Shown here: one piece after another, positions 1 through 64,000 of the stretch
How the letters are laid out: each line of letters starts with the position of its first letter
Position numbering within the stretch: position 1 is the stretch's first letter
Program-made: the position numbers and the translations under genes
The notes under the pieces: model-generated
Database searches by the model: none
The model's input: only the letters and a program-made list of their open reading frames with translations
What the model was told of the DNA's origin: nothing
Virus record (IMG/VR): IMGVR_UViG_3300032323_000716
Coordinates: 51,831 to 115,830 of that record
Length of the DNA: 64,000 nucleotides
DNA from: a virus
Reading direction: 5' to 3' (one strand)

Positions 1-414
1 ATCTTTAAGATGCGGCAATTCTATAACATCACCTGAAATTAATTTTCTACCTATTTTTTCTACAGTATCTTGAATGTGAAAAGTTATGAATATAGTATCA
101 TTCTGTAAAAATAAACCAAACTGACTGAGATTAAAATCTGTATCTTGTATGTTATATGCGCCACGAAGTATATAAACATCGGGATCGTATTTTCTATCAC
201 GATTTTCTAAAAACAATAGATCCTGTATTTGTGTTACATCCGTGGTTGCATAATTAGGAGTAGACGGTGTGTCCCCCTGCACAGATACACCTGGTCCTAG
301 ATACCTGTGTAGAAGCACATCGGTGCCGCCCACTTGGAACATTTCCCAGACAGTTTTATCTATGAATTTAAAGTCGTTGCCCTTTTGCGGGCGATACAGC
401 GAAAGTCTTGGCAT
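1..414 (-). CDS. gp14: Neck protein gp14-like, partial (C-terminus outside window)
   Basis: Open without a stop for 138 codons from an ATG at 414 down to the window edge, so the gene is cut by the window. The protein starts MPRLSLYRPQKG and has a central stretch resembling the T4 gp14 neck family (NIQDTDFNLSQFGLF, then SGDVIELPHLKD where T4 has a GDLIYFP-type segment). In T4, gp14 and gp13 form the neck that joins the filled head to the tail. Here it is transcribed divergently from gp13, while T4 has both genes in one direction. Identity is from motif recall, not alignment. Confidence 0.62.
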   Translation of the reverse strand, partial: MPRLSLYRPQKGNDFKFIDKTVWEMFQVGGTDVLLHRYLGPGVSVQGDTPSTPNYATTDVTQIQDLLFLENRDRKYDPDVYILRGAYNIQDTDFNLSQFGLFLQNDTIFITFHIQDTVEKIGRKLISGDVIELPHLKD

Positions 415-435
415 AGTAGTATATTTACCGCTACG

Positions 436-442
436 ATAAATA
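436..442 (+). promoter_or_regulatory. T4-type late promoter for gp13
   Basis: ATAAATA lies 5 bases before the gp13 ATG. This is the late promoter core read by the T4-type gp55 sigma factor. On the opposite strand the same gap carries GTAAATAT in front of the gp14-like gene, so the gap may fire both ways. Confidence 0.7.
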
Positions 443-447
443 CTGTT

Positions 448-1206
448 ATGAGCAACATAGATCAAGCCCGCCAATCCGTATATGACTATTGTAAAACCAT
501 GCTGGGCGATGGTATGATAGACATAGAATTAGATCCTGTACATTATGAAACAGCATTAAATAGATCTTTGGGAGTTTTTCGTCAACGATCTGATAATGCT
601 GTGGAAGAAAGTTACGCTTTTTTGACCCTAACACAGGATCAAAACGACTATATTTTGCCCAAAGAAATACAACAGGTCAGACAGATCTATAGACGCAGTA
701 TTGGTTCTCGAACTGGAACAGGATCCGGCGGCACAGTATTTGAACCCTTTAACCTAGCCTACACAAATACCTATTTGTTAAGTTCAACTAACATGGGTGG
801 TTTGTTGACCTATGAATTATTCGCACAGTATCAAGAACTAGTAGGTAAGATGTTTGGCTCATTTATTAACTTCAGTTTCAATCCTCAAACTAGAAAACTT
901 ACAATTTTTCAAAGACCTAGAGGAGAAGAAGAAGTCATGCTTTGGGTGTATAATCAACGTCCAGATTTTGCTATCATTGAAGATACCTATGCAGGACAAT
1001 GGATCAAAGATTATAGTCTAGCAAACTGCAAAATGATGCTAGGGCAAGCCCGCGAAAAGTTTTCACAGATTGCAGGACCCACAGGCGGTTCAAGTCTAAA
1101 CGGTGCGGCTATGAAATCAGAAGCCACTACTGATTTGGATAGATTAACCAAAGAATTGGAAACACTGGTATCTGGTGGTCACGGATATACTTGGATAACC
1201 GGTTGA
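448..1206 (+). CDS. gp13: Neck protein gp13 (head completion)
   Basis: 252 aa from the ATG at 448. An upstream in-frame start at 334 would cross the late promoter and the gp14 start, so 448 is preferred. T4 gp13 family: a neck protein that seals the head after DNA packaging and receives the tail. The protein begins with a helical MSNIDQARQSVYDYC segment, has the family-like SFNPQTRKLTIFQRPR strand turn near the middle, and ends in a Gly-rich tail (GGHGYTWITG). It stands as a single late gene, followed directly by the promoter of the kinase gene. Confidence 0.8.
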   Translation: MSNIDQARQSVYDYCKTMLGDGMIDIELDPVHYETALNRSLGVFRQRSDNAVEESYAFLTLTQDQNDYILPKEIQQVRQIYRRSIGSRTGTGSGGTVFEPFNLAYTNTYLLSSTNMGGLLTYELFAQYQELVGKMFGSFINFSFNPQTRKLTIFQRPRGEEEVMLWVYNQRPDFAIIEDTYAGQWIKDYSLANCKMMLGQAREKFSQIAGPTGGSSLNGAAMKSEATTDLDRLTKELETLVSGGHGYTWITG

Positions 1207-1232
1207 CATAATCTAAAACTATTTGTTATAAT
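1203..1232 (+). promoter_or_regulatory. Sigma70-type promoter for dNMP kinase
   Basis: TTGACA (1203-1208), 18-bp spacer, TATAAT (1227-1232). It gives host-polymerase (early) expression to a gene that sits among late genes. It overlaps the gp13 stop codon. Confidence 0.8.
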
Positions 1233-1252
1233 ATCCTTAATCGGAGGATATT

Positions 1253-1906
1253 ATGATCATAGGTATTTGCGGATTTATCGGCAGCGGCAAAGACACAGTC
1301 GCTGACTATCTTGTAAACTTTCACGAATTTAGACGAGAGTCATTTGCTAACACTCTTAAAGATGCTGTGAGTGCAGTGTTTGGTTGGGACCGAACCATGC
1401 TGGAAGGCAGAACTAAAGAAGCCAGAGAGTGGCGAGAGCAGGTAGATCCTTGGTGGGCTGCTAGACTTGATATGCCTACACTTACTCCTAGATGGGTACT
1501 ACAATATTGGGGTACAGAAGTATGCCGCAAAGCATTTCATGATGATATATGGATTGCTTCCCTAGAAAACAAAATTCGTAACTCGAAAGATCATGTGGTA
1601 ATTTCAGACTGCCGATTTCCCAACGAAATTAGTTCTATTAAAAATGCTGGTGGTCAAATAATTTGGGTACAGCGTGGTGAATTACCTGATTGGTATGATG
1701 TTGCTATAGATGCTAACCGTGGTAGTAATGTAGCGTTGAATGAACTTAAGATGCGTAAGATCCATGCTAGTGAAACTGCTTGGGTTGGCACAGACTTCGA
1801 TCATGTTATTGAAAATGACGGTGATATTTCTGATCTCTATACAAAGATTGCTTCAGTAATCAGCAATGAGGTCTCCTTGACGCCAGGTAATGCCCTCCTT
1901 GCCTAG
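1253..1906 (+). CDS. gp1: Deoxynucleoside monophosphate kinase (T4 gp1-like)
   Basis: 217 aa, near the 241 aa of T4 gp1. The enzyme phosphorylates dNMPs to dNDPs for phage DNA synthesis in the cytoplasm. The N-terminus carries a P-loop, GFIGSGKD (residues 7-14), followed by a family-like TLKDAVSAVFGW segment and an acidic VVISDCRFPNE strand that suits the second nucleotide-binding Asp. A strong GGAGGATATT site precedes the ATG. It has its own early promoter, unlike the flanking late genes. Its 3' end overlaps the convergent HNH-like gene. Confidence 0.88.
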   Translation: MIIGICGFIGSGKDTVADYLVNFHEFRRESFANTLKDAVSAVFGWDRTMLEGRTKEAREWREQVDPWWAARLDMPTLTPRWVLQYWGTEVCRKAFHDDIWIASLENKIRNSKDHVVISDCRFPNEISSIKNAGGQIIWVQRGELPDWYDVAIDANRGSNVALNELKMRKIHASETAWVGTDFDHVIENDGDISDLYTKIASVISNEVSLTPGNALLA

Positions 1907-2191
1907 AGTTTGGGCGCAGTTAGCACATACAGTTTTTAAGTTACTGGTTCTGCAGTTGTCGAGGTTTCCGTCTACATGAAACACTCGAAATACCTCTTTG
2001 TGCGGACTGCGGAACCCGCATTTATCGCAGGTATTTTTCATCCTATAGCCTGATCTGTACCACCTAGGTATACCATGATAATCTCCATGGGTTAAACAGG
2101 CTTCGCAGAGACTACGATAATAGATCCTATTGCCTTTTTTATAGTTTATGGCTTTGGGTCTTAGGCTACATTTGGCGCAAAGTGGTCTCAT
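1853..2191 (-). CDS. HNH-like zinc endonuclease
   Basis: Two CxxC zinc pairs and a short HNH core: CDKCGF, FHVDGNLDNC, NLKTVCANC. This matches the His-x-Asp-Gly / Asn / CxxC layout of small phage HNH proteins. The last His of the usual CxxCH is replaced (CANCAQ), so nuclease activity is uncertain. The start at 2191 (112 aa, MRPLCAKC) is preferred over 2275 because it is preceded by AAGGTG and a TAAATA element. The gene overlaps the kinase 3' end tail to tail by 54 bases, which suggests insertion between gp1 and gp18. Confidence 0.68.
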   Translation of the reverse strand: MRPLCAKCSLRPKAINYKKGNRIYYRSLCEACLTHGDYHGIPRWYRSGYRMKNTCDKCGFRSPHKEVFRVFHVDGNLDNCRTSNLKTVCANCAQTLGKEGITWRQGDLIADY

Positions 2192-2258
2192 AAAATTATT
2201 TACACCTTTTCTTCCCCTTTTTAAATAAGGCATAGACAGCCGTTTTTGGCAATAGCCG

Positions 2259-2267
2259 CTAAATAAT
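2259..2267 (+). promoter_or_regulatory. Late promoter for gp18
   Basis: CTAAATAAT about 30 bases before the gp18 start. It departs by one base from the ATAAATA core. An AGGAG site follows next to the ATG. Confidence 0.5.
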
Positions 2268-2296
2268 ATGAGCAACTATTACCAGGAGATTAGGGA

Positions 2297-5200
2297 ATGG
2301 CACTAACATCACCAGGCGTACAAGTTACGGTAATTGACGAGAGTTTTTATACACCAGCAGAACCTGGTACTACTCCTCTTATTGTAATCGCTACAGCACA
2401 GGATAAATCAAATGCAGCAGGCACCGGCACTGCTGTAGGCACTACAGCCTCGAATGTCAATAAAGCATTCAAGATTACTAGCCAGAGGGAACTTGTAGAT
2501 ACCTTTGGTGTTCCATTTTTTGAACAGACTGCATCAGCAAGTCCTGTACACGGTGGAGAACGAAACGAATACGGTTTATTAGCAGCATACAGTTACCTAG
2601 GGGTAAGCAATGCAGCATTTATAGTTCGTGCAGACGTTGATCTAGCAGAACTAGCAGGACAAACATCCGCCCCGGGAGCAGAGCCAGCAAATGGCAAATG
2701 GTGGTTAGATACATTGTCAACATCTTGGGGTATCCAAGAGTGGAATGGCGCTGCATCGACTGTGGTTGGCGGTCAAAAATTCGCTAACAAAGTTCCGTTG
2801 GTTTTAACTGACGAAGATTTTAGCAAGTTAGACGGTGATCCTTTTGACCCTTTACCATCAGTAGGATCTGTGGGAGACTATGCAATAGTAGCACAAACTA
2901 TTGGCGCCGACTCCCCAGTAGAAACCAAAGAAAATATCAAATTATGGTATAAGAGTGCAGGCAATGGCGGCCTAGGCGACCGAGGCGTTACTGCAGGTAC
3001 TTGGGTACTAGTTGGTTCACCAGAATGGAAAGCCAGCCACCCAGCAGTTCAAGGCACTACAGCAGTATCAAGTGCTGTATCACACGATAATTTAGTTCTT
3101 AATGGCACGCCGATCACTGCAGGAAGTAGATCGGCCTCTACGTTGGCCACTGCAATTAATGGTCTAGCACCAGTTGGTATTTCTGCACAAGCAGTTAACA
3201 ACAGATTGTATATCTATTCAGATGGTACTTCAGTATCAGACGGTAGCACAACATCAGTAGACGGAGCATTAACTTTAGAAGGTAATTGGACACCGTTCGG
3301 TATTACCGCAGGTACATATTACTCACCTAAATTACAACAAACTCCTCATACACAGGTTCCTGCATTTAAGTCAACAGACGGTGCACCAAGACCAACAGGA
3401 TCAGTTTGGATTAAGACAACAACCCCAAATAGCGGTTCTAGATGGGTAATCAAGCGTTGGAATAGTGCAACTCAATTATGGGTAAGTTATTCTGCTCCTT
3501 TATATGCAACTACTAATTCTGCATTATACGGTTTAGATCGTAGCGGTGGTGGTATCAATATTGATCAAGAAGAAATTTTTGTACAAACTAATGCTACTGA
3601 AAGCAGCGGCAATGACAACAGTCCAGATACAGCAGAATATAGAATTTGGAGACGTGGCGGCCAAGGTGCTACAACTATCGAATCTGGTATTATTACAACA
3701 GCCACTTTCGGTACAGTTTCAGGTAATAGTTTTACTTTAAAACAAAGCCATCCTGGCTACGAAAGTTTGATTCAAACCACAGTTACTTTTAATTCAGCCA
3801 GTGATGCAGAAAGTGATGCACAGGCATTTGCAGCAGCAATTAACTCGGCAAACTTTGGATTTGATAATACTGATCCAGCCAGCCCTATTGCTTACACAAA
3901 TTATATCACAGCAGAAGTTACAGCAACTAACACAGTGATAGTAAGACATACAGCCGGCGGCGACATTAGATTCACAGACGGCACTGGAACTCCTATTGTT
4001 TCAGCATTTGGAACTGGTTACAGTCTTGAAGACCAAGATGGCACAGTTAACTTTTATGCATCAGGCAACGGAACAGAGTATATCGCAACTTTGTGGAAAC
4101 CGTTGGCCACAGAAAACTTTGCTGCTCAAGGAGATCAACCTCTAGCAGAAGCAGCCGACGGACAATTATGGTACAATCCTAATTTCTCTGAAGTTGATAT
4201 TATGGTTCATAATGGTAACACATGGGTTGGCTATAAGAACACACATTCATTATACACAGGAACTGATCCAGAAGGTGCTATTGTAAGTGCCAGCGAACCA
4301 ACAGCGCAGAGCGACGGCACAGCACTAGTAGATAACGATCTATGGATTAGTACAGCAGATCTTGAAAATTATCCTGCTATCTACAGATATACAAATGCAG
4401 GAACAACTTCTGCAGCATGGACATTGATTGATAAAACCGATCAAACCACAGAAGACGGTATCCTGTTTGCAGATGCTCGTTGGAATACTGACGGCGGATC
4501 AGGCGATGCAACTATTATTGAATTGCTAACCAGCAATTTCTTAGACTTTGATGCTCCAGATCCTGCACTATATCCAAAAGGTATGTTACTATGGAACCTA
4601 CGTAGAAGCGGTGGTAACGTTAAGCGTTATCAAAACAACTACGTTAATACAGCAGAAAACAATCCAAGATTCCAAGCGTCAAGAGCAGCAAATGGTTTAG
4701 ATCCTATTCTAGGCGATGCAATGACATCTTATTGGTCTGATCGTTGGACTACTGCTTCTCCAAACAACGAAGACGGTTCAGGATCATTTGGTCGCAAGGC
4801 TCAACGTGCTTTAGTTGTACAAAAACTAAAGAGCACAATTGATACAAGTTCAGAGATTCGCGACGAAGAGCGCAGAAACTTTAACTTAATTGCTTGCCCA
4901 GGATATCCAGAGACTCTAAGTAACTTGATTAACTTGAACTTAGATCGTGGCCTAACAGCGTTCGTAGTTGGTGACACACCATTGCGCTTGCCAGCAGATG
5001 CTACAAGCCTAACAGCATGGGGTACTAACGCTAATGGCGCATTAGACAACGGCGATACTGGCATTGTTAGTTACGATGAATATTGTGCTGTTTATTATCC
5101 AAACGGATTTACCACAGACCTAGGCGGTTCAAACGCAGTTGTTCCAGCATCGCACATGATGCTAAGAACAATCGCCCTAAGCGATCAAGTTTCTTATCCA

Positions 5201-5725
5201 TGGTTTGCACCAGCAGGCACACGTCGTGGCGGTATTACTAACGCAACAGCAGTTGGTTATATCGATTCTAATACTGGTGAATTCCAAAGCATAGCATTGA
5301 ATGAAGGTCAACGTGATACATTGTATGATCTAAAGGTAAATCCAATTCCGTTCTTTGTTGGTGTTGGTTTAGTTGCCTATGGTCAAAAGACTCGTGCAAG
5401 AAACGCAAGTGCATTGGATCGTATCAACGTAGCACGTTTGGTAGTATATCTACGCAGCCAATTACAAAAACTGGCTCGTCCATATATCTTTGAACCAAAT
5501 GATAAGATTACCAGAGACGAAATTAAAGGTGCAGTAGAAAGTCTATTGTTAGAATTGGTAGGCTTAAGAGCACTTTATGACTTTGCTGTGGTCTGCGATG
5601 AATCAAACAACACTGATGCTAGAATCGATCGTAATGAATTGTATGTAGATATTGCTATCGAGCCAACCAAAGCAGTTGAGTTCATCTACATACCATTGCG
5701 TATTAAGAACACAGGAGAGATTTAA
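2297..5725 (+). CDS. gp18: Contractile tail sheath protein gp18, enlarged
   Basis: 1142 aa against 659 aa in T4. It polymerises around the tail tube and contracts to drive DNA injection. The N-terminal SPGVQVTVIDES and the C-terminal third (GQKTRARNASALDRINVARLVVYL, then ELYVDIAIEPTKAVEFI) are clearly sheath-like and would form the conserved core. The extra length lies between about residues 130 and 800, in Thr/Ser/Ala-rich, beta-type sequence with repeated GxxWxxxxT-like strands (for example WWLDTLSTSWGIQEWNG). These are probably surface domains decorating the sheath. An AGGAG site lies close to the ATG. gp19 follows after two bases. Confidence 0.93.
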   Translation: MALTSPGVQVTVIDESFYTPAEPGTTPLIVIATAQDKSNAAGTGTAVGTTASNVNKAFKITSQRELVDTFGVPFFEQTASASPVHGGERNEYGLLAAYSYLGVSNAAFIVRADVDLAELAGQTSAPGAEPANGKWWLDTLSTSWGIQEWNGAASTVVGGQKFANKVPLVLTDEDFSKLDGDPFDPLPSVGSVGDYAIVAQTIGADSPVETKENIKLWYKSAGNGGLGDRGVTAGTWVLVGSPEWKASHPAVQGTTAVSSAVSHDNLVLNGTPITAGSRSASTLATAINGLAPVGISAQAVNNRLYIYSDGTSVSDGSTTSVDGALTLEGNWTPFGITAGTYYSPKLQQTPHTQVPAFKSTDGAPRPTGSVWIKTTTPNSGSRWVIKRWNSATQLWVSYSAPLYATTNSALYGLDRSGGGINIDQEEIFVQTNATESSGNDNSPDTAEYRIWRRGGQGATTIESGIITTATFGTVSGNSFTLKQSHPGYESLIQTTVTFNSASDAESDAQAFAAAINSANFGFDNTDPASPIAYTNYITAEVTATNTVIVRHTAGGDIRFTDGTGTPIVSAFGTGYSLEDQDGTVNFYASGNGTEYIATLWKPLATENFAAQGDQPLAEAADGQLWYNPNFSEVDIMVHNGNTWVGYKNTHSLYTGTDPEGAIVSASEPTAQSDGTALVDNDLWISTADLENYPAIYRYTNAGTTSAAWTLIDKTDQTTEDGILFADARWNTDGGSGDATIIELLTSNFLDFDAPDPALYPKGMLLWNLRRSGGNVKRYQNNYVNTAENNPRFQASRAANGLDPILGDAMTSYWSDRWTTASPNNEDGSGSFGRKAQRALVVQKLKSTIDTSSEIRDEERRNFNLIACPGYPETLSNLINLNLDRGLTAFVVGDTPLRLPADATSLTAWGTNANGALDNGDTGIVSYDEYCAVYYPNGFTTDLGGSNAVVPASHMMLRTIALSDQVSYPWFAPAGTRRGGITNATAVGYIDSNTGEFQSIALNEGQRDTLYDLKVNPIPFFVGVGLVAYGQKTRARNASALDRINVARLVVYLRSQLQKLARPYIFEPNDKITRDEIKGAVESLLLELVGLRALYDFAVVCDESNNTDARIDRNELYVDIAIEPTKAVEFIYIPLRIKNTGEI

Positions 5726-5727
5726 AA

Positions 5728-6369
5728 ATGGCACTAACTTCACTTAATAGAATTTCAGTTCCGACTAGTAACGGCAACAGCGGCACCGCGCTGCTGATGC
5801 CTAAACTACAGTATCGCTTTAGAGTGATATTGTTAGGTTTCGGAGTAGAGGCCAGCACCGAATTGACCAAACAGGTCAGCGATGTAAAACGTCCTACAGT
5901 GACTTTTGAAGAGATGGAAATTCCTATCTACAATTCAAAAGTTAAACTAGCAGGTAAACCAAACTGGGATGATGTAACCATTAACCTACGTGATGATGCT
6001 AACGGCCAAGTTCAGAAACTAGTTGGTCAGCAGATTCAGAAACAATTTGATTTCATGGAACAGGCAAGTGCTCGTTCAGGTATCGATTATAAGTTCCAAA
6101 CTAACATTGAAATGTTAGATGGCGGTAACGGTGCTTTAGAACCAAGCATCCTTGAGAAGTGGGAACTATATGGTTGTTTCTTATCTAGCGTCGACTACGG
6201 TGAGGCTAATTATGCTAACAACGAGCCAATGACTGTCGCACTAACATTGAAATATGATAATGCTGTGCAGTTTGCTGGTGCAAATGGAGCAGGTCCAGAG
6301 CGTGGCATTGGTGCAGTAGTAGGAAGAACACTAGGCGAAGCAGTAACAGGAAGAAGCGGCGCAGCCTAA
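5728..6369 (+). CDS. gp19: Tail tube protein gp19
   Basis: 213 aa against 163 aa in T4. It forms the inner tube of the contractile tail. It starts MALTSLNRISVP and has the tube-fold beta pattern (LQYRFRVILLGFG, VKLAGKPNWDDVTINLRDD, YANNEPMTVALTLKYDNA). It ends in a short Gly/Ala-rich tail. Coupled to gp18 by a two-base gap and closed by a strong terminator. Confidence 0.92.
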   Translation: MALTSLNRISVPTSNGNSGTALLMPKLQYRFRVILLGFGVEASTELTKQVSDVKRPTVTFEEMEIPIYNSKVKLAGKPNWDDVTINLRDDANGQVQKLVGQQIQKQFDFMEQASARSGIDYKFQTNIEMLDGGNGALEPSILEKWELYGCFLSSVDYGEANYANNEPMTVALTLKYDNAVQFAGANGAGPERGIGAVVGRTLGEAVTGRSGAA

Positions 6370-6390
6370 TAGTCTTATTGACTAATAAAG

Positions 6391-6415
6391 AACCCGGACT
6401 TTTCCGGGTTTTTTT
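6391..6415 (+). terminator. Rho-independent terminator after gp19
   Basis: Seven-base-pair stem AACCCGG / CCGGGTT with a six-base loop and a T run. It ends the gp18-gp19 transcript. Confidence 0.9.
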
Positions 6416-6420
6416 ATGGC

Positions 6421-6427
6421 ATAAATA
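6421..6427 (+). promoter_or_regulatory. Late promoter
   Basis: ATAAATA five bases before the ATG at 6433, directly after the gp19 terminator. Confidence 0.75.
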
Positions 6428-6432
6428 TTTGT

Positions 6433-7515
6433 ATGGCCAATAAATTTACAAGATTTCTTACCGGTGTCGGCGACGGACTACTTAAACCCAAAGGTGGTCT
6501 AGCCGATTGGCGACACGCATCGAGACTGTTTTTAGACAACGGTTATCGATTAGCGCCTCGTACCAAATTTCTATACTATGTGAGATTTGAAATAGATAAA
6601 AATATTCTTACATCTCCGGTGTTTAGCAATAAACACGCAGACGAGATTGGTTATTTGATTAAGACCACAGACTTACCTAAATTTAAATTTGAAACTGTAA
6701 CAAAGAATCAATACAATCGCAAAAAGATTTTCTACAAAAATTTCTCATACGATGCTATCGATATGACGTTTCATGATGATAGTGCTGGCGTAATAAATGC
6801 GTTATGGGCATTGTATATGGGATCATATGTGCAGGATAGACACAATCCAGATAGGGCATTTTTTAAAACAGCACTAAGGCCCGAAGGCTCAGTGGTTGAC
6901 AGTTTTCGTTATGGTCTAGACCGACAAGGTCGTAGCACAGACTTTTTTAAATCTATTAGCATCTATACAATGAGCCGTAGAAGATTTCTCGGGTACACAT
7001 TGCTTAATCCAAAAATTACGTCCTGGAATCACGGTAATATGGATTATGCCGCCAGTGAATTTAACGAAAATTCTATGACTATAGAATATGAATCTGTAGC
7101 ATATAGCACAGGTAATGTTTCTAGAAATAGTCCAAAGGGATTCGCTAATCTCTATTATGATAATGTACCTAGTCCGTTGTCAGTGGCTGGTGGCGGTACA
7201 GCCACACTATTAGGCGAAGGCGGCGTACTTGACGGATTAGAATCCATATTCGGCGATGTTGCAGGCGGTGGAGCATTTGGTAGTGTAGGAGGTTTCTTAG
7301 GTACTGCTATTAAAACTATTAATACTGCAAAAAATTTCAAGAGTCTTTCTAAAGAAGGTCTAAGACAAGAAGCCATCAATGTATTAGCAAGTCCCACAAC
7401 ATTAAGAAACACAGTTAATACTATAGGAGGAGTTGTAGGTGCTGCTTTTCCTAAAAATTCTGGTACTGAAACTACTACAACAGCATCTCAGAAAAATCTA
7501 TTAGGAGGAGATTAA
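6433..7515 (+). CDS. Tail-tube-fold structural protein (tube initiator / baseplate type)
   Basis: 360 aa. The first 240 residues look like a tube-fold protein of the gp19/gp48/gp54 type: RTKFLYYVRFEID, an edge segment IDMTFHDDSAGVINALWALY, and NENSMTIEYESVAYSTG near the end of the domain. The last 110 residues are Gly/Ala/Thr-rich and low in complexity. In T4, gp48 and gp54 cap the baseplate and start tube polymerisation. The position just after gp19 fits such a role. I cannot tell which of these it matches, so the name stays general. Confidence 0.6.
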   Translation: MANKFTRFLTGVGDGLLKPKGGLADWRHASRLFLDNGYRLAPRTKFLYYVRFEIDKNILTSPVFSNKHADEIGYLIKTTDLPKFKFETVTKNQYNRKKIFYKNFSYDAIDMTFHDDSAGVINALWALYMGSYVQDRHNPDRAFFKTALRPEGSVVDSFRYGLDRQGRSTDFFKSISIYTMSRRRFLGYTLLNPKITSWNHGNMDYAASEFNENSMTIEYESVAYSTGNVSRNSPKGFANLYYDNVPSPLSVAGGGTATLLGEGGVLDGLESIFGDVAGGGAFGSVGGFLGTAIKTINTAKNFKSLSKEGLRQEAINVLASPTTLRNTVNTIGGVVGAAFPKNSGTETTTTASQKNLLGGD

Positions 7516-7516
7516 T

Positions 7517-7888
7517 ATGGCATTGACCAATCTTCCAATTAAACAAGATGCTGACAGTGCATCCGCCACTAAAGCATTTTTTGAAACATACGGCAATCTA
7601 CAATTAGAATTTACAGCCAACGAAGTTTCTGCTGCTATAGCCTTTTTTCAAAGCAGAGGCTTTTCAGACGACGCTGCTATAATTACTGCACAGGTATTAT
7701 TGCAGCAGGCTAAGATTGATGGGGTGTCAGTGTTTAAAATATTAGATACACTAAAAACTTTTGACGGTGTGCAGATTAGCGCACTGGTAGCCGAAATATT
7801 AAATAACAACAGAAACATAACCAGCGTACTAGGTTACAAAGTAGTTTCTGTTGAAAAACAAAATCAAACAAGAAATATCTATGCCTAA
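7517..7888 (+). CDS. Putative virion protein, unknown function
   Basis: 123 aa, starting MALTNLPIKQDADSASATKAFFETYG. The body is helical (SAAIAFFQSRGFSDDAAIITAQVLLQQAK). An AGGAGGAG site overlaps the end of the preceding gene. It is cotranscribed with the tube-fold protein and its end overlaps gp4 by 8 bases, so a late structural or assembly role is likely. No family recognised. Confidence 0.6.
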   Translation: MALTNLPIKQDADSASATKAFFETYGNLQLEFTANEVSAAIAFFQSRGFSDDAAIITAQVLLQQAKIDGVSVFKILDTLKTFDGVQISALVAEILNNNRNITSVLGYKVVSVEKQNQTRNIYA

Positions 7889-8321
7889 ATTTGCTCAGGG
7901 TCGCTTTGAAATGAAGAACCCTGACAAGTATGTAGGGAAGAAAACTCCACTGGCTCGCAGTAGTTGGGAATTTGTTTTCATGCGTATGTTAGATGAACAC
8001 CCCGGAGTAGAAAATTGGGCTAGTGAAAGTATACAAATACCTTACAGAGATCCGCTGACTGGCAGATATACAATTTATGTTCCTGATTTTTTTATAGTAT
8101 ATAAAGATAAAAACGGAAAAAAACATGCAGAAGTAGTAGAAGTTAAACCTAGCAATCAAATGATGTTAGAACGTGTGGGTAAGAGTCTTTATAATCAAGA
8201 ACAATACATAAAAAATATGGCTAAATGGGAAGCCGCAAATGCTTGGTGTAAACAGCAGAGCGTGAAATTTCGAGTAATTAACGAAGATGACATTTTCCAT
8301 CAAGGTGGGAAACGCAGATAA
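7881..8321 (+). CDS. gp4: Head completion protein gp4
   Basis: 146 aa from the internal ATG at 7881 (MPKFAQGRF). The longer frame from 7851 adds ten residues that only overlap the previous gene. T4 gp4 family: needed to complete DNA-filled heads, related to small PD-(D/E)XK nucleases. Visible landmarks are the start QGRFEMKNPDKYVG, RSSWEFVFMRMLDEHPGV, the strand YVPDFFIVYKD and VVEVKPSNQ. The D and E-x-K of the last two are the likely nuclease core. Confidence 0.85.
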   Translation: MPKFAQGRFEMKNPDKYVGKKTPLARSSWEFVFMRMLDEHPGVENWASESIQIPYRDPLTGRYTIYVPDFFIVYKDKNGKKHAEVVEVKPSNQMMLERVGKSLYNQEQYIKNMAKWEAANAWCKQQSVKFRVINEDDIFHQGGKRR

Positions 8322-8328
8322 GTATAGT

Positions 8329-8808
8329 ATGACTAAAAAATTAGAAGAATTATTTAATCTAGAATCTGATGCCGAAAAGCCCACTGAAGTTGTAGAGCCA
8401 GTCAAAGAGCATCAGGAAGTTCGAAGCCTTGATGAAAGTTACAAAGCAGTGGCTGAAATAACCAAAGGTTTACCACAGATTAAAGAATTGGACGAATTAG
8501 ACGATAAAGAATTAGACAGTCTAGCAAAAAAAGCAGAAGACGCCTATGATGATCTTATGGATTTAGGCATGAATGTGGAAGTTAGGTATAGCGGACGTAT
8601 TTTTGAAGTAGCGGGAACTATGTTAAAAAACGCTATAGATGCTAAATCCGCTAAAATAGAGAAAAAATTAAAAGCAGTTGATCTTCAGTTGAAAAAGTAT
8701 AAGATAGATAAAGACAACAACGAAGACCCTAACGATGTTATTAACGGACAGGGTTACATCATAACAGATCGTAACGAACTGCTGAAAAAACTAGGCAATA
8801 AGGAATAA
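8329..8808 (+). CDS. gp16: Terminase small subunit gp16
   Basis: 159 aa from the ATG at 8329 (MTKKLEELFNLESD). The longer frame from 8287 overlaps gp4. It is a helical, charged protein with the gp16 central block (DSLAKKAEDAYDDLMDLG, then GRIFEVAGTMLKNAIDAKSAKI) that forms the DNA-binding, ring-forming coiled region. It recruits gp17 to concatemer DNA for packaging. A weak late element (ATAAGTA, 8318-8324) precedes it. Confidence 0.78.
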   Translation: MTKKLEELFNLESDAEKPTEVVEPVKEHQEVRSLDESYKAVAEITKGLPQIKELDELDDKELDSLAKKAEDAYDDLMDLGMNVEVRYSGRIFEVAGTMLKNAIDAKSAKIEKKLKAVDLQLKKYKIDKDNNEDPNDVINGQGYIITDRNELLKKLGNKE

Positions 8809-8811
8809 ATA
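8805..8811 (+). promoter_or_regulatory. Late promoter
   Basis: ATAAATA overlapping the gp16 stop region and five bases before the ATG at 8817. Confidence 0.75.
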
Positions 8812-8816
8812 CACAT

Positions 8817-9383
8817 ATGAAAAGTTTTAGACAATATCTTGCCGAAAGCCAAAAAGTTTACAGTTTTAAGGTAAAAGTTGCGGGCGAACTTCCTGAGAAA
8901 TTTCAAGAAGGCCTAAAAAATCGCCTTGATCGCTGTAAAGTGTTAACACTAGAAAAAATCACTACAACTCCTATACAAAAGTTGCCTTTAGATTTTCCAG
9001 GAATGGAAAACAAAGAAGTACATGTATTCGAAGTAATTTGTGAATATCCTATTACCGGTCCAGAAATCATTCAAGACATCAAAGGTATGGGAATAGACGA
9101 AGCATGTTTCAGAGTAAGAGGCAGCAGCGAGCCTTCAGAAGAAGAACAAGTTATTGCTACTAGCGAAACAAAAAGCGAAGCACTATTAAGTGAAACAGAT
9201 CTTGATAAAAACTCAGGCAAGGTCAAACACAAAGATTATTTTGGTGATGATTTTAATAAGTCATTTCTAAAAGATTTAGAAAAATCAAGCAAGGCCCGTA
9301 AAAAAGATCAGGGACAGGCTGAATATAAACTGCCCAAGGCCAAGATCGACAAAGTAGGTACTAAGAGCCCAATGGGGAGTTAA
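8817..9383 (+). CDS. Putative internal head protein with capsid-targeting N-terminus
   Basis: 188 aa. The first residues, MKSFRQYLAE then S, resemble the T4 capsid-targeting sequence MKTYQEFIAE of the internal proteins, which the gp21 prohead protease cuts after (L/I)xE. Here the site reads LAE|S. The rest is a small alpha/beta segment (residues 15-110, VYSFKVKVAG, HVFEVICEYPITGPEIIQ) and a charged Lys/Glu-rich tail. I infer that it is packed inside the prohead and trimmed there. It is a late gene between the two terminase subunits. The function after delivery is unknown. Confidence 0.6.
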   Translation: MKSFRQYLAESQKVYSFKVKVAGELPEKFQEGLKNRLDRCKVLTLEKITTTPIQKLPLDFPGMENKEVHVFEVICEYPITGPEIIQDIKGMGIDEACFRVRGSSEPSEEEQVIATSETKSEALLSETDLDKNSGKVKHKDYFGDDFNKSFLKDLEKSSKARKKDQGQAEYKLPKAKIDKVGTKSPMGS

Positions 9384-9385
9384 TT

Positions 9386-10084
9386 ATGAATTTTCAAGAA
9401 TTATTAGCAAAGATGCAGCAGTTAGATCGACCTGCATCTACAGTAGAACAAATAACAGATGAGATGGGATGCGGCGATATGTCATCATCTATGCCACCAT
9501 CTATGCCACCGGCCAATGAGCCTCCTGTGGCTCCCCCTAGCATGAGCATTAATTTAAATGCTCAAGGTATGGACAACATTGAAGATCTAATGAAGTTGGT
9601 AACTAAAGTAAATCCAGACATGGATAAGCCTAACCTTCCTCCTTTACCTTCTATGGGCGACATGCCAAGCATTGCTTCAATTAAACCTGCTATGCCTCCT
9701 TTGAAGATGCTGCCAGATTTAGACAGCGAACCAGAAGGCGATCACCCAGAACCAGATGCAGATAATAAAATTGATGTTATTCAGAAGTCTATGGGAGATA
9801 TCGACGGTGACGGCGACCATGACATGGATGATCATGATGCTGAGAAGAAAGATAAGAAAGACGAAAAAGAAGCGTTTGGTAACTCACCAATCGGTGGTTC
9901 AGAGCCTGAGACAAAAGGGCTTGATGCTGCAATACCCGATGGCGACGATCTAAATAAACCTAAGAAGAGTTACAGCGATAAACCATATCGCGGTGATAAT
10001 CCAATGTCTACAGAAAGTGTTGATCTAAGAGCACAGATTCGTGCAGAACTGCAACGTAGATTAAACGAAGCAAAAAAATCTTAA
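9386..10084 (+). CDS. Putative prohead core or virion protein, Met/Pro-rich, acidic
   Basis: 232 aa. A helical start (MNFQELLAKMQQLD) leads into a Pro/Met/Ser-rich linker (residues 30-110). An acidic DGDGDHDMDDHD stretch follows that looks like a calcium loop, then a charged region and a final helix. The final helix contains RRLNEAKKS, in which LNE|A fits a prohead-protease site. Coupled to the CTS-like gene by a two-base gap, which supports a shared head-core role. No firm family. Confidence 0.55.
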   Translation: MNFQELLAKMQQLDRPASTVEQITDEMGCGDMSSSMPPSMPPANEPPVAPPSMSINLNAQGMDNIEDLMKLVTKVNPDMDKPNLPPLPSMGDMPSIASIKPAMPPLKMLPDLDSEPEGDHPEPDADNKIDVIQKSMGDIDGDGDHDMDDHDAEKKDKKDEKEAFGNSPIGGSEPETKGLDAAIPDGDDLNKPKKSYSDKPYRGDNPMSTESVDLRAQIRAELQRRLNEAKKS

Positions 10085-10113
10085 AATAAAAAATGCGTGA
10101 TACACGCTAATCA

Positions 10114-10140
10114 AATAGGCTCTCCGGGGCCTATTTTTTT
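10114..10140 (+). terminator. Rho-independent terminator
   Basis: AATAGGC / GCCTATT stem with an eight-base loop and a T run. A second small hairpin, GCGTG-ATA-CACGC, sits just upstream at 10095-10107. Confidence 0.88.
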
Positions 10141-10142
10141 CA

Positions 10143-10149
10143 GTAAATA
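10143..10149 (+). promoter_or_regulatory. Late promoter for gp17
   Basis: GTAAATA five bases before the gp17 ATG; one base off the ATAAATA core. Confidence 0.6.
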
Positions 10150-10154
10150 ATTGT

Positions 10155-11741
10155 ATGGCAAAATCATTAGACGGTGTATTAATCAAGAAGGCGCATGCCC
10201 CACAACGATATACATTAGAAGAAGTAAAACATCTTGAAGCATGCATGGATCCTATTACAGGACCTTTATACTTCTGCAAGAATTTTTTAAAAATACAACA
10301 TCCAGTTCGCGGCGCTATTAAGTTTGAGCCCTACGAATACCAAGAAAGACTAATACAGGCCTATCACGAAAACAAGCAATGTATTGCTATGTTGCCTCGT
10401 CAGATGGGCAAGACTACCTGTGCTACAGGCTATCTATTATGGTACACAATGTTTGTACCAGAAGCGCAGGTACTAATTGCTGCTCACAAGTATGAAGGTG
10501 CGCAGGACATTATGAATCGTTATCGTTATGGCTATGAAAACTTGCCTGACTTTGTTCGTGCTGGTGTCTATTCATATAATAGAAACACCATCGAATACGA
10601 TAACGGAAGTCGTATTCAGGCAACTACTACAACTGAAAATACTGGTCGTGGTAAATCTCTTTCATTGATCTATTGCGATGAGTTTGCATTTGTGCAGCCG
10701 CCAGAGAAAGCCAAAGAGTTCTGGACTGCGTTATCACCAACACTGTCAACAGGCGGTAAGTGTATCATTACATCAACACCAAACAGTGACGAAGATCAGT
10801 TTGCGCTTATTTGGACAGAAGCCAATAACAGATTTGACGAACATGGTAACGAACAGAAATTAGGTCTAAACGGGTTTCATAGTTATTTTGCACATTGGAA
10901 CGAACACCCAGATAGGGATGAAGAATGGGCAAAAGTAGAACGTGCAAAGATTGGTGAAGAGCGATTCCGTCGTGAGTTTGATTGTGAGTTCTTGATCTTT
11001 GACGAAACGTTAATCAATGCAGTAAAACTAGCAGAACTCAAAGGTGATGAACCTGTAATGACTATGGGTCAAACACGTTGGTATAAAGATATTGACCCAA
11101 GATGCACATACCTAGTGGCTTTAGATCCTAGTCTAGGCACAGGGGGAGACTACGCAGCCATACAGGTTTACGAAATGCCTTCGATGGAGCAGGTTGCAGA
11201 ATGGCGACATAATCTAACTCCAGTGCAGTCACAGACTAAAAACCTTAGAGAAATATGTAATTACATTGTGAACAGGGGTAAAGAAAAAGGCGGCAATCCT
11301 ACCATTTATTATTCAGTAGAAAATAATTCTGTAGGTGAAAGTGCTTTAATTTGTATCAGTAATATAGGCGAAGAAAACTTTCCAGGATTATTTTTGTCAG
11401 AACCTATACGTAAAGGTCATGTACGCAGATTCCGTAAAGGTTTTAATACTACTCATAAATCTAAGATCAGCACTTGCAGCCAACTAAAACACATGTTAGA
11501 AACTGGAAAAATGCGTATACACAGCAAGCCGTTAATCAGCGAACTAAAAACTTTTGTGGCTCACGGTATAGGTTTTGGAGCCAAGACTGGCGAACACGAT
11601 GACTTAGTTTCTAGCGTTCTATTAATATTACGCATGGCTGCTATCTTAGCAGACTGGGATCCTAAAGTTTATGAAAAAATGACAGATAAAATCACAGAAG
11701 ATCAACTGCCCATGCCAATTTTTGTAAGTACAGGGTTTTGA
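10155..11741 (+). CDS. gp17: Terminase large subunit gp17
   Basis: 528 aa. Packaging ATPase and headful nuclease. Walker A is PRQMGKTT (about residues 81-88) and Walker B is LIYCDEFAF with D175/E176. The C-terminal RNase H-like nuclease starts near LVALDPSLGTGGDYAAI, and a final acidic motif occurs in TGEHDDLVSSVLLI. Length and layout match T4 gp17, minus some N-terminal extension. Its stop overlaps the late promoter of the next gene. Confidence 0.95.
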   Translation: MAKSLDGVLIKKAHAPQRYTLEEVKHLEACMDPITGPLYFCKNFLKIQHPVRGAIKFEPYEYQERLIQAYHENKQCIAMLPRQMGKTTCATGYLLWYTMFVPEAQVLIAAHKYEGAQDIMNRYRYGYENLPDFVRAGVYSYNRNTIEYDNGSRIQATTTTENTGRGKSLSLIYCDEFAFVQPPEKAKEFWTALSPTLSTGGKCIITSTPNSDEDQFALIWTEANNRFDEHGNEQKLGLNGFHSYFAHWNEHPDRDEEWAKVERAKIGEERFRREFDCEFLIFDETLINAVKLAELKGDEPVMTMGQTRWYKDIDPRCTYLVALDPSLGTGGDYAAIQVYEMPSMEQVAEWRHNLTPVQSQTKNLREICNYIVNRGKEKGGNPTIYYSVENNSVGESALICISNIGEENFPGLFLSEPIRKGHVRRFRKGFNTTHKSKISTCSQLKHMLETGKMRIHSKPLISELKTFVAHGIGFGAKTGEHDDLVSSVLLILRMAAILADWDPKVYEKMTDKITEDQLPMPIFVSTGF

Positions 11742-11747
11742 TAAATA
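11741..11747 (+). promoter_or_regulatory. Late promoter
   Basis: ATAAATA at the gp17 stop codon, five bases before the ATG at 11753. Confidence 0.72.
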
Positions 11748-11752
11748 CACTT

Positions 11753-13462
11753 ATGAATGCAACTAACAATATTGCCACCGATTTATTCTATAAAATACGC
11801 AGCCGTTTTCGCGGTTTAAAATTAGGCGACGAAACCGGACAACTTACCATTAATCCAGAAGAAGCACGTTTTTTTGATTTTGATTACATGGAAGGCGAAA
11901 CACCAATCGGACACGTCAGCATCAGCCTAGCCGAAGACAATTCTATGAAAGTGTATTTTAGCACTGGCATAACAGAAGGCATGGACGCACCGCAAAAAAA
12001 TAACTGGTACGGATTTTTAAAAGAATTGCGTACTTTTGCCAAACGTAGATTAATGGCTTTTGATACTAGAGATATTTCTAAAGATAATTTAGACAAAAGA
12101 GATTACGAGTTCTTAAGTCAACATAACAAGCCTAAAGAACAACCAAATACTGTAATAACGCCCGTTGGAGAATCAGTCATGAATGAAAGCACACTTTATG
12201 GTACTAAGACCATGAGTTATCAGAAATTAATGGATACACGCCTTATCATCAAACACAATCAAGCAGTGATGGATGATACACAACCAGGTGCAAGAACAAG
12301 AAATATTTCTGCACTGTTTGTAGAAAATCAAGACGGTGAAAGATTCAAGTATCCTTTCATTCATCTAGCAGGCGCTAGAGCCATGCAACGTCATGTAGCC
12401 AACGGCGGACTACCATATGATGATCTTGGTAAAAGCATTATTCAGATGAGTGAAGAAATTGCACAACTAAAGAGTTTTGGAAATTATGTTGTTCGTAATG
12501 ACCTAATGAATTCAGATACTAATGGTATCGTAGAACGTAGTACACAGGCTTTAAACAATCTAAGAGAAACTATTCAGAAATTATCTAAGCAAACACATTA
12601 CGAATCATACAAAGAAAATTTCCAAGCCCAAGAACATTTAGAAATACCAGAAGAAGTTGTAGAAGAATACAAAGAAAAATTCACAGTTAGGAATTTTAAA
12701 GAAGACATTAAATCAGTATTTCCTGTTATCTATCGTCTGATGCAGGAAGGAAGCACATTAGGCTACGACGACATAGTCGCCATGACACAAGAAAGCACAA
12801 CCAACGACGAAGCCGAAATATTTGAGGATGACGAAGACGATTCATTTAGCAAATTTGAAAATTGGGTTATGACCTTAGGTGAAGAATCTGCTATTACATC
12901 GTCTGATGAGGAAGAACAAAAAGCAGCCATGAAAGAATTACAAGAACTTGTAGGAGAACACTTTCCTGCAGGCGCAGATGGCAATAATGCAATTCCAAGT
13001 TTAAAAGGCATCATTGACGATCCTCAATTATATCAGCAAATTAAACAACAGGCTAAAGAACAAGGCGAAGATAGTTGTGTGAGAGGGTTAGTTAAAGATT
13101 GGTTAGAATCCAATGCACCCGAAGTCGTAGATCAATTAGACTTTGGTGACTTTACCGAAGAGCCAATGGCAGGTGAAGAACCATCAGAAGAAGAGCCTCA
13201 AATGGCAGATGTTGATCAAGAACAATCACAGAGATTAAATGTACAAGAATTGGCAGAGTTTATAACTTCATTTTATGATCGACAGTCTGGAACTTTTCCA
13301 AAAGGTCCAGAAGGTGTAGCGATCATGGTAGGCAAGAAGTTCGGCGAACAGGCTGAAAGCGTGGCTCGTAAATTCGTAGAACGCATGGCTCCGCATCAGA
13401 GTACCGAACAAAATCCAGAACTGCAAGAATTGGCTCGTATCAAAGAACTTTCAGGCATGTAA
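11753..13462 (+). CDS. Large putative virion protein, unknown function
   Basis: 569 aa from the ATG at 11753. A frame start at 11738 would precede the late promoter. The N-terminal 150 residues form a compact alpha/beta domain (ITEGMDAPQKNNWYGFLKELRTFAKRR). The centre includes an aromatic motif (FKYPFIHLAGARAMQRHVANGG), and the C-terminal half is very acidic with Glu/Asp runs before a final helix ending ARIKELSGM. Late promoter and terminator enclose it as a single unit. It looks like proteins found beside terminase in aquatic T4-like phages, but I know no function. Confidence 0.62.
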   Translation: MNATNNIATDLFYKIRSRFRGLKLGDETGQLTINPEEARFFDFDYMEGETPIGHVSISLAEDNSMKVYFSTGITEGMDAPQKNNWYGFLKELRTFAKRRLMAFDTRDISKDNLDKRDYEFLSQHNKPKEQPNTVITPVGESVMNESTLYGTKTMSYQKLMDTRLIIKHNQAVMDDTQPGARTRNISALFVENQDGERFKYPFIHLAGARAMQRHVANGGLPYDDLGKSIIQMSEEIAQLKSFGNYVVRNDLMNSDTNGIVERSTQALNNLRETIQKLSKQTHYESYKENFQAQEHLEIPEEVVEEYKEKFTVRNFKEDIKSVFPVIYRLMQEGSTLGYDDIVAMTQESTTNDEAEIFEDDEDDSFSKFENWVMTLGEESAITSSDEEEQKAAMKELQELVGEHFPAGADGNNAIPSLKGIIDDPQLYQQIKQQAKEQGEDSCVRGLVKDWLESNAPEVVDQLDFGDFTEEPMAGEEPSEEEPQMADVDQEQSQRLNVQELAEFITSFYDRQSGTFPKGPEGVAIMVGKKFGEQAESVARKFVERMAPHQSTEQNPELQELARIKELSGM

Positions 13463-13479
13463 TTTATCAAATCATCCAT

Positions 13480-13507
13480 AAAGGGCACTTCGGTGCCCTT
13501 TTTCTTT
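13480..13507 (+). terminator. Rho-independent terminator
   Basis: AAGGGCAC-TTCG-GTGCCCTT stem with a UUCG tetraloop and a T-rich tail. It separates late packaging genes from gp32. Confidence 0.93.
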
Positions 13508-13542
13508 TTGGTAAGATAAATCAAAAAAATAGCAGATAATCG

Positions 13543-13571
13543 TTGACCTTGCTAAATAAAAAGCGCATAAT
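13543..13571 (+). promoter_or_regulatory. Sigma70-type promoter for gp32
   Basis: TTGACC, 17-bp spacer, CATAAT. A CTAAATA late-like element lies inside the spacer, so gp32 may be read both early and late. Confidence 0.65.
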
Positions 13572-13630
13572 ACTGTTATGCGAAAGGCATATAACAAGTC
13601 ATTTACATTAAGGCATAAGGAGGCTATAAA

Positions 13631-14602
13631 ATGGCAACACTAGCAGAAATTCGTGCTAAACTTCAAGAAGCACAAACCAAGAGCACAGGCTCTACATCAA
13701 GCGGCGGCGACAACGCAATTTACCCCCACTGGAATATGCAAGAAGGCAAAGAAGCCGTAGTACGTTTCTTACCTGACGGTAACCCCAACAACACTTTCTT
13801 CTGGGTAGAACGAGCAATGATCAAATTGCCGTTTGCAGGCATCAAAGGTGAAACAGATTCACGACCAGTACAGGTACAAGTTCCTTGTGTGGAAATGTAC
13901 AACGATGGTACAGCATGCCCAATCTTGTCAGAAGTACGTGGTTGGTTCAAAGACAAAAATCTAGAAGACATGGGTCGTAAGTATTGGAAAAAGCGTTCAT
14001 ATATTTTCCAAGGTTTCGTTGTTGAAGATCCTCTTAAAGAAGATTCACAACCAGAGAATCCAATCCGCAGATTTATCATTGGTCCTCAGATCTATCAGAT
14101 CATCCGTGCGGCATTGATGGACAGTGAAATTGAAGAACTGCCAACTGACGTACTGCGTGGTCTTGATTTCCGTATTGCTAAAACTAGCAAAGGCGGATTT
14201 GCTGACTACTCTACATCAAAGTGGAGCCGTAGAGAGCGTTCCTTATCGGATGTTGAAAAGGCTGCGATTGAATCACATGGTCTTTTTAATCTATCAGACT
14301 TTTTGCCAAAGAAACCCACAGACATTGAGTTGAAGGTTATGAAGGAGATGTTTGAAGCATCTGTTGATGGCGAAGCCTATGATATGGATCGTTGGGGACA
14401 ATACTTCAAACCAGCAGGTATGGGAGCAGCCACAGGCGATCCTAATAAACAAGTAGCGAGAGCAGCAGTAGCAGATGATCAGGTTGATGACGAACCAGCG
14501 CCTGTATCTAAGCCTGTTGTAGCCGAGACAGCACCAGCAAGTACTGAAAGTTCATCTAGAGCACAGGATATTCTTGCTAAGATTCGTGCCCGTCAGCAAT
14601 AA
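13631..14602 (+). CDS. gp32: Single-stranded DNA-binding protein gp32
   Basis: 323 aa, close to the 301 aa of T4. It coats ssDNA and organises replication, recombination and repair. The order of parts fits gp32: basic N-terminal self-association region (MATLAEIRAKLQEAQTK), OB-fold core with EGKEAVVRFLPDG and paired Cys 86/96 as possible zinc ligands, and an acidic, Ala/Asp/Pro-rich tail ending in a basic helix. AAGGAGG lies 8 bases before the ATG in a long leader, where T4 gp32 binds its own mRNA. Confidence 0.92.
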   Translation: MATLAEIRAKLQEAQTKSTGSTSSGGDNAIYPHWNMQEGKEAVVRFLPDGNPNNTFFWVERAMIKLPFAGIKGETDSRPVQVQVPCVEMYNDGTACPILSEVRGWFKDKNLEDMGRKYWKKRSYIFQGFVVEDPLKEDSQPENPIRRFIIGPQIYQIIRAALMDSEIEELPTDVLRGLDFRIAKTSKGGFADYSTSKWSRRERSLSDVEKAAIESHGLFNLSDFLPKKPTDIELKVMKEMFEASVDGEAYDMDRWGQYFKPAGMGAATGDPNKQVARAAVADDQVDDEPAPVSKPVVAETAPASTESSSRAQDILAKIRARQQ

Positions 14603-14611
14603 TTAACACGG

Positions 14612-14645
14612 CTCGGGCCTCTAAGACATAGTTCTTACGCCCGAG
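14612..14645 (+). terminator. Hairpin after gp32, possible weak terminator
   Basis: CTCGGGC / GCCCGAG stem with a 20-base loop, followed by TTCTTC rather than a clean T run. It probably tapers gp32 transcription towards uvsX. Confidence 0.5.
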
Positions 14646-14669
14646 TTCTTCTCACTATAGGATTCTAAA

Positions 14670-14861
14670 ATGGCAAAATTAACAAAATTAGCAAAAGTAA
14701 ATGAATCGATCACTATCAATCGTTATGATAACGCATGGATGGTTGAAATTGGTGGTCGTGATAAGAAAGAAGAATGGAAAAACACTAAGACTGTTTGCAA
14801 CACAGAAGAAGAATTATTTGCTGTGATCAAAGAGTGGAATTCAATGGATCTGGATAATTAA
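14670..14861 (+). CDS. Small conserved protein before uvsX
   Basis: 63 aa. A single small alpha/beta unit (ITINRYDNAWMVEIGGRD, then a helix EEELFAVIKEWN). Gap to uvsX is one base, so it is translationally linked to recombination genes. Function unknown. Confidence 0.65.
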   Translation: MAKLTKLAKVNESITINRYDNAWMVEIGGRDKKEEWKNTKTVCNTEEELFAVIKEWNSMDLDN

Positions 14862-14862
14862 T

Positions 14863-15942
14863 ATGGCAAAAGCATTTGATATTTCTAAATTTAGAAAGTC
14901 AATTACAAAGTCTATCGAAGGCTTGTCAATTGGCTTTAATGATCCGACAGATTGGGTCAGCACAGGTAATTACGCATTGAATTATCTAATCAGTGGCGAC
15001 TTTCATAAAGGTGTTCCGCTTGGTAAAGTAACTGTGTTTGCAGGCGAGTCAGGAGCAGGTAAGTCTTATATCTGTTCCGGTAATCTTATCAAGGCAGCAC
15101 AGGCACAAGGCATTTATCCTATTCTGGTTGATACAGAAAATGCACTTGACGAAGATTGGTTAAAAGCACTTGGTGTTGATACTAGTGAAGATAAGTTGTT
15201 GAAACTTAACATGGCTATGATTGACGATGTAGCAAAGACTATTACAGAATTTGTTGCAGAATATAAGGCAATGCCAGAAGAAACCCGTCCTAAAGTTTTG
15301 TTTATACTTGACTCACTAGGTATGTTGTTAACCCCAACAGACGTTAATCAATTCGAAGCAGGCGATCTAAAAGGTGACATGGGCCGTAAGCCTAAGGCAC
15401 TGACAGCATTGGTTCGTAACTGTGTTAACATGTTTGGTTCACTAAACATTGGTCTAGTAGCAACTAATCACACATACGCTTCACAAGATATGTTTGATCC
15501 AGATGACAAAATCTCAGGTGGCCAAGGTTTTATCTATGCATCGAGTATTGTCGTTGCTATGAAAAAACTCAAACTCAAAGAGGACGATGACGGTAATAAA
15601 ATTACAGAAGTGCGTGGTATTCGTGCTGCCTGTAAGATTATGAAAACTCGTTATGCAAAACCGTTTGAAAGTGTACAGGTTAAGATTCCTTACGAAACAG
15701 GTATGAATCCGTATAGCGGACTGGTAGATCTGGCCGAAGCAAAAGGGATGCTCAAGAAAGAAGGTAATAGCCTTGTATACGTAACACACGATGGCGAAAT
15801 CATTAAACAGTTCCGCAAGGCGTGGGAAAGAAATGACAACGGTGGCCTTGATGCTATTATGTCTGACATTTCAAAACATGGTGAAAAAACTGAATCTGGG
15901 ATAACTAAAGATGTTGTACCTGATTTGGAGAGCGCAGAATGA
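14863..15942 (+). CDS. uvsX: UvsX RecA-like recombinase
   Basis: 359 aa. ATP-dependent strand exchange for recombination-driven replication. Walker A is GESGAGKS (residues 61-68) and Walker B is KVLFILDSLG. The DNA-binding loop region ISGGQGFIYASS is present and the length matches T4 UvsX (391 aa) closely. The stop overlaps the next gene by 4 bases (ATGA). Confidence 0.95.
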   Translation: MAKAFDISKFRKSITKSIEGLSIGFNDPTDWVSTGNYALNYLISGDFHKGVPLGKVTVFAGESGAGKSYICSGNLIKAAQAQGIYPILVDTENALDEDWLKALGVDTSEDKLLKLNMAMIDDVAKTITEFVAEYKAMPEETRPKVLFILDSLGMLLTPTDVNQFEAGDLKGDMGRKPKALTALVRNCVNMFGSLNIGLVATNHTYASQDMFDPDDKISGGQGFIYASSIVVAMKKLKLKEDDDGNKITEVRGIRAACKIMKTRYAKPFESVQVKIPYETGMNPYSGLVDLAEAKGMLKKEGNSLVYVTHDGEIIKQFRKAWERNDNGGLDAIMSDISKHGEKTESGITKDVVPDLESAE

Positions 15943-16181
15943 AAGAAGATTTGATCGCAGATATTTGGACATTGGTTGTCGAACATATCCCCGAAAAACA
16001 TCGTAAAGATGTAGCGGCTGATTTTGTTAATACATTATTGGATTATGGCATCAAAGAATCAACCTTGCAAGGCCTACAAGGCATTGACGGGTATCTTGAT
16101 AATGCCATAGACTATGCAATTGATGATGAAGAAATCGAAGCCGAAGAAGACGATTACGATTACAATGAAGATGAGGATTAA
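15939..16181 (+). CDS. Small acidic protein between uvsX and uvsY
   Basis: 80 aa. A helical body (LIADIWTLVVEHIPEKHRKDVAADFVNTLLDYG) and a very acidic C-terminal tail with Asp/Glu/Tyr runs. ATGA overlap with uvsX and direct abutment to uvsY make translational coupling likely. Function unknown; a DNA-mimic-like tail is only a thought. Confidence 0.7.
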   Translation: MKEDLIADIWTLVVEHIPEKHRKDVAADFVNTLLDYGIKESTLQGLQGIDGYLDNAIDYAIDDEEIEAEEDDYDYNEDED

Positions 16182-16637
16182 ATGAATTGGTATGATCGGG
16201 TTTCTAAGGACATTTCGCAAATCCCCGATGCTGTGGCATTTTATGAGGCTGAGTTACTAGCAGCCAAACAAGACGCTCGTATATCGGGAAATATCGAAAG
16301 AGCGTCGGCATCAATGCCCGGTATTGTTGAAAACCGATTTAATCAACTTCAGGAAATTGAAGGCATTTTAGAATATCTCAATATTGAACTTCGTAGACTT
16401 CGTAGTCAGCATTTCCGTAAGTATCTCGAAAACTATCAACGTAGCCTATCCTCTAGAGACTGTGAAAAGTTTGTAGAAGGTGAGGCTGACGTTGTAGACT
16501 TTGAAAAAATTATCAACGACTTTGCTCTGTTGAGAAATAAATGGCTTGGTATTATTAAGGCCTTAGATATTAAACAATGGCAGTTATCAAATATCGTTAA
16601 ATTAAGAACTGCCGGATTAGAAGACGCAACATTATGA
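16182..16637 (+). CDS. uvsY: UvsY recombination mediator
   Basis: 151 aa, close to the 137 aa of T4 UvsY. It loads UvsX onto gp32-covered ssDNA. The helical N-terminal half (YEAELLAAKQDARISGNIER) and a C-terminal KWLGIIKALDIKQWQLSNIV block ending LRTAGLEDATL agree with the family. Position after uvsX supports it. Confidence 0.78.
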   Translation: MNWYDRVSKDISQIPDAVAFYEAELLAAKQDARISGNIERASASMPGIVENRFNQLQEIEGILEYLNIELRRLRSQHFRKYLENYQRSLSSRDCEKFVEGEADVVDFEKIINDFALLRNKWLGIIKALDIKQWQLSNIVKLRTAGLEDATL

Positions 16638-17410
16638 AAATAGGTATTTTAGGTTTAGGTTATGTAGGATCAGCAGTAGCATACTCGCATAGAAATCAAC
16701 AGGTAGTTGTAAGAGATCCTAAATTAGGAGACAGATCAGCGTCTATTGAAGAAATTAAAAATTGCGATGCTGTTTATGTATGTGTACCAACCCCTATGTT
16801 AGAAGATGGACACTGCGATGATTCTTACGTTAAATCTGTTTTAAAAGAATTACAAGATTATAAAAATGTAATTATATGCAAAAGCACAGTGCCACCTGGT
16901 GTTTATTTGAGATTACAAGATCAATATCCTAATCTTGTTCATGCACCTGAATTTCTTACAGCGGCTAACGCTACTGCTGATTATGAAATGTCGACGTGGG
17001 TATTAATTGGTGGCAATACTGATTATTGTCTTAAAGCCAAAGAAGTAATACAATCTAGTACTATTAAGGCACAACAGTTTCAATTTACTAATATTTCTAC
17101 TGCCAGTTTGTTCAAATACTTGGCCAATAGTTTTTTAGCAACTAAAGTAACTTTTATGAATGCGTTTTTCCAGTTAGCCAAAGAAGTGGAAGTCGACTGG
17201 GCTGAAATTAAAAATATTGCTAAGAATGACCCAAGACTTGGAACAAGTCATTGGGACGTCCCTGGACCAGATGGTCAATTCGGTTATGGCGGCGCATGTT
17301 TTCCAAAGGATGTTGCAGCCATTCTCGAACACGGCCTCGACATGGGAATTGAATTAGAACTTTTAGGCCGGGTTGAAGATATTAACAAGAAGAATCGAAA
17401 ATACGATTAA
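16634..17410 (+). CDS. ugd: Short UDP-sugar 6-dehydrogenase-like enzyme
   Basis: 258 aa. Nucleotide-sugar 6-dehydrogenases oxidise, for example, UDP-glucose to UDP-glucuronate with NAD. The Rossmann start GILGLGYVGSAVA, the STVPPG loop, PEFLTAANATADY and the catalytic Cys motif GYGGACFPKD (Cys 222) are all present. The usual C-terminal domain of about 130 residues is missing: the protein ends 36 residues after the Cys. It overlaps uvsY by 4 bases and opens the glycan island. Substrate is uncertain. Confidence 0.82.
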   Translation: MKIGILGLGYVGSAVAYSHRNQQVVVRDPKLGDRSASIEEIKNCDAVYVCVPTPMLEDGHCDDSYVKSVLKELQDYKNVIICKSTVPPGVYLRLQDQYPNLVHAPEFLTAANATADYEMSTWVLIGGNTDYCLKAKEVIQSSTIKAQQFQFTNISTASLFKYLANSFLATKVTFMNAFFQLAKEVEVDWAEIKNIAKNDPRLGTSHWDVPGPDGQFGYGGACFPKDVAAILEHGLDMGIELELLGRVEDINKKNRKYD

Positions 17411-19032
17411 AGATTTTCTTTTACGTATTCTTCGATAGTTTTTGTCACAGTCCAGCCAAAAGTTTCAGATAGTTTTGTATTATCCGCAAGTGTGATATAT
17501 GCTTCGCCCATCCTTGGCTCAATCATAGAAATGTCATCGGAAATCATAGCAGCCAATTCTAAAACAGAGTGATTAGTTCCTGATCCAACATTAAAAACTT
17601 CCCCATACTTATCGTGAGAATCGACTTGCATTGCTAATATGTTTGCGGCAACAACATCATTGACATGTGTAAAATCTCTACGTTGTGTGCCATCGGGTAC
17701 AATAGTCAAAGGTAATCCAGATTTTTTCTGTCTTAAAAATAATCCTACTACTGGTGCATACACACCTCTCACCGGTTCTCTAGGACCGTATACATTGAAA
17801 TAACGGAATATAATAGTTTTTAATCCAAACAATTTTGTGTACATACTACACAATTTCTCGCCTGCTACTTTAGATACAGAGTAAGGATTGAGACAATCGT
17901 CGGGCATAGTTTCTAACAGTGGCGGTTTATTAGCAAGCCCGTAAGCAGACGAAGTCGAACTATACATAACTTTTTTAACACCTGCCTCTCTGCTAGCCTG
18001 AAGAACTGTAGCAGTACCTAGTGCATTAGTTCTCACTGCGCCCAATGGGTTTAAAATAGTAGGTTGTATTCTTGATTCAGCAGCACAGTGAAATACATAA
18101 TCTATATTTTCATATAGATGTTTTGTACTTTCATAATCTGCAATATCTAATTTATGATAAGATGCTTTTTCATTAAAATAAAATTGTTCGTGTACAGCAG
18201 AACTTTCATTATCGATTACTGTAACTTGATGACCTAGTCCAATCAATGTATCTACAATATGCGATCCTATAAATCCTGCACCGCCGGTTACTAAAGATTT
18301 CATAATATTATTATTTTCCTTACTTAAATTGTCTTTTTGTTTTTTACCCCAGAAATGATAAAAATATTTTTCAAGATTAGAATCTTCAAATCCGCAATAT
18401 TTCTTTCCACTGGTATGATTACCATTCCAAAGATTTAAATATTTAAAATTATTTTTATTTAAGATTCTGTCTAATACATAAGTATCATACCTTCTTACAA
18501 ATTGTAAAATTTCTTCACTGTTCCAAAAACTTTCATATTGTTCTAAAAAATTATCTAATTCTGGATGTTTTAAATTAAAGGCGACAAAACCAGTGTCAAG
18601 TCCTAGGTCTTTGAGATAGGGATTTTCCCATTTATTTAGAGTTTCGTCTAATTTTATAATTTTTTTGTTGTTTACACTTAACAACTCATCTTCGCCTGGT
18701 ATAAGTTCTTCTATCTTAGGAATTCTTTTTACCTGAACATCTGCGTCTAGCCAAATACAATAATCGTAATGTTTTTTACTTTTTTTAATAGCAGATACAA
18801 TAGATCGACTTTTTCGCCAAAACTTAACTTCTATACCGGAAAGAAAAGAAGGACAAGTAGTAAGATCTAAACGAGTGTTTACAATCCGTTGATCATCTAT
18901 CAAAGATAAAATTTCTTTTTCAACAAAAAAATTACAATCGCCAGGTAATAGATCCCATGTATGCTTTACTTTGCTAAAAAAATGTTTGTGATACTCTTCA
19001 TTAAACCCTGTATTCCAAGAAACTTTTATCAT
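17407..19032 (-). CDS. Fusion: DxD glycosyltransferase-like domain + UDP-glucose 4-epimerase-like SDR
   Basis: 541 aa. Residues 1-240 form a glycosyltransferase-like unit with YCIWLDADV (DAD at 96-98) and LGLDTGFVAFN, akin to other DAD proteins in this island. From Met 244 a complete extended SDR begins: TGGAGFIGSHI nucleotide site, SSTSSAYG, catalytic YSVSK, and NVGSGTNHSV. The SDR half probably epimerises or modifies a UDP-sugar. Its Met (18303) has an upstream AAGGA, so it may also be made alone. The stop overlaps the convergent ugd by 4 bases. Confidence 0.82.
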   Translation of the reverse strand: MIKVSWNTGFNEEYHKHFFSKVKHTWDLLPGDCNFFVEKEILSLIDDQRIVNTRLDLTTCPSFLSGIEVKFWRKSRSIVSAIKKSKKHYDYCIWLDADVQVKRIPKIEELIPGEDELLSVNNKKIIKLDETLNKWENPYLKDLGLDTGFVAFNLKHPELDNFLEQYESFWNSEEILQFVRRYDTYVLDRILNKNNFKYLNLWNGNHTSGKKYCGFEDSNLEKYFYHFWGKKQKDNLSKENNNIMKSLVTGGAGFIGSHIVDTLIGLGHQVTVIDNESSAVHEQFYFNEKASYHKLDIADYESTKHLYENIDYVFHCAAESRIQPTILNPLGAVRTNALGTATVLQASREAGVKKVMYSSTSSAYGLANKPPLLETMPDDCLNPYSVSKVAGEKLCSMYTKLFGLKTIIFRYFNVYGPREPVRGVYAPVVGLFLRQKKSGLPLTIVPDGTQRRDFTHVNDVVAANILAMQVDSHDKYGEVFNVGSGTNHSVLELAAMISDDISMIEPRMGEAYITLADNTKLSETFGWTVTKTIEEYVKENL

Positions 19033-19036
19033 CTAA

Positions 19037-19837
19037 TTAATCCTTAGGAACATTATGCCAATAGGCAGGATATTTTTTTAAAGTTTCGAGAATACTTTTT
19101 GGGTAATTAACAACGCTAAGAACCTCACTGTCGGTTTTATGATTAATTGCTGCTTTGGTATCTTTTCTTTTAAAGGCTTCTAAGATTTGTTCAGGATCTC
19201 TATAATCAGTCTCAATACAACTAACAACTTTGTTTTTTATAATTTCATCTGACCCCATCCAAGACCAATGCCAACCGACCGACTCATCAAGTCCTATACA
19301 ATGATCTCGATTTTTTCTTTTGGCTATATCTTTGCTACCCTTATATAAATCGTGTGGAGTTTCAAACATAAATCGTTTAGCCACGACACTACCCTTCCAT
19401 CCTCTAAATAACTTTTGATCAAATTTGTACATGTACATTTCTAAACCACAAGAAACAGGCTTATTATTTTGCTCTAATGCATTGAGGATTTTTTCAAATT
19501 TTTCAGGATTTAAAATTTCATCTAAATCGCCATGTATAACAATATCATTGCTATTACACTGATCTAAACGATCCTTAAACCCTTTACGCATGCCTGTCTC
19601 GCAGTAACTTCTGTGAGGATGGTCCTCTTCAAGATTAATACTTAGAACTTCTAATTTTTCACCAAACCGTTTCTTATATCTATCAATATTATTTTTTAAG
19701 AAAAATTCTTTAGGACGACTGCTTAGTGTTCGATCAGCCTCTACAACTATCCATTTATCAACATAAGTATCACTTATTTCTAAGTGAATATCTAACATGT
19801 CAAATTCATTATTAAAAAGAAATGTGTCTATTATCAT
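19037..19837 (-). CDS. GT17-like glycosyltransferase
   Basis: 266 aa. Matches the glycosyltransferase family 17 pattern: IDTFLFNNEFDMLDIHL at the start, VDKWIVVEADRTLSSRPKEF, GDLDEIL as the metal-binding acidic motif (residues 102-108) and GWHWSWMG near the middle. Family 17 includes N-acetylglucosaminyl transferases. It sits four bases upstream of the fusion gene in a - strand operon. Confidence 0.8.
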   Translation of the reverse strand: MIIDTFLFNNEFDMLDIHLEISDTYVDKWIVVEADRTLSSRPKEFFLKNNIDRYKKRFGEKLEVLSINLEEDHPHRSYCETGMRKGFKDRLDQCNSNDIVIHGDLDEILNPEKFEKILNALEQNNKPVSCGLEMYMYKFDQKLFRGWKGSVVAKRFMFETPHDLYKGSKDIAKRKNRDHCIGLDESVGWHWSWMGSDEIIKNKVVSCIETDYRDPEQILEAFKRKDTKAAINHKTDSEVLSVVNYPKSILETLKKYPAYWHNVPKD

Positions 19838-19840
19838 ATT

Positions 19841-20482
19841 TTAAAACTTATAAATTATTTGATATTTGTCATACATTGGAAATACATTTTTTGATTCCAG
19901 ATATTCAACAATCATTCTACCCTTTCCAGATCGACGTCCATCTAATAGATAAGCGTTATCATCTATTGCAACTATCGCTCCTTCTTTAAGAGAATTTTCG
20001 ATAGACTTAAATTCTTTGAGATGATGATTAGCACTATCAAAATCGTCGTGCCATTTAACATCCCATGAATCTAAATAAAACAAATCGATAGCATCTAAAT
20101 TATTTAAAGAAGAAAGCCAAGTAACGCTGTCTGAACAAAAAGATTTGTAGTACTTTTCATCGATAAAACTATTCGCCGTATCAACTGCAGATTGATTTAT
20201 ATCTACTGACCTAACAAAACCACCATGCAATTTTACCATCTCAGCAAATAAAAAACCACTATTACCGTCTTTCCAATTATTTGGATTTCTAACTGTCCCT
20301 GTTTCAATTATTTGAAAATCATTATTTTTCTTTTGTAACAGAAGTTCAAACATTAATTTAAAACCCTGCCCTCGATCATATAAACCTGGTTTACAATTTC
20401 TTTTTTCGCATGCTCCTGGTTTTGATACTACTTGATCAAGCAACGGTTGATAATTTTGTTTATAAGTTTCTAGCCAATTCAT
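19841..20482 (-). CDS. Class I methyltransferase-like protein
   Basis: 213 aa. SAM-type Rossmann features: IIETGTVRNPNNWKDGNSGFLF, then VRSVDINQSAVDTA for the acidic second strand, and DLFYLDSWD, AIVAIDDNAY later. Similar proteins lie in glycan clusters and often methylate sugars. Target unknown. Part of a four-gene - strand run. Confidence 0.65.
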   Translation of the reverse strand: MNWLETYKQNYQPLLDQVVSKPGACEKRNCKPGLYDRGQGFKLMFELLLQKKNNDFQIIETGTVRNPNNWKDGNSGFLFAEMVKLHGGFVRSVDINQSAVDTANSFIDEKYYKSFCSDSVTWLSSLNNLDAIDLFYLDSWDVKWHDDFDSANHHLKEFKSIENSLKEGAIVAIDDNAYLLDGRRSGKGRMIVEYLESKNVFPMYDKYQIIYKF

Positions 20483-20485
20483 TTT

Positions 20486-21175
20486 TTACCCTAATAAAAT
20501 TTGGTGATCGAATTCTACAGATTGATTTGATTCATCAGGAATTGGAATATTCCAATGTCGTTTACACATAATAAATTCAAATGTTTTTAAATCATCAAAC
20601 TCTTTACAACGATCTGGGAGATAAAAAAATGCATTAACTCCCCTTGTGTCTACAGTTAAAAATTTATACCCAACGGAAGATAATAGAGTTTTAAATGCAG
20701 AAAGACTAGCACCACAGTTTTTAATATGATACCTATCTAAATTGGGTTTAACTGAGCAAATCAAATTTGGGCCATAGAAAGAAAGGTATTCTGTGCAAAT
20801 AATTGACGGAAAAAATTTATTAGAAAGTAATTCTTTTAATATCCAAAAGTCGATACTATCGATGTCTAAACTAAAGAAATCAGGTGACAAAGTAGGCCAA
20901 CTATTGATTAAATCTTTTATATTTGATAAATTGATTTGTTTAACATTATGTGTATAATTAGGATGAAACCATGCCTGGTCTAACATATCGTGCCCAATGC
21001 CATTATACCCATGATTTTCTATCAAATTTCTTAACATGTTTTCGGTTCCGTTACCCGAACCTATTTCAATTGCTGTAAAATTTTGTTTGATTAATCGAGA
21101 AATCATTGTGTGAATAATACCATCTTCTAAATTCTGAGAGAAGTTTTTATATTCGTAAGATAATCTGTTTTTCAT
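20486..21175 (-). CDS. Methyltransferase-like protein
   Basis: 229 aa from the ATG at 21175. The longer frame runs back across the divergent + strand start and is rejected. AIEIGSGNGTENMLRNLI is a SAM-binding loop, followed by NGIGHDML and FFSLDIDSIDFWIL. It resembles FkbM-type neighbours in order but not closely. TAAATAT precedes the start, in keeping with late expression. First gene of the - strand part of the island. Confidence 0.62.
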   Translation of the reverse strand: MKNRLSYEYKNFSQNLEDGIIHTMISRLIKQNFTAIEIGSGNGTENMLRNLIENHGYNGIGHDMLDQAWFHPNYTHNVKQINLSNIKDLINSWPTLSPDFFSLDIDSIDFWILKELLSNKFFPSIICTEYLSFYGPNLICSVKPNLDRYHIKNCGASLSAFKTLLSSVGYKFLTVDTRGVNAFFYLPDRCKEFDDLKTFEFIMCKRHWNIPIPDESNQSVEFDHQILLG

Positions 21176-21202
21176 AAGAATATTTACCAATAAACGTAGC
21201 AC

Positions 21203-21209
21203 ATAAATA
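21203..21209 (+). promoter_or_regulatory. Late promoter for + strand glycan genes
   Basis: ATAAATA five bases before the ATG at 21215. The gap to the divergent - strand gene is only 39 bases. Confidence 0.75.
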
Positions 21210-21214
21210 TTCAT

Positions 21215-21979
21215 ATGAAAAACATTGTAATTGTTACCGGCGGCTTTGACCCCATACATTCCGGGCATATTGCCTACATACAAGAAGCACGAAAATTAGG
21301 AGATTTCCTAGTTATAGGAGCCAATTCAGACGAGTGGCTCAGGCGTAAAAAGAAAAAAGAATTTATGCCTTGGATTGAACGTGCAGCCGTGCTATCTGCC
21401 TTATCTAATGTTGATCGTGTAATCAACTTTGATGACAGCGACAACAGCGCCAAGGATGCAATTAGAAAAGTAAGGTCTATATATCCTAATGATCATATTA
21501 TTTTTGCCAACGGCGGAGATCGAACTAATGCTAATATTCCTGAAATGGATATCAAAGATGAAAATCTAGAGTTTGTTTTTGGAGTAGGTGGCGAACATAA
21601 AATGAATTCAAGTTCTTGGATATTGCAAGAATGGAAAGCGCCTAAGACTGAGCGTCAATGGGGCTATTGGCGGGTTTTACACGAGCAAGGCCAAGAGGTA
21701 AAGTTAAAAGAACTAACCGTTGCTCCCGGCAAAATGCTGTCAATGCAGAAGCATAAAGAAAGAGCAGAACATTGGTTTGTGGCTGACGGTACTGCTACAG
21801 TTTATACTATCAATTCAAGTACTGATGCAGAATTGCACGGAGTATATAAAAAATTCCAACATATTCATATCAATCGTCAAGAGTGGCATCAATTGTGCAA
21901 CGAAGGGGACACTCCCCTAAAGGTTATTGAAATTCAATACGGTGAAAATTGTATAGAAGAGGATATAGAAAGATTATGA
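21215..21979 (+). CDS. Fusion: cytidylyltransferase domain + cupin (mannose-6-P isomerase type II)
   Basis: 254 aa. Residues 1-130 are a HIGH-type nucleotidyltransferase (GGFDPIHSGHIAYIQEA, as in RfaE/TagD), which would activate a sugar phosphate. Residues 145-254 are a cupin of the mannose-6-phosphate isomerase/GDP-mannose group (ERQWGYWRVLHEQG, KMLSMQKHKERAEHWFV, GDTPLKVIEIQYGENC). Two steps of one sugar-activation route may be joined. First gene of a + strand run with overlapping stops and starts. Confidence 0.85.
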   Translation: MKNIVIVTGGFDPIHSGHIAYIQEARKLGDFLVIGANSDEWLRRKKKKEFMPWIERAAVLSALSNVDRVINFDDSDNSAKDAIRKVRSIYPNDHIIFANGGDRTNANIPEMDIKDENLEFVFGVGGEHKMNSSSWILQEWKAPKTERQWGYWRVLHEQGQEVKLKELTVAPGKMLSMQKHKERAEHWFVADGTATVYTINSSTDAELHGVYKKFQHIHINRQEWHQLCNEGDTPLKVIEIQYGENCIEEDIERL

Positions 21980-22662
21980 TAGTGGTTGACAAGTGGTATG
22001 CACCATTTGAGGATTTTTTCTCTCATCTTCCGGGAGGAGAAAGAATAGAAAATTTTGGTAAAGAATCTAGACTAGAAGCATTAAAATTTGTTTTAAAAAA
22101 AAGATCAGTTATAGATATAGGTGCTCACATAGGAATAAGTGTAAATCATTGGTCGACAGAATTTGATAGTGTCTATGCATTCGAACCTCTAAAAGAACAT
22201 TATGATTGTCTAATTAAAAATACTGAAACGTTAAACAATATAAAATCCTACAATTATGGGTTGGGAAACTTTGAGGGTACTACAAAAGGCGCTTACCGTA
22301 GTTTAAAAAATAGCGGATCCTTTCAAATTATAGATAGTAATTATGTACAGCCTAGAAACGAAAATAAGATTAGAAATCTTGTAGATATAGAAATAAAAAA
22401 ATTAGACTCTTTTGAATTTGAAAATATAGATCTTATTAAAATTGACGTAGAAGGATGGGAATTTGAAGTTATTCAAGGGGCTATTGAAACTATTAAAAAA
22501 CATAAACCTGTTTTAATGATAGAAGTGTTAGTTGACCACCCTAACAAAACTTTAAAAACAGGCTATGACAGTAATAAATTAAATGATTTGCTAAAAGATC
22601 TAAATTATAAAGAATCGGCGCATATCATTCCAGACGATAAGATTTTTACACCAAATGAATAA
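21976..22662 (+). CDS. FkbM-family methyltransferase
   Basis: 228 aa from the ATGA overlap at 21976. FkbM signatures: VIDIGAHIGISVNHW, VYAFEPLKEHY, and DLIKIDVEGWEFEVIQGA. These SAM enzymes O-methylate sugars or polyketides. It likely decorates a glycan made by its neighbours. AT-rich relative to the packaging genes. Confidence 0.85.
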   Translation: MIVVDKWYAPFEDFFSHLPGGERIENFGKESRLEALKFVLKKRSVIDIGAHIGISVNHWSTEFDSVYAFEPLKEHYDCLIKNTETLNNIKSYNYGLGNFEGTTKGAYRSLKNSGSFQIIDSNYVQPRNENKIRNLVDIEIKKLDSFEFENIDLIKIDVEGWEFEVIQGAIETIKKHKPVLMIEVLVDHPNKTLKTGYDSNKLNDLLKDLNYKESAHIIPDDKIFTPNE

Positions 22663-23455
22663 TTGGATATTTCTCAGTAAAGAAGGCAAAGATGAATATG
22701 TCAATATGTTTGCTATCGGCAGCGGCGGCCGTGTTATAAACACAGACGACTTTGATTATAGAGACAGCGATGACCCTATTGTTCTTAGAGGTATCTTAAA
22801 ACATAAGATAATGAAAAAATGTTGGCTGGATGGCCGAGATTTTTATTTTATGGATACAGGATATATGGGTAATCATCGAGGACCTTTAAATCCTATGGGA
22901 TGGAAATTTTATCATCGAATTGTTAAAAATGATTTGCAACACAGTGAGATGATCAAAAGACCAGATGATCGTTTTCGTAAGTTAGCCATTCCGTTACACG
23001 ATTGGAAAAAAGGCGGAAGAAAAATCTTAATTGCTAAGCCAGACGAAAAGCCTATGAAATTCTATGGTTTGGAATTAGACGAGTGGTTACAAGAAACTAT
23101 TAATACTATTAAAAAATATACTGATAGACCTATTGAAGTTAGAGAAAGAGTTAAGAGTAGAGTAGAACGTACTATTAATAGCACACTAAAAGAAGCACTA
23201 GATAACGATGTTCATTGCCTAGTTACTTTTAACAGTAATTCGGCCACAGAGGCAGTAATGTATGGATACCCGGCATTTACTTTATCGCAGACACATGCCG
23301 CATCTCCTGTGACTAGCCAAGACCTTAGTAAAATAGAAACACCTTTTTATCCAGACAAAGATTTAGTTTATGCATGGGCCTGCCACTTGGCCTATGGACA
23401 ATTTCATATAGATGAACTTAAAGATGGCTCAGCATGGAGAATTTTAAATGAGTGA
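22655..23455 (+). CDS. Capsule-type (GT-B-like) glycosyltransferase, paralogue 1
   Basis: 266 aa. The C-terminal half has the GT-B-like signature shared with the genes at 24914 and 28831: CLVTFNSNSATEAVMYGYPAF, then LSKIETPFYPDKD and a closing WACHLAYGQFHIDELKDG. Such motifs occur in capsule polysaccharide synthesis (KpsS-type) proteins. Overlaps both neighbours by 8 bases. Confidence 0.62.
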   Translation: MNNWIFLSKEGKDEYVNMFAIGSGGRVINTDDFDYRDSDDPIVLRGILKHKIMKKCWLDGRDFYFMDTGYMGNHRGPLNPMGWKFYHRIVKNDLQHSEMIKRPDDRFRKLAIPLHDWKKGGRKILIAKPDEKPMKFYGLELDEWLQETINTIKKYTDRPIEVRERVKSRVERTINSTLKEALDNDVHCLVTFNSNSATEAVMYGYPAFTLSQTHAASPVTSQDLSKIETPFYPDKDLVYAWACHLAYGQFHIDELKDGSAWRILNE

Positions 23456-24917
23456 TGGTTTTTTACCTGTTTATGTAGGTTATGATTATAGAGAAGATAT
23501 TGCATATAAAGTCTGCGAATATTCTATCTATAAAAATACGCCAAGTGCCGAAGTTAAGCCTCTTAAACAAGATCAATTAAGAAGAGACGGTTATTACACT
23601 AGAGAAGTTGATCCTTTAAGTTCTACAGAATTTACGTTTACTAGATTTTTAGTTCCACACCTTATGAATCTCGAAGGGTGGGCATTATTCTGTGACTGCG
23701 ACTTTGTATGGGATGGTGATATACAGAGAGTATTTGACCAGGCAGATTCTAGATACGCCGTTATGGTAGTTAAACATAATTACAATCCTACAAACACTGT
23801 TAAGATGGATGGCAAAACACAGAGTCAATATCCAAGAAAAAATTGGAGTTCAATGATATTATGGAATTGCAGCCATCCATCTAATGCCAAACTTACTTTA
23901 GAAGATATTAATAATCAGTCCGGTTCTTATTTGCATAGATTTCAATGGCTAGATGATTCAGAAATAGGCGAACTAAATGTTCAATACAATTTTTTAGTAG
24001 GACATAACAAGCCCGAACAATGCCACAGTGGTAAACCGGTAGCCTATCATTGGACTGAGGGAGGTCCTTGGTTCCCTCAATACATGGACTGCGAATATAA
24101 AACTATCTGGTATCAATATCTTATTGAATATTCTAACGAATTAAGCAGAAACAATGTAACTGCTTATTCTCCTATTACATGGGTTACTTCTCTTTCCAGA
24201 GAATATTGGGAATACTGCGCCAAACACACTATGCCTACATGGAGTAGACTGCCGGGAGATGTAGTAGTGGTATGGGACGATAAACCTGTAGATTTTCCTG
24301 TTGGCAGAACTTACAATTTTTGGAAAGAAGTGGCCAGTCCTGACGATCCGTGGGTCAAGGAAGGCATGGGCGGAAGCAAAGCCGATAGATTTTGGAAAAA
24401 AAGTCGTGTACAGGTATGGGCTGCAAGAAAATTCAAAGGCATAGTCATATGGATTGACGCTGACATAGCCGTAACTGCACCGTTGAGTCGTCCTCGAGCA
24501 TTGGAATTGTTACATCCGGGAAAAAATGTTTGGGGAACACTAGACTGCGGCAGTGATCATCCACAAAAGTATGATCACATTGATACTGGAATTGTATCTT
24601 TTAATTCAAGACATTTAGAATTTGATAAATTTATCAAAGAATATTCCTTAATGTGGTATAACGGAAAGATATATGAATGTAGACAACCGTATGATCACTA
24701 TGCAGTAACAATGCTAAGTAAAAAATGGCCTGTGCAAACTTTTGTACCGCATTGGTCTAAGTGGGCTTCGTCTACAGACGAATATCCAAACAGATTTAAC
24801 ATGCAGAACAGTTATGTCAAAGATTATTTCGAACATTATCTAGGAATAGAGAAAAAAGAACAATTAAAAAGACTAAACGGCGACGAAGTAGTTTCCAAAA
24901 AGGAAAAGAAAAAATGA
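23448..24917 (+). CDS. Two-domain glycosyltransferase
   Basis: 489 aa. The first half is GT8-like: VYVGYDYREDIAYKVCEYSI and WALFCDCDFVWDGD with a CDCD metal motif near residue 80. The second half is a DAD-type domain of the kind found at 25845, 26545 and in the 17407 fusion: IVIWIDADIAV, then HIDTGIVSFNSRHLEFDKF. Ends in a Lys-rich tail. It may add two successive sugars. Confidence 0.78.
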   Translation: MSDGFLPVYVGYDYREDIAYKVCEYSIYKNTPSAEVKPLKQDQLRRDGYYTREVDPLSSTEFTFTRFLVPHLMNLEGWALFCDCDFVWDGDIQRVFDQADSRYAVMVVKHNYNPTNTVKMDGKTQSQYPRKNWSSMILWNCSHPSNAKLTLEDINNQSGSYLHRFQWLDDSEIGELNVQYNFLVGHNKPEQCHSGKPVAYHWTEGGPWFPQYMDCEYKTIWYQYLIEYSNELSRNNVTAYSPITWVTSLSREYWEYCAKHTMPTWSRLPGDVVVVWDDKPVDFPVGRTYNFWKEVASPDDPWVKEGMGGSKADRFWKKSRVQVWAARKFKGIVIWIDADIAVTAPLSRPRALELLHPGKNVWGTLDCGSDHPQKYDHIDTGIVSFNSRHLEFDKFIKEYSLMWYNGKIYECRQPYDHYAVTMLSKKWPVQTFVPHWSKWASSTDEYPNRFNMQNSYVKDYFEHYLGIEKKEQLKRLNGDEVVSKKEKKK

Positions 24918-25852
24918 AATTTGTAGTCTACCAGGCATGCTTACCTGCGACAAATAAAAACCTAGAAAAAAATGAAATTTTAAATAGATTTCCTTTGGGC
25001 GTAGCCTATCTAGGTCAAGATGAAGTGATTATTCACGAACAAAGAAATCTTATAGAAGCAGATGTAGCCATGATGGTAGGTTGGGTACATGAAGATTCCG
25101 CTGATACTCCGCATTTGGTATTTCGTAAACAGGTTATCGATGATCAAAGAAAAAGAAATAAAAAAGTTCTATTAGCAGATTCAAATTTATTCCTTTACAA
25201 AGATAAGAGTAATCCTCATCATTATCTTAGATATAGTTACAATGGAATTTTCCCCAATACTGGAGAATATTGTGATCAAGATATTGATCCTAATAGATGG
25301 AAACACTTATCTCAGAACATAGGCATTGGTCTAAAAGACTATCGAACTAACGGTAATCATATTTTGTTATGTCTACAACGTAACGGAGGTTGGAGTATGG
25401 GCGGGTTTGATGTAGTCGACTGGACTGCACAAATTATAAAAGAATTAAGAAAGTACACTGACAGGGAAATAGTCATTAGAGCACACCCAGGAGATAAAAA
25501 ATCTAAAAATTATCTTTCTCCAAACAATCTAATTAAGAAAATTGGATTTTTAAAAGGGGTTCGTCTTAGTCGAGACGGTGTTGACCTATTAGGAGATCTC
25601 AAACATTGCTGGGCTGTAGTAAATTATAACTCTAGTCCTACTGTAGGAGCAGCCATTGAGGGATTCCCTGTGTTTGTAACAGATCCTAATCGTAGCCAAT
25701 GTAAAGAGATCGCAAATACTGATTTGTCAAAAATAGAAAATCCAGAGTTGCCTGACAGACAGCAATGGGCTGAACGTCTTGCCATGTTCCATTGGAACTT
25801 TAATGAAATAGCCAACGGTGAATGTTGGTCGCACATGAGAAAATATGCTTAA
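24914..25852 (+). CDS. Capsule-type (GT-B-like) glycosyltransferase, paralogue 2
   Basis: 312 aa. Same C-terminal block as paralogues 1 and 3: AVVNYNSSPTVGAAIEGFPVF, LSKIENPELPDRQQW and FHWNFNEIANGECW. An arginine/histidine site IVIRAHPGDKK precedes it, typical of the phosphate-binding region of this fold. ATGA overlap with the gene before, 8-base overlap with the one after. Confidence 0.68.
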   Translation: MKFVVYQACLPATNKNLEKNEILNRFPLGVAYLGQDEVIIHEQRNLIEADVAMMVGWVHEDSADTPHLVFRKQVIDDQRKRNKKVLLADSNLFLYKDKSNPHHYLRYSYNGIFPNTGEYCDQDIDPNRWKHLSQNIGIGLKDYRTNGNHILLCLQRNGGWSMGGFDVVDWTAQIIKELRKYTDREIVIRAHPGDKKSKNYLSPNNLIKKIGFLKGVRLSRDGVDLLGDLKHCWAVVNYNSSPTVGAAIEGFPVFVTDPNRSQCKEIANTDLSKIENPELPDRQQWAERLAMFHWNFNEIANGECWSHMRKYA

Positions 25853-26561
25853 TATCGAAGTTATTACCAGTTTTAATCAACATTACTACAACCTCATTGG
25901 TAAAGACGCTGTTTCTACTTGGTTAAAGTATTGGCCAAATGACATGTCTCTAACCTGTTATGTGGAAGAATTTAACTTACCACACGATTCTCGAATAAAA
26001 CAAATTTCTTTTGACACATTTGAAAAAGAATATTTTTTATTTCAAGAAACAGAGCATAAACAGGTTAAGAAATTCTCTAAAAAAGCATGGAGTTTTATAC
26101 ATGCCATGCAGCACTCCACTGCCGATAGGATTGTATGGCTAGATGCTGATGTTTTACATACCGACTACATTGAGAAAAAATTTCTCAATGGAATATTGCC
26201 TGATGATGTATTAAGTACCCACATGGGTGTAACATATTATTCAGCAAAAGACGGTACTCCTGGCAGGTGGTTTGTTCCTGAGACAGGGTTTTTTGCCGTT
26301 AATACCAAACATAAACTTTTTGATCAATTTAGATCAGAATATAGACGTCATTACGTAGAACGTGATCATACAAATATGAGAAGATTCTACGACAACGACG
26401 TATATGGATATGTATTTGAGAAATTAAAAGCCCCGGGTAATGATCTTTGTAAAGATTTTACCAAGGGCTACAAAACACCAATGAGGCACACTGTATTGGC
26501 ACCTTATATGCAACACTATAAGGCTAAGCACAGCAAAGCAGAATTTAATTCTGACGACTGA
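25845..26561 (+). CDS. DxD glycosyltransferase
   Basis: 238 aa. RIVWLDADVLHTDYI carries the metal-binding DAD at residues 100-102, and TGFFAVNTKHKLFDQF matches the equivalent piece in the other DAD proteins. The 3' end overlaps the convergent gene by 17 bases. Sugar and acceptor unknown. Confidence 0.75.
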   Translation: MLNIEVITSFNQHYYNLIGKDAVSTWLKYWPNDMSLTCYVEEFNLPHDSRIKQISFDTFEKEYFLFQETEHKQVKKFSKKAWSFIHAMQHSTADRIVWLDADVLHTDYIEKKFLNGILPDDVLSTHMGVTYYSAKDGTPGRWFVPETGFFAVNTKHKLFDQFRSEYRRHYVERDHTNMRRFYDNDVYGYVFEKLKAPGNDLCKDFTKGYKTPMRHTVLAPYMQHYKAKHSKAEFNSDD

Positions 26562-27369
26562 CCCAATACTTTTCAGTTCTGGGTCTTATAAAATCAGTAT
26601 TAAGACTTTTTCCGTAATTTTTTCTGTTACCTTTGAGGTGATCTAGGTACGCACCCCACTCACTGTTGATTAGAGGATGGCCTTCACCTTTAATCAAGCC
26701 TTTACACCAATCATTCCACTGCCATTCTGGATGTCTTAGTTTAACTTCTTTGCGAACTTCGTCAAAGACCCAGCAATCGTTCCATTCACTAAATTGGAAT
26801 AGTCTACCGCTATCATAGGCCTGTTGAAATTCAAACAAGAATTCTTGGGTAAAGGGATCTTTAAGATTCATAGAATACAAACCACACTCTGTAAACTTCT
26901 TTTCTCTACCTAAAAATCCTAGACCGATATGAGGTTGCGACATTTTTTCAATAAAATGATGCGGAATAGGTGTATGACATACCATATCAGCGTCCATCCA
27001 GAACAACAGATCAGCATCGGTGTTACGTGCCGCATGGCAGACCGAATAGATCTTATGGCTGAAGCGTATAGCATCCCATCTAAACCCAACTCCTGGCCTT
27101 TTTCCTTTCTTATCAGGAGGACCTGTAGGAACCTCACCTCTGGCTCGTGGATCGTTGCCCCATTTATTTTTAAATGCTACTAGATCCGGACAGGAATCGT
27201 GCAAATCTCTTACTATAAGATTTTCTGAAGACTCGGATATGCTATGATCTTGGGGATACGCATATAATGTAATATCTTCTGGCCAAGTTTTTAAGAATGT
27301 TTGAATCATTCTCTTGGCATATTTGTCATACCCTTCCTTATGGAAGGTAGTAACTACGGCTTTTTTCAT
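26545..27369 (-). CDS. DxD glycosyltransferase
   Basis: 274 aa. LLFWMDADMVCHTPIP holds DAD at residues 126-128; GLYSMNLKDPFTQEFLFEF is the shared downstream strand. An ATGA overlap links it downstream of gmd in a two-gene - strand operon. Confidence 0.76.
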   Translation of the reverse strand: MKKAVVTTFHKEGYDKYAKRMIQTFLKTWPEDITLYAYPQDHSISESSENLIVRDLHDSCPDLVAFKNKWGNDPRARGEVPTGPPDKKGKRPGVGFRWDAIRFSHKIYSVCHAARNTDADLLFWMDADMVCHTPIPHHFIEKMSQPHIGLGFLGREKKFTECGLYSMNLKDPFTQEFLFEFQQAYDSGRLFQFSEWNDCWVFDEVRKEVKLRHPEWQWNDWCKGLIKGEGHPLINSEWGAYLDHLKGNRKNYGKSLNTDFIRPRTEKYWVSRQN

Positions 27370-28349
27370 TTATTAGAATATCTCTTGATGTCTGCTTCAA
27401 CCATCATTTTAACAAGTCCGTCAAAATCTGTTCTACGCTTCCAACCTAGTACAGTTTCTGCCTTTGCAGGATTGCCGCATAGACTATGTAATTCTGCAGG
27501 ACGTACAAATGCCGGGTTGGTTTCAATATATTTTTGCCAATCTTCAATGCCAGCATGTTTAAATGCACGTTCTAATAAATCGCCAATTGTATACTGTACT
27601 CCGGTAGCAATAACATAGTCGCCTGGCTCTGGTTGTTGTAACATTAACCACATGGCTTCAACAAAGTCGCCAGCAAATCCCCAGTCACGTTTTGCATCTA
27701 GATTGCCTAAGACAATTTTATCAGCAAGGCCCATTTTGATTTTAGCAACGCCGTCTGTAATTTTACGTGTGACAAATTCTTTACCTCTAATTGGTGATTC
27801 GTGATTAAACAAAATACCATTTGATGCATGTAGGCTATAACTTTCACGGAAATTTACAGTCATCCAGTAGGCATACAACTTGGCAACACCGTACGGGCTA
27901 CGAGGCCAGAATGGAGTTTTTTCATCTTGCTGTCCTCCGGAGATTTCTATGCTGTTTCCAAACATTTCTGAGGTACTGGCTTGATAATATTTGGTATCAG
28001 GATTGTGTTGCTTGATAGCATTTAGGATATTTAACGGGCCAACCGCATTAACTTCGGTAGTTAGTTTATTGAGATCCCAACTGGCTCCAACGAAACTTTG
28101 TGCAGCAAGATTATAAAATTCACTTGGCTTTAAACTTTTGACCAAATGATTCATACAGCCGTCATCTGTGATATCGCCGGTGATCAATTCCACTTCATTT
28201 TCAATTCCTAAGAATTTAATATTGTCTAAATTTGGATTAGAATAACGTTTGACTAGCCCGTACACTTTATAATTTTTTTCTAAAAGTAATTTAGCAAGAT
28301 ACGGCCCATCTTGCCCTGTCATCCCTGTGACAAATGCGATTTTTTTCAT
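27366..28349 (-). CDS. gmd: GDP-mannose 4,6-dehydratase
   Basis: 327 aa. Converts GDP-mannose to GDP-4-keto-6-deoxymannose, the precursor of fucose, rhamnose-type and perosamine sugars. SDR signature TGMTGQDGPYLAKLL, NLAAQSFVGASW, catalytic YGVAK after STSEMFGN, and the family piece LFNHESPIRGKEFVTRKI. RDWGFAGDFVEAMW also fits. Length is near the usual 350-370 aa. Its leader has a late promoter. GC and codon choice look a little closer to bacterial genes than those of its AT-rich neighbours. Confidence 0.95.
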   Translation of the reverse strand: MKKIAFVTGMTGQDGPYLAKLLLEKNYKVYGLVKRYSNPNLDNIKFLGIENEVELITGDITDDGCMNHLVKSLKPSEFYNLAAQSFVGASWDLNKLTTEVNAVGPLNILNAIKQHNPDTKYYQASTSEMFGNSIEISGGQQDEKTPFWPRSPYGVAKLYAYWMTVNFRESYSLHASNGILFNHESPIRGKEFVTRKITDGVAKIKMGLADKIVLGNLDAKRDWGFAGDFVEAMWLMLQQPEPGDYVIATGVQYTIGDLLERAFKHAGIEDWQKYIETNPAFVRPAELHSLCGNPAKAETVLGWKRRTDFDGLVKMMVEADIKRYSNK

Positions 28350-28375
28350 AGCGATCCTATATAAAGTAAGCAGTT

Positions 28376-28382
28376 TATTTAT
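28376..28382 (-). promoter_or_regulatory. Late promoter for gmd
   Basis: ATAAATA on the - strand, 27 bases before the gmd start. Confidence 0.6.
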
Positions 28383-28397
28383 TAAAGCAGAAAACGC

Positions 28398-28793
28398 TCA
28401 TCGCAATTTCCACTGAAAGTAAGTTTTGTGGATTTCTACAATTTGGTAGTTGTGAGATTTCAAAAAATTTTGATTTTCCTTAGAAATCAATTCTGGACCT
28501 TCGATGATTATCAAAGAACTCCATCTTTTGAACAACGGTAATAGATCTACTAGATGATTTTGATGATCCAAGTCGAGTAAAATTAAATCAACATCGTGTA
28601 AAGAATGAATATTGTCAAAATTTTCTCTATAAACGATATTTCTCGCACGTATGATCCGCCGATGATTGTCAACTAGAAAAATTGTGTTATAAGAATCTAT
28701 GATTTCTTGAACATTTCCCCAAGCATTGCCAACGACCAAGACATTTCGGGCTTTTTTGTTTAACTTTTTTATCCGTTTAGCAAATTTACTCAT
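28398..28793 (-). CDS. Small Rossmann-like protein, possible degenerate methyltransferase
   Basis: 131 aa. RNVLVVGNAWGNVQEII looks like a nucleotide-binding first loop, with NTIFLVDNHRR as second strand and DLILLDLDHQNHL as fourth. This is half the length of a usual methyltransferase. Basic N-terminus (KRIKKLNKKAR). Activity is doubtful. Confidence 0.5.
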   Translation of the reverse strand: MSKFAKRIKKLNKKARNVLVVGNAWGNVQEIIDSYNTIFLVDNHRRIIRARNIVYRENFDNIHSLHDVDLILLDLDHQNHLVDLLPLFKRWSSLIIIEGPELISKENQNFLKSHNYQIVEIHKTYFQWKLR

Positions 28794-28817
28794 GGTTTAA
28801 TTATTAAATACTAGGAT

Positions 28818-28825
28818 ATTTATAT
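28818..28825 (-). promoter_or_regulatory. Late promoter (-), with TTAAATACT for the + strand gene nearby
   Basis: TATAAATA on the - strand, 24 bases before the ATG at 28793. The same 37-base gap holds TTAAATACT on the + strand (28805-28813) before the gene at 28831. Confidence 0.6.
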
Positions 28826-28830
28826 TCTAG

Positions 28831-29658
28831 ATGAAATTCAAATTATGGAGAGAGCATGGTGCTCTCAATAGCCCTCCTATCTTTGCCGCTGTTGAGCAGG
28901 GACTCAAAAAAATCGGCATGACTGTGGTCGACAGAGATCAAGACATTGATGTGATATGGTCAGTTTTGTGGCAAGGTCGTATGATGCCAAATAAAATCAT
29001 CTACGAAAAGGCCAAATTATTGAACAAGCCAATAATGATCATAGAAGTTGGTAATCTCTTAAGAGGAAGCACTTGGAGAATCAGTCTTGATCATATACAT
29101 GGTTTGGGAACTTTTGCCAACAGCAATAATCTTGATATACACAGACCAAAAAAATTAGGTATAGCATTAAAAAATATCAAAAATTCTAGAAAAGATTCCA
29201 TACTGATTGCCTGCCAACATGCCAATAGTCTACAATGGGCAGGCCAGCCTACTATAGGACATTGGGTGTACAAGACTGTTGAAGAAGTGCGTCAATACTC
29301 TGACAGGCCTATAATAGTTCGACCCCATCCGAGATCACCTATTTCCATAAAATTGCCAGGAGTTGAAGTTATTACGCCTGCAAAAGTACCTAACACCTAT
29401 GATGACTTTAATATTTCGTATGACCATCATTGTGTGATCAATTACAATAGTGGTCCGGCTGTAAAGGCTGCCATAGAAGGAACACCAGTCATCTGTGACC
29501 AAACCAGTTTGGCATGGCCTGTCTCAGATAAAATTGAAAATTTAGACAAAATTTCACTTCCGGATAGAGAAGATTGGTTTTTAAAACTTTGTCATACCGA
29601 ATGGACTGTGCCTGAATTGCAAAACGGTGAACCATTTTCTAGATTGTTTTTAAAATAA
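28831..29658 (+). CDS. Capsule-type (GT-B-like) glycosyltransferase, paralogue 3
   Basis: 275 aa. Shares CVINYNSGPAVKAAIEGTPV and ISLPDREDWFLKLCHTEWTVPELQNGEPF with the two paralogues upstream, plus PIIVRPHPRSP where paralogue 2 has IVIRAHPGDKK. Last gene of the glycan island. Confidence 0.66.
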   Translation: MKFKLWREHGALNSPPIFAAVEQGLKKIGMTVVDRDQDIDVIWSVLWQGRMMPNKIIYEKAKLLNKPIMIIEVGNLLRGSTWRISLDHIHGLGTFANSNNLDIHRPKKLGIALKNIKNSRKDSILIACQHANSLQWAGQPTIGHWVYKTVEEVRQYSDRPIIVRPHPRSPISIKLPGVEVITPAKVPNTYDDFNISYDHHCVINYNSGPAVKAAIEGTPVICDQTSLAWPVSDKIENLDKISLPDREDWFLKLCHTEWTVPELQNGEPFSRLFLK

Positions 29659-29662
29659 AAAC

Positions 29663-29691
29663 TTGACTTTTAGTCCTTAGGTGTGTACAAT
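29663..29691 (+). promoter_or_regulatory. Sigma70-type promoter
   Basis: TTGACT, exact 17-bp spacer, TACAAT. The -10 box ends six bases before the ATG at 29698. Confidence 0.75.
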
Positions 29692-29697
29692 AATAAT

Positions 29698-30897
29698 ATG
29701 TCAAATTTGTCATATATAGAAGATATTTTTAATCAGTTCTACACTTTGATCTATCAACAACAACTGTTGATTTCAAAACAAGATCTTACGGCTACTTATA
29801 GCCTACATGAATATTGTGTGGACGACAATAAATTTCTCACATTGAATCAATCCAACTATCTTTTAAAGATTTTATCCAGATATCAATCCGAATCTGCTCA
29901 ACTAGGTTTAGATTATAAAGATAATCTAATTAGTCCACAATGGAAAAAAGTCTTTAGGACTTTGGATCTTTCTAAGAAAGTTTTTGTCGAACAAGACAAA
30001 GACAAAAAATGGTGGATTTGCCTCAAATTTCCATTTTCTCTCAAAGAAACTTTTGACAACGAAATTAAAAATGAAAGATCAAATAGTGATAACAATAAAT
30101 GGGATCACGACAGAAAATTAAGGTTAGTTGAAGTTTATAAACACAATGTAATGCACATAAACGAGTTTGTAAATCATCATGGATTTGACATAGATAACAC
30201 GTTTTTATCGCTGGTCAGCGAAGTTGAAGAGATCTGGCAGCAACAAGATTCTATCACTACCTATGCAGTATACGAAGACAACTCAGTTAGACTGGTCAAT
30301 GCAGTAGCCGATGCAGAGACCTATTTTAATGAGAGAAAAACTGGCATTTACGAAGAGGACATTTTCTTGGCAAAAACCATGGGATATCCACTGAGATTGT
30401 CAAAAATTGCTGATTCGGTTTTAGAGAACATTTGTTCAAAAAATACAAATCAGTTTTGGTTAAAAGAAAATAATAAATTTTTTGAACTTCATAACCAGGC
30501 AGGTGGTAAGTCTGCAATCCTTTTAGATAGGAATACCAAAGATATTGTAGGATGGTTGAAAAAATTCGTTTATGAAGCAGAAAATGCTGGTTGTAAAGAT
30601 CAGATTAAAATCTGTTTTAGAGAAAGCGGAGACGATCATTCTGGATTGAATTCTTGGATCAAAGAAAATAATCTAGGCGGAAAAGTCGAACAAGGTAAGA
30701 TTTTTATTTTTCTACAAAAGCCACCTAAGTGGTTGTTTAGAGACAAAATAGATGTTAAAATTGTAGGTACGAATTGCTATGTACCACCACTAAGCGATTC
30801 TATAACAGCACCGTGGTTATTTGCTCATCCTTGTCTATGTTATCTAGGAGACATAAAGCCAACGGTCATAAGGAACTATAAAATTGTCAGTGTGTAA
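29698..30897 (+). CDS. Conserved-looking protein upstream of uvsW, unknown function
   Basis: 399 aa from the ATG at 29698 (MSNLSYIEDIF). A frame start at 29683 lies inside the promoter and is rejected. The protein is helical at the N-terminus, with a charged centre and an alpha/beta C-terminal part (CKDQIKICFRESGDDHSGLN, KIFIFLQKPPKWLF, DVKIVGTNCYVPP). I recognise no family. The predicted transcription start falls at or next to the ATG, so the message may be leaderless. Overlaps uvsW by 14 bases. Confidence 0.7.
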   Translation: MSNLSYIEDIFNQFYTLIYQQQLLISKQDLTATYSLHEYCVDDNKFLTLNQSNYLLKILSRYQSESAQLGLDYKDNLISPQWKKVFRTLDLSKKVFVEQDKDKKWWICLKFPFSLKETFDNEIKNERSNSDNNKWDHDRKLRLVEVYKHNVMHINEFVNHHGFDIDNTFLSLVSEVEEIWQQQDSITTYAVYEDNSVRLVNAVADAETYFNERKTGIYEEDIFLAKTMGYPLRLSKIADSVLENICSKNTNQFWLKENNKFFELHNQAGGKSAILLDRNTKDIVGWLKKFVYEAENAGCKDQIKICFRESGDDHSGLNSWIKENNLGGKVEQGKIFIFLQKPPKWLFRDKIDVKIVGTNCYVPPLSDSITAPWLFAHPCLCYLGDIKPTVIRNYKIVSV

Positions 30898-32338
30898 GTT
30901 AGTAATCAAAGACGAAGTTAATATCAAAGTTGAAGGACTCAGTGTCGAAACTAGACGTAAAGTTGTCAACGCACTGAAATATGATCTGCCCTATGCAAGA
31001 CACATGCCGGCTTATAAATTAGGTAGATGGGACGGCACAAAAACATTTTTTGGTATTGGCGGAACTGGTTATCTTGCACATCTAGATGTTATACTTCCTA
31101 TTATAGAAGACTCTGGATACGACATTGAAGTTGAAGATTTACGTGAAAATAATTCACTAAAGTTTGTACCGATAGGAGAAAACTATTGGGCTGATCAAGG
31201 TAAGACTTGGCCTAAAGGTCATCCGCAAGCAGGCCAACCTATCGTGCTTAGAGATTATCAGTATGACGTTGTTAACAAGTTTTTAGAAAATCCACAATCA
31301 TTACAGGAGGTAGCAACAGGTGCAGGCAAAACAATTACTACAGCGACGTTGTCGCATCTTTGTGAACCGTATGGTCGTACGATGGTTATTGTTCCGAACA
31401 AATCGCTTGTTGTCCAAACTGAAGAAGACTACAAAAATCTAGGCCTTGATGTCGGTGTGTATTTCGGTGATAGAAAAGAATTAAATCGCACACATACTAT
31501 CTGCACTTGGCAGAGTTTAAATGTGTTAGAAAAGAAAGGCTATGACGATGATACGCTAACACTAGCAGAATTCTGCGAAGGTGTATGTGCTATTATTATT
31601 GACGAAGTTCATCAAGCCAAGGCAGATGTGTTAATGAGATTGGCTACACAAAACTTCCGTAACTGTCCTATACGGTGGGGACTCACAGGCACAATACCTA
31701 GAGAAAAGTGGGAATTTCAAAGCCTATTAGCCAGCATAGGACCTGTAATTAATCGTGTCAGTGCCCATGATCTGCAACAGAAAGATGTGTTGGCTCAATT
31801 AGATATACAGGTATTGCAGACCACTGATGTACAAGTTTTTAGATCCTATCAAGAAGAATATACCTGGTTAGTCAGTGACGAAAGGCGGCTAGATTGGATT
31901 GCACAAAAAATACAATCTATCTCAGAAAACGGTAATACTCTTGTTCTAGTAGGAAGAATAGATACTGGAGACAAGATAATAAAAAGAATTCCCGATGCAG
32001 TTTTTATCAATGGTTCTGTAAAATTAGACGACAGGAAAGAAGAATATGATGAGATTAAAACGAGCGATGGCAAGATTATTGTGGCGACTTATGGTGTGGC
32101 CGCTGTGGGTATTAATATCCCTAGGATTTTTAATCTGGTTCTTTTGGAGCCCGGAAAAAGCTTTGTCAGGGTTATACAAAGTATTGGGCGAGGCATTAGA
32201 CGAGCAGAAGACAAAGACTTCGTACAAATCTGGGACATCACTTCGACCTGTAAGTATGCCAAACGACACCTTACGGAACGTAAGAAGTATTACAAAGAAG
32301 CCAAATATCCATTTACATTAACTAAAATTATTCTATGA
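30884..32338 (+). CDS. uvsW: UvsW RNA/DNA helicase
   Basis: 484 aa. Superfamily 2 helicase that drives branch migration and ends origin R-loops in T4. N-terminal DNA-binding region ends in RHMPAYKLGRWDG, as in T4 UvsW. Motif I is ATGAGKT, motif II is IIIDEVH, and motif VI is QSIGRGIRR. The start is a TTG at 30884, 10 bases after AAGGA; a GTG at 30890 is the alternative. No ATG is available near the conserved N-terminus. Confidence 0.93.
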   Translation: MSVCKLVIKDEVNIKVEGLSVETRRKVVNALKYDLPYARHMPAYKLGRWDGTKTFFGIGGTGYLAHLDVILPIIEDSGYDIEVEDLRENNSLKFVPIGENYWADQGKTWPKGHPQAGQPIVLRDYQYDVVNKFLENPQSLQEVATGAGKTITTATLSHLCEPYGRTMVIVPNKSLVVQTEEDYKNLGLDVGVYFGDRKELNRTHTICTWQSLNVLEKKGYDDDTLTLAEFCEGVCAIIIDEVHQAKADVLMRLATQNFRNCPIRWGLTGTIPREKWEFQSLLASIGPVINRVSAHDLQQKDVLAQLDIQVLQTTDVQVFRSYQEEYTWLVSDERRLDWIAQKIQSISENGNTLVLVGRIDTGDKIIKRIPDAVFINGSVKLDDRKEEYDEIKTSDGKIIVATYGVAAVGINIPRIFNLVLLEPGKSFVRVIQSIGRGIRRAEDKDFVQIWDITSTCKYAKRHLTERKKYYKEAKYPFTLTKIIL

Positions 32339-33042
32339 ATTTCTTTAAGCCTAAAAATAAAAAAATACAATTACAATGCCATACAACTATGCAGAGTCTT
32401 ATAGATCTGTTTCCTCCAGAGGTTAATAAAGAAGGATTGCCTAGTTGGTATAAAGACTTGCCTAAAGAAGAAGGTTGGGTAACAATTAGACATTGTAACG
32501 GATTTCAAGACCTTTATAAGAATAGTATTATAATTAGATCTTGGTCCGACATAGACATTGAAGTAAGACCGGACGGATCTATAGCGTATGATTTTGCCTG
32601 TAAAGATGAAATTAAAGTACCGCTAGAAAGACATCACATTGACAGTCAGGCAGCCAATGCATGGCCTGGATATTGCAATATAAAATTGATGAGTCCTTGG
32701 TATTTTAAAACAGAAAATATGCATAAATGGTTGATGTTGGCACCCACATGGGATCAAAAAGATCCGTTAGAGTTTGGTATAGTTCCGGGTGTTGTTGAAT
32801 TCAAATATCAACATGTAACAAATATCAATTGTCTATTAAAATTAAAACCCGAACCTTATACAATCCATATCAAGGCAGGCCAAGCACTGGTACAACTATT
32901 GCCGCTGTTTGATGAAGATTGGGAAATGAATATTGAATTATTTGATGACCGAGACTGGGTAAAATATTTCGGAAGATGGAATCATGCGTTTGGTCTGTCT
33001 TACCAAAAAACGAGAGCGATGCTGGAGAAAAAGAAAAAATGA
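32335..33042 (+). CDS. Conserved protein downstream of uvsW, unknown function
   Basis: 235 aa, ATGA overlap with uvsW. A beta-rich protein with an aromatic, Pro-rich opening (LPSWYKDLPKEEG), a WPGYCNIKLMSPWYF strand and IHIKAGQALVQLLPLF near the end. Begins a chain of ten overlapping genes, so it is cotranscribed with replication genes. No function known to me. Confidence 0.65.
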   Translation: MNFFKPKNKKIQLQCHTTMQSLIDLFPPEVNKEGLPSWYKDLPKEEGWVTIRHCNGFQDLYKNSIIIRSWSDIDIEVRPDGSIAYDFACKDEIKVPLERHHIDSQAANAWPGYCNIKLMSPWYFKTENMHKWLMLAPTWDQKDPLEFGIVPGVVEFKYQHVTNINCLLKLKPEPYTIHIKAGQALVQLLPLFDEDWEMNIELFDDRDWVKYFGRWNHAFGLSYQKTRAMLEKKKK

Positions 33043-33545
33043 GAATATTAACACTAAACAATAGAGCCTTTGATTTAAATGAATTACCAGATGAGGTCGA
33101 CGAAGATACTAGATTCAGTGTACTAGATAATAGTAACCCACAAGATCCAGATTTCTTTTTTATGCCTTTGATATTTTTGGAATCGTTTAATAGTCCGGCA
33201 ATATTATTAAACATAGGCGGACACGAAGTACAAATGCCGTTGGATTGGTGCATGGTAGTCGGTGACAAAGAATGCGGGCTTGACCCAGAAGTACTACCGC
33301 TGACTAGCATTAATGAACGAGGGTTTGATGCACTGATTTTTAATCCTGTTAACGGATTTAGAGCAGAGTACATGCCAATTGAAATATTAAACATCTATCA
33401 AGATGTAAGATGGTACTTTCCTAAAATGAAAAACGGTCAATTGTTAACTGTGCCATTACATGATGGCGATAGTCCACCATGTGCGTTTTTTGTCAAAGAA
33501 GTTTCTAGACAAAGCGAAGTTCTACAATTACACAAAATGATATAA
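33039..33545 (+). CDS. Conserved protein, unknown function
   Basis: 168 aa from the ATGA overlap at 33039; an earlier in-frame start lies inside the preceding gene. Two related halves may be present: DNSNPQDPDFFFMPLIFLESF early and VRWYFPKMKNGQLLTVPLHDG late. VVGDKECGLDPEVLPLTSIN sits between. Function unknown. Confidence 0.65.
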   Translation: MRILTLNNRAFDLNELPDEVDEDTRFSVLDNSNPQDPDFFFMPLIFLESFNSPAILLNIGGHEVQMPLDWCMVVGDKECGLDPEVLPLTSINERGFDALIFNPVNGFRAEYMPIEILNIYQDVRWYFPKMKNGQLLTVPLHDGDSPPCAFFVKEVSRQSEVLQLHKMI

Positions 33546-33778
33546 TGCCATTAGACAGTATAATGTACCAAAATGATGCATTTAACCGTCGTTGTATAGG
33601 TTGGCAGTTAAAGTACTCACTATGGCCAAGACGCTGTTATTATACTGGTAAAATGTTATGGTTTACATTAGCGTATATGGGAACATCTGTGTTGACTGGG
33701 CCAGGTGAATCTATAGTTGAATATAGATGGTGCGAAAGACACGAATACTTATTTTTAAAAATTAGAGGAACAATATGA
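33545..33778 (+). CDS. Small protein, unknown function
   Basis: 77 aa, TAATG overlap with the gene before and ATGA overlap with the gene after. Aromatic and basic (RRCIGWQLKYSLWPRRCYY) with a possible amphipathic segment. Function unknown. Confidence 0.6.
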   Translation: MPLDSIMYQNDAFNRRCIGWQLKYSLWPRRCYYTGKMLWFTLAYMGTSVLTGPGESIVEYRWCERHEYLFLKIRGTI

Positions 33779-34131
33779 AAGCAGGAAAAGTATGGGGACA
33801 AACAGAACTCCTTGAAGCCAACGGTGTGTTAGAGTTTCACCGTATTGAAGCCAAAAAAGGCGGCACATGTTCCAAACATAAACACAAATATAAATGGAAT
33901 GGTTTCTTTGTAGAAAAAGGCGAAATGATTATTCGTGTTTGGAAAAACAATTATGACCTAGTTGACGAAACACTACTAAAAGCAGGTGAATACACAAAGG
34001 TAGCACCTGGAGAATTTCATCAATTCGAAGCAGTTACTGACTGTGTTGCCTTTGAACTCTATTGGGCAGAATTTGATCACGACGACATCGAACGTGAAAC
34101 TGTAGGATTTGCAAAAAATGGGAAATCTTAA
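33775..34131 (+). CDS. Cupin-domain protein
   Basis: 118 aa. Single cupin barrel: FHRIEAKKGGTCSKHKHKYK supplies clustered His residues, GEMIIRVWKNNYDL and LKAGEYTKVAPGEFHQFEAV the second motif. It resembles the cupin half of the 21215 fusion and sugar-nucleotide cupins. Placement among replication genes leaves its substrate open. Confidence 0.72.
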   Translation: MKAGKVWGQTELLEANGVLEFHRIEAKKGGTCSKHKHKYKWNGFFVEKGEMIIRVWKNNYDLVDETLLKAGEYTKVAPGEFHQFEAVTDCVAFELYWAEFDHDDIERETVGFAKNGKS

Positions 34132-34393
34132 ACCTGGTGCTACTTATACCTACGAACACCAAGATGGTGTTGTGTATGCTACCGAATCTGGTACAACAGA
34201 TAAAAAGGTTATTGGCTGGGACTATAAATTTGATCCACGAACCGGCGACGGTAGACCGTTACGCGAACATATTTTAGAAGATAAAATGTGGGGAGATATT
34301 CGTCGGATGGCTCTAACCAATCCTGCTTTACAAAAGGCGTTGGATCGTGCTATAATGCTTTATCACCTGAGTAAAGAAAATGGGAAAAAATAA
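34118..34393 (+). CDS. Small protein, unknown function
   Basis: 91 aa from the ATG at 34118 (MGNLKPGATYTYEH). A beta-rich front (VVYATESGTTDKKVIGWDY) and helical back (LQKALDRAIMLYHL). A very similar opening occurs in many T4-like aquatic phages from memory, always near replication genes. Function unknown. Confidence 0.65.
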   Translation: MGNLKPGATYTYEHQDGVVYATESGTTDKKVIGWDYKFDPRTGDGRPLREHILEDKMWGDIRRMALTNPALQKALDRAIMLYHLSKENGKK

Positions 34394-34859
34394 ACACGTA
34401 GACCTATTCAAAGATATGATACCCGCAGTGGACATGGGTATCAAAGAATTGTGGGATGCCTCTCCAGAAGAAGGTCGCAAAGAGATCAAAGGCGATCTAT
34501 GGACTCTCAATAGATATATCAGTAGTTGCAAAACCAATAACAGAGAACTACAAGAACATTATGTTCTAACTACTAACGAGTTTTACAATAAAAATTGGGC
34601 GGGAATACAACATCATCCCAAATTGCAATGGCTCACGTTAGTAATGTGCGGCCATGAAAGTAAAAAAACTCAATTCCATGAATGGATTCCGTTAAAAGTT
34701 CATAAGAATAAAAAAGAAGAATTTTTAGCAGAACAATTTCCTAATATGAAAATGGCTGACATTGAAACACTAGCAGCCATTACAACTGATGAAGAAATCA
34801 AAGAATATGCTCAGAGCCTTGGTTGGGACAAAAAACAAATCAATGGAATTAAACTATAA
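34380..34859 (+). CDS. Possible clamp-loader small subunit gp62-like
   Basis: 159 aa. Position in the replication operon, size, and the shape of the protein suggest T4 gp62, which bridges the gp44 ATPase ring. The supporting pieces are LWTLNRYISSCK, HHPKLQWLTLVMCGH followed by a KKTQFHEW segment, and a closing DIETLAAITTDEEIKEYAQSLGW that parallels the T4 C-terminus. No gp44 or gp45 is in this window. Sequence evidence is weak. Confidence 0.45.
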   Translation: MGKNKHVDLFKDMIPAVDMGIKELWDASPEEGRKEIKGDLWTLNRYISSCKTNNRELQEHYVLTTNEFYNKNWAGIQHHPKLQWLTLVMCGHESKKTQFHEWIPLKVHKNKKEEFLAEQFPNMKMADIETLAAITTDEEIKEYAQSLGWDKKQINGIKL

Positions 34860-35526
34860 GTGTGAATACTGTCAAAAACTTTTTGCCAAAGAAAAAACTT
34901 TGGTTGTGCATATCTGTGAACAAAAACGTAGACATATCAGTCGAAATGAAAAACATGTACAAGCAGGACTTTTGACCTTTCAGAAATTTTATGACTTCGC
35001 ACAAAAAGGTAAAACAAAAAAAACATTTGACGATTTTGTAGATAGTCCGTATTACACAGCATTTGTAAAATTTGGCAGTTTTCTTGTTAACACTAATCCT
35101 ATCTATCCAGAAATGTTTATAGACTATGTAGTAAAAAGCGGCGTTAAAATAGATCATTGGTGCAGAGATGAACTATATGACACCTACATCAGCGAGTTGA
35201 TCAAGAACGAACCGGCCGACGGTGCAATACAAAGATCTATAACTACTATGATGGATTGGTCTGATAAAAACAATGCTCCTTGGGAACACTATTTTGCATA
35301 TGTAAATTTAAACAGAGCCACCCATGATATTAAAGAAGGATTAATAAGTCCTTGGCTAGTATTAAATACAAAGTCCGGTAAAGAGATGCTTCAACGTATG
35401 AATGATGAGCAGTTAGAAATCATTGGTGCTGTCATAGATCCGCAGTATTGGATAAGAAAGTTTAAATCTTTGCCGGCAGACATTGAATTGATCAAAGACG
35501 TAGTCAAGGAGGCTAAGATACTATAA
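34843..35526 (+). CDS. C2H2 zinc-finger protein, unknown function
   Basis: 227 aa from the ATG at 34843. The N-terminus has CEYCQKLFAKEKTLVVHIC, a single C2H2-like finger whose last ligand is Cys, followed by a basic EQKRRHISR. The remainder is helical with YTAFVKFGSFL and DIKEGLISPWLVLN. It overlaps the gene before by 17 bases and the one after by one. A nucleic-acid-binding role is inferred from the finger alone. Confidence 0.65.
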   Translation: MELNYKCEYCQKLFAKEKTLVVHICEQKRRHISRNEKHVQAGLLTFQKFYDFAQKGKTKKTFDDFVDSPYYTAFVKFGSFLVNTNPIYPEMFIDYVVKSGVKIDHWCRDELYDTYISELIKNEPADGAIQRSITTMMDWSDKNNAPWEHYFAYVNLNRATHDIKEGLISPWLVLNTKSGKEMLQRMNDEQLEIIGAVIDPQYWIRKFKSLPADIELIKDVVKEAKIL

Positions 35527-35777
35527 TGAGCAAGAGAAAAATTGTTGAAGAAAAGATTAAAGAATTAGAAGAAGCCATTGAAGAAGAGACTCTTGCTGAA
35601 AATGAAGAATACATCTCTAGAGATGATTTAGATATTGAAGTTCGGGTAATGCAAGATGAACCGGTGATTATGGTACAGTTTTCTGGCTTTGAAGATCACG
35701 AAGATGCAGAAGAATATGCACAATTTCTAGCAGATAATTTACCGTTATTGTTGTTTGAAACTACAAGGATACAGTAA
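35526..35777 (+). CDS. Small acidic coiled-coil protein
   Basis: 83 aa. A Lys/Glu helix at the start (KIKELEEAIEEETLAENEE), then a beta-type part with MVQFSGFEDHEDAEEYAQFL. TAATG overlaps on both sides. Function unknown. Confidence 0.6.
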   Translation: MSKRKIVEEKIKELEEAIEEETLAENEEYISRDDLDIEVRVMQDEPVIMVQFSGFEDHEDAEEYAQFLADNLPLLLFETTRIQ

Positions 35778-36355
35778 TGCCAGATATTGATATAGATTTC
35801 GTTGATAGAGATCAGGCACTGAGTTTATTCAAACACAAAGTGGCTAGTCGAGTTGACAATCAAAGTCTAGTTAAACATAATACAGGTGTATATTTTCATC
35901 AAGTGCCTGTAGATTTAAAAACTGGATTATGTGAGATTCCCTACGAGCAAGCAGAAGATCAAGGCTTCTTTAAAATTGACTTTCTTAATGTAGGAATCTA
36001 TAAAGGTGTTCGAGATGAAAATCATTTGTTGCAATTAATGAACACAGAACCATTGTGGGATTTATTAGAACAAGACGAGTTTAGCAATCTGTTATTTCAT
36101 GTCAATGGTCACGGTAACGTTTTAAGAGCCATGAAGCCTGCAAGCATAGAACAATTGGCTTCTGTGTTAGCAGTGATCAGACCTGCTAAAAGATACTTAA
36201 TTGGTAAAGACTGGAACACAGTCATGTCTGAAGTATGGGTCAAGCCTGAGAATGATGAATACTACTTTAAGAAAAGTCATGCTATTGCTTACGCTACGGC
36301 CATAGTAGTACAGATGAATTTAATTTGCGAAGGCATATCTTACGGATACAATTAA
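35777..36355 (+). CDS. Miniature DNA polymerase III alpha-like protein
   Basis: 192 aa. It carries, in the right order, short pieces matching the catalytic palm and fingers of bacterial family C polymerase: PDIDIDF (residues 2-8), FFKIDFLNVGIYKGV (64-78), LLFHVNGHGNVLRAMKP with LAVIRPAKR (105-139), and KKSHAIAYA (165-173). The two Asp of the first motif and the Asp of KIDFL would be the metal ligands. The intervening domains, PHP, tau-binding and OB parts of the 1100-residue enzyme are gone. Seen in sequence: motif order. Inferred: descent from DnaE. Function unknown. Confidence 0.6.
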   Translation: MPDIDIDFVDRDQALSLFKHKVASRVDNQSLVKHNTGVYFHQVPVDLKTGLCEIPYEQAEDQGFFKIDFLNVGIYKGVRDENHLLQLMNTEPLWDLLEQDEFSNLLFHVNGHGNVLRAMKPASIEQLASVLAVIRPAKRYLIGKDWNTVMSEVWVKPENDEYYFKKSHAIAYATAIVVQMNLICEGISYGYN

Positions 36356-36864
36356 TGGCAAAAATAAAAAACAAATTACCAATCACTGTTTCTTGGGAAG
36401 GTCCAGAAAAAAGAGAACTGTATCTCGATTCAATGATAAAAGAAAATAATTGGAATATCGGAGTTGAAATAGGTGTACGATTTGGCCGAACCTTATTTTA
36501 TCTTTTAGATAACAATCCTAATTTAAAAATGTACGCTGTGGACATCGACACTAGTCAATTTTATAATCAACTAGTAAGCGCACGATACGCAGATAGATTA
36601 GTTGTATTAGAAGGAGACAGTTCGACACTGGCTTCAACTATTAAAGAAACTGTTGATTTTGTTTTTATAGATGGCGCACATTCTAAAAAGGCAGTGATCA
36701 AAGATATAACTGAATATAGAAAAATACTTAAAGATGATAGAGGATTGACTGGTCATGATATAGACTATCCGTCTATACAGTCTGCACTATCTGATCTAGG
36801 TATTAATTATGATGTAGGTCCAGATAATGTTTGGACTTTTAAATCAACCGGGCTTTCTAATTAA
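36355..36864 (+). CDS. Class I methyltransferase-like protein
   Basis: 169 aa from the TAATG overlap at 36355. GVEIGVRFGRTLFYLL is the SAM loop, MYAVDIDTSQF the acidic second strand, and VDFVFIDGAHSKKAVIKDI the fourth, as in the Methyltransf_24 type. Its 3' end overlaps the convergent gene by 21 bases. Target unknown. Confidence 0.72.
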   Translation: MAKIKNKLPITVSWEGPEKRELYLDSMIKENNWNIGVEIGVRFGRTLFYLLDNNPNLKMYAVDIDTSQFYNQLVSARYADRLVVLEGDSSTLASTIKETVDFVFIDGAHSKKAVIKDITEYRKILKDDRGLTGHDIDYPSIQSALSDLGINYDVGPDNVWTFKSTGLSN

Positions 36865-37215
36865 CGTAATAGACTTACGTTTAATTCTTTTTACAATAAT
36901 ATCATTTAGGCTTGTGCAAGGCCCAAAAAGCACCTTAACGTCTTTGGTGCTAAAGTTTCTTATTGAATAGCGAAACTCCGTAATTTCTTTGTTTAGAAAA
37001 ATATTGATAGGAATTTGACGATTGCTTTCCCACCACCAAACTTCACCTAATTCTAAAAATCTCTGTTTTTCCCAGTCTGTACGTATACTAGCATAATCAT
37101 ACATGCTAGTAACCTGAGAATCTTGATTAATGACAATGCCTACATATTCTGCATTGACGTGATTTAGCACGGTTATGAATGGAAAATTTTCTTGTAGGTT
37201 TTCAGTTATACGCAT
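36844..37215 (-). CDS. Conserved protein, unknown function
   Basis: 123 aa. Beta-rich (FITVLNHVNAEYVGIVINQD) with an aromatic ELGEVWWWESNRQIPINIFL stretch and a basic C-terminus (IIVKRIKRKSITLIR). A lone - strand gene in a + strand block. Its start region overlaps the late promoter of the divergent gene. Confidence 0.65.
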   Translation of the reverse strand: MRITENLQENFPFITVLNHVNAEYVGIVINQDSQVTSMYDYASIRTDWEKQRFLELGEVWWWESNRQIPINIFLNKEITEFRYSIRNFSTKDVKVLFGPCTSLNDIIVKRIKRKSITLIRKPG

Positions 37216-37217
37216 AG

Positions 37218-37224
37218 ATAAATA
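37218..37224 (+). promoter_or_regulatory. Late promoter
   Basis: ATAAATA 18 bases before the ATG at 37243. It ends replication-gene continuity and starts a virion gene. Confidence 0.7.
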
Positions 37225-37242
37225 TTGCTAGGGTTCCAAATT

Positions 37243-38313
37243 ATGCAATTAATTTCAGTTTATTTATATCCAAACAGGGTCGATGCTTATACAAATTATC
37301 TGGCCTCTTGGAAAACAGAGAGGTATCGTAAAGTGTACAATCGCAATCTAAAAATATTCCGCGGTGCAGATAATCGCATCGATATACAAATACGCAATTC
37401 AGACGAAAAGCCGTATGATGTATCAATCTATGATGATTTTGTGTTTAATCTTGTAAACAAAGAAACTAAAGAATTAATCCTTAGCAAAGCCTGTACAGTT
37501 CAAAGTGCCGCTACTGGAAAAGTATATGTAACCCTAACTGAAAATGAATTAACAGATATAGAGCCTGGATTTTATCAGTACTCTGTTATCGGTCAAACAC
37601 GCAGCGACAGCGATGCTAGTTTAGTCACAGCAAGAACTCCTTTTTATATCGATTCACAATACGGTGCATTTGCCACCATTGAAATCTTTGGTGATGTTTT
37701 TGGCGAACCTCTTGATAGTGTTAAGATTGATGAATTTAGAGATTTTAGAGTTAACAACGCTAGCCAAGAAAAATATCTACTATCAAGTATTATAGATGCA
37801 AGACCTAATCTTAGCACACCTCAATCTTTGCATACTTTTCAATTTTACTTTACCAATTACACAGGCACTGTAGTTATCCAAGGCAGTCAAAGTGATGGAG
37901 GTAATCCACAAGTATGGGTAGATCTAGATACTGAAGAGATGGTTAATCAATCAACGCCAACTTATAAAAATATCACAGGCAAGTATAATTGGTTTAGGAT
38001 TAGATTTGGTAATACATTTAATAATTCGGCTAGATTCGTAATTGGACAAACATTTAATGGTTCATATGCAGTTAGTGTCTACGACGGCGGGTCTGGATAT
38101 ACTGTAGGACAACAATTGGTAATCACTGGAGACCTATTAGGGGGCTTTTCTGGTGTAAACGACTTGAATATCACTGTAACTTCTGTGAATGTAAACGGTG
38201 CAGTGACTGGAATAACATTCACCGGCGTTTCAGCACCAAACGATCGAAGTTATGTTTTGGGTGCGACTGGAACTCCTACCGCAGGGGCTATTGACAAAAT
38301 CTTATACAGATAG
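37243..38313 (+). CDS. Virion structural protein (tail or baseplate type)
   Basis: 356 aa from the ATG at 37243; a TTG at 37225 is less likely. All-beta protein. The C-terminal 80 residues hold a phage-virion repeat type: YDGGSGYTVGQQLVITGDLLGG, then NDLNITVTSVNVNGAVTG and a final GTPTAGA turn. This repeat is common in tail and fibre proteins of marine T4-like phages. The N-terminal domain (VSIYDDFVFNLVNKETKEL) resembles beta-sandwich tail proteins. A late gene lying inside the replication block. Confidence 0.7.
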   Translation: MQLISVYLYPNRVDAYTNYLASWKTERYRKVYNRNLKIFRGADNRIDIQIRNSDEKPYDVSIYDDFVFNLVNKETKELILSKACTVQSAATGKVYVTLTENELTDIEPGFYQYSVIGQTRSDSDASLVTARTPFYIDSQYGAFATIEIFGDVFGEPLDSVKIDEFRDFRVNNASQEKYLLSSIIDARPNLSTPQSLHTFQFYFTNYTGTVVIQGSQSDGGNPQVWVDLDTEEMVNQSTPTYKNITGKYNWFRIRFGNTFNNSARFVIGQTFNGSYAVSVYDGGSGYTVGQQLVITGDLLGGFSGVNDLNITVTSVNVNGAVTGITFTGVSAPNDRSYVLGATGTPTAGAIDKILYR

Positions 38314-38325
38314 TATAATCTGTGT

Positions 38326-39348
38326 ATGACGTTAGTCGTAGACAAATTTAGATCTCTCTTACCTCGACTCAAAACTAGCCCTAGCGGCTGGATGAGTTTC
38401 AATGCTCCTTGTTGTCATCATCGAGGACATCGAACCGACACTAGAAAACGTGCCGGTGTTGTTTTAACCGAAGGTATTATTTACAACTGTTTTAATTGTA
38501 AATTTAGTACAGGATGGACTCCTGGATCGACACTATCTCCTAAGTTTAAAACTCTTTGTCAATGGTTGGGTGCAAATGATGATACAATCAAAGAGTTAAC
38601 CTTTGAAGCCTTAAAGACTGAAGGCGAAGGATATGTTCCTACAACATTCGTTGAACAAAAGATAGATTTTGAAACCAAAGAGTTACCAGAAGGCTCGATG
38701 CCGTTGCTAGACTGGGTCGAAAGTGCGTATTATCAAGATTTAGAAGATCTATTAGATCCTGCTATTTCTTATCTAGTAAGCAGAGGATTTGATCCGTTCG
38801 ATGGAAATTTTTATTGGAGTCCTGCTCCTGGTTACGAAAACAGAGTAATCATACCTTTTTTCTACGAAGGAAAGATAGTAGGCAACACAGCCAGAAAAAC
38901 CACGCAAGGCCGTCCTAAATATCTATCAGATCAACACCCCTTCTTTGTGTTTAACACTGATGCACAGGTAGAAAATCATAGATACGTATTTGTAGTAGAA
39001 GGACCGTTTGATGCTTTATCAATAGGTGGCGTAGCACTACTCACTAACGAAGTCAGCGAGCAACAATCGAGAATAATTAATAATATGAACAAGGATGTCA
39101 TAGTAATTCCTGATCAAGATAAAGCAGGGTTAACTTTGATAGATCAAGCGGCAAAATTAGGTTGGAAGGTTGCTTTTCCAACATGGGATGAATCAATCAA
39201 AGACTGTGCGGATGCTGTGTCCAAATATGGTAAATTGTTTGTTATAGTAGATGCTATTAAAACAGCCACAGACAATCCTGTCAAGATTGAAATAGAGAAA
39301 CGAAAATTGCTAAACAAATTTACCGAGTTGGAGAAAAACGATGTTTAA
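38326..39348 (+). CDS. gp61: DNA primase gp61
   Basis: 340 aa, as in T4 (342 aa). Makes RNA primers for lagging-strand synthesis with gp41. Zinc-binding front: CCHHRGH (residues 29-35) with CFNC (55-58). TOPRIM core: YVFVVEGPFDALSIGG with the Glu, and DVIVIPDQDKAG with DxD. The 8-base 3' overlap leads into a small gene. Confidence 0.9.
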   Translation: MTLVVDKFRSLLPRLKTSPSGWMSFNAPCCHHRGHRTDTRKRAGVVLTEGIIYNCFNCKFSTGWTPGSTLSPKFKTLCQWLGANDDTIKELTFEALKTEGEGYVPTTFVEQKIDFETKELPEGSMPLLDWVESAYYQDLEDLLDPAISYLVSRGFDPFDGNFYWSPAPGYENRVIIPFFYEGKIVGNTARKTTQGRPKYLSDQHPFFVFNTDAQVENHRYVFVVEGPFDALSIGGVALLTNEVSEQQSRIINNMNKDVIVIPDQDKAGLTLIDQAAKLGWKVAFPTWDESIKDCADAVSKYGKLFVIVDAIKTATDNPVKIEIEKRKLLNKFTELEKNDV

Positions 39349-39457
39349 AGCCTTGAAAGATTTTTTTACTTGGCCATGGAGACGATATCAACAAAATCGT
39401 GCATGGAAGAAAAGATTAGAAGAACTTAAGAAAAGAGACCCGTTCATTTACAAATGA
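39341..39457 (+). CDS. Small basic protein between primase and carbamoyltransferase
   Basis: 38 aa, too short for usual gene callers. It starts MFKALKDFFTWPWRRYQQ and ends KKRDPFIYK, a Trp-rich amphipathic front and basic back. It overlaps the primase by 8 bases and the next gene by 4 (ATGA), which is strong evidence for translation. A membrane-edge or protein-binding role is possible. Function unknown. Confidence 0.7.
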   Translation: MFKALKDFFTWPWRRYQQNRAWKKRLEELKKRDPFIYK

Positions 39458-40422
39458 TTACTTGGGGAATTAATGCTCTTAATCATGATGCTAGTATTGC
39501 TGTTGTTAATAATGGCGAGTTAAGATTTTGGAAACGCAGTTCTGAATACACAGGTGTTGCTGGAGATCAATATCTGTGTTCTAGAATTTATCATGATGCT
39601 CTTAACGCCAGTAATGGGCGAGGACCAGACGAAATAGTTTGGTATGAACATCCTCTTTGGAAAAAATGCAGACAGTTCTATGCAGGACAGTTCTATGCAG
39701 CCTTTGATTTAAATGATATGCCTAGTAGGTATCTTAAAAAATTAGGTTGGCCTAATTTTAAGATGTCGTATATCAGTCATCATCTAAGTCATGCTGCCGC
39801 AGGTTACTATACATCTCCTTTTAAAGAGGCTTCTGTAGTTGTTCTAGATGCAATTGGCGAGTGGGAAAGTATGTCAATATGGAAAGCCCAAGACATGAAA
39901 CTTACTAGAGTTTTCAGCAGATCTTACCCTACTAGTCTTGGTATATTTTATTCGGCATTTACAGACTTAATTGGTCTAAAGCCGTTAGGAGAAGAACATG
40001 TATTGCAGAAACTTAGCGAACAAGGCGATCCTTCTAGATATAGAGAACAGGTTAAAAAATATTGGAGAGACGATCTAACTCTTAGATATAATTTACACAA
40101 GGGTGTTTGGAATTGGTCCGATCTCGACATGGATGATCAAGGTAAAAAAGATCTTGCTGCCGCAGTACAAGAACAGTTTGAATTACAGGCACAGAAAGTA
40201 TTCGACTGGGCAAAGAAACTTGCACCTAGTGATAATCTAGTTTATATGGGCGGTTGTGCAATGAACAGTAAATTCAATAACTCCCTGTCAGATCAATATA
40301 AAAAGATTTGGAGTTTGTCTATACCCGGAGATGCCAGCAGTGCTATAGGGGCTGCACTGTATAAACAACAGAAAAGAGTTACTTTACCTTTTTCTCAGGT
40401 AAAGCACATAGGGATTAAATGA
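39454..40422 (+). CDS. Carbamoyltransferase (NodU/CmcH type), short form
   Basis: 322 aa. Transfers carbamoyl groups to sugars or small molecules. N-terminal ASKHA-like start GINALNHDASIAVVNNGEL, the metal/ATP site SHHLSHAAAGYYTSPF, VVVLDAIGEWES and YMGGCAMNSKFN. The usual 570-aa enzyme has a C-terminal YrdC-like catalytic half that is missing here. A target on phage nucleotides or glycans is possible. Short forms of this kind occur in other T4-like aquatic phages from memory. Confidence 0.83.
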   Translation: MITWGINALNHDASIAVVNNGELRFWKRSSEYTGVAGDQYLCSRIYHDALNASNGRGPDEIVWYEHPLWKKCRQFYAGQFYAAFDLNDMPSRYLKKLGWPNFKMSYISHHLSHAAAGYYTSPFKEASVVVLDAIGEWESMSIWKAQDMKLTRVFSRSYPTSLGIFYSAFTDLIGLKPLGEEHVLQKLSEQGDPSRYREQVKKYWRDDLTLRYNLHKGVWNWSDLDMDDQGKKDLAAAVQEQFELQAQKVFDWAKKLAPSDNLVYMGGCAMNSKFNNSLSDQYKKIWSLSIPGDASSAIGAALYKQQKRVTLPFSQVKHIGIK

Positions 40423-40523
40423 TCAAAAATTTATACACTTATGGCAATTCTCATTATTATAAGGCTTTACTTTCTATACCAAGAAAGTGTATAATAGCAA
40501 AAGGATATGTATTTCATGATTGA
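40419..40523 (+). CDS. Possible 34-aa ORF overlapping the gp41 promoter
   Basis: Starts in an ATGA overlap with the carbamoyltransferase (MIKNLYTYGNSHYYK). The second half coincides with the gp41 promoter. The overlap favours it, while the length and promoter argue against it. Confidence 0.3.
   Translation: MIKNLYTYGNSHYYKALLSIPRKCIIAKGYVFHD
40466..40495 (+). promoter_or_regulatory. Sigma70-type promoter for gp41
   Basis: TTTACT, 18-bp spacer, TATAAT, about 40 bases before the gp41 start. Confidence 0.6.
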
Positions 40524-40535
40524 TTACGTTATAAC

Positions 40536-41957
40536 ATGATAAAAGACTACGGATACGAAGAACAAAAACTATATTTAGAATTGATGTTGGCAGACGCTGA
40601 GGTGTTTGTTCGTTGTCAAGGAATTTTTGATCACACATTGTTTGATCGCAAACTACAAGATGCCGCTGAATTCATCAACGAATATGCTAAACAATATTCT
40701 GTATTGCCCGACTACGAAATGGTCAATGCTACTTGCAAGATACAGTTGAGAAAACCTGATGACGCCAAAGAAGGACATCTCGAATGGCTCATGGATGAGT
40801 TTGAAAATTTTACAAGACACAAAGCATTAGAACGTGCTATCATTGGATCTGCAGATCTTTTAGAAAAGAAAGATTATGGCGCAGTAGAAGTCATGATCAA
40901 AGAAGCAGTACAGATAGGTCTTGCCAAAGACATGGGCACAGACTATTTTGCAGATCCTCGTTCTAGATTGATGCGTATCAAAGATAAGAATGGACAGATT
41001 AGCACTGGGTGGCCTAGTCTTGATCGTAGACTGTTTGGTGGCATGAACAGGGGCGAACTGAATATCTTTGCAGGTGGTTCAGGAGCAGGTAAATCTTTGT
41101 TCTTGGCTAACCTTGGTGTGAACTGGGCATTGAATGGTTTGAATGTTGTTTATCTAACATTAGAACTTTCTGAAGATCTAGTTTGTATGCGTATGGATGC
41201 AATGACCACTGGCGTACATACTAAAGAGATTTTTAAAGAATTAGATGATGTAGAAATGAAGGTTAGAATCATCGGAAAGAAATCAGGAGCATATCAGGTC
41301 AAATATATGCCTTCCGGTAAAACTGCCAATGACATTCGTGCTTATCTCAAAGAATACGAAATTAAAACTGGACGTAAAGTTGATGTGCTGTTAGTAGACT
41401 ATTTGGACTTGCTCATGCCAATCAGTAAAAAGATTAGTCCTGCAGATTTGTTTATCAAAGACAAATATGTGTCAGAAGAACTGCGTAATCTTGCAGTTGA
41501 AAGACAATGCATCTTAGTTACTGCGGCACAGTTGAACCGTGGTGCTGTTGAAGAAGTTGAGTTTGATCACAGTCATATTTCGGGCGGTCTGTCAAAGATT
41601 CAAACTGCGGATAACGTGTTTGGTATCTTTACCAGCCGTGCAATGCGTGAACGTGGTCGTTATCAAATACAATTAATGAAAACTCGTTCATCTAGTGGTG
41701 TGGGACAAAAAGTGGATCTAGAATTTAATTTAGAGACACTTAAGATTAGCGATCTGCCAGAAGATGAACAAGAAAGTCATAATGGTGCCGGAAGAGGCGC
41801 CAGCAGTATTATTGAAAATATCAAGCGTAAGACAGAAGTACAAAGAGAAGAACCAGGCGAAGGAGCCCCTATTGGCAAGGTCCGCGGACAGGTAGAAAGT
41901 ACAAAGTTACGCGAAATCTTGAATAAAATAGGCACAGATGAAGACGCACCGTTTTGA
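40536..41957 (+). CDS. gp41: Replicative DNA helicase gp41
   Basis: 473 aa, as in T4 (475 aa). DnaB-family hexameric helicase that unwinds the fork and binds the gp61 primase. N-terminal helical domain, then TGWPSLDRRLFGGMNRGEL and Walker A GGSGAGKS (residues 180-187). Walker B is VDVLLVDYLDLL, and the H4 motif is ISGGLSKIQTADNVF. The end overlaps the next gene by 20 bases. Confidence 0.95.
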   Translation: MIKDYGYEEQKLYLELMLADAEVFVRCQGIFDHTLFDRKLQDAAEFINEYAKQYSVLPDYEMVNATCKIQLRKPDDAKEGHLEWLMDEFENFTRHKALERAIIGSADLLEKKDYGAVEVMIKEAVQIGLAKDMGTDYFADPRSRLMRIKDKNGQISTGWPSLDRRLFGGMNRGELNIFAGGSGAGKSLFLANLGVNWALNGLNVVYLTLELSEDLVCMRMDAMTTGVHTKEIFKELDDVEMKVRIIGKKSGAYQVKYMPSGKTANDIRAYLKEYEIKTGRKVDVLLVDYLDLLMPISKKISPADLFIKDKYVSEELRNLAVERQCILVTAAQLNRGAVEEVEFDHSHISGGLSKIQTADNVFGIFTSRAMRERGRYQIQLMKTRSSSGVGQKVDLEFNLETLKISDLPEDEQESHNGAGRGASSIIENIKRKTEVQREEPGEGAPIGKVRGQVESTKLREILNKIGTDEDAPF

Positions 41958-42177
41958 ACTTTATCATTGGCACACACGCAACGGTAAAGATATAATAGAA
42001 GTAGACTGGCCTAAAGTACATAAAACTGTAGGCATTGATCTAATAAATTGGATCAACAAACAGCCTAAAGAAAAATGTCAATTAGTAGTAGATAAACTAA
42101 ATGACGATTTCAAATTAATGGCTGAATTTTATGATGAACAAACAGTAATGACCTATCATTTAATGTGGGCTAAATAA
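41938..42177 (+). CDS. Small conserved protein after gp41
   Basis: 79 aa. Single alpha/beta unit (FELYHWHTRNGKDIIEVDWPK, CQLVVDKLNDDFKLMAEFY). Twenty-base overlap with gp41 shows coupling. Function unknown. Confidence 0.65.
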   Translation: MKTHRFELYHWHTRNGKDIIEVDWPKVHKTVGIDLINWINKQPKEKCQLVVDKLNDDFKLMAEFYDEQTVMTYHLMWAK

Positions 42178-42180
42178 TGG

Positions 42181-42894
42181 ATGCGTCTACGAGAATTAAA
42201 CGAACGTGCAGAATTTGTCACAGTTAACAGAACCCTAAATCCAAAGATTTGGAAGGGCGATCAATTAGATCCCGCTGTTAAATCTAAATTAATAGAAATC
42301 GCTCGTGCCTTTGAGGAATTCGTCGGAATTGATCTAGAGGTAGAAGATTATACTATCACTGGTTCTAATGCCAACTATACCTGGACACAGTATTCAGATC
42401 TTGATCTACATCTTATTGTTCCCGGCACTCCATCAGATGAACAGCGTGAGTTGTTCAATGCTAAAAAAGCCCTATGGGCAGAACAGCACAATATCACTAT
42501 TAAAAGTCTGCCTGTAGAATGTTATGTTCAAGGCGAAGACGAACCTCATCATTCAACCGGTGTTTATAGTATTGCTAAAGATCGCTGGTTAATAGAGCCT
42601 AAGAAGGTCGAACCCAAGATCGACGATGCTTCAGTAGAAGCCAAAAAAGATTCAGTGATGCATGATGTTGAAATAGCCATGCTTAGTAAAGATCTAAACA
42701 AGTTACGCATAGTCAAAGAAAAAATAACTAAGATGCGCAAAGCAGGTTTAGAAAGAGCAGGAGAATGGTCTGTAGAAAACGTAGTATTCAAGATACTACG
42801 AAATCTCGGTATTATAGATCAACTCAGTGAAAAAATAAGAGAGCTCGAAGATCAAGAACTCTCTTTGGAACAACAGACTAACGTTATTAATTAA
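42181..42894 (+). CDS. Pol-beta-type nucleotidyltransferase with possible capsid tag
   Basis: 237 aa. A minimal nucleotidyltransferase site: ITGSNANYTWTQYSDLDLHLIV, with GS at 61-62 and DxD at 73-75, then a third acidic strand PVECYVQGED. Helical C-terminal half rich in Lys and Glu. The N-terminus MRLRELNE then R gives LNE|R, which fits the (L/I)xE prohead-protease rule. This could mark a packaged enzyme, but MRLREL is only weakly CTS-like. It may act on tRNA or DNA ends, which is speculation. Confidence 0.65.
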   Translation: MRLRELNERAEFVTVNRTLNPKIWKGDQLDPAVKSKLIEIARAFEEFVGIDLEVEDYTITGSNANYTWTQYSDLDLHLIVPGTPSDEQRELFNAKKALWAEQHNITIKSLPVECYVQGEDEPHHSTGVYSIAKDRWLIEPKKVEPKIDDASVEAKKDSVMHDVEIAMLSKDLNKLRIVKEKITKMRKAGLERAGEWSVENVVFKILRNLGIIDQLSEKIRELEDQELSLEQQTNVIN

Positions 42895-43580
42895 TCGTTC
42901 TTATTGCCAAACAGTTGCAGTAGGCTCAAGAAGATATTAATAAAATCTAGATATAGTGTCAAAGCACCTAGGATCTCTAGATTACCTTCATTTTCCACAG
43001 AAACCATTTCACGGATACGTTGCGTATCATATGCAGTCAAGCCTGTGAAAATAACGATAGCCAATGCTGAAATAACCATAGCGGCTACACTGCTACCAAT
43101 AAAAATATTAACAACACTGGCAATAACGATAGCAATCAAACCTACGAACAGGAATGATCCAAGACTGGTAAGATCACGTTTAGTGAAGTAACCATAAAAA
43201 CTCATTACGCCAAATAGGATAGCACCGCCCATAAATGCTGATACGATACTGCCCAAACTGTAGACTACAAAAATTGTAGCAAAACTTAGACCCATTAGAG
43301 CAGCAAATCCATGTAGTGCTAATGTAGCCACAGGCTTGGTCATTTTATAGATACCAAATCCTAGTGCAAAGATGGCTACCAAAGGTGCAAAAATTACAAC
43401 CCATTTCATAGCACCCGTAAAGAAAAATGCCATAGCAGCAGGTGAACTGGCCACTAACAAACTGACAATCATTGAAGTAAGAATGGCCAAACCCATATGA
43501 CCGTATACACGACCCATGGCAGAATTGATCTGATCAGCAGTCCTATATCCAAAAGGTGCGTCAGCGATAAAACTATTCAT
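42891..43580 (-). CDS. Bax-inhibitor-1-like membrane protein
   Basis: 229 aa with about seven membrane segments. Matches the BI-1/YccA/YbhL family: MGLAILTSMIVSLLV near the start and the family signature GLTAYDTQRIREM followed by ALTLYLDFINIFLSLLQLFG. In bacteria, YccA modulates the FtsH membrane protease. T4-like phages use FtsH-linked control in lysogeny decisions elsewhere, but a role here is only inferred. It has its own early promoter and an AGGAG site. The stop overlaps the convergent nucleotidyltransferase by 4 bases. Confidence 0.88.
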   Translation of the reverse strand: MNSFIADAPFGYRTADQINSAMGRVYGHMGLAILTSMIVSLLVASSPAAMAFFFTGAMKWVVIFAPLVAIFALGFGIYKMTKPVATLALHGFAALMGLSFATIFVVYSLGSIVSAFMGGAILFGVMSFYGYFTKRDLTSLGSFLFVGLIAIVIASVVNIFIGSSVAAMVISALAIVIFTGLTAYDTQRIREMVSVENEGNLEILGALTLYLDFINIFLSLLQLFGNKND

Positions 43581-43609
43581 AGTAACATCTCCTAGTTAAG
43601 ATAGTGTTT

Positions 43610-43638
43610 ATTATACACTAATTTATCAGGTATGTCAA
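43610..43638 (-). promoter_or_regulatory. Sigma70-type promoter for the Bax-inhibitor-like gene
   Basis: TTGACA, 17-bp spacer, TATAAT on the - strand. Confidence 0.88.
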
Positions 43639-43641
43639 TGA

Positions 43642-44505
43642 TCAGCGGTCTAATTGGCCTGTTTTGACACCGACTCGTTTGGCCCAGGGTATAATTGGAC
43701 GGAATCGATCTTTGTTCGATCTGTTCTTTTCTAGAACAATCATTTCCAATTCTTTTTCACAGAATTCTTGATCGTCTAACATACCTTCTATTAAAAAGTT
43801 TCTATGAAAGCCCTGTGTGAGATCTAATTCTTGATCTGTAACTAGACTTTGGAAAACTTTTTTAGATAGTATTTCGTGATTACGCAAGCAGAGATGATTG
43901 TACCTAGCATCTACTCCATGCCAGTATCGATTGCTTACTTCGCCTTCAGGATCTTGAAATTCGTGATATTGTACATCACTCATCAGACTGCCCTTGGCTA
44001 TTTTCAATTCTTCAAACTCCATGCCTTGATCTAGATCTTGATCAAAGCATTTAATGATCAACGGTTTTTTTAATTTTCTACGCTGTACTTGATAGGCCAC
44101 ATAGGCCAATCTATTATTAACATTCATAAGATCTATCATGGGACGCTGAATGTAACGTATGTATAGTTCAATGGCTTTGGCTTCTTCTTTGGTAACCCAA
44201 CGGTCTAGATCTATGACGTTGGCATTGGACATTTCAGGTAGTCGATCTAGAAACCACACACGACTAGGATGTGTAAGACAAATGATCAAATGATCATCAG
44301 CAGTCATTTCATAATTCAACCATATCTGCAGATGCGTCCATAACCAATCTTGACTACTGCCTATGAGACTGTTGTTGATCAACTGTGATTCATGTCCGAG
44401 ATGGTTTTTTAATTTTTCATTGACCAATCTAGGCCAAGTCATAGTGTTGTCACCTTTGGGTGGACTTGATGCGAAACTGTCGCCTATAACGAATAATCTA
44501 CTCAT
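43642..44505 (-). CDS. SGNH/GDSL-like protein, paralogue 1
   Basis: 287 aa. Starts MSRLFVIGDSFA, with the GDS block of SGNH hydrolases; NNSLIGSSQDW could supply block II, and DARYNHLCLRNHEI a D-x-x-H-like block near residue 205. Such enzymes deacetylate or de-esterify glycans or lipids. The block spacing is unusual, so activity is uncertain. Adjacent paralogue shares the whole architecture. Confidence 0.68.
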   Translation of the reverse strand: MSRLFVIGDSFASSPPKGDNTMTWPRLVNEKLKNHLGHESQLINNSLIGSSQDWLWTHLQIWLNYEMTADDHLIICLTHPSRVWFLDRLPEMSNANVIDLDRWVTKEEAKAIELYIRYIQRPMIDLMNVNNRLAYVAYQVQRRKLKKPLIIKCFDQDLDQGMEFEELKIAKGSLMSDVQYHEFQDPEGEVSNRYWHGVDARYNHLCLRNHEILSKKVFQSLVTDQELDLTQGFHRNFLIEGMLDDQEFCEKELEMIVLEKNRSNKDRFRPIIPWAKRVGVKTGQLDR

Positions 44506-44506
44506 G

Positions 44507-45391
44507 TTATTTTAACTTTAACCAAGGATATTTTTTCTTTTTTTCTTGCTGTCTAGTAAATTCTAGTTTGTGCCAATCCAGTTCTCTACGACAGAAATCT
44601 TCGTCTTCTAAAACTCCGTCTTTTAGCAGACCCTGCACAAAGCCACTGTTTAGATCAACAGTGGTCTGCTTCATAAACGAATCAATGATCTTATCGGCCA
44701 CGATGCTGTGATTGCTAAGGCAGAGATGATTGTATCTACAGTCTACCCCTTTGAAAAATGTAGTGCTGTCTTCCTCACCTACCAAGTATTCCAGAGCCTG
44801 TACTGAGAACAGATTACCTTGAGCCCAATTTAATTCTTCTATGGATTCTACTTCAGTGATATCCGAAGCAAAACAATTTATCATCAAAGGTCTACGTAGA
44901 CCACGCTTTAGCACTTCATAGGCCAGGCTCTTCATACGGTTAGTCTGATGCAGTGTATCCAATTCAGGACGTTGTATGTGCTGCATGAACATCTGTATGG
45001 CCAGTGTTTGATCTTTGGTTAGATACTGCTCTAGATTGATTATGTAATGATTACTGAGATTTGGATGCTCGTCTATGTACCAAAAACGATTTGGATGCGT
45101 GACTGCTACGATCATATAATCTTCAGGTTCTAAGAGATTCATGGCCTTGTTGATCTGTGTCCAGCAGAAATCCTGCGCGACTCCGTATTGGCTGTAATTG
45201 ACCACGGCCAATTCCTGATGCTGCCTGCTCAGGCCTGAGGCTACCAAATTTAACCAAGTCTGCGTTTTGGGTCTAGGATTGCCCTGCGTCCAAGTATCGC
45301 CGGGTGTGGCATAGAGTCCGAAAGTATCTGACCCTGTGTAGATCTGTGGAGGTACTGTAAAACTGTCTCCGAAAACATAAAGTGTAGGCAT
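44507..45391 (-). CDS. SGNH/GDSL-like protein, paralogue 2
   Basis: 294 aa from the ATG at 45391; an ATG at 45415 adds eight residues and cannot be excluded. YVFGDSFTVPP, VNYSQYGVAQDFCW, VTHPNRFWYIDE, and DCRYNHLCLSNHSI line up one by one with paralogue 1. Gap of one base to paralogue 1. The pair arose by tandem duplication. Confidence 0.68.
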   Translation of the reverse strand: MPTLYVFGDSFTVPPQIYTGSDTFGLYATPGDTWTQGNPRPKTQTWLNLVASGLSRQHQELAVVNYSQYGVAQDFCWTQINKAMNLLEPEDYMIVAVTHPNRFWYIDEHPNLSNHYIINLEQYLTKDQTLAIQMFMQHIQRPELDTLHQTNRMKSLAYEVLKRGLRRPLMINCFASDITEVESIEELNWAQGNLFSVQALEYLVGEEDSTTFFKGVDCRYNHLCLSNHSIVADKIIDSFMKQTTVDLNSGFVQGLLKDGVLEDEDFCRRELDWHKLEFTRQQEKKKKYPWLKLK

Positions 45392-45430
45392 ATGTTTAAT
45401 TATCTGTTTCGCCATTTCCTGGGGTTTTTC

Positions 45431-45460
45431 TTGACAGAAGTTAAATACACATATTATAAT
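45431..45460 (+). promoter_or_regulatory. Sigma70-type promoter with embedded late-like box
   Basis: TTGACA, 18-bp spacer, TATAAT. TTAAATAC lies within the spacer. The -10 box ends eight bases before the ATG. Confidence 0.75.
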
Positions 45461-45468
45461 AACGAATC

Positions 45469-45903
45469 ATGCTAGAAAAAATCACCGAACTCACTGAAGA
45501 ACTATTGCGACTACTCAAGGACGATCCAGTGCGTCCTGAAATCCCTGCGGATTTTCGTGTAGACGAACACGGATCAGTTTTTGTACTAAAGAACGATCAA
45601 GGCGAAACAGTGGCAGTGACCTGTGTGAAATTTCTAGCAGGCATACCAGAAACTGTGGAAGATCTGCACACTTTGGCCAGAGATTCTACCACTGCGGTAT
45701 TTTATACCATATGGTCATATGCTGCTGGTGCAGGCCGTGAATTGATTGAACAGGCACAGCAGGACATCAAAGTCCGTATGCCCGCAGTGAATACTTTTGT
45801 TACACTAAGTCCTAAAACTGAAATGGCTCGTAGATTTCACCTGAAAAACGGTGCAGAAGTCTATAGAGAAAATCCAGATACAGTCAACTATCTATATCAC
45901 TGA
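45469..45903 (+). CDS. Possible GNAT-like acyltransferase
   Basis: 144 aa. Alpha/beta protein with GNAT-like endings: VRMPAVNTFVTLSPKTEMARRFHLKNGAEVYR resembles the last strand-helix part of acetyltransferases. An acetyl-CoA loop (RxxGxG/A) is not clear; AAGAGRELIEQAQQ is the nearest. Predicted transcription start is at the ATG. Seven-base 3' overlap with the convergent gene. Confidence 0.45.
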   Translation: MLEKITELTEELLRLLKDDPVRPEIPADFRVDEHGSVFVLKNDQGETVAVTCVKFLAGIPETVEDLHTLARDSTTAVFYTIWSYAAGAGRELIEQAQQDIKVRMPAVNTFVTLSPKTEMARRFHLKNGAEVYRENPDTVNYLYH

Positions 45904-46103
45904 TAGCCGGGTTTAGAACCCACTTCATATCTAGTGATTTCTGCTACCCATGTGTCTCTGCTGCGATCAGCCTGAGTTTGAGCAAAGCGTTGCGCTTCTT
46001 GATTGGCAGTTTCCTGATCAGTGATCACATAGCCGTCTAGAAACTGCTTTTGTAGGCGTATGTTGGTGCGTGTGTTACGTGCCATGATTTTCCATGCTTG
46101 CAT
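45897..46103 (-). CDS. Small protein, unknown function
   Basis: 68 aa, a charged helix with many Gln and Arg (NTRTNIRLQKQFLDGYVI, ANQEAQRFAQTQADRSRD). GGGAG lies 7 bases before the ATG. Function unknown. Confidence 0.55.
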   Translation of the reverse strand: MQAWKIMARNTRTNIRLQKQFLDGYVITDQETANQEAQRFAQTQADRSRDTWVAEITRYEVGSKPGYQ

Positions 46104-46202
46104 GATATCACTCCCTGTTTGTAATATTTAGCCCTTGGGTGGACAATTTTTTGGCGAAGCCCAGCGCAAAAATTTTAGCGCGAAGCGTTTAGCGCAGATT
46201 TT
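46104..46202. other. Intergenic region with GC-AT-GC hairpin
   Basis: Contains GCGC-AAAAATTTT-A-GCGC and two related GCGAAGC/AGCGCGAAGCG pieces, then a T run (46194-46205 side). It may act as a bidirectional terminator between two - strand genes. A GCGAAGCCCG-type piece recurs near 63861. Confidence 0.45.
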
Positions 46203-46772
46203 TTAAGGAGCCTTAGGCATACCCCGAACCGTGTAGTTAAAGTTTAGAACTATACGAGTTTCATGCTGATCCGGAGTAGTACTGCTGTGCATATGTTCTC
46301 CGGGAAAGTCTATCCACGAATTAGCAGTAGGTGTTTGTCGCAGCCATTCTGTGTAGCGTCTACTAGGCGCAGTTTCTTCAAAGATCACTGTATCACCACT
46401 AGAAGTCATGGGATACCATATGCCCGCACGATGCGGGTACTGTTGGTCTTTGTGGGGGGTATGCTGTATCTGTCTAGGAGTACGTGTGCTGAGTCCCAGT
46501 CTAATACGTAGAATTTCCTGTAGTTCTTGTCCTGTGCGATCACAGGCAGCAATCAGTATCTGTATAGCATTTTCTGCCAAAGGACTAGCAGGTTCGTCAT
46601 TTTTGTAGACAAGATGGCTGAACGATCCTGCATATTCAGGTAACTGTGCAAGATCGTTAGGGTTAGCAGTATAGGGTAGATAGAACCAGGGTATTTCTTT
46701 GCTGGTAAATTTATGCGACTGATATTCAAACAGTTGCGGCGATAGTAGATCCGTGACTTGATGTATCATCAC
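46203..46772 (-). CDS. 2-oxoglutarate/Fe(II) oxygenase-like protein
   Basis: 189 aa. Double-stranded beta-helix dioxygenase: TPHKDQQYPHRAGIWYPM gives the HxD pair (H107, D109), GEHMHSSTTP the distal His (160 or 162), and ETRIVLNFNY the 2OG-binding Arg 173. Such enzymes are frequent in T4-like aquatic phages and hydroxylate proteins or bases. Substrate unknown. Confidence 0.78.
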   Translation of the reverse strand: MMIHQVTDLLSPQLFEYQSHKFTSKEIPWFYLPYTANPNDLAQLPEYAGSFSHLVYKNDEPASPLAENAIQILIAACDRTGQELQEILRIRLGLSTRTPRQIQHTPHKDQQYPHRAGIWYPMTSSGDTVIFEETAPSRRYTEWLRQTPTANSWIDFPGEHMHSSTTPDQHETRIVLNFNYTVRGMPKAP

Positions 46773-46779
46773 GTACTTA

Positions 46780-47211
46780 TTATATGTTTAACAGTTGTAA
46801 TCTACGATCTGGATGCAGCATGGAACAAAGGAACTTCTGTATGTGATAGAACCAATTGCCCAACTGTGTAAAACGGCTGTCATGACTGAAGTCAGCCAAG
46901 GTGTAATATGTTGAAATACCCAGTGTAGCATAGTAGTCCATGGGTATGCCACGACGCTGTCCATAATCGGGTTGTAGACTGCAGAATATCAGTGTTGAGT
47001 CTGCAAACTCTCTAAATGGCCCGGGTCTATATGCAGAATACAGTCTAAGATATGATTCTGCAAATGAAGGAGTGGGTATAAAATCGGGCCTATCAAAACG
47101 CTCTACTAGTATGTCAGTAAGATACTCCAACAGCAATTCAGGCGCAGCAAAACCCACTTGCGCACTGTGATCTAGGACCAAGGTCCTAAACTGCTCACGG
47201 ACCGCCATCAT
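46780..47211 (-). CDS. Conserved protein, unknown function
   Basis: 143 aa. Helical, with LLLEYLTDILVERFDRPDF and a Tyr-rich block PMDYYATLGISTYYTLADF. Eight bases upstream of the oxygenase gene, so likely cotranscribed. No family recognised. Confidence 0.58.
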   Translation of the reverse strand: MMAVREQFRTLVLDHSAQVGFAAPELLLEYLTDILVERFDRPDFIPTPSFAESYLRLYSAYRPGPFREFADSTLIFCSLQPDYGQRRGIPMDYYATLGISTYYTLADFSHDSRFTQLGNWFYHIQKFLCSMLHPDRRLQLLNI

Positions 47212-47222
47212 GTTAGTACAGT

Positions 47223-47435
47223 TTAAACTGGTCTTAGTCCGTGTACTGCAGGATTGTATTCAGCAGGGTTTGATGCAGATGCTAATACTTCTGGTACGTC
47301 TGGTGTGATACCTTCATCAGGCACAAATGGATGTGCTTTAGGTGCTTCTACAGTGTTATCACTGTTTTGACGCTCAGCATTTAGTTTAGCAGTATCTTCG
47401 CCGTTCTTGATAAATTCTTTAGTGGTTTTAGCCAT
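47223..47435 (-). CDS. Small hydrophilic protein
   Basis: 70 aa from the ATG at 47435, preceded by AAGGAGC. A Lys-rich helix (MAKTTKEFIKNGEDTAKLNAE) and a Pro-rich tail ending PAVHGLRPV. The longer frame from 47504 overlaps the upstream gene and lacks a ribosome site. Confidence 0.58.
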   Translation of the reverse strand: MAKTTKEFIKNGEDTAKLNAERQNSDNTVEAPKAHPFVPDEGITPDVPEVLASASNPAEYNPAVHGLRPV

Positions 47436-47439
47436 TTGA

Positions 47440-47709
47440 TTATTGCTCCTTGTATTGATATTTATCAGTACGGCCCCAGGAAATCCTTGCCCATATACGA
47501 TCATACAAGTAGAATGAAGTCATCCATATGGCATTTATAACCAGTGTGGGAACCAGTGCAGATTCAAGGCTTTGTCCAGCGACTAAGAGCATGATATAGG
47601 TAGTGATCAAAACCCATATACGATATATGACTGTTTTAACTAGGCTGCGTGTGCGAGTTTCGTAGATCACAGTAGAATTAACTCTAAGAGTATGATAATA
47701 TCTACCCAA
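47440..47709 (-). CDS. DUF2061-type membrane protein
   Basis: 89 aa. Matches the DUF2061 pattern: ETRTRSLVKTVIYRIWVLITTY, a second membrane segment LVPTLVINAIWMTSFYLYDR, and IWARISWGR at the end. Two membrane helices. Function of the family is unknown. Confidence 0.78.
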   Translation of the reverse strand: MGRYYHTLRVNSTVIYETRTRSLVKTVIYRIWVLITTYIMLLVAGQSLESALVPTLVINAIWMTSFYLYDRIWARISWGRTDKYQYKEQ

Positions 47710-47737
47710 TCTAACGGTGGCTGTGTAATGGGTACAA

Positions 47738-47914
47738 TCATCGTAGATACTCTATATAGTAGCAGACAGCGGCCAGCACAACAATCACAAAAACCCACGC
47801 CCATGCGTCCCAGTGATTGACTTCACCGTGCTTACAGTAGTAGATATCCTGATCTGGATCATAATGATAGACACGGCCGTTGCGTGTGACTGTTTCGTTA
47901 TAGAGATCGTTCAT
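47738..47914 (-). CDS. Small membrane protein
   Basis: 58 aa from the ATG at 47914; a longer frame reaches 47965. Soluble Tyr/Asp-rich front and one C-terminal membrane helix (WAWVFVIVVLAAVCYYIEYL). No clear ribosome site, so start is uncertain. Confidence 0.5.
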   Translation of the reverse strand: MNDLYNETVTRNGRVYHYDPDQDIYYCKHGEVNHWDAWAWVFVIVVLAAVCYYIEYLR

Positions 47915-47965
47915 ACATATATGTAGCCCAAATGGGTCCTGCAGGGTAAAAAATTGGCCGCGCAA

Positions 47966-48088
47966 AAAATTTGAGTAGTAACTTTATCTATTCAGGGTGG
48001 TGATTTTAGACCATTAGTCATAAGTTAGCACATACTAACATATACACACTATGCCGGCCACCCCACCATGCCCCACCACCGACCACCA
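47966..48088. other. Intergenic gap with CCACC repeats
   Basis: 123 bases without an ORF I can support. Contains several CCACC/CCACCA blocks (48058-48092) on the + strand and a GGTGGTGATTTTAGACC piece near 47997. No promoter of the common type is seen. Confidence 0.5.
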
Positions 48089-48289
48089 TCAACACCTCGG
48101 AGTCTGGTAGGGTCCACACTGTCTCAGATGGCCACAGCATCTGCGCTCTGCTGCGTTGTCCCAGTTAGGCAGTTGCTCGAAGAGACTCTGCCCCGGCTTA
48201 GGATCCCACGCAGCATCTCTAGGATCGCGTGTTGCGCAGCCTGCTAACAGTAGACTAACTGCAGATGCGGCTAATACAGTCTTTAACAT
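48089..48289 (-). CDS. Small lipoprotein (possible exclusion factor or o-spanin)
   Basis: 66 aa. Signal peptide MLKTVLAASAVSLLLAGC with a lipobox whose Cys 18 would be lipidated. The mature part is 49 residues, Pro/Trp/Cys-containing (ATRDPRDAAWDPKPGQ). It would face the periplasm. Small phage lipoproteins act as o-spanins or in superinfection exclusion; no partner i-spanin is adjacent, which favours the latter. Overlaps the next gene by 35 bases. Confidence 0.75.
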   Translation of the reverse strand: MLKTVLAASAVSLLLAGCATRDPRDAAWDPKPGQSLFEQLPNWDNAAERRCCGHLRQCGPYQTPRC

Positions 48290-48479
48290 CTTCAGTGATC
48301 TCTGTGTGTTGATCCATTACTGCTGCGATCATTAGTTGATGTATGACCACAGCATCCTTCTTATAGTCTGCGGGCATACTGTTAATAAGAGTCTGCACAT
48401 GTTCTTGACTCTCACAGTTCCAAAGCAGATCAGCAATCTGATACTGTTGATGAGTTAGGCCTTCTAGAGTAATAGTCAT
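48255..48479 (-). CDS. Small conserved protein, unknown function
   Basis: 74 aa. Starts MTITLEGLTHQQYQIADLLWNCES, a motif I recall in small phage early proteins. Helical. One-base overlap with the gene upstream. Confidence 0.6.
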   Translation of the reverse strand: MTITLEGLTHQQYQIADLLWNCESQEHVQTLINSMPADYKKDAVVIHQLMIAAVMDQHTEITEDVKDCISRICS

Positions 48480-48700
48480 TAACTGTCCTTGATCTTCTTG
48501 AGTATGTTCTCACGTTCTAAACGATCTACTTCTGTTTGATATACGAAACGAATACCATATGCAAAGAACACCACAGCCCATGCTAGGCCTACCCATTCTA
48601 TGCCCAAGTAGTGAACAGCCACTGAGTTAGCAGCACCCAGCAGCAGTGCTGAGGTTGCAAATAAGACTGTGCGTTTTAGTGCTATTTGTTTTAGATTCAT
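48479..48700 (-). CDS. Small two-helix membrane protein
   Basis: 73 aa. Two membrane segments (TVLFATSALLLGAANSVAV; WVGLAWAVVFFAYGIRFVY) and a charged tail DRLERENILKKIKDS. Cotranscribed with neighbours on both sides. Confidence 0.62.
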   Translation of the reverse strand: MNLKQIALKRTVLFATSALLLGAANSVAVHYLGIEWVGLAWAVVFFAYGIRFVYQTEVDRLERENILKKIKDS

Positions 48701-48701
48701 A

Positions 48702-48890
48702 TCAACTGTCCTTAACTAACTCTACACCAATATACATCAACATAAGGCTAGTCACTGTGACGCCAATTGAAGCAATCAGTTCTGAGGTATTCATGCTGGC
48801 TTCTACGCCGCCAACACCAAATCCTGCGCCCACAATGCCCGCAATCACTGCGATCATTCCCACTTTAACTTTGATTAATTCCTGCATCAT
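48702..48890 (-). CDS. Small membrane protein
   Basis: 62 aa from the ATG at 48890, preceded by GAGAGCGA. Two membrane segments (VGMIAVIAGIVGAGFGVGG; IGVTVTSLMLMYIGVEL). Leads a four-gene early operon with the promoter at 48920-48948. Confidence 0.62.
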   Translation of the reverse strand: MMQELIKVKVGMIAVIAGIVGAGFGVGGVEASMNTSELIASIGVTVTSLMLMYIGVELVKDS

Positions 48891-48919
48891 TCGCTCTCTT
48901 TCTTTGTGTGTATGTGTCA

Positions 48920-48948
48920 ATTATACTGTCAATTCGTTGAGTTGTCAA
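48920..48948 (-). promoter_or_regulatory. Early sigma70 promoter
   Basis: TTGACA, 17-bp spacer, TATAAT on the - strand. Confidence 0.9.
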
Positions 48949-48953
48949 CCAAA

Positions 48954-49274
48954 TTAACGAGGAATACGCACAACAATGCCCTGTGCTGTAGCCACAACTT
49001 CATAGCCCTTGTCTTCTAGAATGCTAACTGCCTGTTTAGAGATCGTTTTATCACGAGCAATTTGGCCTGCAATCTTTACAGCAATAAACTTCTTGCGATA
49101 GTTAATGTATGAGTTAGCATAAGCGTAGGCAGTGTCCAGAATGTCCAGGGCTCGTTGTGCTAGGCACTGCTGCTCCCTAGTGTATGTGCAGGCCATCTCT
49201 CTGTTGCGATAGTGTGCGTTGACTGCTGCTTTGTATGCGTTGTCTTCTGCTGATCGTGTGTTAAGTTGTTTCAT
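48954..49274 (-). CDS. Small protein, unknown function
   Basis: 106 aa. Helical, Ala/Tyr-rich (AQRALDILDTAYAYANSYINYRK) and a short C-terminal alpha/beta part (AVSILEDKGYEVVATAQGIVV). AGGAGCG lies before the ATG. Confidence 0.62.
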   Translation of the reverse strand: MKQLNTRSAEDNAYKAAVNAHYRNREMACTYTREQQCLAQRALDILDTAYAYANSYINYRKKFIAVKIAGQIARDKTISKQAVSILEDKGYEVVATAQGIVVRIPR

Positions 49275-49303
49275 GTTGCGCTCCTGTTTGTGTATATGTG
49301 TTT

Positions 49304-49332
49304 ATTATAAGGCCGCGAGCCCAAATGGTCAA
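49304..49332 (-). promoter_or_regulatory. Early sigma70 promoter
   Basis: TTGACC, 17-bp spacer, TATAAT on the - strand. Confidence 0.87.
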
Positions 49333-49565
49333 CCAAAATAGCGGAATAACCCGCCACAGCATACGGCGATTGCCACTGCGTTGATCAGCATCTGCGGACG
49401 GTTGTTAACACGCACAGTCCAGACGAAGAAGCAAACACCACCTAGCAATCCGAACACAATGTTCCAAGGATGCAGTTCGGGGAAGTAGCTCATGATCACG
49501 TACATGGCCAAGATGTTGGCTGTACCTAACCACTGGATTGTTTCGTCTATGTGTTTGTATGTCAT
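49329..49565 (-). CDS. Small membrane protein with three helices
   Basis: 78 aa. Three hydrophobic segments (ILAMYVIMSYF; IVFGLLGGVCFFVWTV; LINAVAIAVCCGGLF). The 3' end runs into the promoter of the next gene. Function unknown. Confidence 0.6.
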   Translation of the reverse strand: MTYKHIDETIQWLGTANILAMYVIMSYFPELHPWNIVFGLLGGVCFFVWTVRVNNRPQMLINAVAIAVCCGGLFRYFG

Positions 49566-49571
49566 GTAGTT

Positions 49572-49600
49572 ATTATACGGTCATTTAGCCAAAATGTCAA
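49572..49600 (-). promoter_or_regulatory. Early sigma70 promoter
   Basis: TTGACA, 17-bp spacer, TATAAT on the - strand. Confidence 0.9.
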
Positions 49601-49827
49601 CCATTTTTCGTGTTGCAGAATTGCCACATCTTTAACTCTGCGCCACGCAGTCCCAGCAGGACTCCCTCGAAGTCCCTGTAGGAGCAGCAGCCTACGATGT
49701 TTGGATATACTCTGTATCCATAGACCTCAACACTCTTTAGAGAGCGTGTGACCGCAGCCTTGGCGGGTCCTGGTTTGGTATAGTACTTGACCAGATTGCC
49801 GTCGTCATCGTAGGTAACCCAGCCCAT
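49597..49827 (-). CDS. Small protein, unknown function
   Basis: 76 aa. Beta-rich (GWVTYDDDGNLVKYYTKPGPA; VEVYGYRVYPNIVGCCSY). One-base overlap with the upstream gene. Both contain a YGY(R/Q)V segment, so they may be distant paralogues. Confidence 0.6.
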   Translation of the reverse strand: MGWVTYDDDGNLVKYYTKPGPAKAAVTRSLKSVEVYGYRVYPNIVGCCSYRDFEGVLLGLRGAELKMWQFCNTKNG

Positions 49828-50063
49828 TAGTCTATGACCTTTACCACTTGATAGCCATAGATCTTCAACTTGCGGATTGCAGCCTGAATCTCTTGATGTG
49901 TGTCGTTGAGGTCATCTAAGCAGTTTTTAACTTCTTTCAAGTTGTCTGCTGTGCAGGTCTGACCTGAGTAGATATGACGGCACTCGTAGTAGCGGTCATC
50001 ATCATCTTGAATCAGTTGGTATGTGCCAAATGTCTTATAGACCGCGATTTCGCCTGCTTTCAT
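49827..50063 (-). CDS. Small protein, unknown function
   Basis: 78 aa. IAVYKTFGTYQLIQDDDDRYYEC and a helix ending LKIYGYQVVKVID. First gene of a two-gene early unit. Confidence 0.6.
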   Translation of the reverse strand: MKAGEIAVYKTFGTYQLIQDDDDRYYECRHIYSGQTCTADNLKEVKNCLDDLNDTHQEIQAAIRKLKIYGYQVVKVID

Positions 50064-50093
50064 AGTTCGCTCCTTTGTTGCTGGTGTAAATGT

Positions 50094-50122
50094 ATTATAC
50101 GGTCTTTTGGATAGCCCGTCAA
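50094..50122 (-). promoter_or_regulatory. Early sigma70 promoter
   Basis: TTGACG, 17-bp spacer, TATAAT on the - strand. Confidence 0.87.
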
Positions 50123-50134
50123 CCCTTAGGGTCT

Positions 50135-50524
50135 TTATACGTTGTTTTTCTGCAACAGTCTGCTGCCGTTATCTTCGGAGATGATTAGGCGAACATTTGT
50201 AAGGTTTTCTTTGAGTCTGTCAATCAGTTGATCACGATCAATTCCCTGACCTAGGAACTGATTGTTGTCCAATCTGTAGGCATAGAGCATGCCGTGGACT
50301 TCTTCGATCTTGATCTCCATGGGAGTCAACGTGGATTCCTCAGCAGCATTCTGTGGATTCTCAGTGGTTAGATCGATGTCGTTATCGCGGGCTAACTTGC
50401 GCAGTTGCTGTTCCGTGACGCCCAAATCACGTAGGATCTCTCTGAAACTCAGGGCCATCCATGCTCGGCTCACGGCGGAACCTAACCAACAACCTACTAT
50501 GAATGCTATAATTAGTTCTATCAT
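50135..50524 (-). CDS. Membrane-anchored protein under a late promoter
   Basis: 129 aa. One N-terminal membrane segment (IIAFIVGCWLGSAVSRAWMAL), then a helix-turn-like piece (LGVTEQQLRKLARDNDIDL) and a beta-type C-terminal part. Unlike its neighbours it has a late promoter, so it is made late. Confidence 0.62.
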   Translation of the reverse strand: MIELIIAFIVGCWLGSAVSRAWMALSFREILRDLGVTEQQLRKLARDNDIDLTTENPQNAAEESTLTPMEIKIEEVHGMLYAYRLDNNQFLGQGIDRDQLIDRLKENLTNVRLIISEDNGSRLLQKNNV

Positions 50525-50529
50525 ATGAA

Positions 50530-50537
50530 TATTTATA
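50530..50537 (-). promoter_or_regulatory. Late promoter
   Basis: TATAAATA on the - strand, five bases before the ATG at 50524; the only late box in this early stretch apart from the one at 54900. Confidence 0.75.
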
Positions 50538-50545
50538 GGTAGGGT

Positions 50546-50580
50546 TAAAAAAGAGGGTGTGGCTGTTATACCACACCCCC
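50546..50580 (-). terminator. Rho-independent terminator
   Basis: GGGTGTGG / CCACACCC stem followed by a TCTTTTTT tail on the - strand. It ends the gene at 50609-50920. Confidence 0.9.
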
Positions 50581-50608
50581 AATGTACCCAGAACCAGGAG
50601 CGAACTGT

Positions 50609-50920
50609 TTACTGGGTAACTGCTGCTGCTGCCTTCGCGACAGTGGCTTTTGTTGCCTGCGGCTTGGCCACAGGATTCTTCTTGGCTACGTAAGTGATCG
50701 CGTCTGCGACTGCCTTACGGCCTTTTGCGAAATCAGTCTCAGTCAAATGCTGCGCGATTTCGCCTTTGGTCATCTCGCGGGGAAGATCCGCCAACTCGAT
50801 GTCTGTGTGGCCGTTCTTGGCCAAGATCTTGATGCGCATCACATCATTGGCAAAACGAATCTTAGTCTTACCATCTAGTGTTGAAACACCTGCTACTGCA
50901 AACTTTTTATCTGTTGCCAT
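50609..50920 (-). CDS. Small conserved protein, basic Ala/Lys tail
   Basis: 103 aa. Starts MATDKKFAVAGVSTLDGKTKIRF, includes DLPREMTKGEIAQHL and ends in a low-complexity Ala/Lys/Val/Pro tail resembling histone-like tails. I recall similar proteins in T4-like aquatic phages without a function. DNA binding is inferred from the tail only. Confidence 0.65.
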   Translation of the reverse strand: MATDKKFAVAGVSTLDGKTKIRFANDVMRIKILAKNGHTDIELADLPREMTKGEIAQHLTETDFAKGRKAVADAITYVAKKNPVAKPQATKATVAKAAAAVTQ

Positions 50921-50966
50921 TTTGTTACCTCTTTATGTGTGTGTAAAATAAACTACTCGAGTTACT

Positions 50967-50996
50967 ATTATAACATCGAACTTACCAAAGCGTCAA
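50967..50996 (-). promoter_or_regulatory. Early sigma70 promoter
   Basis: TTGACG, 18-bp spacer, TATAAT on the - strand. Confidence 0.8.
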
Positions 50997-51000
50997 CCAT

Positions 51001-51183
51001 TCATTTACCCAAATTAGACACTTGAATGGTTACCGCTTCTTTCTCGTCTAAGGCCGCGATAAACTCATCGTCAAAGACCAGATCCTGCATGTTCATGTCG
51101 ATCATCTGTTCGACACGAGCCAAATCACTGTCGCCGTCGCTGGCGCAGATGATCTCAAATTGAAATTTAAAGATTCTGGGCAT
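51001..51183 (-). CDS. Small acidic protein
   Basis: 60 aa (MPRIFKFQFEIICASDGDSD). Overlaps the upstream gene by 17 bases; third gene of a - strand early unit. Function unknown. Confidence 0.55.
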   Translation of the reverse strand: MPRIFKFQFEIICASDGDSDLARVEQMIDMNMQDLVFDDEFIAALDEKEAVTIQVSNLGK

Positions 51184-51460
51184 CTTCCCAAAACTCCTTG
51201 CGTAATTGAAACATCACTAACGCTTCCTCTTTAAGGTATACAGCACTCTTTTCAGAGTCCCAAGCCCAAACAGGTTGCACTCCATCGAAGTTCTCAGGTC
51301 GAGCCAATGCTTGCTCTGCTGATGGGCCAAACTGTGTCCAAAGCCAGTTGCGGACTCGAATCCACTGTTTGATCCTGACCTGTGGACCACCGTAGAACTC
51401 AACCCTATGCGTAAAGAAGCCATAGCCGTTGTAGTTGCGGTTCAGTTTGACCACATGCAT
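51167..51460 (-). CDS. Small Trp-rich protein, unknown function
   Basis: 97 aa. THRVEFYGGPQVRIKQW, RVRNWLWTQFGPSAEQAL and PVWAWDSEKSAVYLKEEA. One-base overlap with the upstream gene. No family recognised. Confidence 0.6.
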   Translation of the reverse strand: MHVVKLNRNYNGYGFFTHRVEFYGGPQVRIKQWIRVRNWLWTQFGPSAEQALARPENFDGVQPVWAWDSEKSAVYLKEEALVMFQLRKEFWEDAQNL

Positions 51461-52089
51461 TATGCTACCACCAAACCTAACTTCTTGCGTTCTTCAACGC
51501 CTTCTGTGATCCAATCTGTGAGTTCTTCATCATCTTCTTGGAACTCACGGATGCCTTCGGAGATGCAGAACATTTCATCTAGATCGCTAGGGATAGTTGC
51601 TTCTACTTCATCGGCACTCATGTCACCGATCTCGTAGTAGTCATCACTGCCCTCTTCCCAAATACCACAGTAGGCCATGCCTGACTCATAGTAATAGGCA
51701 CGAACAGTGTAGCCCTGCTCGTAGAGTTCTTGATAGACTCCCTGTGGTGGGCTCCACGCTGAATCAAACGATGCAGTCATAGTCTTACCACTATCGGAAA
51801 CATCAGCCTGACTGTCGCCACCGCAGTCCCACTTAGTGCCCCAACGGCTGACCTGATAGTCATACCAGTCCTTGGCACCGTAGAGTTCAACATTGCGTTC
51901 CATCTGTGCTTCGTGTGCATCACGCTCTGGACCCTCAGGAACAGAACCTGACACTGTTTCTGTGAGATCCTTGGGTGTAGGAATCACATGACTGCAGAAC
52001 TCACCGTTATTCAAAGCATCTGCCAAAGCACGGATCTTCGCAGGATCTTCGTGGCTTATTTCTACAAAGTTGTTGCACCAATTAGGCAT
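51460..52089 (-). CDS. Api92-like (YubB-type) ferredoxin-fold protein
   Basis: 209 aa. Starts MPNWCNNFVEISHEDP and contains VSRWGTKWDCG, SFDSAWSPPQGVYQEL, and YYYESGMAYCGIWEEG. This is the pattern of the Api92-like/YubB domain, known from plasmids and phages. Function of the domain is unknown. An AGGAGCG site precedes it. Confidence 0.8.
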   Translation of the reverse strand: MPNWCNNFVEISHEDPAKIRALADALNNGEFCSHVIPTPKDLTETVSGSVPEGPERDAHEAQMERNVELYGAKDWYDYQVSRWGTKWDCGGDSQADVSDSGKTMTASFDSAWSPPQGVYQELYEQGYTVRAYYYESGMAYCGIWEEGSDDYYEIGDMSADEVEATIPSDLDEMFCISEGIREFQEDDEELTDWITEGVEERKKLGLVVA

Positions 52090-52098
52090 ATTCGCTCC

Positions 52099-52284
52099 TT
52101 AATCGTAGTCAGCGGAACTCAATTCAACAGCACCTTCGATCTCGCTGTATAGATCGTAGATCTTCTGGACGATGATACGCTTCTGTCCAGGACGAACGGG
52201 CAGTTCTGACACCAGTTCTTCGATCTCATCCAATTTGGTATCGATGTCCTGGATAACCATATCTAGTTCACTCATCGCACTCAT
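52099..52284 (-). CDS. Small helical protein
   Basis: 61 aa from the ATG at 52284, preceded by AAGGAGAGCG. Acidic helices (LDMVIQDIDTKLDEIEELVSEL). The longer frame from 52374 reads through the promoter and is rejected. Confidence 0.6.
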   Translation of the reverse strand: MSAMSELDMVIQDIDTKLDEIEELVSELPVRPGQKRIIVQKIYDLYSEIEGAVELSSADYD

Positions 52285-52294
52285 ATCGCTCTCC

Positions 52295-52483
52295 TTAGTA
52301 GATGTTAGTATTATACAACCGTTCATCCAAATTGTCAACCAAATTCTGTTCAATCTCTGTGGCGCTTTTGCCACAGATCTGTTCCATGGTCCTTAGAATC
52401 TTTCGCTGTGCCATGGGGGTAGTTTCAGGGGATTCCAAGGCTTCTACAGCCCGTTTGATATATTGGAACTCTTCTAGGGTCAT
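52295..52483 (-). CDS. Small helical protein
   Basis: 62 aa from the ATGA overlap at 52483 (MTLEEFQYIKRAVEAL). Its last residues (NLVDNLDERLYNT) are written by the promoter of the next gene. Confidence 0.6.
   Translation of the reverse strand: MTLEEFQYIKRAVEALESPETTPMAQRKILRTMEQICGKSATEIEQNLVDNLDERLYNTNIY
52310..52338 (-). promoter_or_regulatory. Early sigma70 promoter inside the 3' end of the previous gene
   Basis: TTGACA, 17-bp spacer, TATAAT. The whole promoter lies in the last codons of the gene at 52295-52483. Confidence 0.9.
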
Positions 52484-52776
52484 ACCGTCACCACCTTCCA
52501 TGGATCTACTTGGTCTGAATTCTTGATCTGTTTGGCCAACAGTTCGTTCTTTTGATTCTGTGCAGTGCGTAGCAGTTGCTCACGGATCTCTGCCCTGCGA
52601 GCCTTAGGCAGTTCAGAGATAACTTCTGCCAACACTGATGAGAAATAACCACAGGCGTAAGCATAGGAACCATCGCAGTTCTCACGTGAAGCCTGCTCGA
52701 CTTCGTTAATGGCGTTGCGAGTAGACCGGCTCTCGTCTAGGTATTCGTTAAACTTCTCTTGTGCTGATTTAGGCAT
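52480..52776 (-). CDS. Small helical protein, unknown function
   Basis: 98 aa. Helical throughout (QEKFNEYLDESRSTRNAINE; ARRAEIREQLLRTAQNQKNE). GGAGAGCGA precedes the ATG. Confidence 0.6.
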   Translation of the reverse strand: MPKSAQEKFNEYLDESRSTRNAINEVEQASRENCDGSYAYACGYFSSVLAEVISELPKARRAEIREQLLRTAQNQKNELLAKQIKNSDQVDPWKVVTV

Positions 52777-52801
52777 TTGTCGCTCTCCTTAGTATGTGTA
52801 T

Positions 52802-52830
52802 ATTATAGCACCACTAAACCAAATTGTCAA
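52802..52830 (-). promoter_or_regulatory. Early sigma70 promoter inside coding end
   Basis: TTGACA, 17-bp spacer, TATAAT. The -35 box is written within the last codons of the gene at 52814-53035. Confidence 0.9.
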
Positions 52831-53035
52831 CCGATTTGTAGTCTTTAACCATACGGTACAAAGGGTCAATTTCTTCCGAGTTTTCCAATTCAAAGTCATC
52901 GGAGAGCCAATCGATCCATTCCTCGAGGACAGGGCTGGCATCCCGGACCAACTCACGTGCTTCCTCCTCGGATTCTGCTTCTACCTGAAAGGTTTCAGCC
53001 ACGATGCTGTTGCGCCAGAATGTAAACTTTTTCAT
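52814..53035 (-). CDS. Small acidic protein
   Basis: 73 aa. FQVEAESEEEARELVRDASP looks like a short DpnD/PcfM-type helix unit seen in small phage proteins, followed by EEWIDWLSDDFELEN. ATGA overlap with the upstream gene. Ends SVDNLV at a promoter. Confidence 0.6.
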   Translation of the reverse strand: MKKFTFWRNSIVAETFQVEAESEEEARELVRDASPVLEEWIDWLSDDFELENSEEIDPLYRMVKDYKSVDNLV

Positions 53036-53361
53036 ACAGACTCCACGTGCTTACAAGCACCACGGAACGTGAACCCCGGGCAGGTACAGGTCTTTTCCTC
53101 TACATTAACGTAGTAGGAATTGCCCTTAGACCCCTTGACTTCCACAGTTGCATTCTTGGCTGCATTCTTTGGGGATTTAAATGCTCCGGAGTCTGCTTTC
53201 TCAAACTTTCGGCCCCTCTTATCGAATCCTTTGATTCCTGATTTGAAATAGAAAGGATCCGTGGTGCCCTGCTTGATATAGGCAATCAAAGTAGTGCCAT
53301 CCAACAGGTAAACGTGGGGAGGAAACTGTCCCCCTGTGGTCTCACGCAGTGCTTCCATCAA
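53032..53361 (-). CDS. SWIM zinc-finger protein
   Basis: 109 aa. The C-terminus has a SWIM finger: KTCTCPGFTFRGACKHV (Cys 92, 94, 103 and His 105), preceded by the usual beta hairpin YYVNVEE. SWIM fingers bind DNA or proteins, often in recombination. The N-terminal part is Lys-rich. ATGA overlap with the gene before. Confidence 0.82.
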   Translation of the reverse strand: MMEALRETTGGQFPPHVYLLDGTTLIAYIKQGTTDPFYFKSGIKGFDKRGRKFEKADSGAFKSPKNAAKNATVEVKGSKGNSYYVNVEEKTCTCPGFTFRGACKHVESV

Positions 53362-53624
53362 CGGTAATCCTTCTTGTCACCAAAACGCTCGTTGTAGTCG
53401 TAGCCCGCCATGTATTCAGCGATCTCGTCTTGGGTAAGGTTCTCTACAGGCTCACCTTGGTAGGACCCCATTGGATACCAATGAGGATCGCGTCTACGAC
53501 CGTAGTATGAGTCTGCTGATCCACGATCATACAGGCCACCGTGGCGCTTACGATCGAACTGTGGGCCTTTAAGGGCACGGATCACAGCCTTTTGTTCATC
53601 TTCAGTCATTAAATGTATATACAT
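53358..53624 (-). CDS. Small protein, unknown function
   Basis: 88 aa. MTEDEQKAVIRALKGPQFD with an Arg/Tyr-rich centre (SYYGRRRDPHWYP) and an acidic helical end (LTQDEIAEYMAGYDYNERFG). Confidence 0.6.
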   Translation of the reverse strand: MYIHLMTEDEQKAVIRALKGPQFDRKRHGGLYDRGSADSYYGRRRDPHWYPMGSYQGEPVENLTQDEIAEYMAGYDYNERFGDKKDYR

Positions 53625-53633
53625 CTTCGCTCC

Positions 53634-53801
53634 TTATTTCATTGGGCCGTTAAACAATCCACCTAGCGAACCAAAGGCAAACTTCCACTCTAGTTCACGG
53701 CGTTCTTCTGCAGTTGCGTTGGGGAACTCTTTACGCACAAAGTTCTGGATGTCTTTGAGGATAAGTCCTGCTACGTCTTTTGCTGGAATAATTGATGCCA
53801 T
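53634..53801 (-). CDS. Small protein, unknown function
   Basis: 55 aa from the ATG at 53801, preceded by AAGGAGCGA. ASIIPAKDVAGLILKDIQNF and ending GSLGGLFNGPMK. The longer frame from 53864 reads through its own promoter. First gene of a four-gene unit that includes the SWIM protein. Confidence 0.62.
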   Translation of the reverse strand: MASIIPAKDVAGLILKDIQNFVRKEFPNATAEERRELEWKFAFGSLGGLFNGPMK

Positions 53802-53831
53802 TTGTTCGCTCCTTCTATTCACTATACCTAT

Positions 53832-53860
53832 AGTATAACACCGAAAGTCCAAACTGTCAA
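53832..53860 (-). promoter_or_regulatory. Early sigma70 promoter
   Basis: TTGACA, 17-bp spacer, TATACT on the - strand. Confidence 0.87.
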
Positions 53861-53872
53861 CCAAAAACTGCC

Positions 53873-54052
53873 TTAGCAGTCCGGGTCAAAACTAGCCCAC
53901 TCCTCTTGCTCCGTAGGCTGCCCGTCATCTGCATCAGCAGCCTCTGCTTCCAAACAGTAAACAACCTCTAGGATTTGGTTGCCCAAATAGTTCTTACCAG
54001 CAGCAAACAACACATCCGCTACCGCTTCCAACTGTTCAATTTCCTGTTGCAT
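53873..54052 (-). CDS. Small acidic protein
   Basis: 59 aa from the ATG at 54052, preceded by AAGGAG. MQQEIEQLEAVADVLFAAGK and an acidic tail with DADDGQP. The longer frame from 54178 includes the promoter and a terminator and is rejected. Confidence 0.6.
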   Translation of the reverse strand: MQQEIEQLEAVADVLFAAGKNYLGNQILEVVYCLEAEAADADDGQPTEQEEWASFDPDC

Positions 54053-54082
54053 AATTAACTCCTTATCGTTTACTATACCTAT

Positions 54083-54111
54083 AGTATAACGCCAGTTGTC
54101 CAAAATGTCAA
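54083..54111 (-). promoter_or_regulatory. Early sigma70 promoter
   Basis: TTGACA, 17-bp spacer, TATACT on the - strand. Confidence 0.87.
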
Positions 54112-54112
54112 C

Positions 54113-54136
54113 CAAAATAAAAGCCCTTTCGGGCTT
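54113..54136 (-). terminator. Rho-independent terminator
   Basis: AAGCCC-GAAA-GGGCTT stem followed by TTATTTT on the - strand; it lies directly upstream of the next promoter. Confidence 0.85.
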
Positions 54137-54140
54137 AGGG

Positions 54141-54488
54141 TTAATCCAATCTTGATCCTGCGTAGGCTTCGAAGCCATACCTCTTGAACACCGCAGCAGC
54201 CGCAGCAGCCCCGGCCTCGAGTGTGTCCACGTTCTGGCAGCCGAATCCGCTGGGGTTATACATCTGCAGGCCGCCTGTGTATGAAGGACGAATATTGCAC
54301 TCTTTCAGTGCGCGGCCAATCTTTGTGTTACCTTTGACACCGTAGATGTTCACCCAGGCAAAGCCGCAGGCGAATTGATCCTTACCACCCAGGCGCATAT
54401 GGAAATACTCTGCTGCCGCAGCATACGCAGCAGTCTTGGCTTCGTTGACAATTGCTGGGATCTGCTCAGGGGTTGCTGTGATAGTCAT
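54141..54488 (-). CDS. Small conserved-looking protein, unknown function
   Basis: 115 aa from the ATG at 54488 (MTITATPEQIPAI). Ala-rich helices, a Cys/aromatic strand (FACGFAWVNIYGVKGNTKIG), and GGLQMYNPSGFGCQNVDTLEAG. The shape recalls small phage early proteins. Function unknown. Confidence 0.65.
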   Translation of the reverse strand: MTITATPEQIPAIVNEAKTAAYAAAAEYFHMRLGGKDQFACGFAWVNIYGVKGNTKIGRALKECNIRPSYTGGLQMYNPSGFGCQNVDTLEAGAAAAAAVFKRYGFEAYAGSRLD

Positions 54489-54519
54489 CTTTCGCTCCTT
54501 TGTGTTAAACAATACCCAT

Positions 54520-54548
54520 AGTATAGCACCATGGGTATCAAATGTCAA
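54520..54548 (-). promoter_or_regulatory. Early sigma70 promoter
   Basis: TTGACA, 17-bp spacer, TATACT on the - strand. Confidence 0.87.
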
Positions 54549-54566
54549 CCAAAATGTAGAAAGACC

Positions 54567-54893
54567 CTAGTGGCGTCTGGGTTGCTTTAGCAGTTCCGCT
54601 TCTTTACGCAGTCTGCCGGCCTGTTTATACATCTCGTCGGCACTCCTGCGCAGTTCTTCGGCCCGAGCCTGGCTGAGACTGGTCCCACCGAACTCACGTG
54701 AAATGTAGTAGTCAACGAGACGGTTCTTGATCATAGTAGGCAGATTGTCGCCGTGATCTTCAGGTACGATAAAGCGAACAGGGCAATGACCCCATCCGCC
54801 TTTTTCTATGTATTCTGCATAATAGCGTCTATGATCCTTGTTAGTTGGATCAAACGCCACTAAAGGACGCATTAGATATTCTAATCTGCTCAT
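54567..54893 (-). CDS. Protein with late promoter, unknown function
   Basis: 108 aa. MSRLEYLMRPLVAFDPTNKDHRRYYAEYIEKG, then VRFIVPEDHGDNL and a long charged coiled coil (AEELRRSADEMYKQAGRLRKEAELL). Late box just before the start, unlike most neighbours. Confidence 0.62.
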   Translation of the reverse strand: MSRLEYLMRPLVAFDPTNKDHRRYYAEYIEKGGWGHCPVRFIVPEDHGDNLPTMIKNRLVDYYISREFGGTSLSQARAEELRRSADEMYKQAGRLRKEAELLKQPRRH

Positions 54894-54894
54894 G

Positions 54895-55068
54895 TCAACT
54901 ATTTATAGTGTTAAATGGGTCACAGTCCATGACATAGCAGGCCTCGGGCTGATCACTGACTACTTCTTTAATAGTCTCTTTGATATCCTGCCAGTCTGCG
55001 TCTTCGTCCATGAGCACACCGTCTTCGTCATAGAAAGGATCTTCAAACAACATTCCGAATCCACTCAT
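54895..55068 (-). CDS. Small acidic protein
   Basis: 57 aa, not a typical caller-size gene. MSGFGMLFEDPFYDEDGVL, then DEDADWQDIKETIKEVVSD and a short tail. ATGA overlap with the membrane protein upstream supports translation. Confidence 0.65.
   Translation of the reverse strand: MSGFGMLFEDPFYDEDGVLMDEDADWQDIKETIKEVVSDQPEACYVMDCDPFNTINS
54900..54907 (-). promoter_or_regulatory. Late promoter inside the 3' end of the previous gene
   Basis: TATAAATA on the - strand, 6 bases before the ATG at 54893, within the last codons (NTINS) of the gene at 54895. Confidence 0.75.
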
Positions 55069-55190
55069 TTAACGGTCTCCTTCATGACTTCTTGGGTTTT
55101 ACCTACGGCCTTATCAATGGCGTTTGCTACTCCGGTAACGCCTACAGTGGCCACGAACATACCTGCTACGAATGCAAGAAGAACTTTCAT
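55065..55190 (-). CDS. Small membrane or exported protein
   Basis: 41 aa. Hydrophobic front like a signal or membrane helix (VLLAFVAGMFVATVGVTGVA) with an ANA end that could be a signal peptidase site, then a charged helix KAVGKTQEVMKE. AAGGAGCGA ribosome site. I recall similar small proteins in T4-like cyanophages. Confidence 0.7.
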   Translation of the reverse strand: MKVLLAFVAGMFVATVGVTGVANAIDKAVGKTQEVMKETVK

Positions 55191-55200
55191 ATATCGCTCC

Positions 55201-55293
55201 TTAACCTACAAAGATCCAATAAGAACCTACAGCCACCGCATAGACAGCGACAGCGTAGCCCAGTTGCTTTACATCTTCTAACAGCCAATCCAT
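55201..55293 (-). CDS. 30-aa membrane peptide
   Basis: MDWLLEDVKQLGYAVAVY followed by AVAVGSYWIFVG: one short membrane helix. AAGGAGCG before the ATG and the promoter at 55321-55349 support it as the first gene of the unit. Confidence 0.65.
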   Translation of the reverse strand: MDWLLEDVKQLGYAVAVYAVAVGSYWIFVG

Positions 55294-55320
55294 ATACCGC
55301 TCCTTCCTTACCATATGTAT

Positions 55321-55349
55321 ATTATACGATCAATCTACCCAGTTGTCAA
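55321..55349 (-). promoter_or_regulatory. Early sigma70 promoter
   Basis: TTGACA, 17-bp spacer, TATAAT on the - strand. Confidence 0.9.
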
Positions 55350-55371
55350 CCGCCTCTTAGCAGCGGGGTCA

Positions 55372-55387
55372 GTGGCTAAAAAGCCAC
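55372..55387 (-). terminator. Hairpin after the VWA gene, possible terminator
   Basis: GTGGCT-TTTT-AGCCAC, perfect six-pair stem, but without a T run behind it. Its outer arm overlaps the 19-bp inverted repeat. Confidence 0.4.
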
Positions 55388-55401
55388 ACCCGCCGGCACT
55401 C
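55383..55401. repeat. 19-bp inverted repeat, left copy
   Basis: GCCACACCCGCCGGCACTC. Its exact reverse complement is at 58561-58579. Ends one base before the VWA stop codon. Confidence 0.95.
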
Positions 55402-55402
55402 G

Positions 55403-56596
55403 TCAAGCGGACTCTGTTTCCTTCTCGTAGATCACAGTCTGACCAAAGGGTGCTTCTGCTTGTGTATTACCCTTGACGATAAAGATTGTATCGCAGTAGT
55501 CCTCGTTGCCCCAACCACCACAAGGGTAGCCGTCTGTGAACATAATGAACTTCTTAGGCTGGATACCGTTCTCTTCCATGAATGTCCAGTTGACTTCGAA
55601 GTCTGTGCCACCACCGCCCATAGGTTCGTAGTTAAGCAGGTCCTCACTGTTGTCGTGTGTGATTCTTTGGAAGTTATAGATCTCTGTGTCAAAGCACCAT
55701 AGGCTAATAGCAAAGTCCTCGTACTGGTCCATGATGCCCTTGATCTCTGAAAGAAATACAGTTGCATCCTCTTCACCAATAGAACCTGACATATCAATAG
55801 AAACGGCCACGTCAATAGTAGTTGCTTCTTTCATGCCCGGAAGGATTGCGCCACTGTGCATACTCTTACGGTTAGGGCGTGTAAAGGAGTAGTCGTTGCG
55901 GATGATGCTTTGGATCTCTTGACGAACAAGAGTGCGCCAGTCCATCTTAGGCTCAGTCAATGACTTGATCATACGCATAATGCCTGCGGGAGTCTTACCT
56001 GCACCAGCGGCCGCGGCACTCTGGATCATAGCCTGCTTGATCTCATCACGGATCTTCTGTGCTTCCTCTTTGCTCATAGTGGGCTTCTTGCCATCACCCT
56101 CTTCACCAGGAGCACCCTCTTTGATATGCTCGTCCAGCAGTTCACCGATCTGCTTGAGCAGTTCAGGCATACTGATCTTCTCTGCTTTCTCATAGAGATC
56201 ATCGTAGATCTCTTCCCAGGCCATACCACGGTATTTGCTGTCTAAGCAGATCTTAACTTCAGTGATCTTCTCACCAATACGCTCATCTACGAGGATCTGG
56301 TTGACTGCAAAGTCCTGTGCGATATTAGACAGTTGACGATCACGGCTACCAACACGACCGAAGTGATCTAGGATACAGTGGAGGATTTCGTGTGCGAACA
56401 AGAACTCTAGTTTCTTAACGCTGAGTTTCTCTACGAATTTTGTAGAATAATAAAAGTCACGGCCGTTAGTTGCGGCGGTTGGGCACCAGTCATCTGCTCT
56501 GACCAGTTTCATACGAGTTGCCATGTTGCCGAAGAACGGCGCCTTGAGCAGTAGGCCTACTCGTGCAGTTGTTAGTTTCTCTACGATTGGATCCAT
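55403..56596 (-). CDS. Metallopeptidase-like + VWA domain protein (MoxR partner)
   Basis: 397 aa. Residues 60-100 hold HEILH (69-73) and a further Asp, the zinc-peptidase-like start of the DUF2201/VWA family. A charged helical linker leads to a VWA domain: VAVSIDMSGSIG gives the MIDAS motif DMSGS (268-272), followed by GGGGTDF (Thr 331) and FTDG (353-356). VWA proteins of this type work with MoxR AAA+ ATPases as metal-dependent chaperones. The MoxR gene is next upstream in the same direction. It is transcribed from its own promoter at 56622-56650. Confidence 0.88.
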   Translation of the reverse strand: MDPIVEKLTTARVGLLLKAPFFGNMATRMKLVRADDWCPTAATNGRDFYYSTKFVEKLSVKKLEFLFAHEILHCILDHFGRVGSRDRQLSNIAQDFAVNQILVDERIGEKITEVKICLDSKYRGMAWEEIYDDLYEKAEKISMPELLKQIGELLDEHIKEGAPGEEGDGKKPTMSKEEAQKIRDEIKQAMIQSAAAAGAGKTPAGIMRMIKSLTEPKMDWRTLVRQEIQSIIRNDYSFTRPNRKSMHSGAILPGMKEATTIDVAVSIDMSGSIGEEDATVFLSEIKGIMDQYEDFAISLWCFDTEIYNFQRITHDNSEDLLNYEPMGGGGTDFEVNWTFMEENGIQPKKFIMFTDGYPCGGWGNEDYCDTIFIVKGNTQAEAPFGQTVIYEKETESA

Positions 56597-56621
56597 TAGT
56601 CGCTCTCCTTACTATGTATAT

Positions 56622-56650
56622 ATTATAGCACCTTCAGGCACCCTTGTCAA
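56622..56650 (-). promoter_or_regulatory. Early sigma70 promoter for the VWA gene
   Basis: TTGACA, 17-bp spacer, TATAAT on the - strand. Confidence 0.9.
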
Positions 56651-56652
56651 CC

Positions 56653-56687
56653 AAAAAAAAAGGGTGTTGCGTTTCCACAACACCCCC
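56653..56687 (-). terminator. Rho-independent terminator after MoxR
   Basis: GGGTGTTG / CAACACCC stem with a nine-T run on the - strand. It isolates the MoxR transcript from the VWA gene. Confidence 0.93.
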
Positions 56688-56703
56688 TGCTATGGGCGAG
56701 GTC

Positions 56704-57789
56704 TTAATTCTCCATAGCACTGAGAACATACTTGCCGAACCGCTTGTGGAACTCGTCGAACGAGTCCATCTTAGTTGCATCCAACGGCAAGTTGTAATTA
56801 GTAAGGGCAGTCTTGGCACCCATCACTACCAACTCTGTTGGGAAGTTCTGCATCATATACTGGAAGAAGCGATCAGCCATTGCATCCCAACCTTTGACCT
56901 TCTTCTCTGCACGATCCTTCAACTCATAGCAAAGGCTAACTGTCAAAGAATACATCGCAGACACTTCCTTGATCTGCAGGTCCTTGACCTTACCATCGAG
57001 GATGTCATCTGCCTTAGGCAGTTTACCAGCGATCTTACGGTGAGCCATGAACTTATTGCCCAAGCCATCACCAACGGCACCCGCGATCAAGTTCTGCAGG
57101 GTATCGTTATCAACATCGTCGTCAGTGAGCAGATCACTGACAAAGCACCATGAACGAGGAGTTGCAAACGCCTTAGACGCTGACTTAGGATCAAAGTCGT
57201 AGAGGTCTTGCTTGGCAAAGCCTACATAACCTACAACCTCAGGGTGGATCTTGTTGAGCGTAGCCCAATCTTGCCAGTCATCAAAGTCCACTTTCATTTC
57301 CAAGTGAACGAAGCGGTTAGCCAACGGAGCAGGCATACGATAGGTAACACCACGGTCACCTTCACGGTTACCAGCGGCGACCACGTCAACGCCCTTAGGC
57401 AATACATAGGTGCCTACTCGACGGTTAAGGATCAACTGATAGGCCGCGGCCTGAACAGCCGGAGGAGCAGAGTTCAACTCATCCAAGAAGATGATAGCAG
57501 TAGACTCTGGGTCCATAGGCAGTTCGCTTGGGGGAGCCCAAACCATCTTGCCCTGCTCTGAGTTGTAATAAGGGATACCTTTAATGTCAGTAGGTTCCCA
57601 AAGGGCTAGGCGAACGTCAATGACTTCGCGACCTGCGTCATCACCGATCTGCTTGACGAGATCGGATTTACCAATGCCTGGAGGGCCCCACAAGAATGCA
57701 GGACGGCGAACTGCCAGGGCTTTACGGATTGCCTTTTTGGCTGACTTAGGGCCAACTTGGCGGACGGAAATATCAGTGCTCTTGCTCAT
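56704..57789 (-). CDS. MoxR-type AAA+ ATPase
   Basis: 361 aa. Walker A GPPGIGKS (residues 35-42), Walker B IIFLDELNSAPP (D103/E104), sensor 1 VVAAGNREGD and MPAPLANRFVHLEM as the arginine-finger region. LDELN-APP is typical of MoxR-like ATPases. Together with the downstream VWA protein it forms the pair used for metal loading or protein remodelling. The cargo in a phage is unknown. Confidence 0.9.
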   Translation of the reverse strand: MSKSTDISVRQVGPKSAKKAIRKALAVRRPAFLWGPPGIGKSDLVKQIGDDAGREVIDVRLALWEPTDIKGIPYYNSEQGKMVWAPPSELPMDPESTAIIFLDELNSAPPAVQAAAYQLILNRRVGTYVLPKGVDVVAAGNREGDRGVTYRMPAPLANRFVHLEMKVDFDDWQDWATLNKIHPEVVGYVGFAKQDLYDFDPKSASKAFATPRSWCFVSDLLTDDDVDNDTLQNLIAGAVGDGLGNKFMAHRKIAGKLPKADDILDGKVKDLQIKEVSAMYSLTVSLCYELKDRAEKKVKGWDAMADRFFQYMMQNFPTELVVMGAKTALTNYNLPLDATKMDSFDEFHKRFGKYVLSAMEN

Positions 57790-57840
57790 TAAGACCTCGC
57801 TTTAAAAAATTAAACTAACTATCAATCTCTCAGTGTTAAT

Positions 57841-57869
57841 AGTATAACACCAACCGGTTCATTTGTCAA
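57841..57869 (-). promoter_or_regulatory. Early sigma70 promoter for MoxR
   Basis: TTGACA, 17-bp spacer, TATACT on the - strand. Confidence 0.88.
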
Positions 57870-58501
57870 CCGATGATTTTCACAAAATTTAACTGTGTTG
57901 TTTTATTGCCACGTTGTTGCTTGACCTTGCCCTTGATACGGACTGTGCCTTCTAGGGCGGAACTGAACCAGAAATCAATGATGCTTTCTCCCATACGGGC
58001 ATCGATCTTGTGCTTTTGATACTCGTTGCTGAATCGTGTGCGGATCACTTGGATTTCGCCTACGATCACATCCCCAGGCTGCCCCTGCAGTTGCTCTGAA
58101 GTGAAGATCTCACGTTTGAGTTCAGTCTGTGCTTGATCGCGTCTGGCCACATCAGGCAAGCAGCCTATCACAGCAAAGTCGTACATATCCTTGCCAGTGA
58201 ACTCTTCTTTGGTAGCGATACGCATAGCAGTCTGCTGGAACTCGTTGAGTTGTCCTGAGATAGCCTTAAAGGTATAGGTTTTGAAATGATCCCGGGCGCA
58301 GCGTCCTGCAGCGATATCTGATTCTGTGGCGATGTTTAGGGTACCTTCACGCAGCCATGTCTTGATCATGACTTTGTTAGGACGCTTTATGGGATTCTTT
58401 TGATCCACTTCGAAGTTCCAAACATCTTCCTTGATGTAGCCACCGTTGATACGATCGGCTGCAACAGCCAGGCCCCATACTTGATCTGCAGTGAAGTTCA
58501 T
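57866..58501 (-). CDS. Conserved-looking protein of the MoxR/VWA cassette
   Basis: 211 aa from the ATG at 58501, preceded by AAGGAGCGA. Starts MNFTADQVWGLAVAADRINGG. Beta-rich with DFWFSSALEGTVRIKGKVKQQ near the end and a basic RGNKTTQLNFVKIIG tail, which could be an OB-like nucleic-acid binder. Its stop region overlaps the MoxR promoter. It lies inside the inverted-repeat boundaries, so it may be the third component or a substrate. Confidence 0.68.
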   Translation of the reverse strand: MNFTADQVWGLAVAADRINGGYIKEDVWNFEVDQKNPIKRPNKVMIKTWLREGTLNIATESDIAAGRCARDHFKTYTFKAISGQLNEFQQTAMRIATKEEFTGKDMYDFAVIGCLPDVARRDQAQTELKREIFTSEQLQGQPGDVIVGEIQVIRTRFSNEYQKHKIDARMGESIIDFWFSSALEGTVRIKGKVKQQRGNKTTQLNFVKIIG

Positions 58502-58525
58502 TGTTCGCTCCTTCATAATGTACTT

Positions 58526-58554
58526 ATTATACGATCTCTAGCCCAATCTGTCAA
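58526..58554 (-). promoter_or_regulatory. Early sigma70 promoter
   Basis: TTGACA, 17-bp spacer, TATAAT on the - strand, next to the right inverted repeat. Confidence 0.9.
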
Positions 58555-58560
58555 CCGGAG

Positions 58561-58579
58561 GAGTGCCGGCGGGTGTGGC
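58561..58579. repeat. 19-bp inverted repeat, right copy
   Basis: Exact reverse complement of 55383-55401 (19 of 19). The match stops at the next base on each side. Confidence 0.95.
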
Positions 58580-58599
58580 GAAAATACAACACTAGGACC

Positions 58600-58629
58600 A
58601 AAAAGAAAGGCCGCATATAGCGACCTTTC
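58600..58629 (-). terminator. Rho-independent terminator
   Basis: Ten-pair stem GAAAGGTCGC / GCGGCCTTTC with a small loop and a TTTTT tail on the - strand; it ends the gene at 58680. Confidence 0.9.
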
Positions 58630-58679
58630 TCAAACTCCGCCCCGGGAGCGAATCGGCTTGGAATTTGAAGGGGGTTTAC

Positions 58680-58955
58680 TTAAACAGTAATGCCCATTGC
58701 CTTGGCTTTGTAACCAAGAGCAACGATTTCACGGCTTGGCATGCCCAACTCATACTCAGTAACAGTAACGCCATTACCTGCTGTGCGAGTGTTGCTGTAA
58801 ACAGCATAACCGTTTTGACGGATGCGGCTTGCTTCAGCGGCCAAGTTCTTAACACCGAAACGCTTGCTGGCTTCTGCTTGTGTCAACTTGTCACCAGACT
58901 TGAGTGCTGTAAAAACCTTGAATGTCTTTGTTTCTTTAGAAAATGTATATTTCAT
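58680..58955 (-). CDS. Small winged-helix-like protein
   Basis: 91 aa. A helix-turn-helix shape: LKSGDKLTQAEASKRFGVKN followed by NLAAEASRIRQNGYAVYSNTR, which looks like a wing. Probably a DNA-binding regulator. It has its own promoter and terminator. Confidence 0.7.
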   Translation of the reverse strand: MKYTFSKETKTFKVFTALKSGDKLTQAEASKRFGVKNLAAEASRIRQNGYAVYSNTRTAGNGVTVTEYELGMPSREIVALGYKAKAMGITV

Positions 58956-59008
58956 TTGAATGTTTCCTTTAAATTTAAAGCTGATAAAATGTTATTCAGC
59001 GTCCGTTA

Positions 59009-59037
59009 ATTATAGCAACCTTGCGATCTAAATGCAA
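59009..59037 (-). promoter_or_regulatory. Early promoter, weaker -35
   Basis: TTGCAT, 17-bp spacer, TATAAT on the - strand. Confidence 0.7.
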
Positions 59038-59046
59038 CCATCAAGA

Positions 59047-59238
59047 TTACCGTTTTACCTTGACACTGGGTCCAATCAAAGAACCCAGGATCAAAGCGGC
59101 TGCCCACGTCCAAAATGTGTAGGGGATAGCCAACACAGGGAACAGGGTGTTCAGGGCCCAAATAGTCAGCAACGGACCCAGAATGATGAGGAATAGGATT
59201 AGTGCCACTATCCCTAGAAATTTAACGACTGTGCCCAT
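59047..59238 (-). CDS. Small membrane protein
   Basis: 63 aa from the TAATG overlap at 59238 (MGTVVKFLG). Two membrane segments (IVALILFLIILGPLLTIWAL; FWTWAAALILGSLIG) and a basic end. Translationally coupled to the AAA+ gene. Confidence 0.65.
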   Translation of the reverse strand: MGTVVKFLGIVALILFLIILGPLLTIWALNTLFPVLAIPYTFWTWAAALILGSLIGPSVKVKR

Positions 59239-60338
59239 TAGTAGGCTCCTTTCATAACAGTGACCTTGGCCATGTTCTGCCAATTAGCAGGGAAACTCTT
59301 ACGCAGATCTGCTACTTTCAGTACAGTACGCAATGACAGTTCACGCATAGTACCACGGTGATCATTGATGAATTTAACTACCTCGTCCTTGGCAATGTCT
59401 TCTAACTCGTATGAGTCCAACATGCCGTCCTTAACGATCTGCTGGATACGCAGGATCTTCTCGCGATCTGTGTCCATGCGCAGGTCGATATAATGACAGC
59501 GTGACTCTAAGGCACTCAGGTGATCCTGCAGTTTCTTAGAACGCACATTCTCAAACTTCAAGTTTGTGATAAAGATAGCACCACCCTTGAACTCAAACTT
59601 GTCCGGGATACCTTCGCTACGCAGGAGTCGCGAGTCCGTGTTCCACGAGATAGTACGCTTCTTAGAACTGTCCAAAGCGGCCTTAAGGATGTTAAGCGCA
59701 ATGTCGTCCAAAAGAATGCTGTCGCAGTCATCGAACACAAGGATGTTCTTAGCGTCTGAGAACTGATAGAGTTTTGAGTACAAGCCAATGGCACTCATAG
59801 CACCCTTGACGATCTCATAGCGTGGCTTACGCTCGCCCAAGGTGTTAAACAGGTCGTCTTTGGCAAGTACTTCTTCAACACCAAACGACTTACCCACACC
59901 TGGAGGGCCTGTGACGATCATAGCACGGACATCGCCTGCTTTCACAGCCTTGGTCATGTCCTTGAGGATCTCAAAGCGCATACGGGTACGCTCAATGATC
60001 TCTTCGTCAGTTTCGTGTGCTACAGCCTCGTCTGAGACTTTGATCTGTGTAAAGTCCGTGATCTCGGCACCCTTGACAGTTTTAGATTTCAGTGCAGTCA
60101 GCATGCTTACTCCTTGAGGGATGGGTTTAGCAGAACCCGCGACATTGTAAGCACCCTGCTCACAACGGATACGGATTGAACGATCTGGGAAACCGGGCTG
60201 GCTACCGCCCTCTACAGTGACATAGCCTTCGCCACCCTTAGAAACTTTGAAGTCTTCTACTAGTTTAAAGGTCATGCCTGCAACATTAGTAGGCTGGCCC
60301 TTAATGTTGTAATAGCCCTCTGTGAAAGTAATATACAT
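59238..60338 (-). CDS. AAA+ ATPase with N-terminal beta domain
   Basis: 366 aa from the ATG at 60338, preceded by AGGAGCGA. A longer frame from 60404 crosses the promoter. Residues 1-95 are beta-rich (TFTEGYYNIKGQPTNVAGM; GSQPGFPDRSIRIRC). Walker A is GPPGVGKS (144-151), Walker B NILVFDDCDSIL, and the sensor region AIFITNLKFENVRS. Not a MoxR type. A phage ATPase of unknown role, coupled to a membrane protein. Confidence 0.83.
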   Translation of the reverse strand: MYITFTEGYYNIKGQPTNVAGMTFKLVEDFKVSKGGEGYVTVEGGSQPGFPDRSIRIRCEQGAYNVAGSAKPIPQGVSMLTALKSKTVKGAEITDFTQIKVSDEAVAHETDEEIIERTRMRFEILKDMTKAVKAGDVRAMIVTGPPGVGKSFGVEEVLAKDDLFNTLGERKPRYEIVKGAMSAIGLYSKLYQFSDAKNILVFDDCDSILLDDIALNILKAALDSSKKRTISWNTDSRLLRSEGIPDKFEFKGGAIFITNLKFENVRSKKLQDHLSALESRCHYIDLRMDTDREKILRIQQIVKDGMLDSYELEDIAKDEVVKFINDHRGTMRELSLRTVLKVADLRKSFPANWQNMAKVTVMKGAY

Positions 60339-60371
60339 CTGTTCGCTCCTGTGTATGTTCATCATTCTATT

Positions 60372-60400
60372 ATTATAATGCCAATGCTCGCAATTGTCAA
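60372..60400 (-). promoter_or_regulatory. Early sigma70 promoter for AAA+ gene
   Basis: TTGACA, 17-bp spacer, TATAAT on the - strand. Confidence 0.9.
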
Positions 60401-60424
60401 CCACTAACCCTATGCCCTGTAGGG

Positions 60425-60844
60425 TTATTCTTCTTCTGCTGTTAGGTGCTCAACGGTGTTTTGGGCTAGGGCATCGGACAGCAGTACCAAACCCCCTTTG
60501 ATCAAGCCGGGCACATCGTAGACGGCACCCACGTACCACTCCCCGTCCTTCATCACGTAGTAATACTCACCGTGACAGCCTTCAACCTGCTCGAGGAACT
60601 CTTCAAAGGTATGTGCCACTGAGTAGCCCACGTTCTCTTCGCCGCGATCTGTGTAGAAGTTCATTTCCTCTACAGTCTCTTTGACACCACTGTTGTCCCC
60701 ACGTGCAACTAGGGCATTGGCCTTCACTGAGTCATAGTGTTTGTGCAGCAATTCACCGGTGTATTCCAAATAGCCATCGTAGTGGCAGTAGACGCTTTTG
60801 CAGACTGTGCCATGCATGACACCCACTCGTGAACGTGTACCCAT
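60425..60844 (-). CDS. Conserved phage protein of unknown function
   Basis: 139 aa. Starts MGTRSRVGVMHGTVCKSVYCHYDGYLEYTG, with a GTRS opening and CHYDGYL block that I recall in many phages. NVGYSVAHTFEEFLEQ and WYVGAVYDVPGL follow. Function unknown. Confidence 0.72.
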   Translation of the reverse strand: MGTRSRVGVMHGTVCKSVYCHYDGYLEYTGELLHKHYDSVKANALVARGDNSGVKETVEEMNFYTDRGEENVGYSVAHTFEEFLEQVEGCHGEYYYVMKDGEWYVGAVYDVPGLIKGGLVLLSDALAQNTVEHLTAEEE

Positions 60845-60874
60845 TTCGTCGCTCCTTTGTTAAACAATAAGTCT

Positions 60875-60903
60875 ATTATACTGCCAAAATAAAGCCCTGT
60901 CAA
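60875..60903 (-). promoter_or_regulatory. Early sigma70 promoter
   Basis: TTGACA, 17-bp spacer, TATAAT on the - strand. Confidence 0.9.
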
Positions 60904-61292
60904 CCCCACTGGGCTTCGAAGGCTGCTTCCTGTTCCTGCAGCATAGCAGCAAGATCTACGCCAAACTTGGCACTCCAAGCCTTGAGGAACTTTTTGCCCA
61001 CATCGCAGGAAACGTAGTCGTCGCCCTGCATGCCCTGCTCGCTGTAGGAAACATCTGAGCCCTGCAGGCCGTGTGTGTCCAGGAACTGCCTAAGTTCGCT
61101 GATGAACTGTTTGTCCGTGTAGATCAGACCCTGCTTGTTAACATCCCACGAGTCTGTGTGGAAATAGACACGTAGTTCACCAAAGTCCAGTTCATCGCTG
61201 ATATAGCCCAGACGCATGTCTGTGATACGTACAGCCTGTTCTGTGTTAGACCAATAGCCGCCACCGCCTGTGTGCATGATAACTTCTGACAT
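60900..61292 (-). CDS. Small protein, unknown function
   Basis: 130 aa. VRITDMRLGYISDELDFGEL, WDVNKQGLIYTDKQFISELRQFL and an acidic helical end. AAGGAGC lies before the ATG. Confidence 0.63.
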   Translation of the reverse strand: MSEVIMHTGGGGYWSNTEQAVRITDMRLGYISDELDFGELRVYFHTDSWDVNKQGLIYTDKQFISELRQFLDTHGLQGSDVSYSEQGMQGDDYVSCDVGKKFLKAWSAKFGVDLAAMLQEQEAAFEAQWG

Positions 61293-61302
61293 TGCTTGCT
61301 CC

Positions 61303-61662
61303 TTAACTGCTTTTGATAGTCAACATTGTAAACTGTTTTGCCAAATAGGTCAACCGATCTTTGGCCTCTACCATGGCATCTAGTACTAGATCTTCGCCCA
61401 CGTCGCTGAGGCTGTCTTTGGCATCTTCATAGAGCATGCCCCCGCAGCAGGCTGAGCCCAACTCTACACCTTCTGCTATGACCCTAGCACGTAACACAAA
61501 CCAGTCTAGATCCCCACGATCGATCTTAGCGCACATGTCTGCGATGTCGTAGGCACTGTCGTCAAAACAGTCGTTGGGATGTACGTCTTCCCAGGTCTTG
61601 TCTAAGACCACTACGAACCCTTCCTGCTCGCGTTCTAACAGTGTGTCCCAGTGTCTTTGCAT
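61303..61662 (-). CDS. Small acidic protein, unknown function
   Basis: 119 aa. MQRHWDTLLEREQEGFVVVLD, then SAYDIADMCAKIDRGDLDWFVLRARVIAEG and a Gly/Cys turn GSACCGGMLYEDAK. AGGAGCGA precedes the ATG. The promoter at 61760-61788 may drive it. Confidence 0.63.
   Translation of the reverse strand: MQRHWDTLLEREQEGFVVVLDKTWEDVHPNDCFDDSAYDIADMCAKIDRGDLDWFVLRARVIAEGVELGSACCGGMLYEDAKDSLSDVGEDLVLDAMVEAKDRLTYLAKQFTMLTIKSS
61325..61353 (-). promoter_or_regulatory. Early promoter inside coding end
   Basis: TTGACC, 17-bp spacer, TACAAT, inside the last codons of the gene at 61303-61662. Confidence 0.8.
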
Positions 61663-61714
61663 AGTTCGCTCCTATGTTGAATTAGCGAGGGCTCTCTCGT
61701 TGGCCCTCTCCACG

Positions 61715-61912
61715 TTACTGCTTAGGTGCAAACATCCGTCTGCCTGCTGCCATAAACATATTATACGCTACTCTGTCCTCTTTGTCAAGATCATCGTAGC
61801 AGAATTCCATGTCTTTTAAGCCCGCTAGGATGTCACCCCCAGTGTGCAGTTCAGCATAGTTCTGCACTAGTGTGCAGGCATCTCCTAGTTCCATGTACAA
61901 GGGTGTACCCAT
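61715..61912 (-). CDS. Small acidic protein
   Basis: 65 aa. MGTPLYMELGDACTLVQNYAEL and DDLDKEDRVAYNMFMAAGRRMF. One-base overlap with the GIY-YIG gene. A full promoter lies in its coding sequence. Confidence 0.63.
   Translation of the reverse strand: MGTPLYMELGDACTLVQNYAELHTGGDILAGLKDMEFCYDDLDKEDRVAYNMFMAAGRRMFAPKQ
61760..61788 (-). promoter_or_regulatory. Internal early sigma70 promoter
   Basis: TTGACA, 17-bp spacer, TATAAT, written inside codons for DLDKEDRVAYN of the gene at 61715. Confidence 0.85.
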
Positions 61913-62229
61913 TATATGCCTCTCTTGTCAGTGTTGTAAAAAGGGTTCTGTTCGCGGATTAATTCACGCTCACGTGTGTGTGCAGCCTGCTTGCCGCGGA
62001 TGATCTCAAGCACACGAACATCAATGTCTTCTTTGCTCTCATAGCCGCGTAGCAGTTCGCACAGAGTCCAGGACTTGGTCTCACGTTGCGCACGATACCA
62101 GTGCTTGGCCATTCGGCTACGAACGCTCTTTAATACAGTAGTTTCAGTCTTGGCCGTAACGCCAATGTATACGCCCTCAGGACCCTGTATTTGGTATATG
62201 ATGTGATTGCGATCGTTTCGTTTCTTCAT
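61912..62229 (-). CDS. GIY-YIG-like nuclease domain protein
   Basis: 105 aa. IIYQIQGPEGVYIGVT gives the Y...Y-I-G core, followed by KSVRSRMAKHWYRA (Arg), and the acidic metal site EREL(I)REQNP. A single GIY-YIG unit without extra DNA-binding domains. It could cut DNA (host or competitor). Led by its own early promoter. Confidence 0.78.
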   Translation of the reverse strand: MKKRNDRNHIIYQIQGPEGVYIGVTAKTETTVLKSVRSRMAKHWYRAQRETKSWTLCELLRGYESKEDIDVRVLEIIRGKQAAHTRERELIREQNPFYNTDKRGI

Positions 62230-62235
62230 ATTAGT

Positions 62236-62264
62236 ATTATACGATCACAGCACCAATCTGTCAA
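62236..62264 (-). promoter_or_regulatory. Early sigma70 promoter
   Basis: TTGACA, 17-bp spacer, TATAAT on the - strand. Confidence 0.9.
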
Positions 62265-62273
62265 CCAAACGGA

Positions 62274-62299
62274 TCAAAACCCTAGTCAGAGTAGGGTTA
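62274..62299 (-). terminator. Probable terminator
   Basis: AACCCTA / TAGGGTT stem with a seven-base loop and TTTTGAT on the - strand. A similar AACCCTA / TAGGGTT stem lies at 60407-60427, without a T run. Confidence 0.65.
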
Positions 62300-62371
62300 T
62301 CCAAACTGTAGCCAAAATGCCACAGCCTAGGCACTCTCCTTCTGTGCCAGGTCAGTTAGTGCTTACTAACC

Positions 62372-62485
62372 CTATTTCGTGACCCAAAGAATGATCGCGA
62401 CCGCAGCAAGGAAGATCCCGAGAAAGATCCCACACTGCTGCAGAGTTGTGGTACGTGCCCAGATGCTAGTGTGTTGATCGTTCAT
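62372..62485 (-). CDS. 37-aa membrane peptide
   Basis: MNDQHTSIWARTTTLQQCG followed by one membrane helix (IFLGIFLAAVAIILWVTK). AAGGAAA precedes the ATG. Lies just after the tRNA genes in the - direction. Confidence 0.65.
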   Translation of the reverse strand: MNDQHTSIWARTTTLQQCGIFLGIFLAAVAIILWVTK

Positions 62486-62524
62486 TGCTGCTGTTTCCTT
62501 TCCCTGCTGCTGTTGTGCTGCTGT
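62486..62524. repeat. CTG-rich stretch, left of tRNA genes
   Basis: Repeated CTGCTG and GCTGCTG units. A similar stretch lies on the other side at 62691-62714. Confidence 0.7.
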
Positions 62525-62526
62525 TA

Positions 62527-62601
62527 TGGCCCGGCGACTAGGAATCGAACCTAGATTGACGGCTTAGAAGGCCGCTGTATTATCCATTATACTATCGCCA
62601 G
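62527..62601 (-). tRNA. tRNA-Arg (anticodon TCT)
   Basis: Full cloverleaf on the - strand: seven-pair acceptor CTGGCGA / TCGCCGG (one T-G pair), anticodon loop CTTCTAA, T loop TTCGATT, encoded CCA at the 3' end with discriminator G. It reads AGA/AGG codons, which suit the AT-rich phage. Confidence 0.95.
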
Positions 62602-62605
62602 ATTC

Positions 62606-62683
<78 letters not shown>

Positions 62684-62689
62684 CAAATA

Positions 62690-63025
62690 TTACTGCTGCT
62701 GTTGCTGCTGCTGGTGTTCTAGTAGATCTTGTTCCACTTCCTCCGCCATGCGCTGCTGCATGTCATGTTGCTTGACCATCTTATATAATGGATCCAAACG
62801 TTTGACAAACACATTAGGCGCTGATTCTGCTGCACGATCCAGATCAAAGGTTCCGGGATAGTGACGCAGCAATGATCGTGCTTCTTCGCGAACTGCCTTG
62901 GGCACACGGGCATAATGCCCACCCGCTAGTCGCTGCAAAAACAGTTCAGTGTGCCTAACTGCACGGTATCTTTCATCTGGTAATGTCAACTCTCTGCTCC
63001 TAGATAACAGCCTTTTCTTCTGCAT
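62690..63025 (-). CDS. BPSL0761-type protein with poly-Gln tail
   Basis: 111 aa. LPDERYRAVRHTELFLQRLAGGH, then VPKAVREEARSLLRHYPGTFDL and PNVF match small bacterial and phage proteins of this type, which are often linked to toxin genes or regulation. It ends in seven Gln from CAG codons. The poly-Gln part is the CTG repeat beside the tRNA gene. It has its own promoter. Confidence 0.75.
   Translation of the reverse strand: MQKKRLLSRSRELTLPDERYRAVRHTELFLQRLAGGHYARVPKAVREEARSLLRHYPGTFDLDRAAESAPNVFVKRLDPLYKMVKQHDMQQRMAEEVEQDLLEHQQQQQQQ
62693..62714. repeat. CTG trinucleotide tract, right of tRNA genes
   Basis: CTG units with one TTG interruption, coding for the poly-Gln tail of the neighbouring gene. 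Confidence 0.75.
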
Positions 63026-63031
63026 GTGTGT

Positions 63032-63060
63032 ATTATACTGTCAACTGCTAGTATAGTCAA
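63032..63060 (-). promoter_or_regulatory. Early sigma70 promoter
   Basis: TTGACT, 17-bp spacer, TATAAT on the - strand. A second TTGACA lies inside the spacer. Confidence 0.85.
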
Positions 63061-63062
63061 TA

Positions 63063-63077
63063 CCCTACAGCGGGGCC
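63063..63077. repeat. CAGCGGGGCC repeat, copy 1
   Basis: CCCTACAGCGGGGCC, the first of three near-identical 15-base copies in the last kilobase. Confidence 0.85.
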
Positions 63078-63260
63078 TTAGCCTTTTTTGGATAACTGCC
63101 ACAGAGTTCTTGTGGTGTGTCCCCTAGCACATAGATCAAAGTATTTGTGTGCTAGGCTGTGACTGGTAGTAGAGATCACCACATGCCCTCTGTGATCATA
63201 GACAGTATACATATAGACTGTGTTGCGCAACTCTGATCTTAGTGTAACATACAGTGACAT
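63078..63260 (-). CDS. Possible small protein
   Basis: 60 aa. YVTLRSELRNTVYMYTVYDH then a His/Ser-rich segment. The start is preceded by TTTAAATAATAG, a late-like box, without a clear ribosome site. Support is modest. Confidence 0.48.
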   Translation of the reverse strand: MSLYVTLRSELRNTVYMYTVYDHRGHVVISTTSHSLAHKYFDLCARGHTTRTLWQLSKKG

Positions 63261-63278
63261 CTATTATTTAAACTCATA

Positions 63279-63293
63279 TCCTACAGCGGGGCC
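63279..63293. repeat. CAGCGGGGCC repeat, copy 2
   Basis: TCCTACAGCGGGGCC, differs by one base from copy 1. Confidence 0.85.
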
Positions 63294-63334
63294 ACCGTGT
63301 ATACACAGTTTTTACGGTCCAGGACGCTACTTCT

Positions 63335-63377
63335 AAGGTGGATTATGGTGGTTCTATGGTGGTGAAATGGTGGAATC
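63335..63377. repeat. 11-bp direct repeats (ATGGTGG)
   Basis: Four units in a row: one 10-base AAGGTGGATT and three 11-base ATGGTGG-NNNN units. Period 11 is near one DNA helical turn, as in iterons. Confidence 0.85.
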
Positions 63378-63601
63378 CGAATCGTTTGAGCAGAGTCTAG
63401 ATAAATTTGTAGGCAAAAATTTTTCTCTAGAGTGGTGGCACGAGAGGCATAGTTCAAATACCACACAATTTCACACTTTTCTGCACTTTTCCACACCCTT
63501 TTGACCATCCCACCATGCATACAGGCCTCTATACGCATCTAAGGGATCAGTAAATCACACTTACTGAGTGTTTTTACACATATACGCACACATACACACT
63601 A

Positions 63602-63616
63602 TCCTGCAGCGGGGCC
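63602..63616. repeat. CAGCGGGGCC repeat, copy 3
   Basis: TCCTGCAGCGGGGCC, one base different from copy 2. Confidence 0.85.
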
Positions 63617-63740
63617 TTGTACTGTACTGATCACTCAACTACACTTTTTACTATAAAGAATACTACTACTATGACTGTCACAGTCAATGCCCATGCTGTC
63701 ATTGCTGAGTTCCTTATTGCTCTAAGGTCATCATCTCTGA

Positions 63741-63992
63741 TCATTCTATGCTCTCTGTTTCTATAGTATCTTCTTGTATACAGTAAGTAGCATCTATAAC
63801 AGTACCATCCGTTAACTCACAGCGTTCTATTTCACAGTTATCTATATTAATTCTCTCGAGGCGAAGCCCGAAGCCCAATCGCGAGTTACGAGCACGTTGG
63901 GCGATTCTTGCGCCAGCAAGAGTCTTATAGTAACGCAATCGTTCTAGAGTATCTTTATGTGTAAGAAAGTATACTGTACGTACTTCTGCCAT
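63741..63992 (-). CDS. Small protein, unknown function
   Basis: 83 aa. MAEVRTVYFLTHKDTLERLRYY, a basic helix GARIAQRARNSRLGFGLRLER and an acidic end. Typical of the small early genes in size and strand. Start is at the window edge, so any promoter is outside. A GCGAAGC-rich patch lies within it. Confidence 0.58.
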   Translation of the reverse strand: MAEVRTVYFLTHKDTLERLRYYKTLAGARIAQRARNSRLGFGLRLERINIDNCEIERCELTDGTVIDATYCIQEDTIETESIE

Positions 63993-64000
63993 TGTGTTTA

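Follow-up and report, generated by a model that had tools for sequence, protein, structure and literature searches.

Cyanobacterial DnaE is a polymerase chain that comes from two genes and is split by an intein. Family C polymerases are also found in phages, and the full-length DnaE-like enzymes of Streptomyces, Mycobacterium, Bacillus and PB1-like phages align over residues 1–833 of E. coli DnaE, PHP and thumb included, and are mostly encoded by a single gene. Closest to the locus described here is the split minimal DNA polymerase III alpha of T4-like (group 2.2) jumbo phages (Iyer et al., 2021; PMC7824862). The window that we analyzed, 64,000 nucleotides from the 115.8 kb IMG/VR record of an uncultured phage, encodes a 192-aa protein of the same type as the C-terminal Mg2+/template-binding protein of that system (PHROG_11778; hereafter the C-half), for which the N-terminal partner (the N-half) is PHROG_11127. 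We equate it with the published split proteins by phage group, description and profiles and not by a match of accessions. The split kind has therefore already been published and the present protein is a further member of it; what we add is the exact break point, the excision of the thumb, the DnaE residues that were lost, a near-obligate pairing of the two halves, and their occurrence in Alishewanella phages of 141 kb.

The C-half gene sits in a T4-like replication operon setting, as the earlier note had recognized, with a gp61 primase and a gp41 helicase in nearly every relative. The features of the region, with their conservation among relatives, are as follows.

30884..32338, + strand: UvsW-like helicase, upstream in the same replication region (sequence by eye and CBB gene order)
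34380..34859, + strand: conserved protein phrog_11758 (125/128 relatives)
34789..35526, + strand: C2H2 zinc-finger-like protein of 245 aa, phrog_11058, upstream of the C-half (133/134 relatives)
35526..35777, + strand: small acidic protein of 83 aa, variable (similarity in 76/141 relatives)
35777..36355, + strand: C-terminal (Mg2+/template-binding) half of split minimal DNA polymerase III alpha, the C-half, 192 aa (profile matches, motifs)
36844..37215, − strand: small conserved convergent gene phrog_11637 (opposite strand in 120/121 relatives)
37225..38313, + strand: gene annotated as virion structural protein, phrog_14467 (107/111 relatives)
38326..39348, + strand: T4 gp61-like DNA primase (Toprim) (95/96 relatives)
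40536..41957, + strand: T4 gp41-like DnaB replicative helicase (87/87 relatives)

The order phrog_11758, zinc finger phrog_11058, small acidic/coiled-coil protein, C-half, convergent phrog_11637, phrog_14467, gp61 and gp41 is kept in 95–100% of relatives, the acidic gene excepted, and recurs in cultured phages; the convergent arrangement of phrog_11637 is the same in Atu_ph07, CBB, Phosso, PA5oct, SCTP-2 and an Alishewanella phage. The ATG of the C-half shares one base with the stop codon of the acidic protein gene, so these two genes are probably translationally coupled. The T4-like replication genes found were gp41, gp61, gp32 and a RecA-like gene, with UvsW identified by sequence and gene order only. 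Other genes were noted in passing. A SAM methyltransferase (PF13578; 36355–36864, + strand) is inserted after the C-half, ahead of the convergent gene, and occurs in 4 of 121 relatives only. A protein with a carbamoyltransferase N-terminal domain (PF02543, E = 2e-28; 39454–40422, + strand) lies between primase and helicase; a longer NodU-like protein was recognized by eye elsewhere in the same record (positions 39264–41096 of the record). Two genes past gp41 is a second nucleotidyltransferase-domain protein (PF01909, E = 2e-4; 42181–42894, + strand) with the motif GSNANYTWTQYSDLDLHL. A sugar/glycan gene block at 16634–28349 includes a UDP-glucose/GDP-mannose dehydrogenase and a GDP-mannose 4,6-dehydratase, identified by domain search, and probable glycosyltransferases identified by eye.

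The translation of 35777–36355 contains, in the order that the earlier note had given, the four motifs PDIDIDF, FFKIDFLNVG, NGHGNVLRAMKP...LAVIRPAKR and KKSHAIAYA. Single-sequence Pfam and PDB searches with the C-half returned no family C match, and the relationship became visible through profiles. PHROG_11778, annotated as DNA polymerase, matched with an E-value of 1.6e-67, and weak matches were obtained to the full-length DNA polymerase phrog_405 and to TIGR00594 (Pol III alpha), the latter at E ≤ 0.01 for 93 of 111 C-half relatives (best 3.1e-6). A profile built from these 111 relatives was compared with one of ten full-length DnaE proteins, giving 96.5% probability (E = 7.7e-10) over 103 colinear columns that cover E. 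coli DnaE 510–640. This comparison, which the earlier note had suggested as a check of its proposed family C homology, bore the homology out and paired H34 with H511, K66 with K553, D68 with D555 and R135 with R639. The local alignment spans C-half residues 33–136, and the PDIDIDF and KKSHA ends were placed by motif. Matches to a tRNA hydroxylase (8fhc, E = 0.0097) and to arginine succinyltransferase models fell below any cut-off, had no catalytic motifs in common with the C-half and were set aside as chance. Judged by its sequence, the C-half is a conserved fragment of a family C (DnaE-type) polymerase. Its D7 pairs with D405 of E. coli DnaE, a position where DnaE has Asp and PolC has Asn (PMC3919608), which makes the C-half DnaE-like.

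The Asp triad of family C catalysis, D401/D403/D555 in E. coli (PMC3919608; PMC8485763), is represented by D3, D5 and D68, each invariant in 111 of 111 relatives; the three catalytic Asp residues predicted earlier are thus all in place. Further counterparts of DnaE residues, with roles taken from PMC8485763 and PMC3919608, are K66 (K553), H34 (H511), R135-P136 (R639-P640), H168 (the steric gate H760) and Y172 (Y764). D3, D5, D7, H34, K66, D68, R135, P136, K165, H168 and Y172 are invariant in all 111 C-halves. Among 13 divergent C-halves, 13 of the 16 positions mapped to DnaE-invariant residues are likewise invariant, against a background of 29 invariant columns in 192 (hypergeometric p = 6e-10). 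All 58 N-halves keep E88, W118, G119, G121 and R122-G123-S124-S125. The median dN/dS is about 0.13 for the C-half and 0.32 for the N-half. These values point clearly to purifying selection on both halves, and its focus on catalytic positions makes a metal-dependent reaction likely.

The earlier note had described a protein that lost everything between its catalytic motifs, which holds in part. The 67 residues that lead from D68 to R135 align colinearly with the 84 of DnaE D555–R639, and two blocks are indeed missing. In DnaE, the palm-fingers region comprises residues 281–432 and 510–810, and the thumb residues 433–509 (PMC4703070). The spacing of 27 residues between D7 and H34, compared with 106 between D405 and H511, implies that about 79 residues are gone, a loss that corresponds almost exactly to the whole thumb (77 residues). 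Similarly, R135 and F164 are 29 residues apart in the C-half vs. 117 in DnaE, so that about 88 residues of the fingers are absent; this block holds Y686-Q687-E688 and R709, which are invariant in the ten full-length DnaE proteins. By DnaE alignment and spacing, the C-half has no PHP, thumb, HhH, clamp motif, OB or tail, and in this it is also unlike the full-length phage enzymes. The nucleotide-binding GRGS motif is not in the C-half chain and is invariant in the separate N-half. Two further residues invariant in the ten DnaE proteins are lost: the N-half has Glu/Asp in place of R390, and neither half reaches the position of R396, which lies between them. What has been kept is the metal site, the triphosphate motif and the nucleotide-facing helix.

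The upstream part of the palm survives as a second gene elsewhere in this phage group, which is the other respect in which "lost everything" did not hold. N-halves, recovered by a PF07733 search, are 155–197 aa long, carry a GRGSS motif and match PF07733 at approximately positions 12–98 only. The family is PHROG_11127, and it includes both CBB_328, reported as a 172-aa truncated Pol III alpha (PMC5259590), and Atu_ph07 gp316, noted in an earlier genome paper (PMC6102473). Their C-terminal end reads ...WGVGRGSSVASYVLYLIGVHKVDSxKYxLxxxEFLK*, and their profile matches DnaE residues 320–393 with 97.6% probability. The two halves are complementary: the N-half covers 361–436 and the C-half 577–681 of full-length phrog_405, and on M. 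tuberculosis DnaE the N-half aligns up to residue 407 and the C-half from residue 415. The palm is broken where the N-half ends in ...EFL(K/N) (E. coli 393) and the C-half begins with (M)PDIDIDF (E. coli 400, with MPD at 399–401), with no overlap. Neither fusion nor adjacency of the halves was found within 6 kb of 143 C-half and 80 N-half loci. Cyanobacterial DnaE resembles this arrangement in being made from two genes; the phage break differs in lying before PDxDxDF, in the lack of intein sequence, in the minimal size of both halves and in that their association would be non-covalent. Rejoining by an intein was rejected because the N-halves end 33–41 residues past the start of GRGSS, never more than 41, and the C-halves begin at or near PDIDIDF. 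A DnaQ-type exonuclease was considered as a fixed partner and rejected, PF00929 being absent or weak in several members.

The C-half is present nearly full length in at least 63 phage records and at more than 550 IMG/VR loci. Carriers include RaK2, 121Q, PBECO4, CBB, GAP32, PA5oct, Atu_ph07, XacN1, SCTP-2 and Phosso, as well as Stenotrophomonas, Salmonella and Alishewanella phages. An N-half accompanies it in 62 of the 63 phage records, the sole exception being the 109 kb record of Klebsiella phage W12-3; the 63 include 7t3, Munch and fENko-Kae01, and N-halves were found in all three. Among IMG/VR contigs longer than 170 kb that carry a C-half, 9 of 11 have an N-half. The three Alishewanella phages with circular records of 141 kb, well below jumbo size, encode both halves, the N-half in a divergent form. 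The distance between the halves is 11–12 kb in these phages and approximately 11–15 kb when XacN1 and the Stenotrophomonas phages are included, and it exceeds 180 kb in Atu_ph07 and Phosso; both halves are still retained. In CBB and Atu_ph07, the N-half gene is followed downstream by a small gene, a gene annotated as head morphogenesis and a clamp loader gene. A clamp loader gene is near the N-half in XacN1 too, and PA5oct has a chaperonin gene at the corresponding place. One contig (G020) contains two N-half copies, at 22658–23005 and 94662–95009, with identical scores and opposite orientation, which may represent an inverted repeat of the assembly.

Against the pairing stands the absence of the N-half from the window's own 115.8 kb record by PF07733, N-half alignment and a GRGS motif scan, and from two C-half contigs of 199 and 280 kb. 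These observations would favor a C-half that works alone as a minimal enzyme. We regard this as very improbable: the triphosphate-binding GRGS is found only in the N-half, both halves occur in 62 of 63 phage records and are known from nine long IMG/VR relatives, and the records that lack an N-half may be fragments. The window's own record is almost certainly a fragment. No family B polymerase was found in it either, and by inspection the genes in its remaining 52 kb are mainly structural; with replication genes missing, the absence of the N-half there is uninformative, and we infer that this phage carries its N-half outside the sequenced fragment. The "new minimal enzyme" of the earlier note was right in spirit, except that the C-half is half an enzyme and that a split minimal Pol III alpha was already known from a 2021 paper (PMC7824862).

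The short length of the C-half and the loss of several DnaE-invariant residues could also suit a catalytically dead protein that serves as scaffold or regulator at the fork, or as a decoy binding the host clamp or replicase. A conserved peptide near the C-terminus, QMNLI (residues 179–183), looks like a sliding-clamp binding peptide. However, the part of the C-half containing it corresponds to the helix that follows H760/Y764 in DnaE, and the genuine clamp motif of DnaE, at 920–924 (PMC4703070), is far beyond the region kept in the C-half. The catalytic Asp residues, K66 and H168 are invariant in the 111 relatives and in the 13 divergent ones, and a dead protein would have no need of them. We found no good evidence for the regulator or host-clamp decoy that had been proposed, and consider this explanation improbable. 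Nor is the C-half a collapsed relic as first suggested, given active-site residues that are invariant in more than 100 phage sequences and a partner gene that has the missing nucleotide-binding motif.

A family B polymerase was found in 6 of 6 complete phages checked and in 5 of 7 IMG/VR relatives, and its exonuclease and polymerase motifs are intact in the five relatives checked; the split enzyme is therefore not a replacement. The reading that we prefer, and hold to be rather probable on the basis of comparative sequence data, is that a DnaE-type core is spread over two genes whose products would form a thumbless two-polypeptide nucleotidyltransferase/polymerase, accessory to the family B replicase. 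The N-half would provide the nucleotide/triphosphate-binding part of a pol-beta-like palm (GRGSS), and the C-half the metal-binding Asp residues, the base of the fingers and the steric-gate helix. The two would probably associate non-covalently, in the absence of an intein, into a minimal heterodimer. It would most likely work next to the family B replicase at the phage fork as an accessory DNA polymerase that acts distributively, e.g., by extending gp61 primers over a short distance or by filling gaps; the location of the C-half beside primase and helicase, and of the N-half near the clamp loader, would fit either task. Tentatively, the completed palm may constitute a thumbless, PHP-less family C polymerase acting as a second dedicated polymerase of the fork, e.g., in primer extension like eukaryotic Pol alpha. 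Iyer et al. suggested one-strand synthesis or repair for the split enzyme (PMC7824862).

Several points count against a split polymerase. R390, R396, Y686-Q687-E688 and R709 are gone, the lack of a thumb means that primer-template DNA must be held by other means, and relatives with an intact family B polymerase have no obvious need of a second one. The main rival, a template-independent activity, draws on some of the same facts: the halves could form a family C-derived nucleotidyltransferase that performs terminal transfer or tagging of DNA, RNA or protein. Such other activities are common among pol-beta-fold proteins. That fold was assigned to the split enzyme by Iyer et al. (PMC7824862). Invariant metal and nucleotide sites, combined with a missing thumb, much of the fingers missing and the loss of R390, Y686-Q687-E688 and R709, would be in keeping with it. 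The retention of the steric-gate helix, the RP motif and H760, however, together with a gene context of replication, speaks against it, and we judge the rival unlikely.

If the two-polypeptide enzyme is active, the pair would show that catalysis requires only a small part of a replicative family C polymerase, and that two chains can together make up a family C active site. The C-half is small, abundant and present in the culturable coliphages 121Q and PBECO4, which makes the question directly testable. Iyer et al. propose the split enzyme as a model of the ancestral enzyme (PMC7824862). T4-like phages would, should the pair prove active, run two unrelated polymerases.
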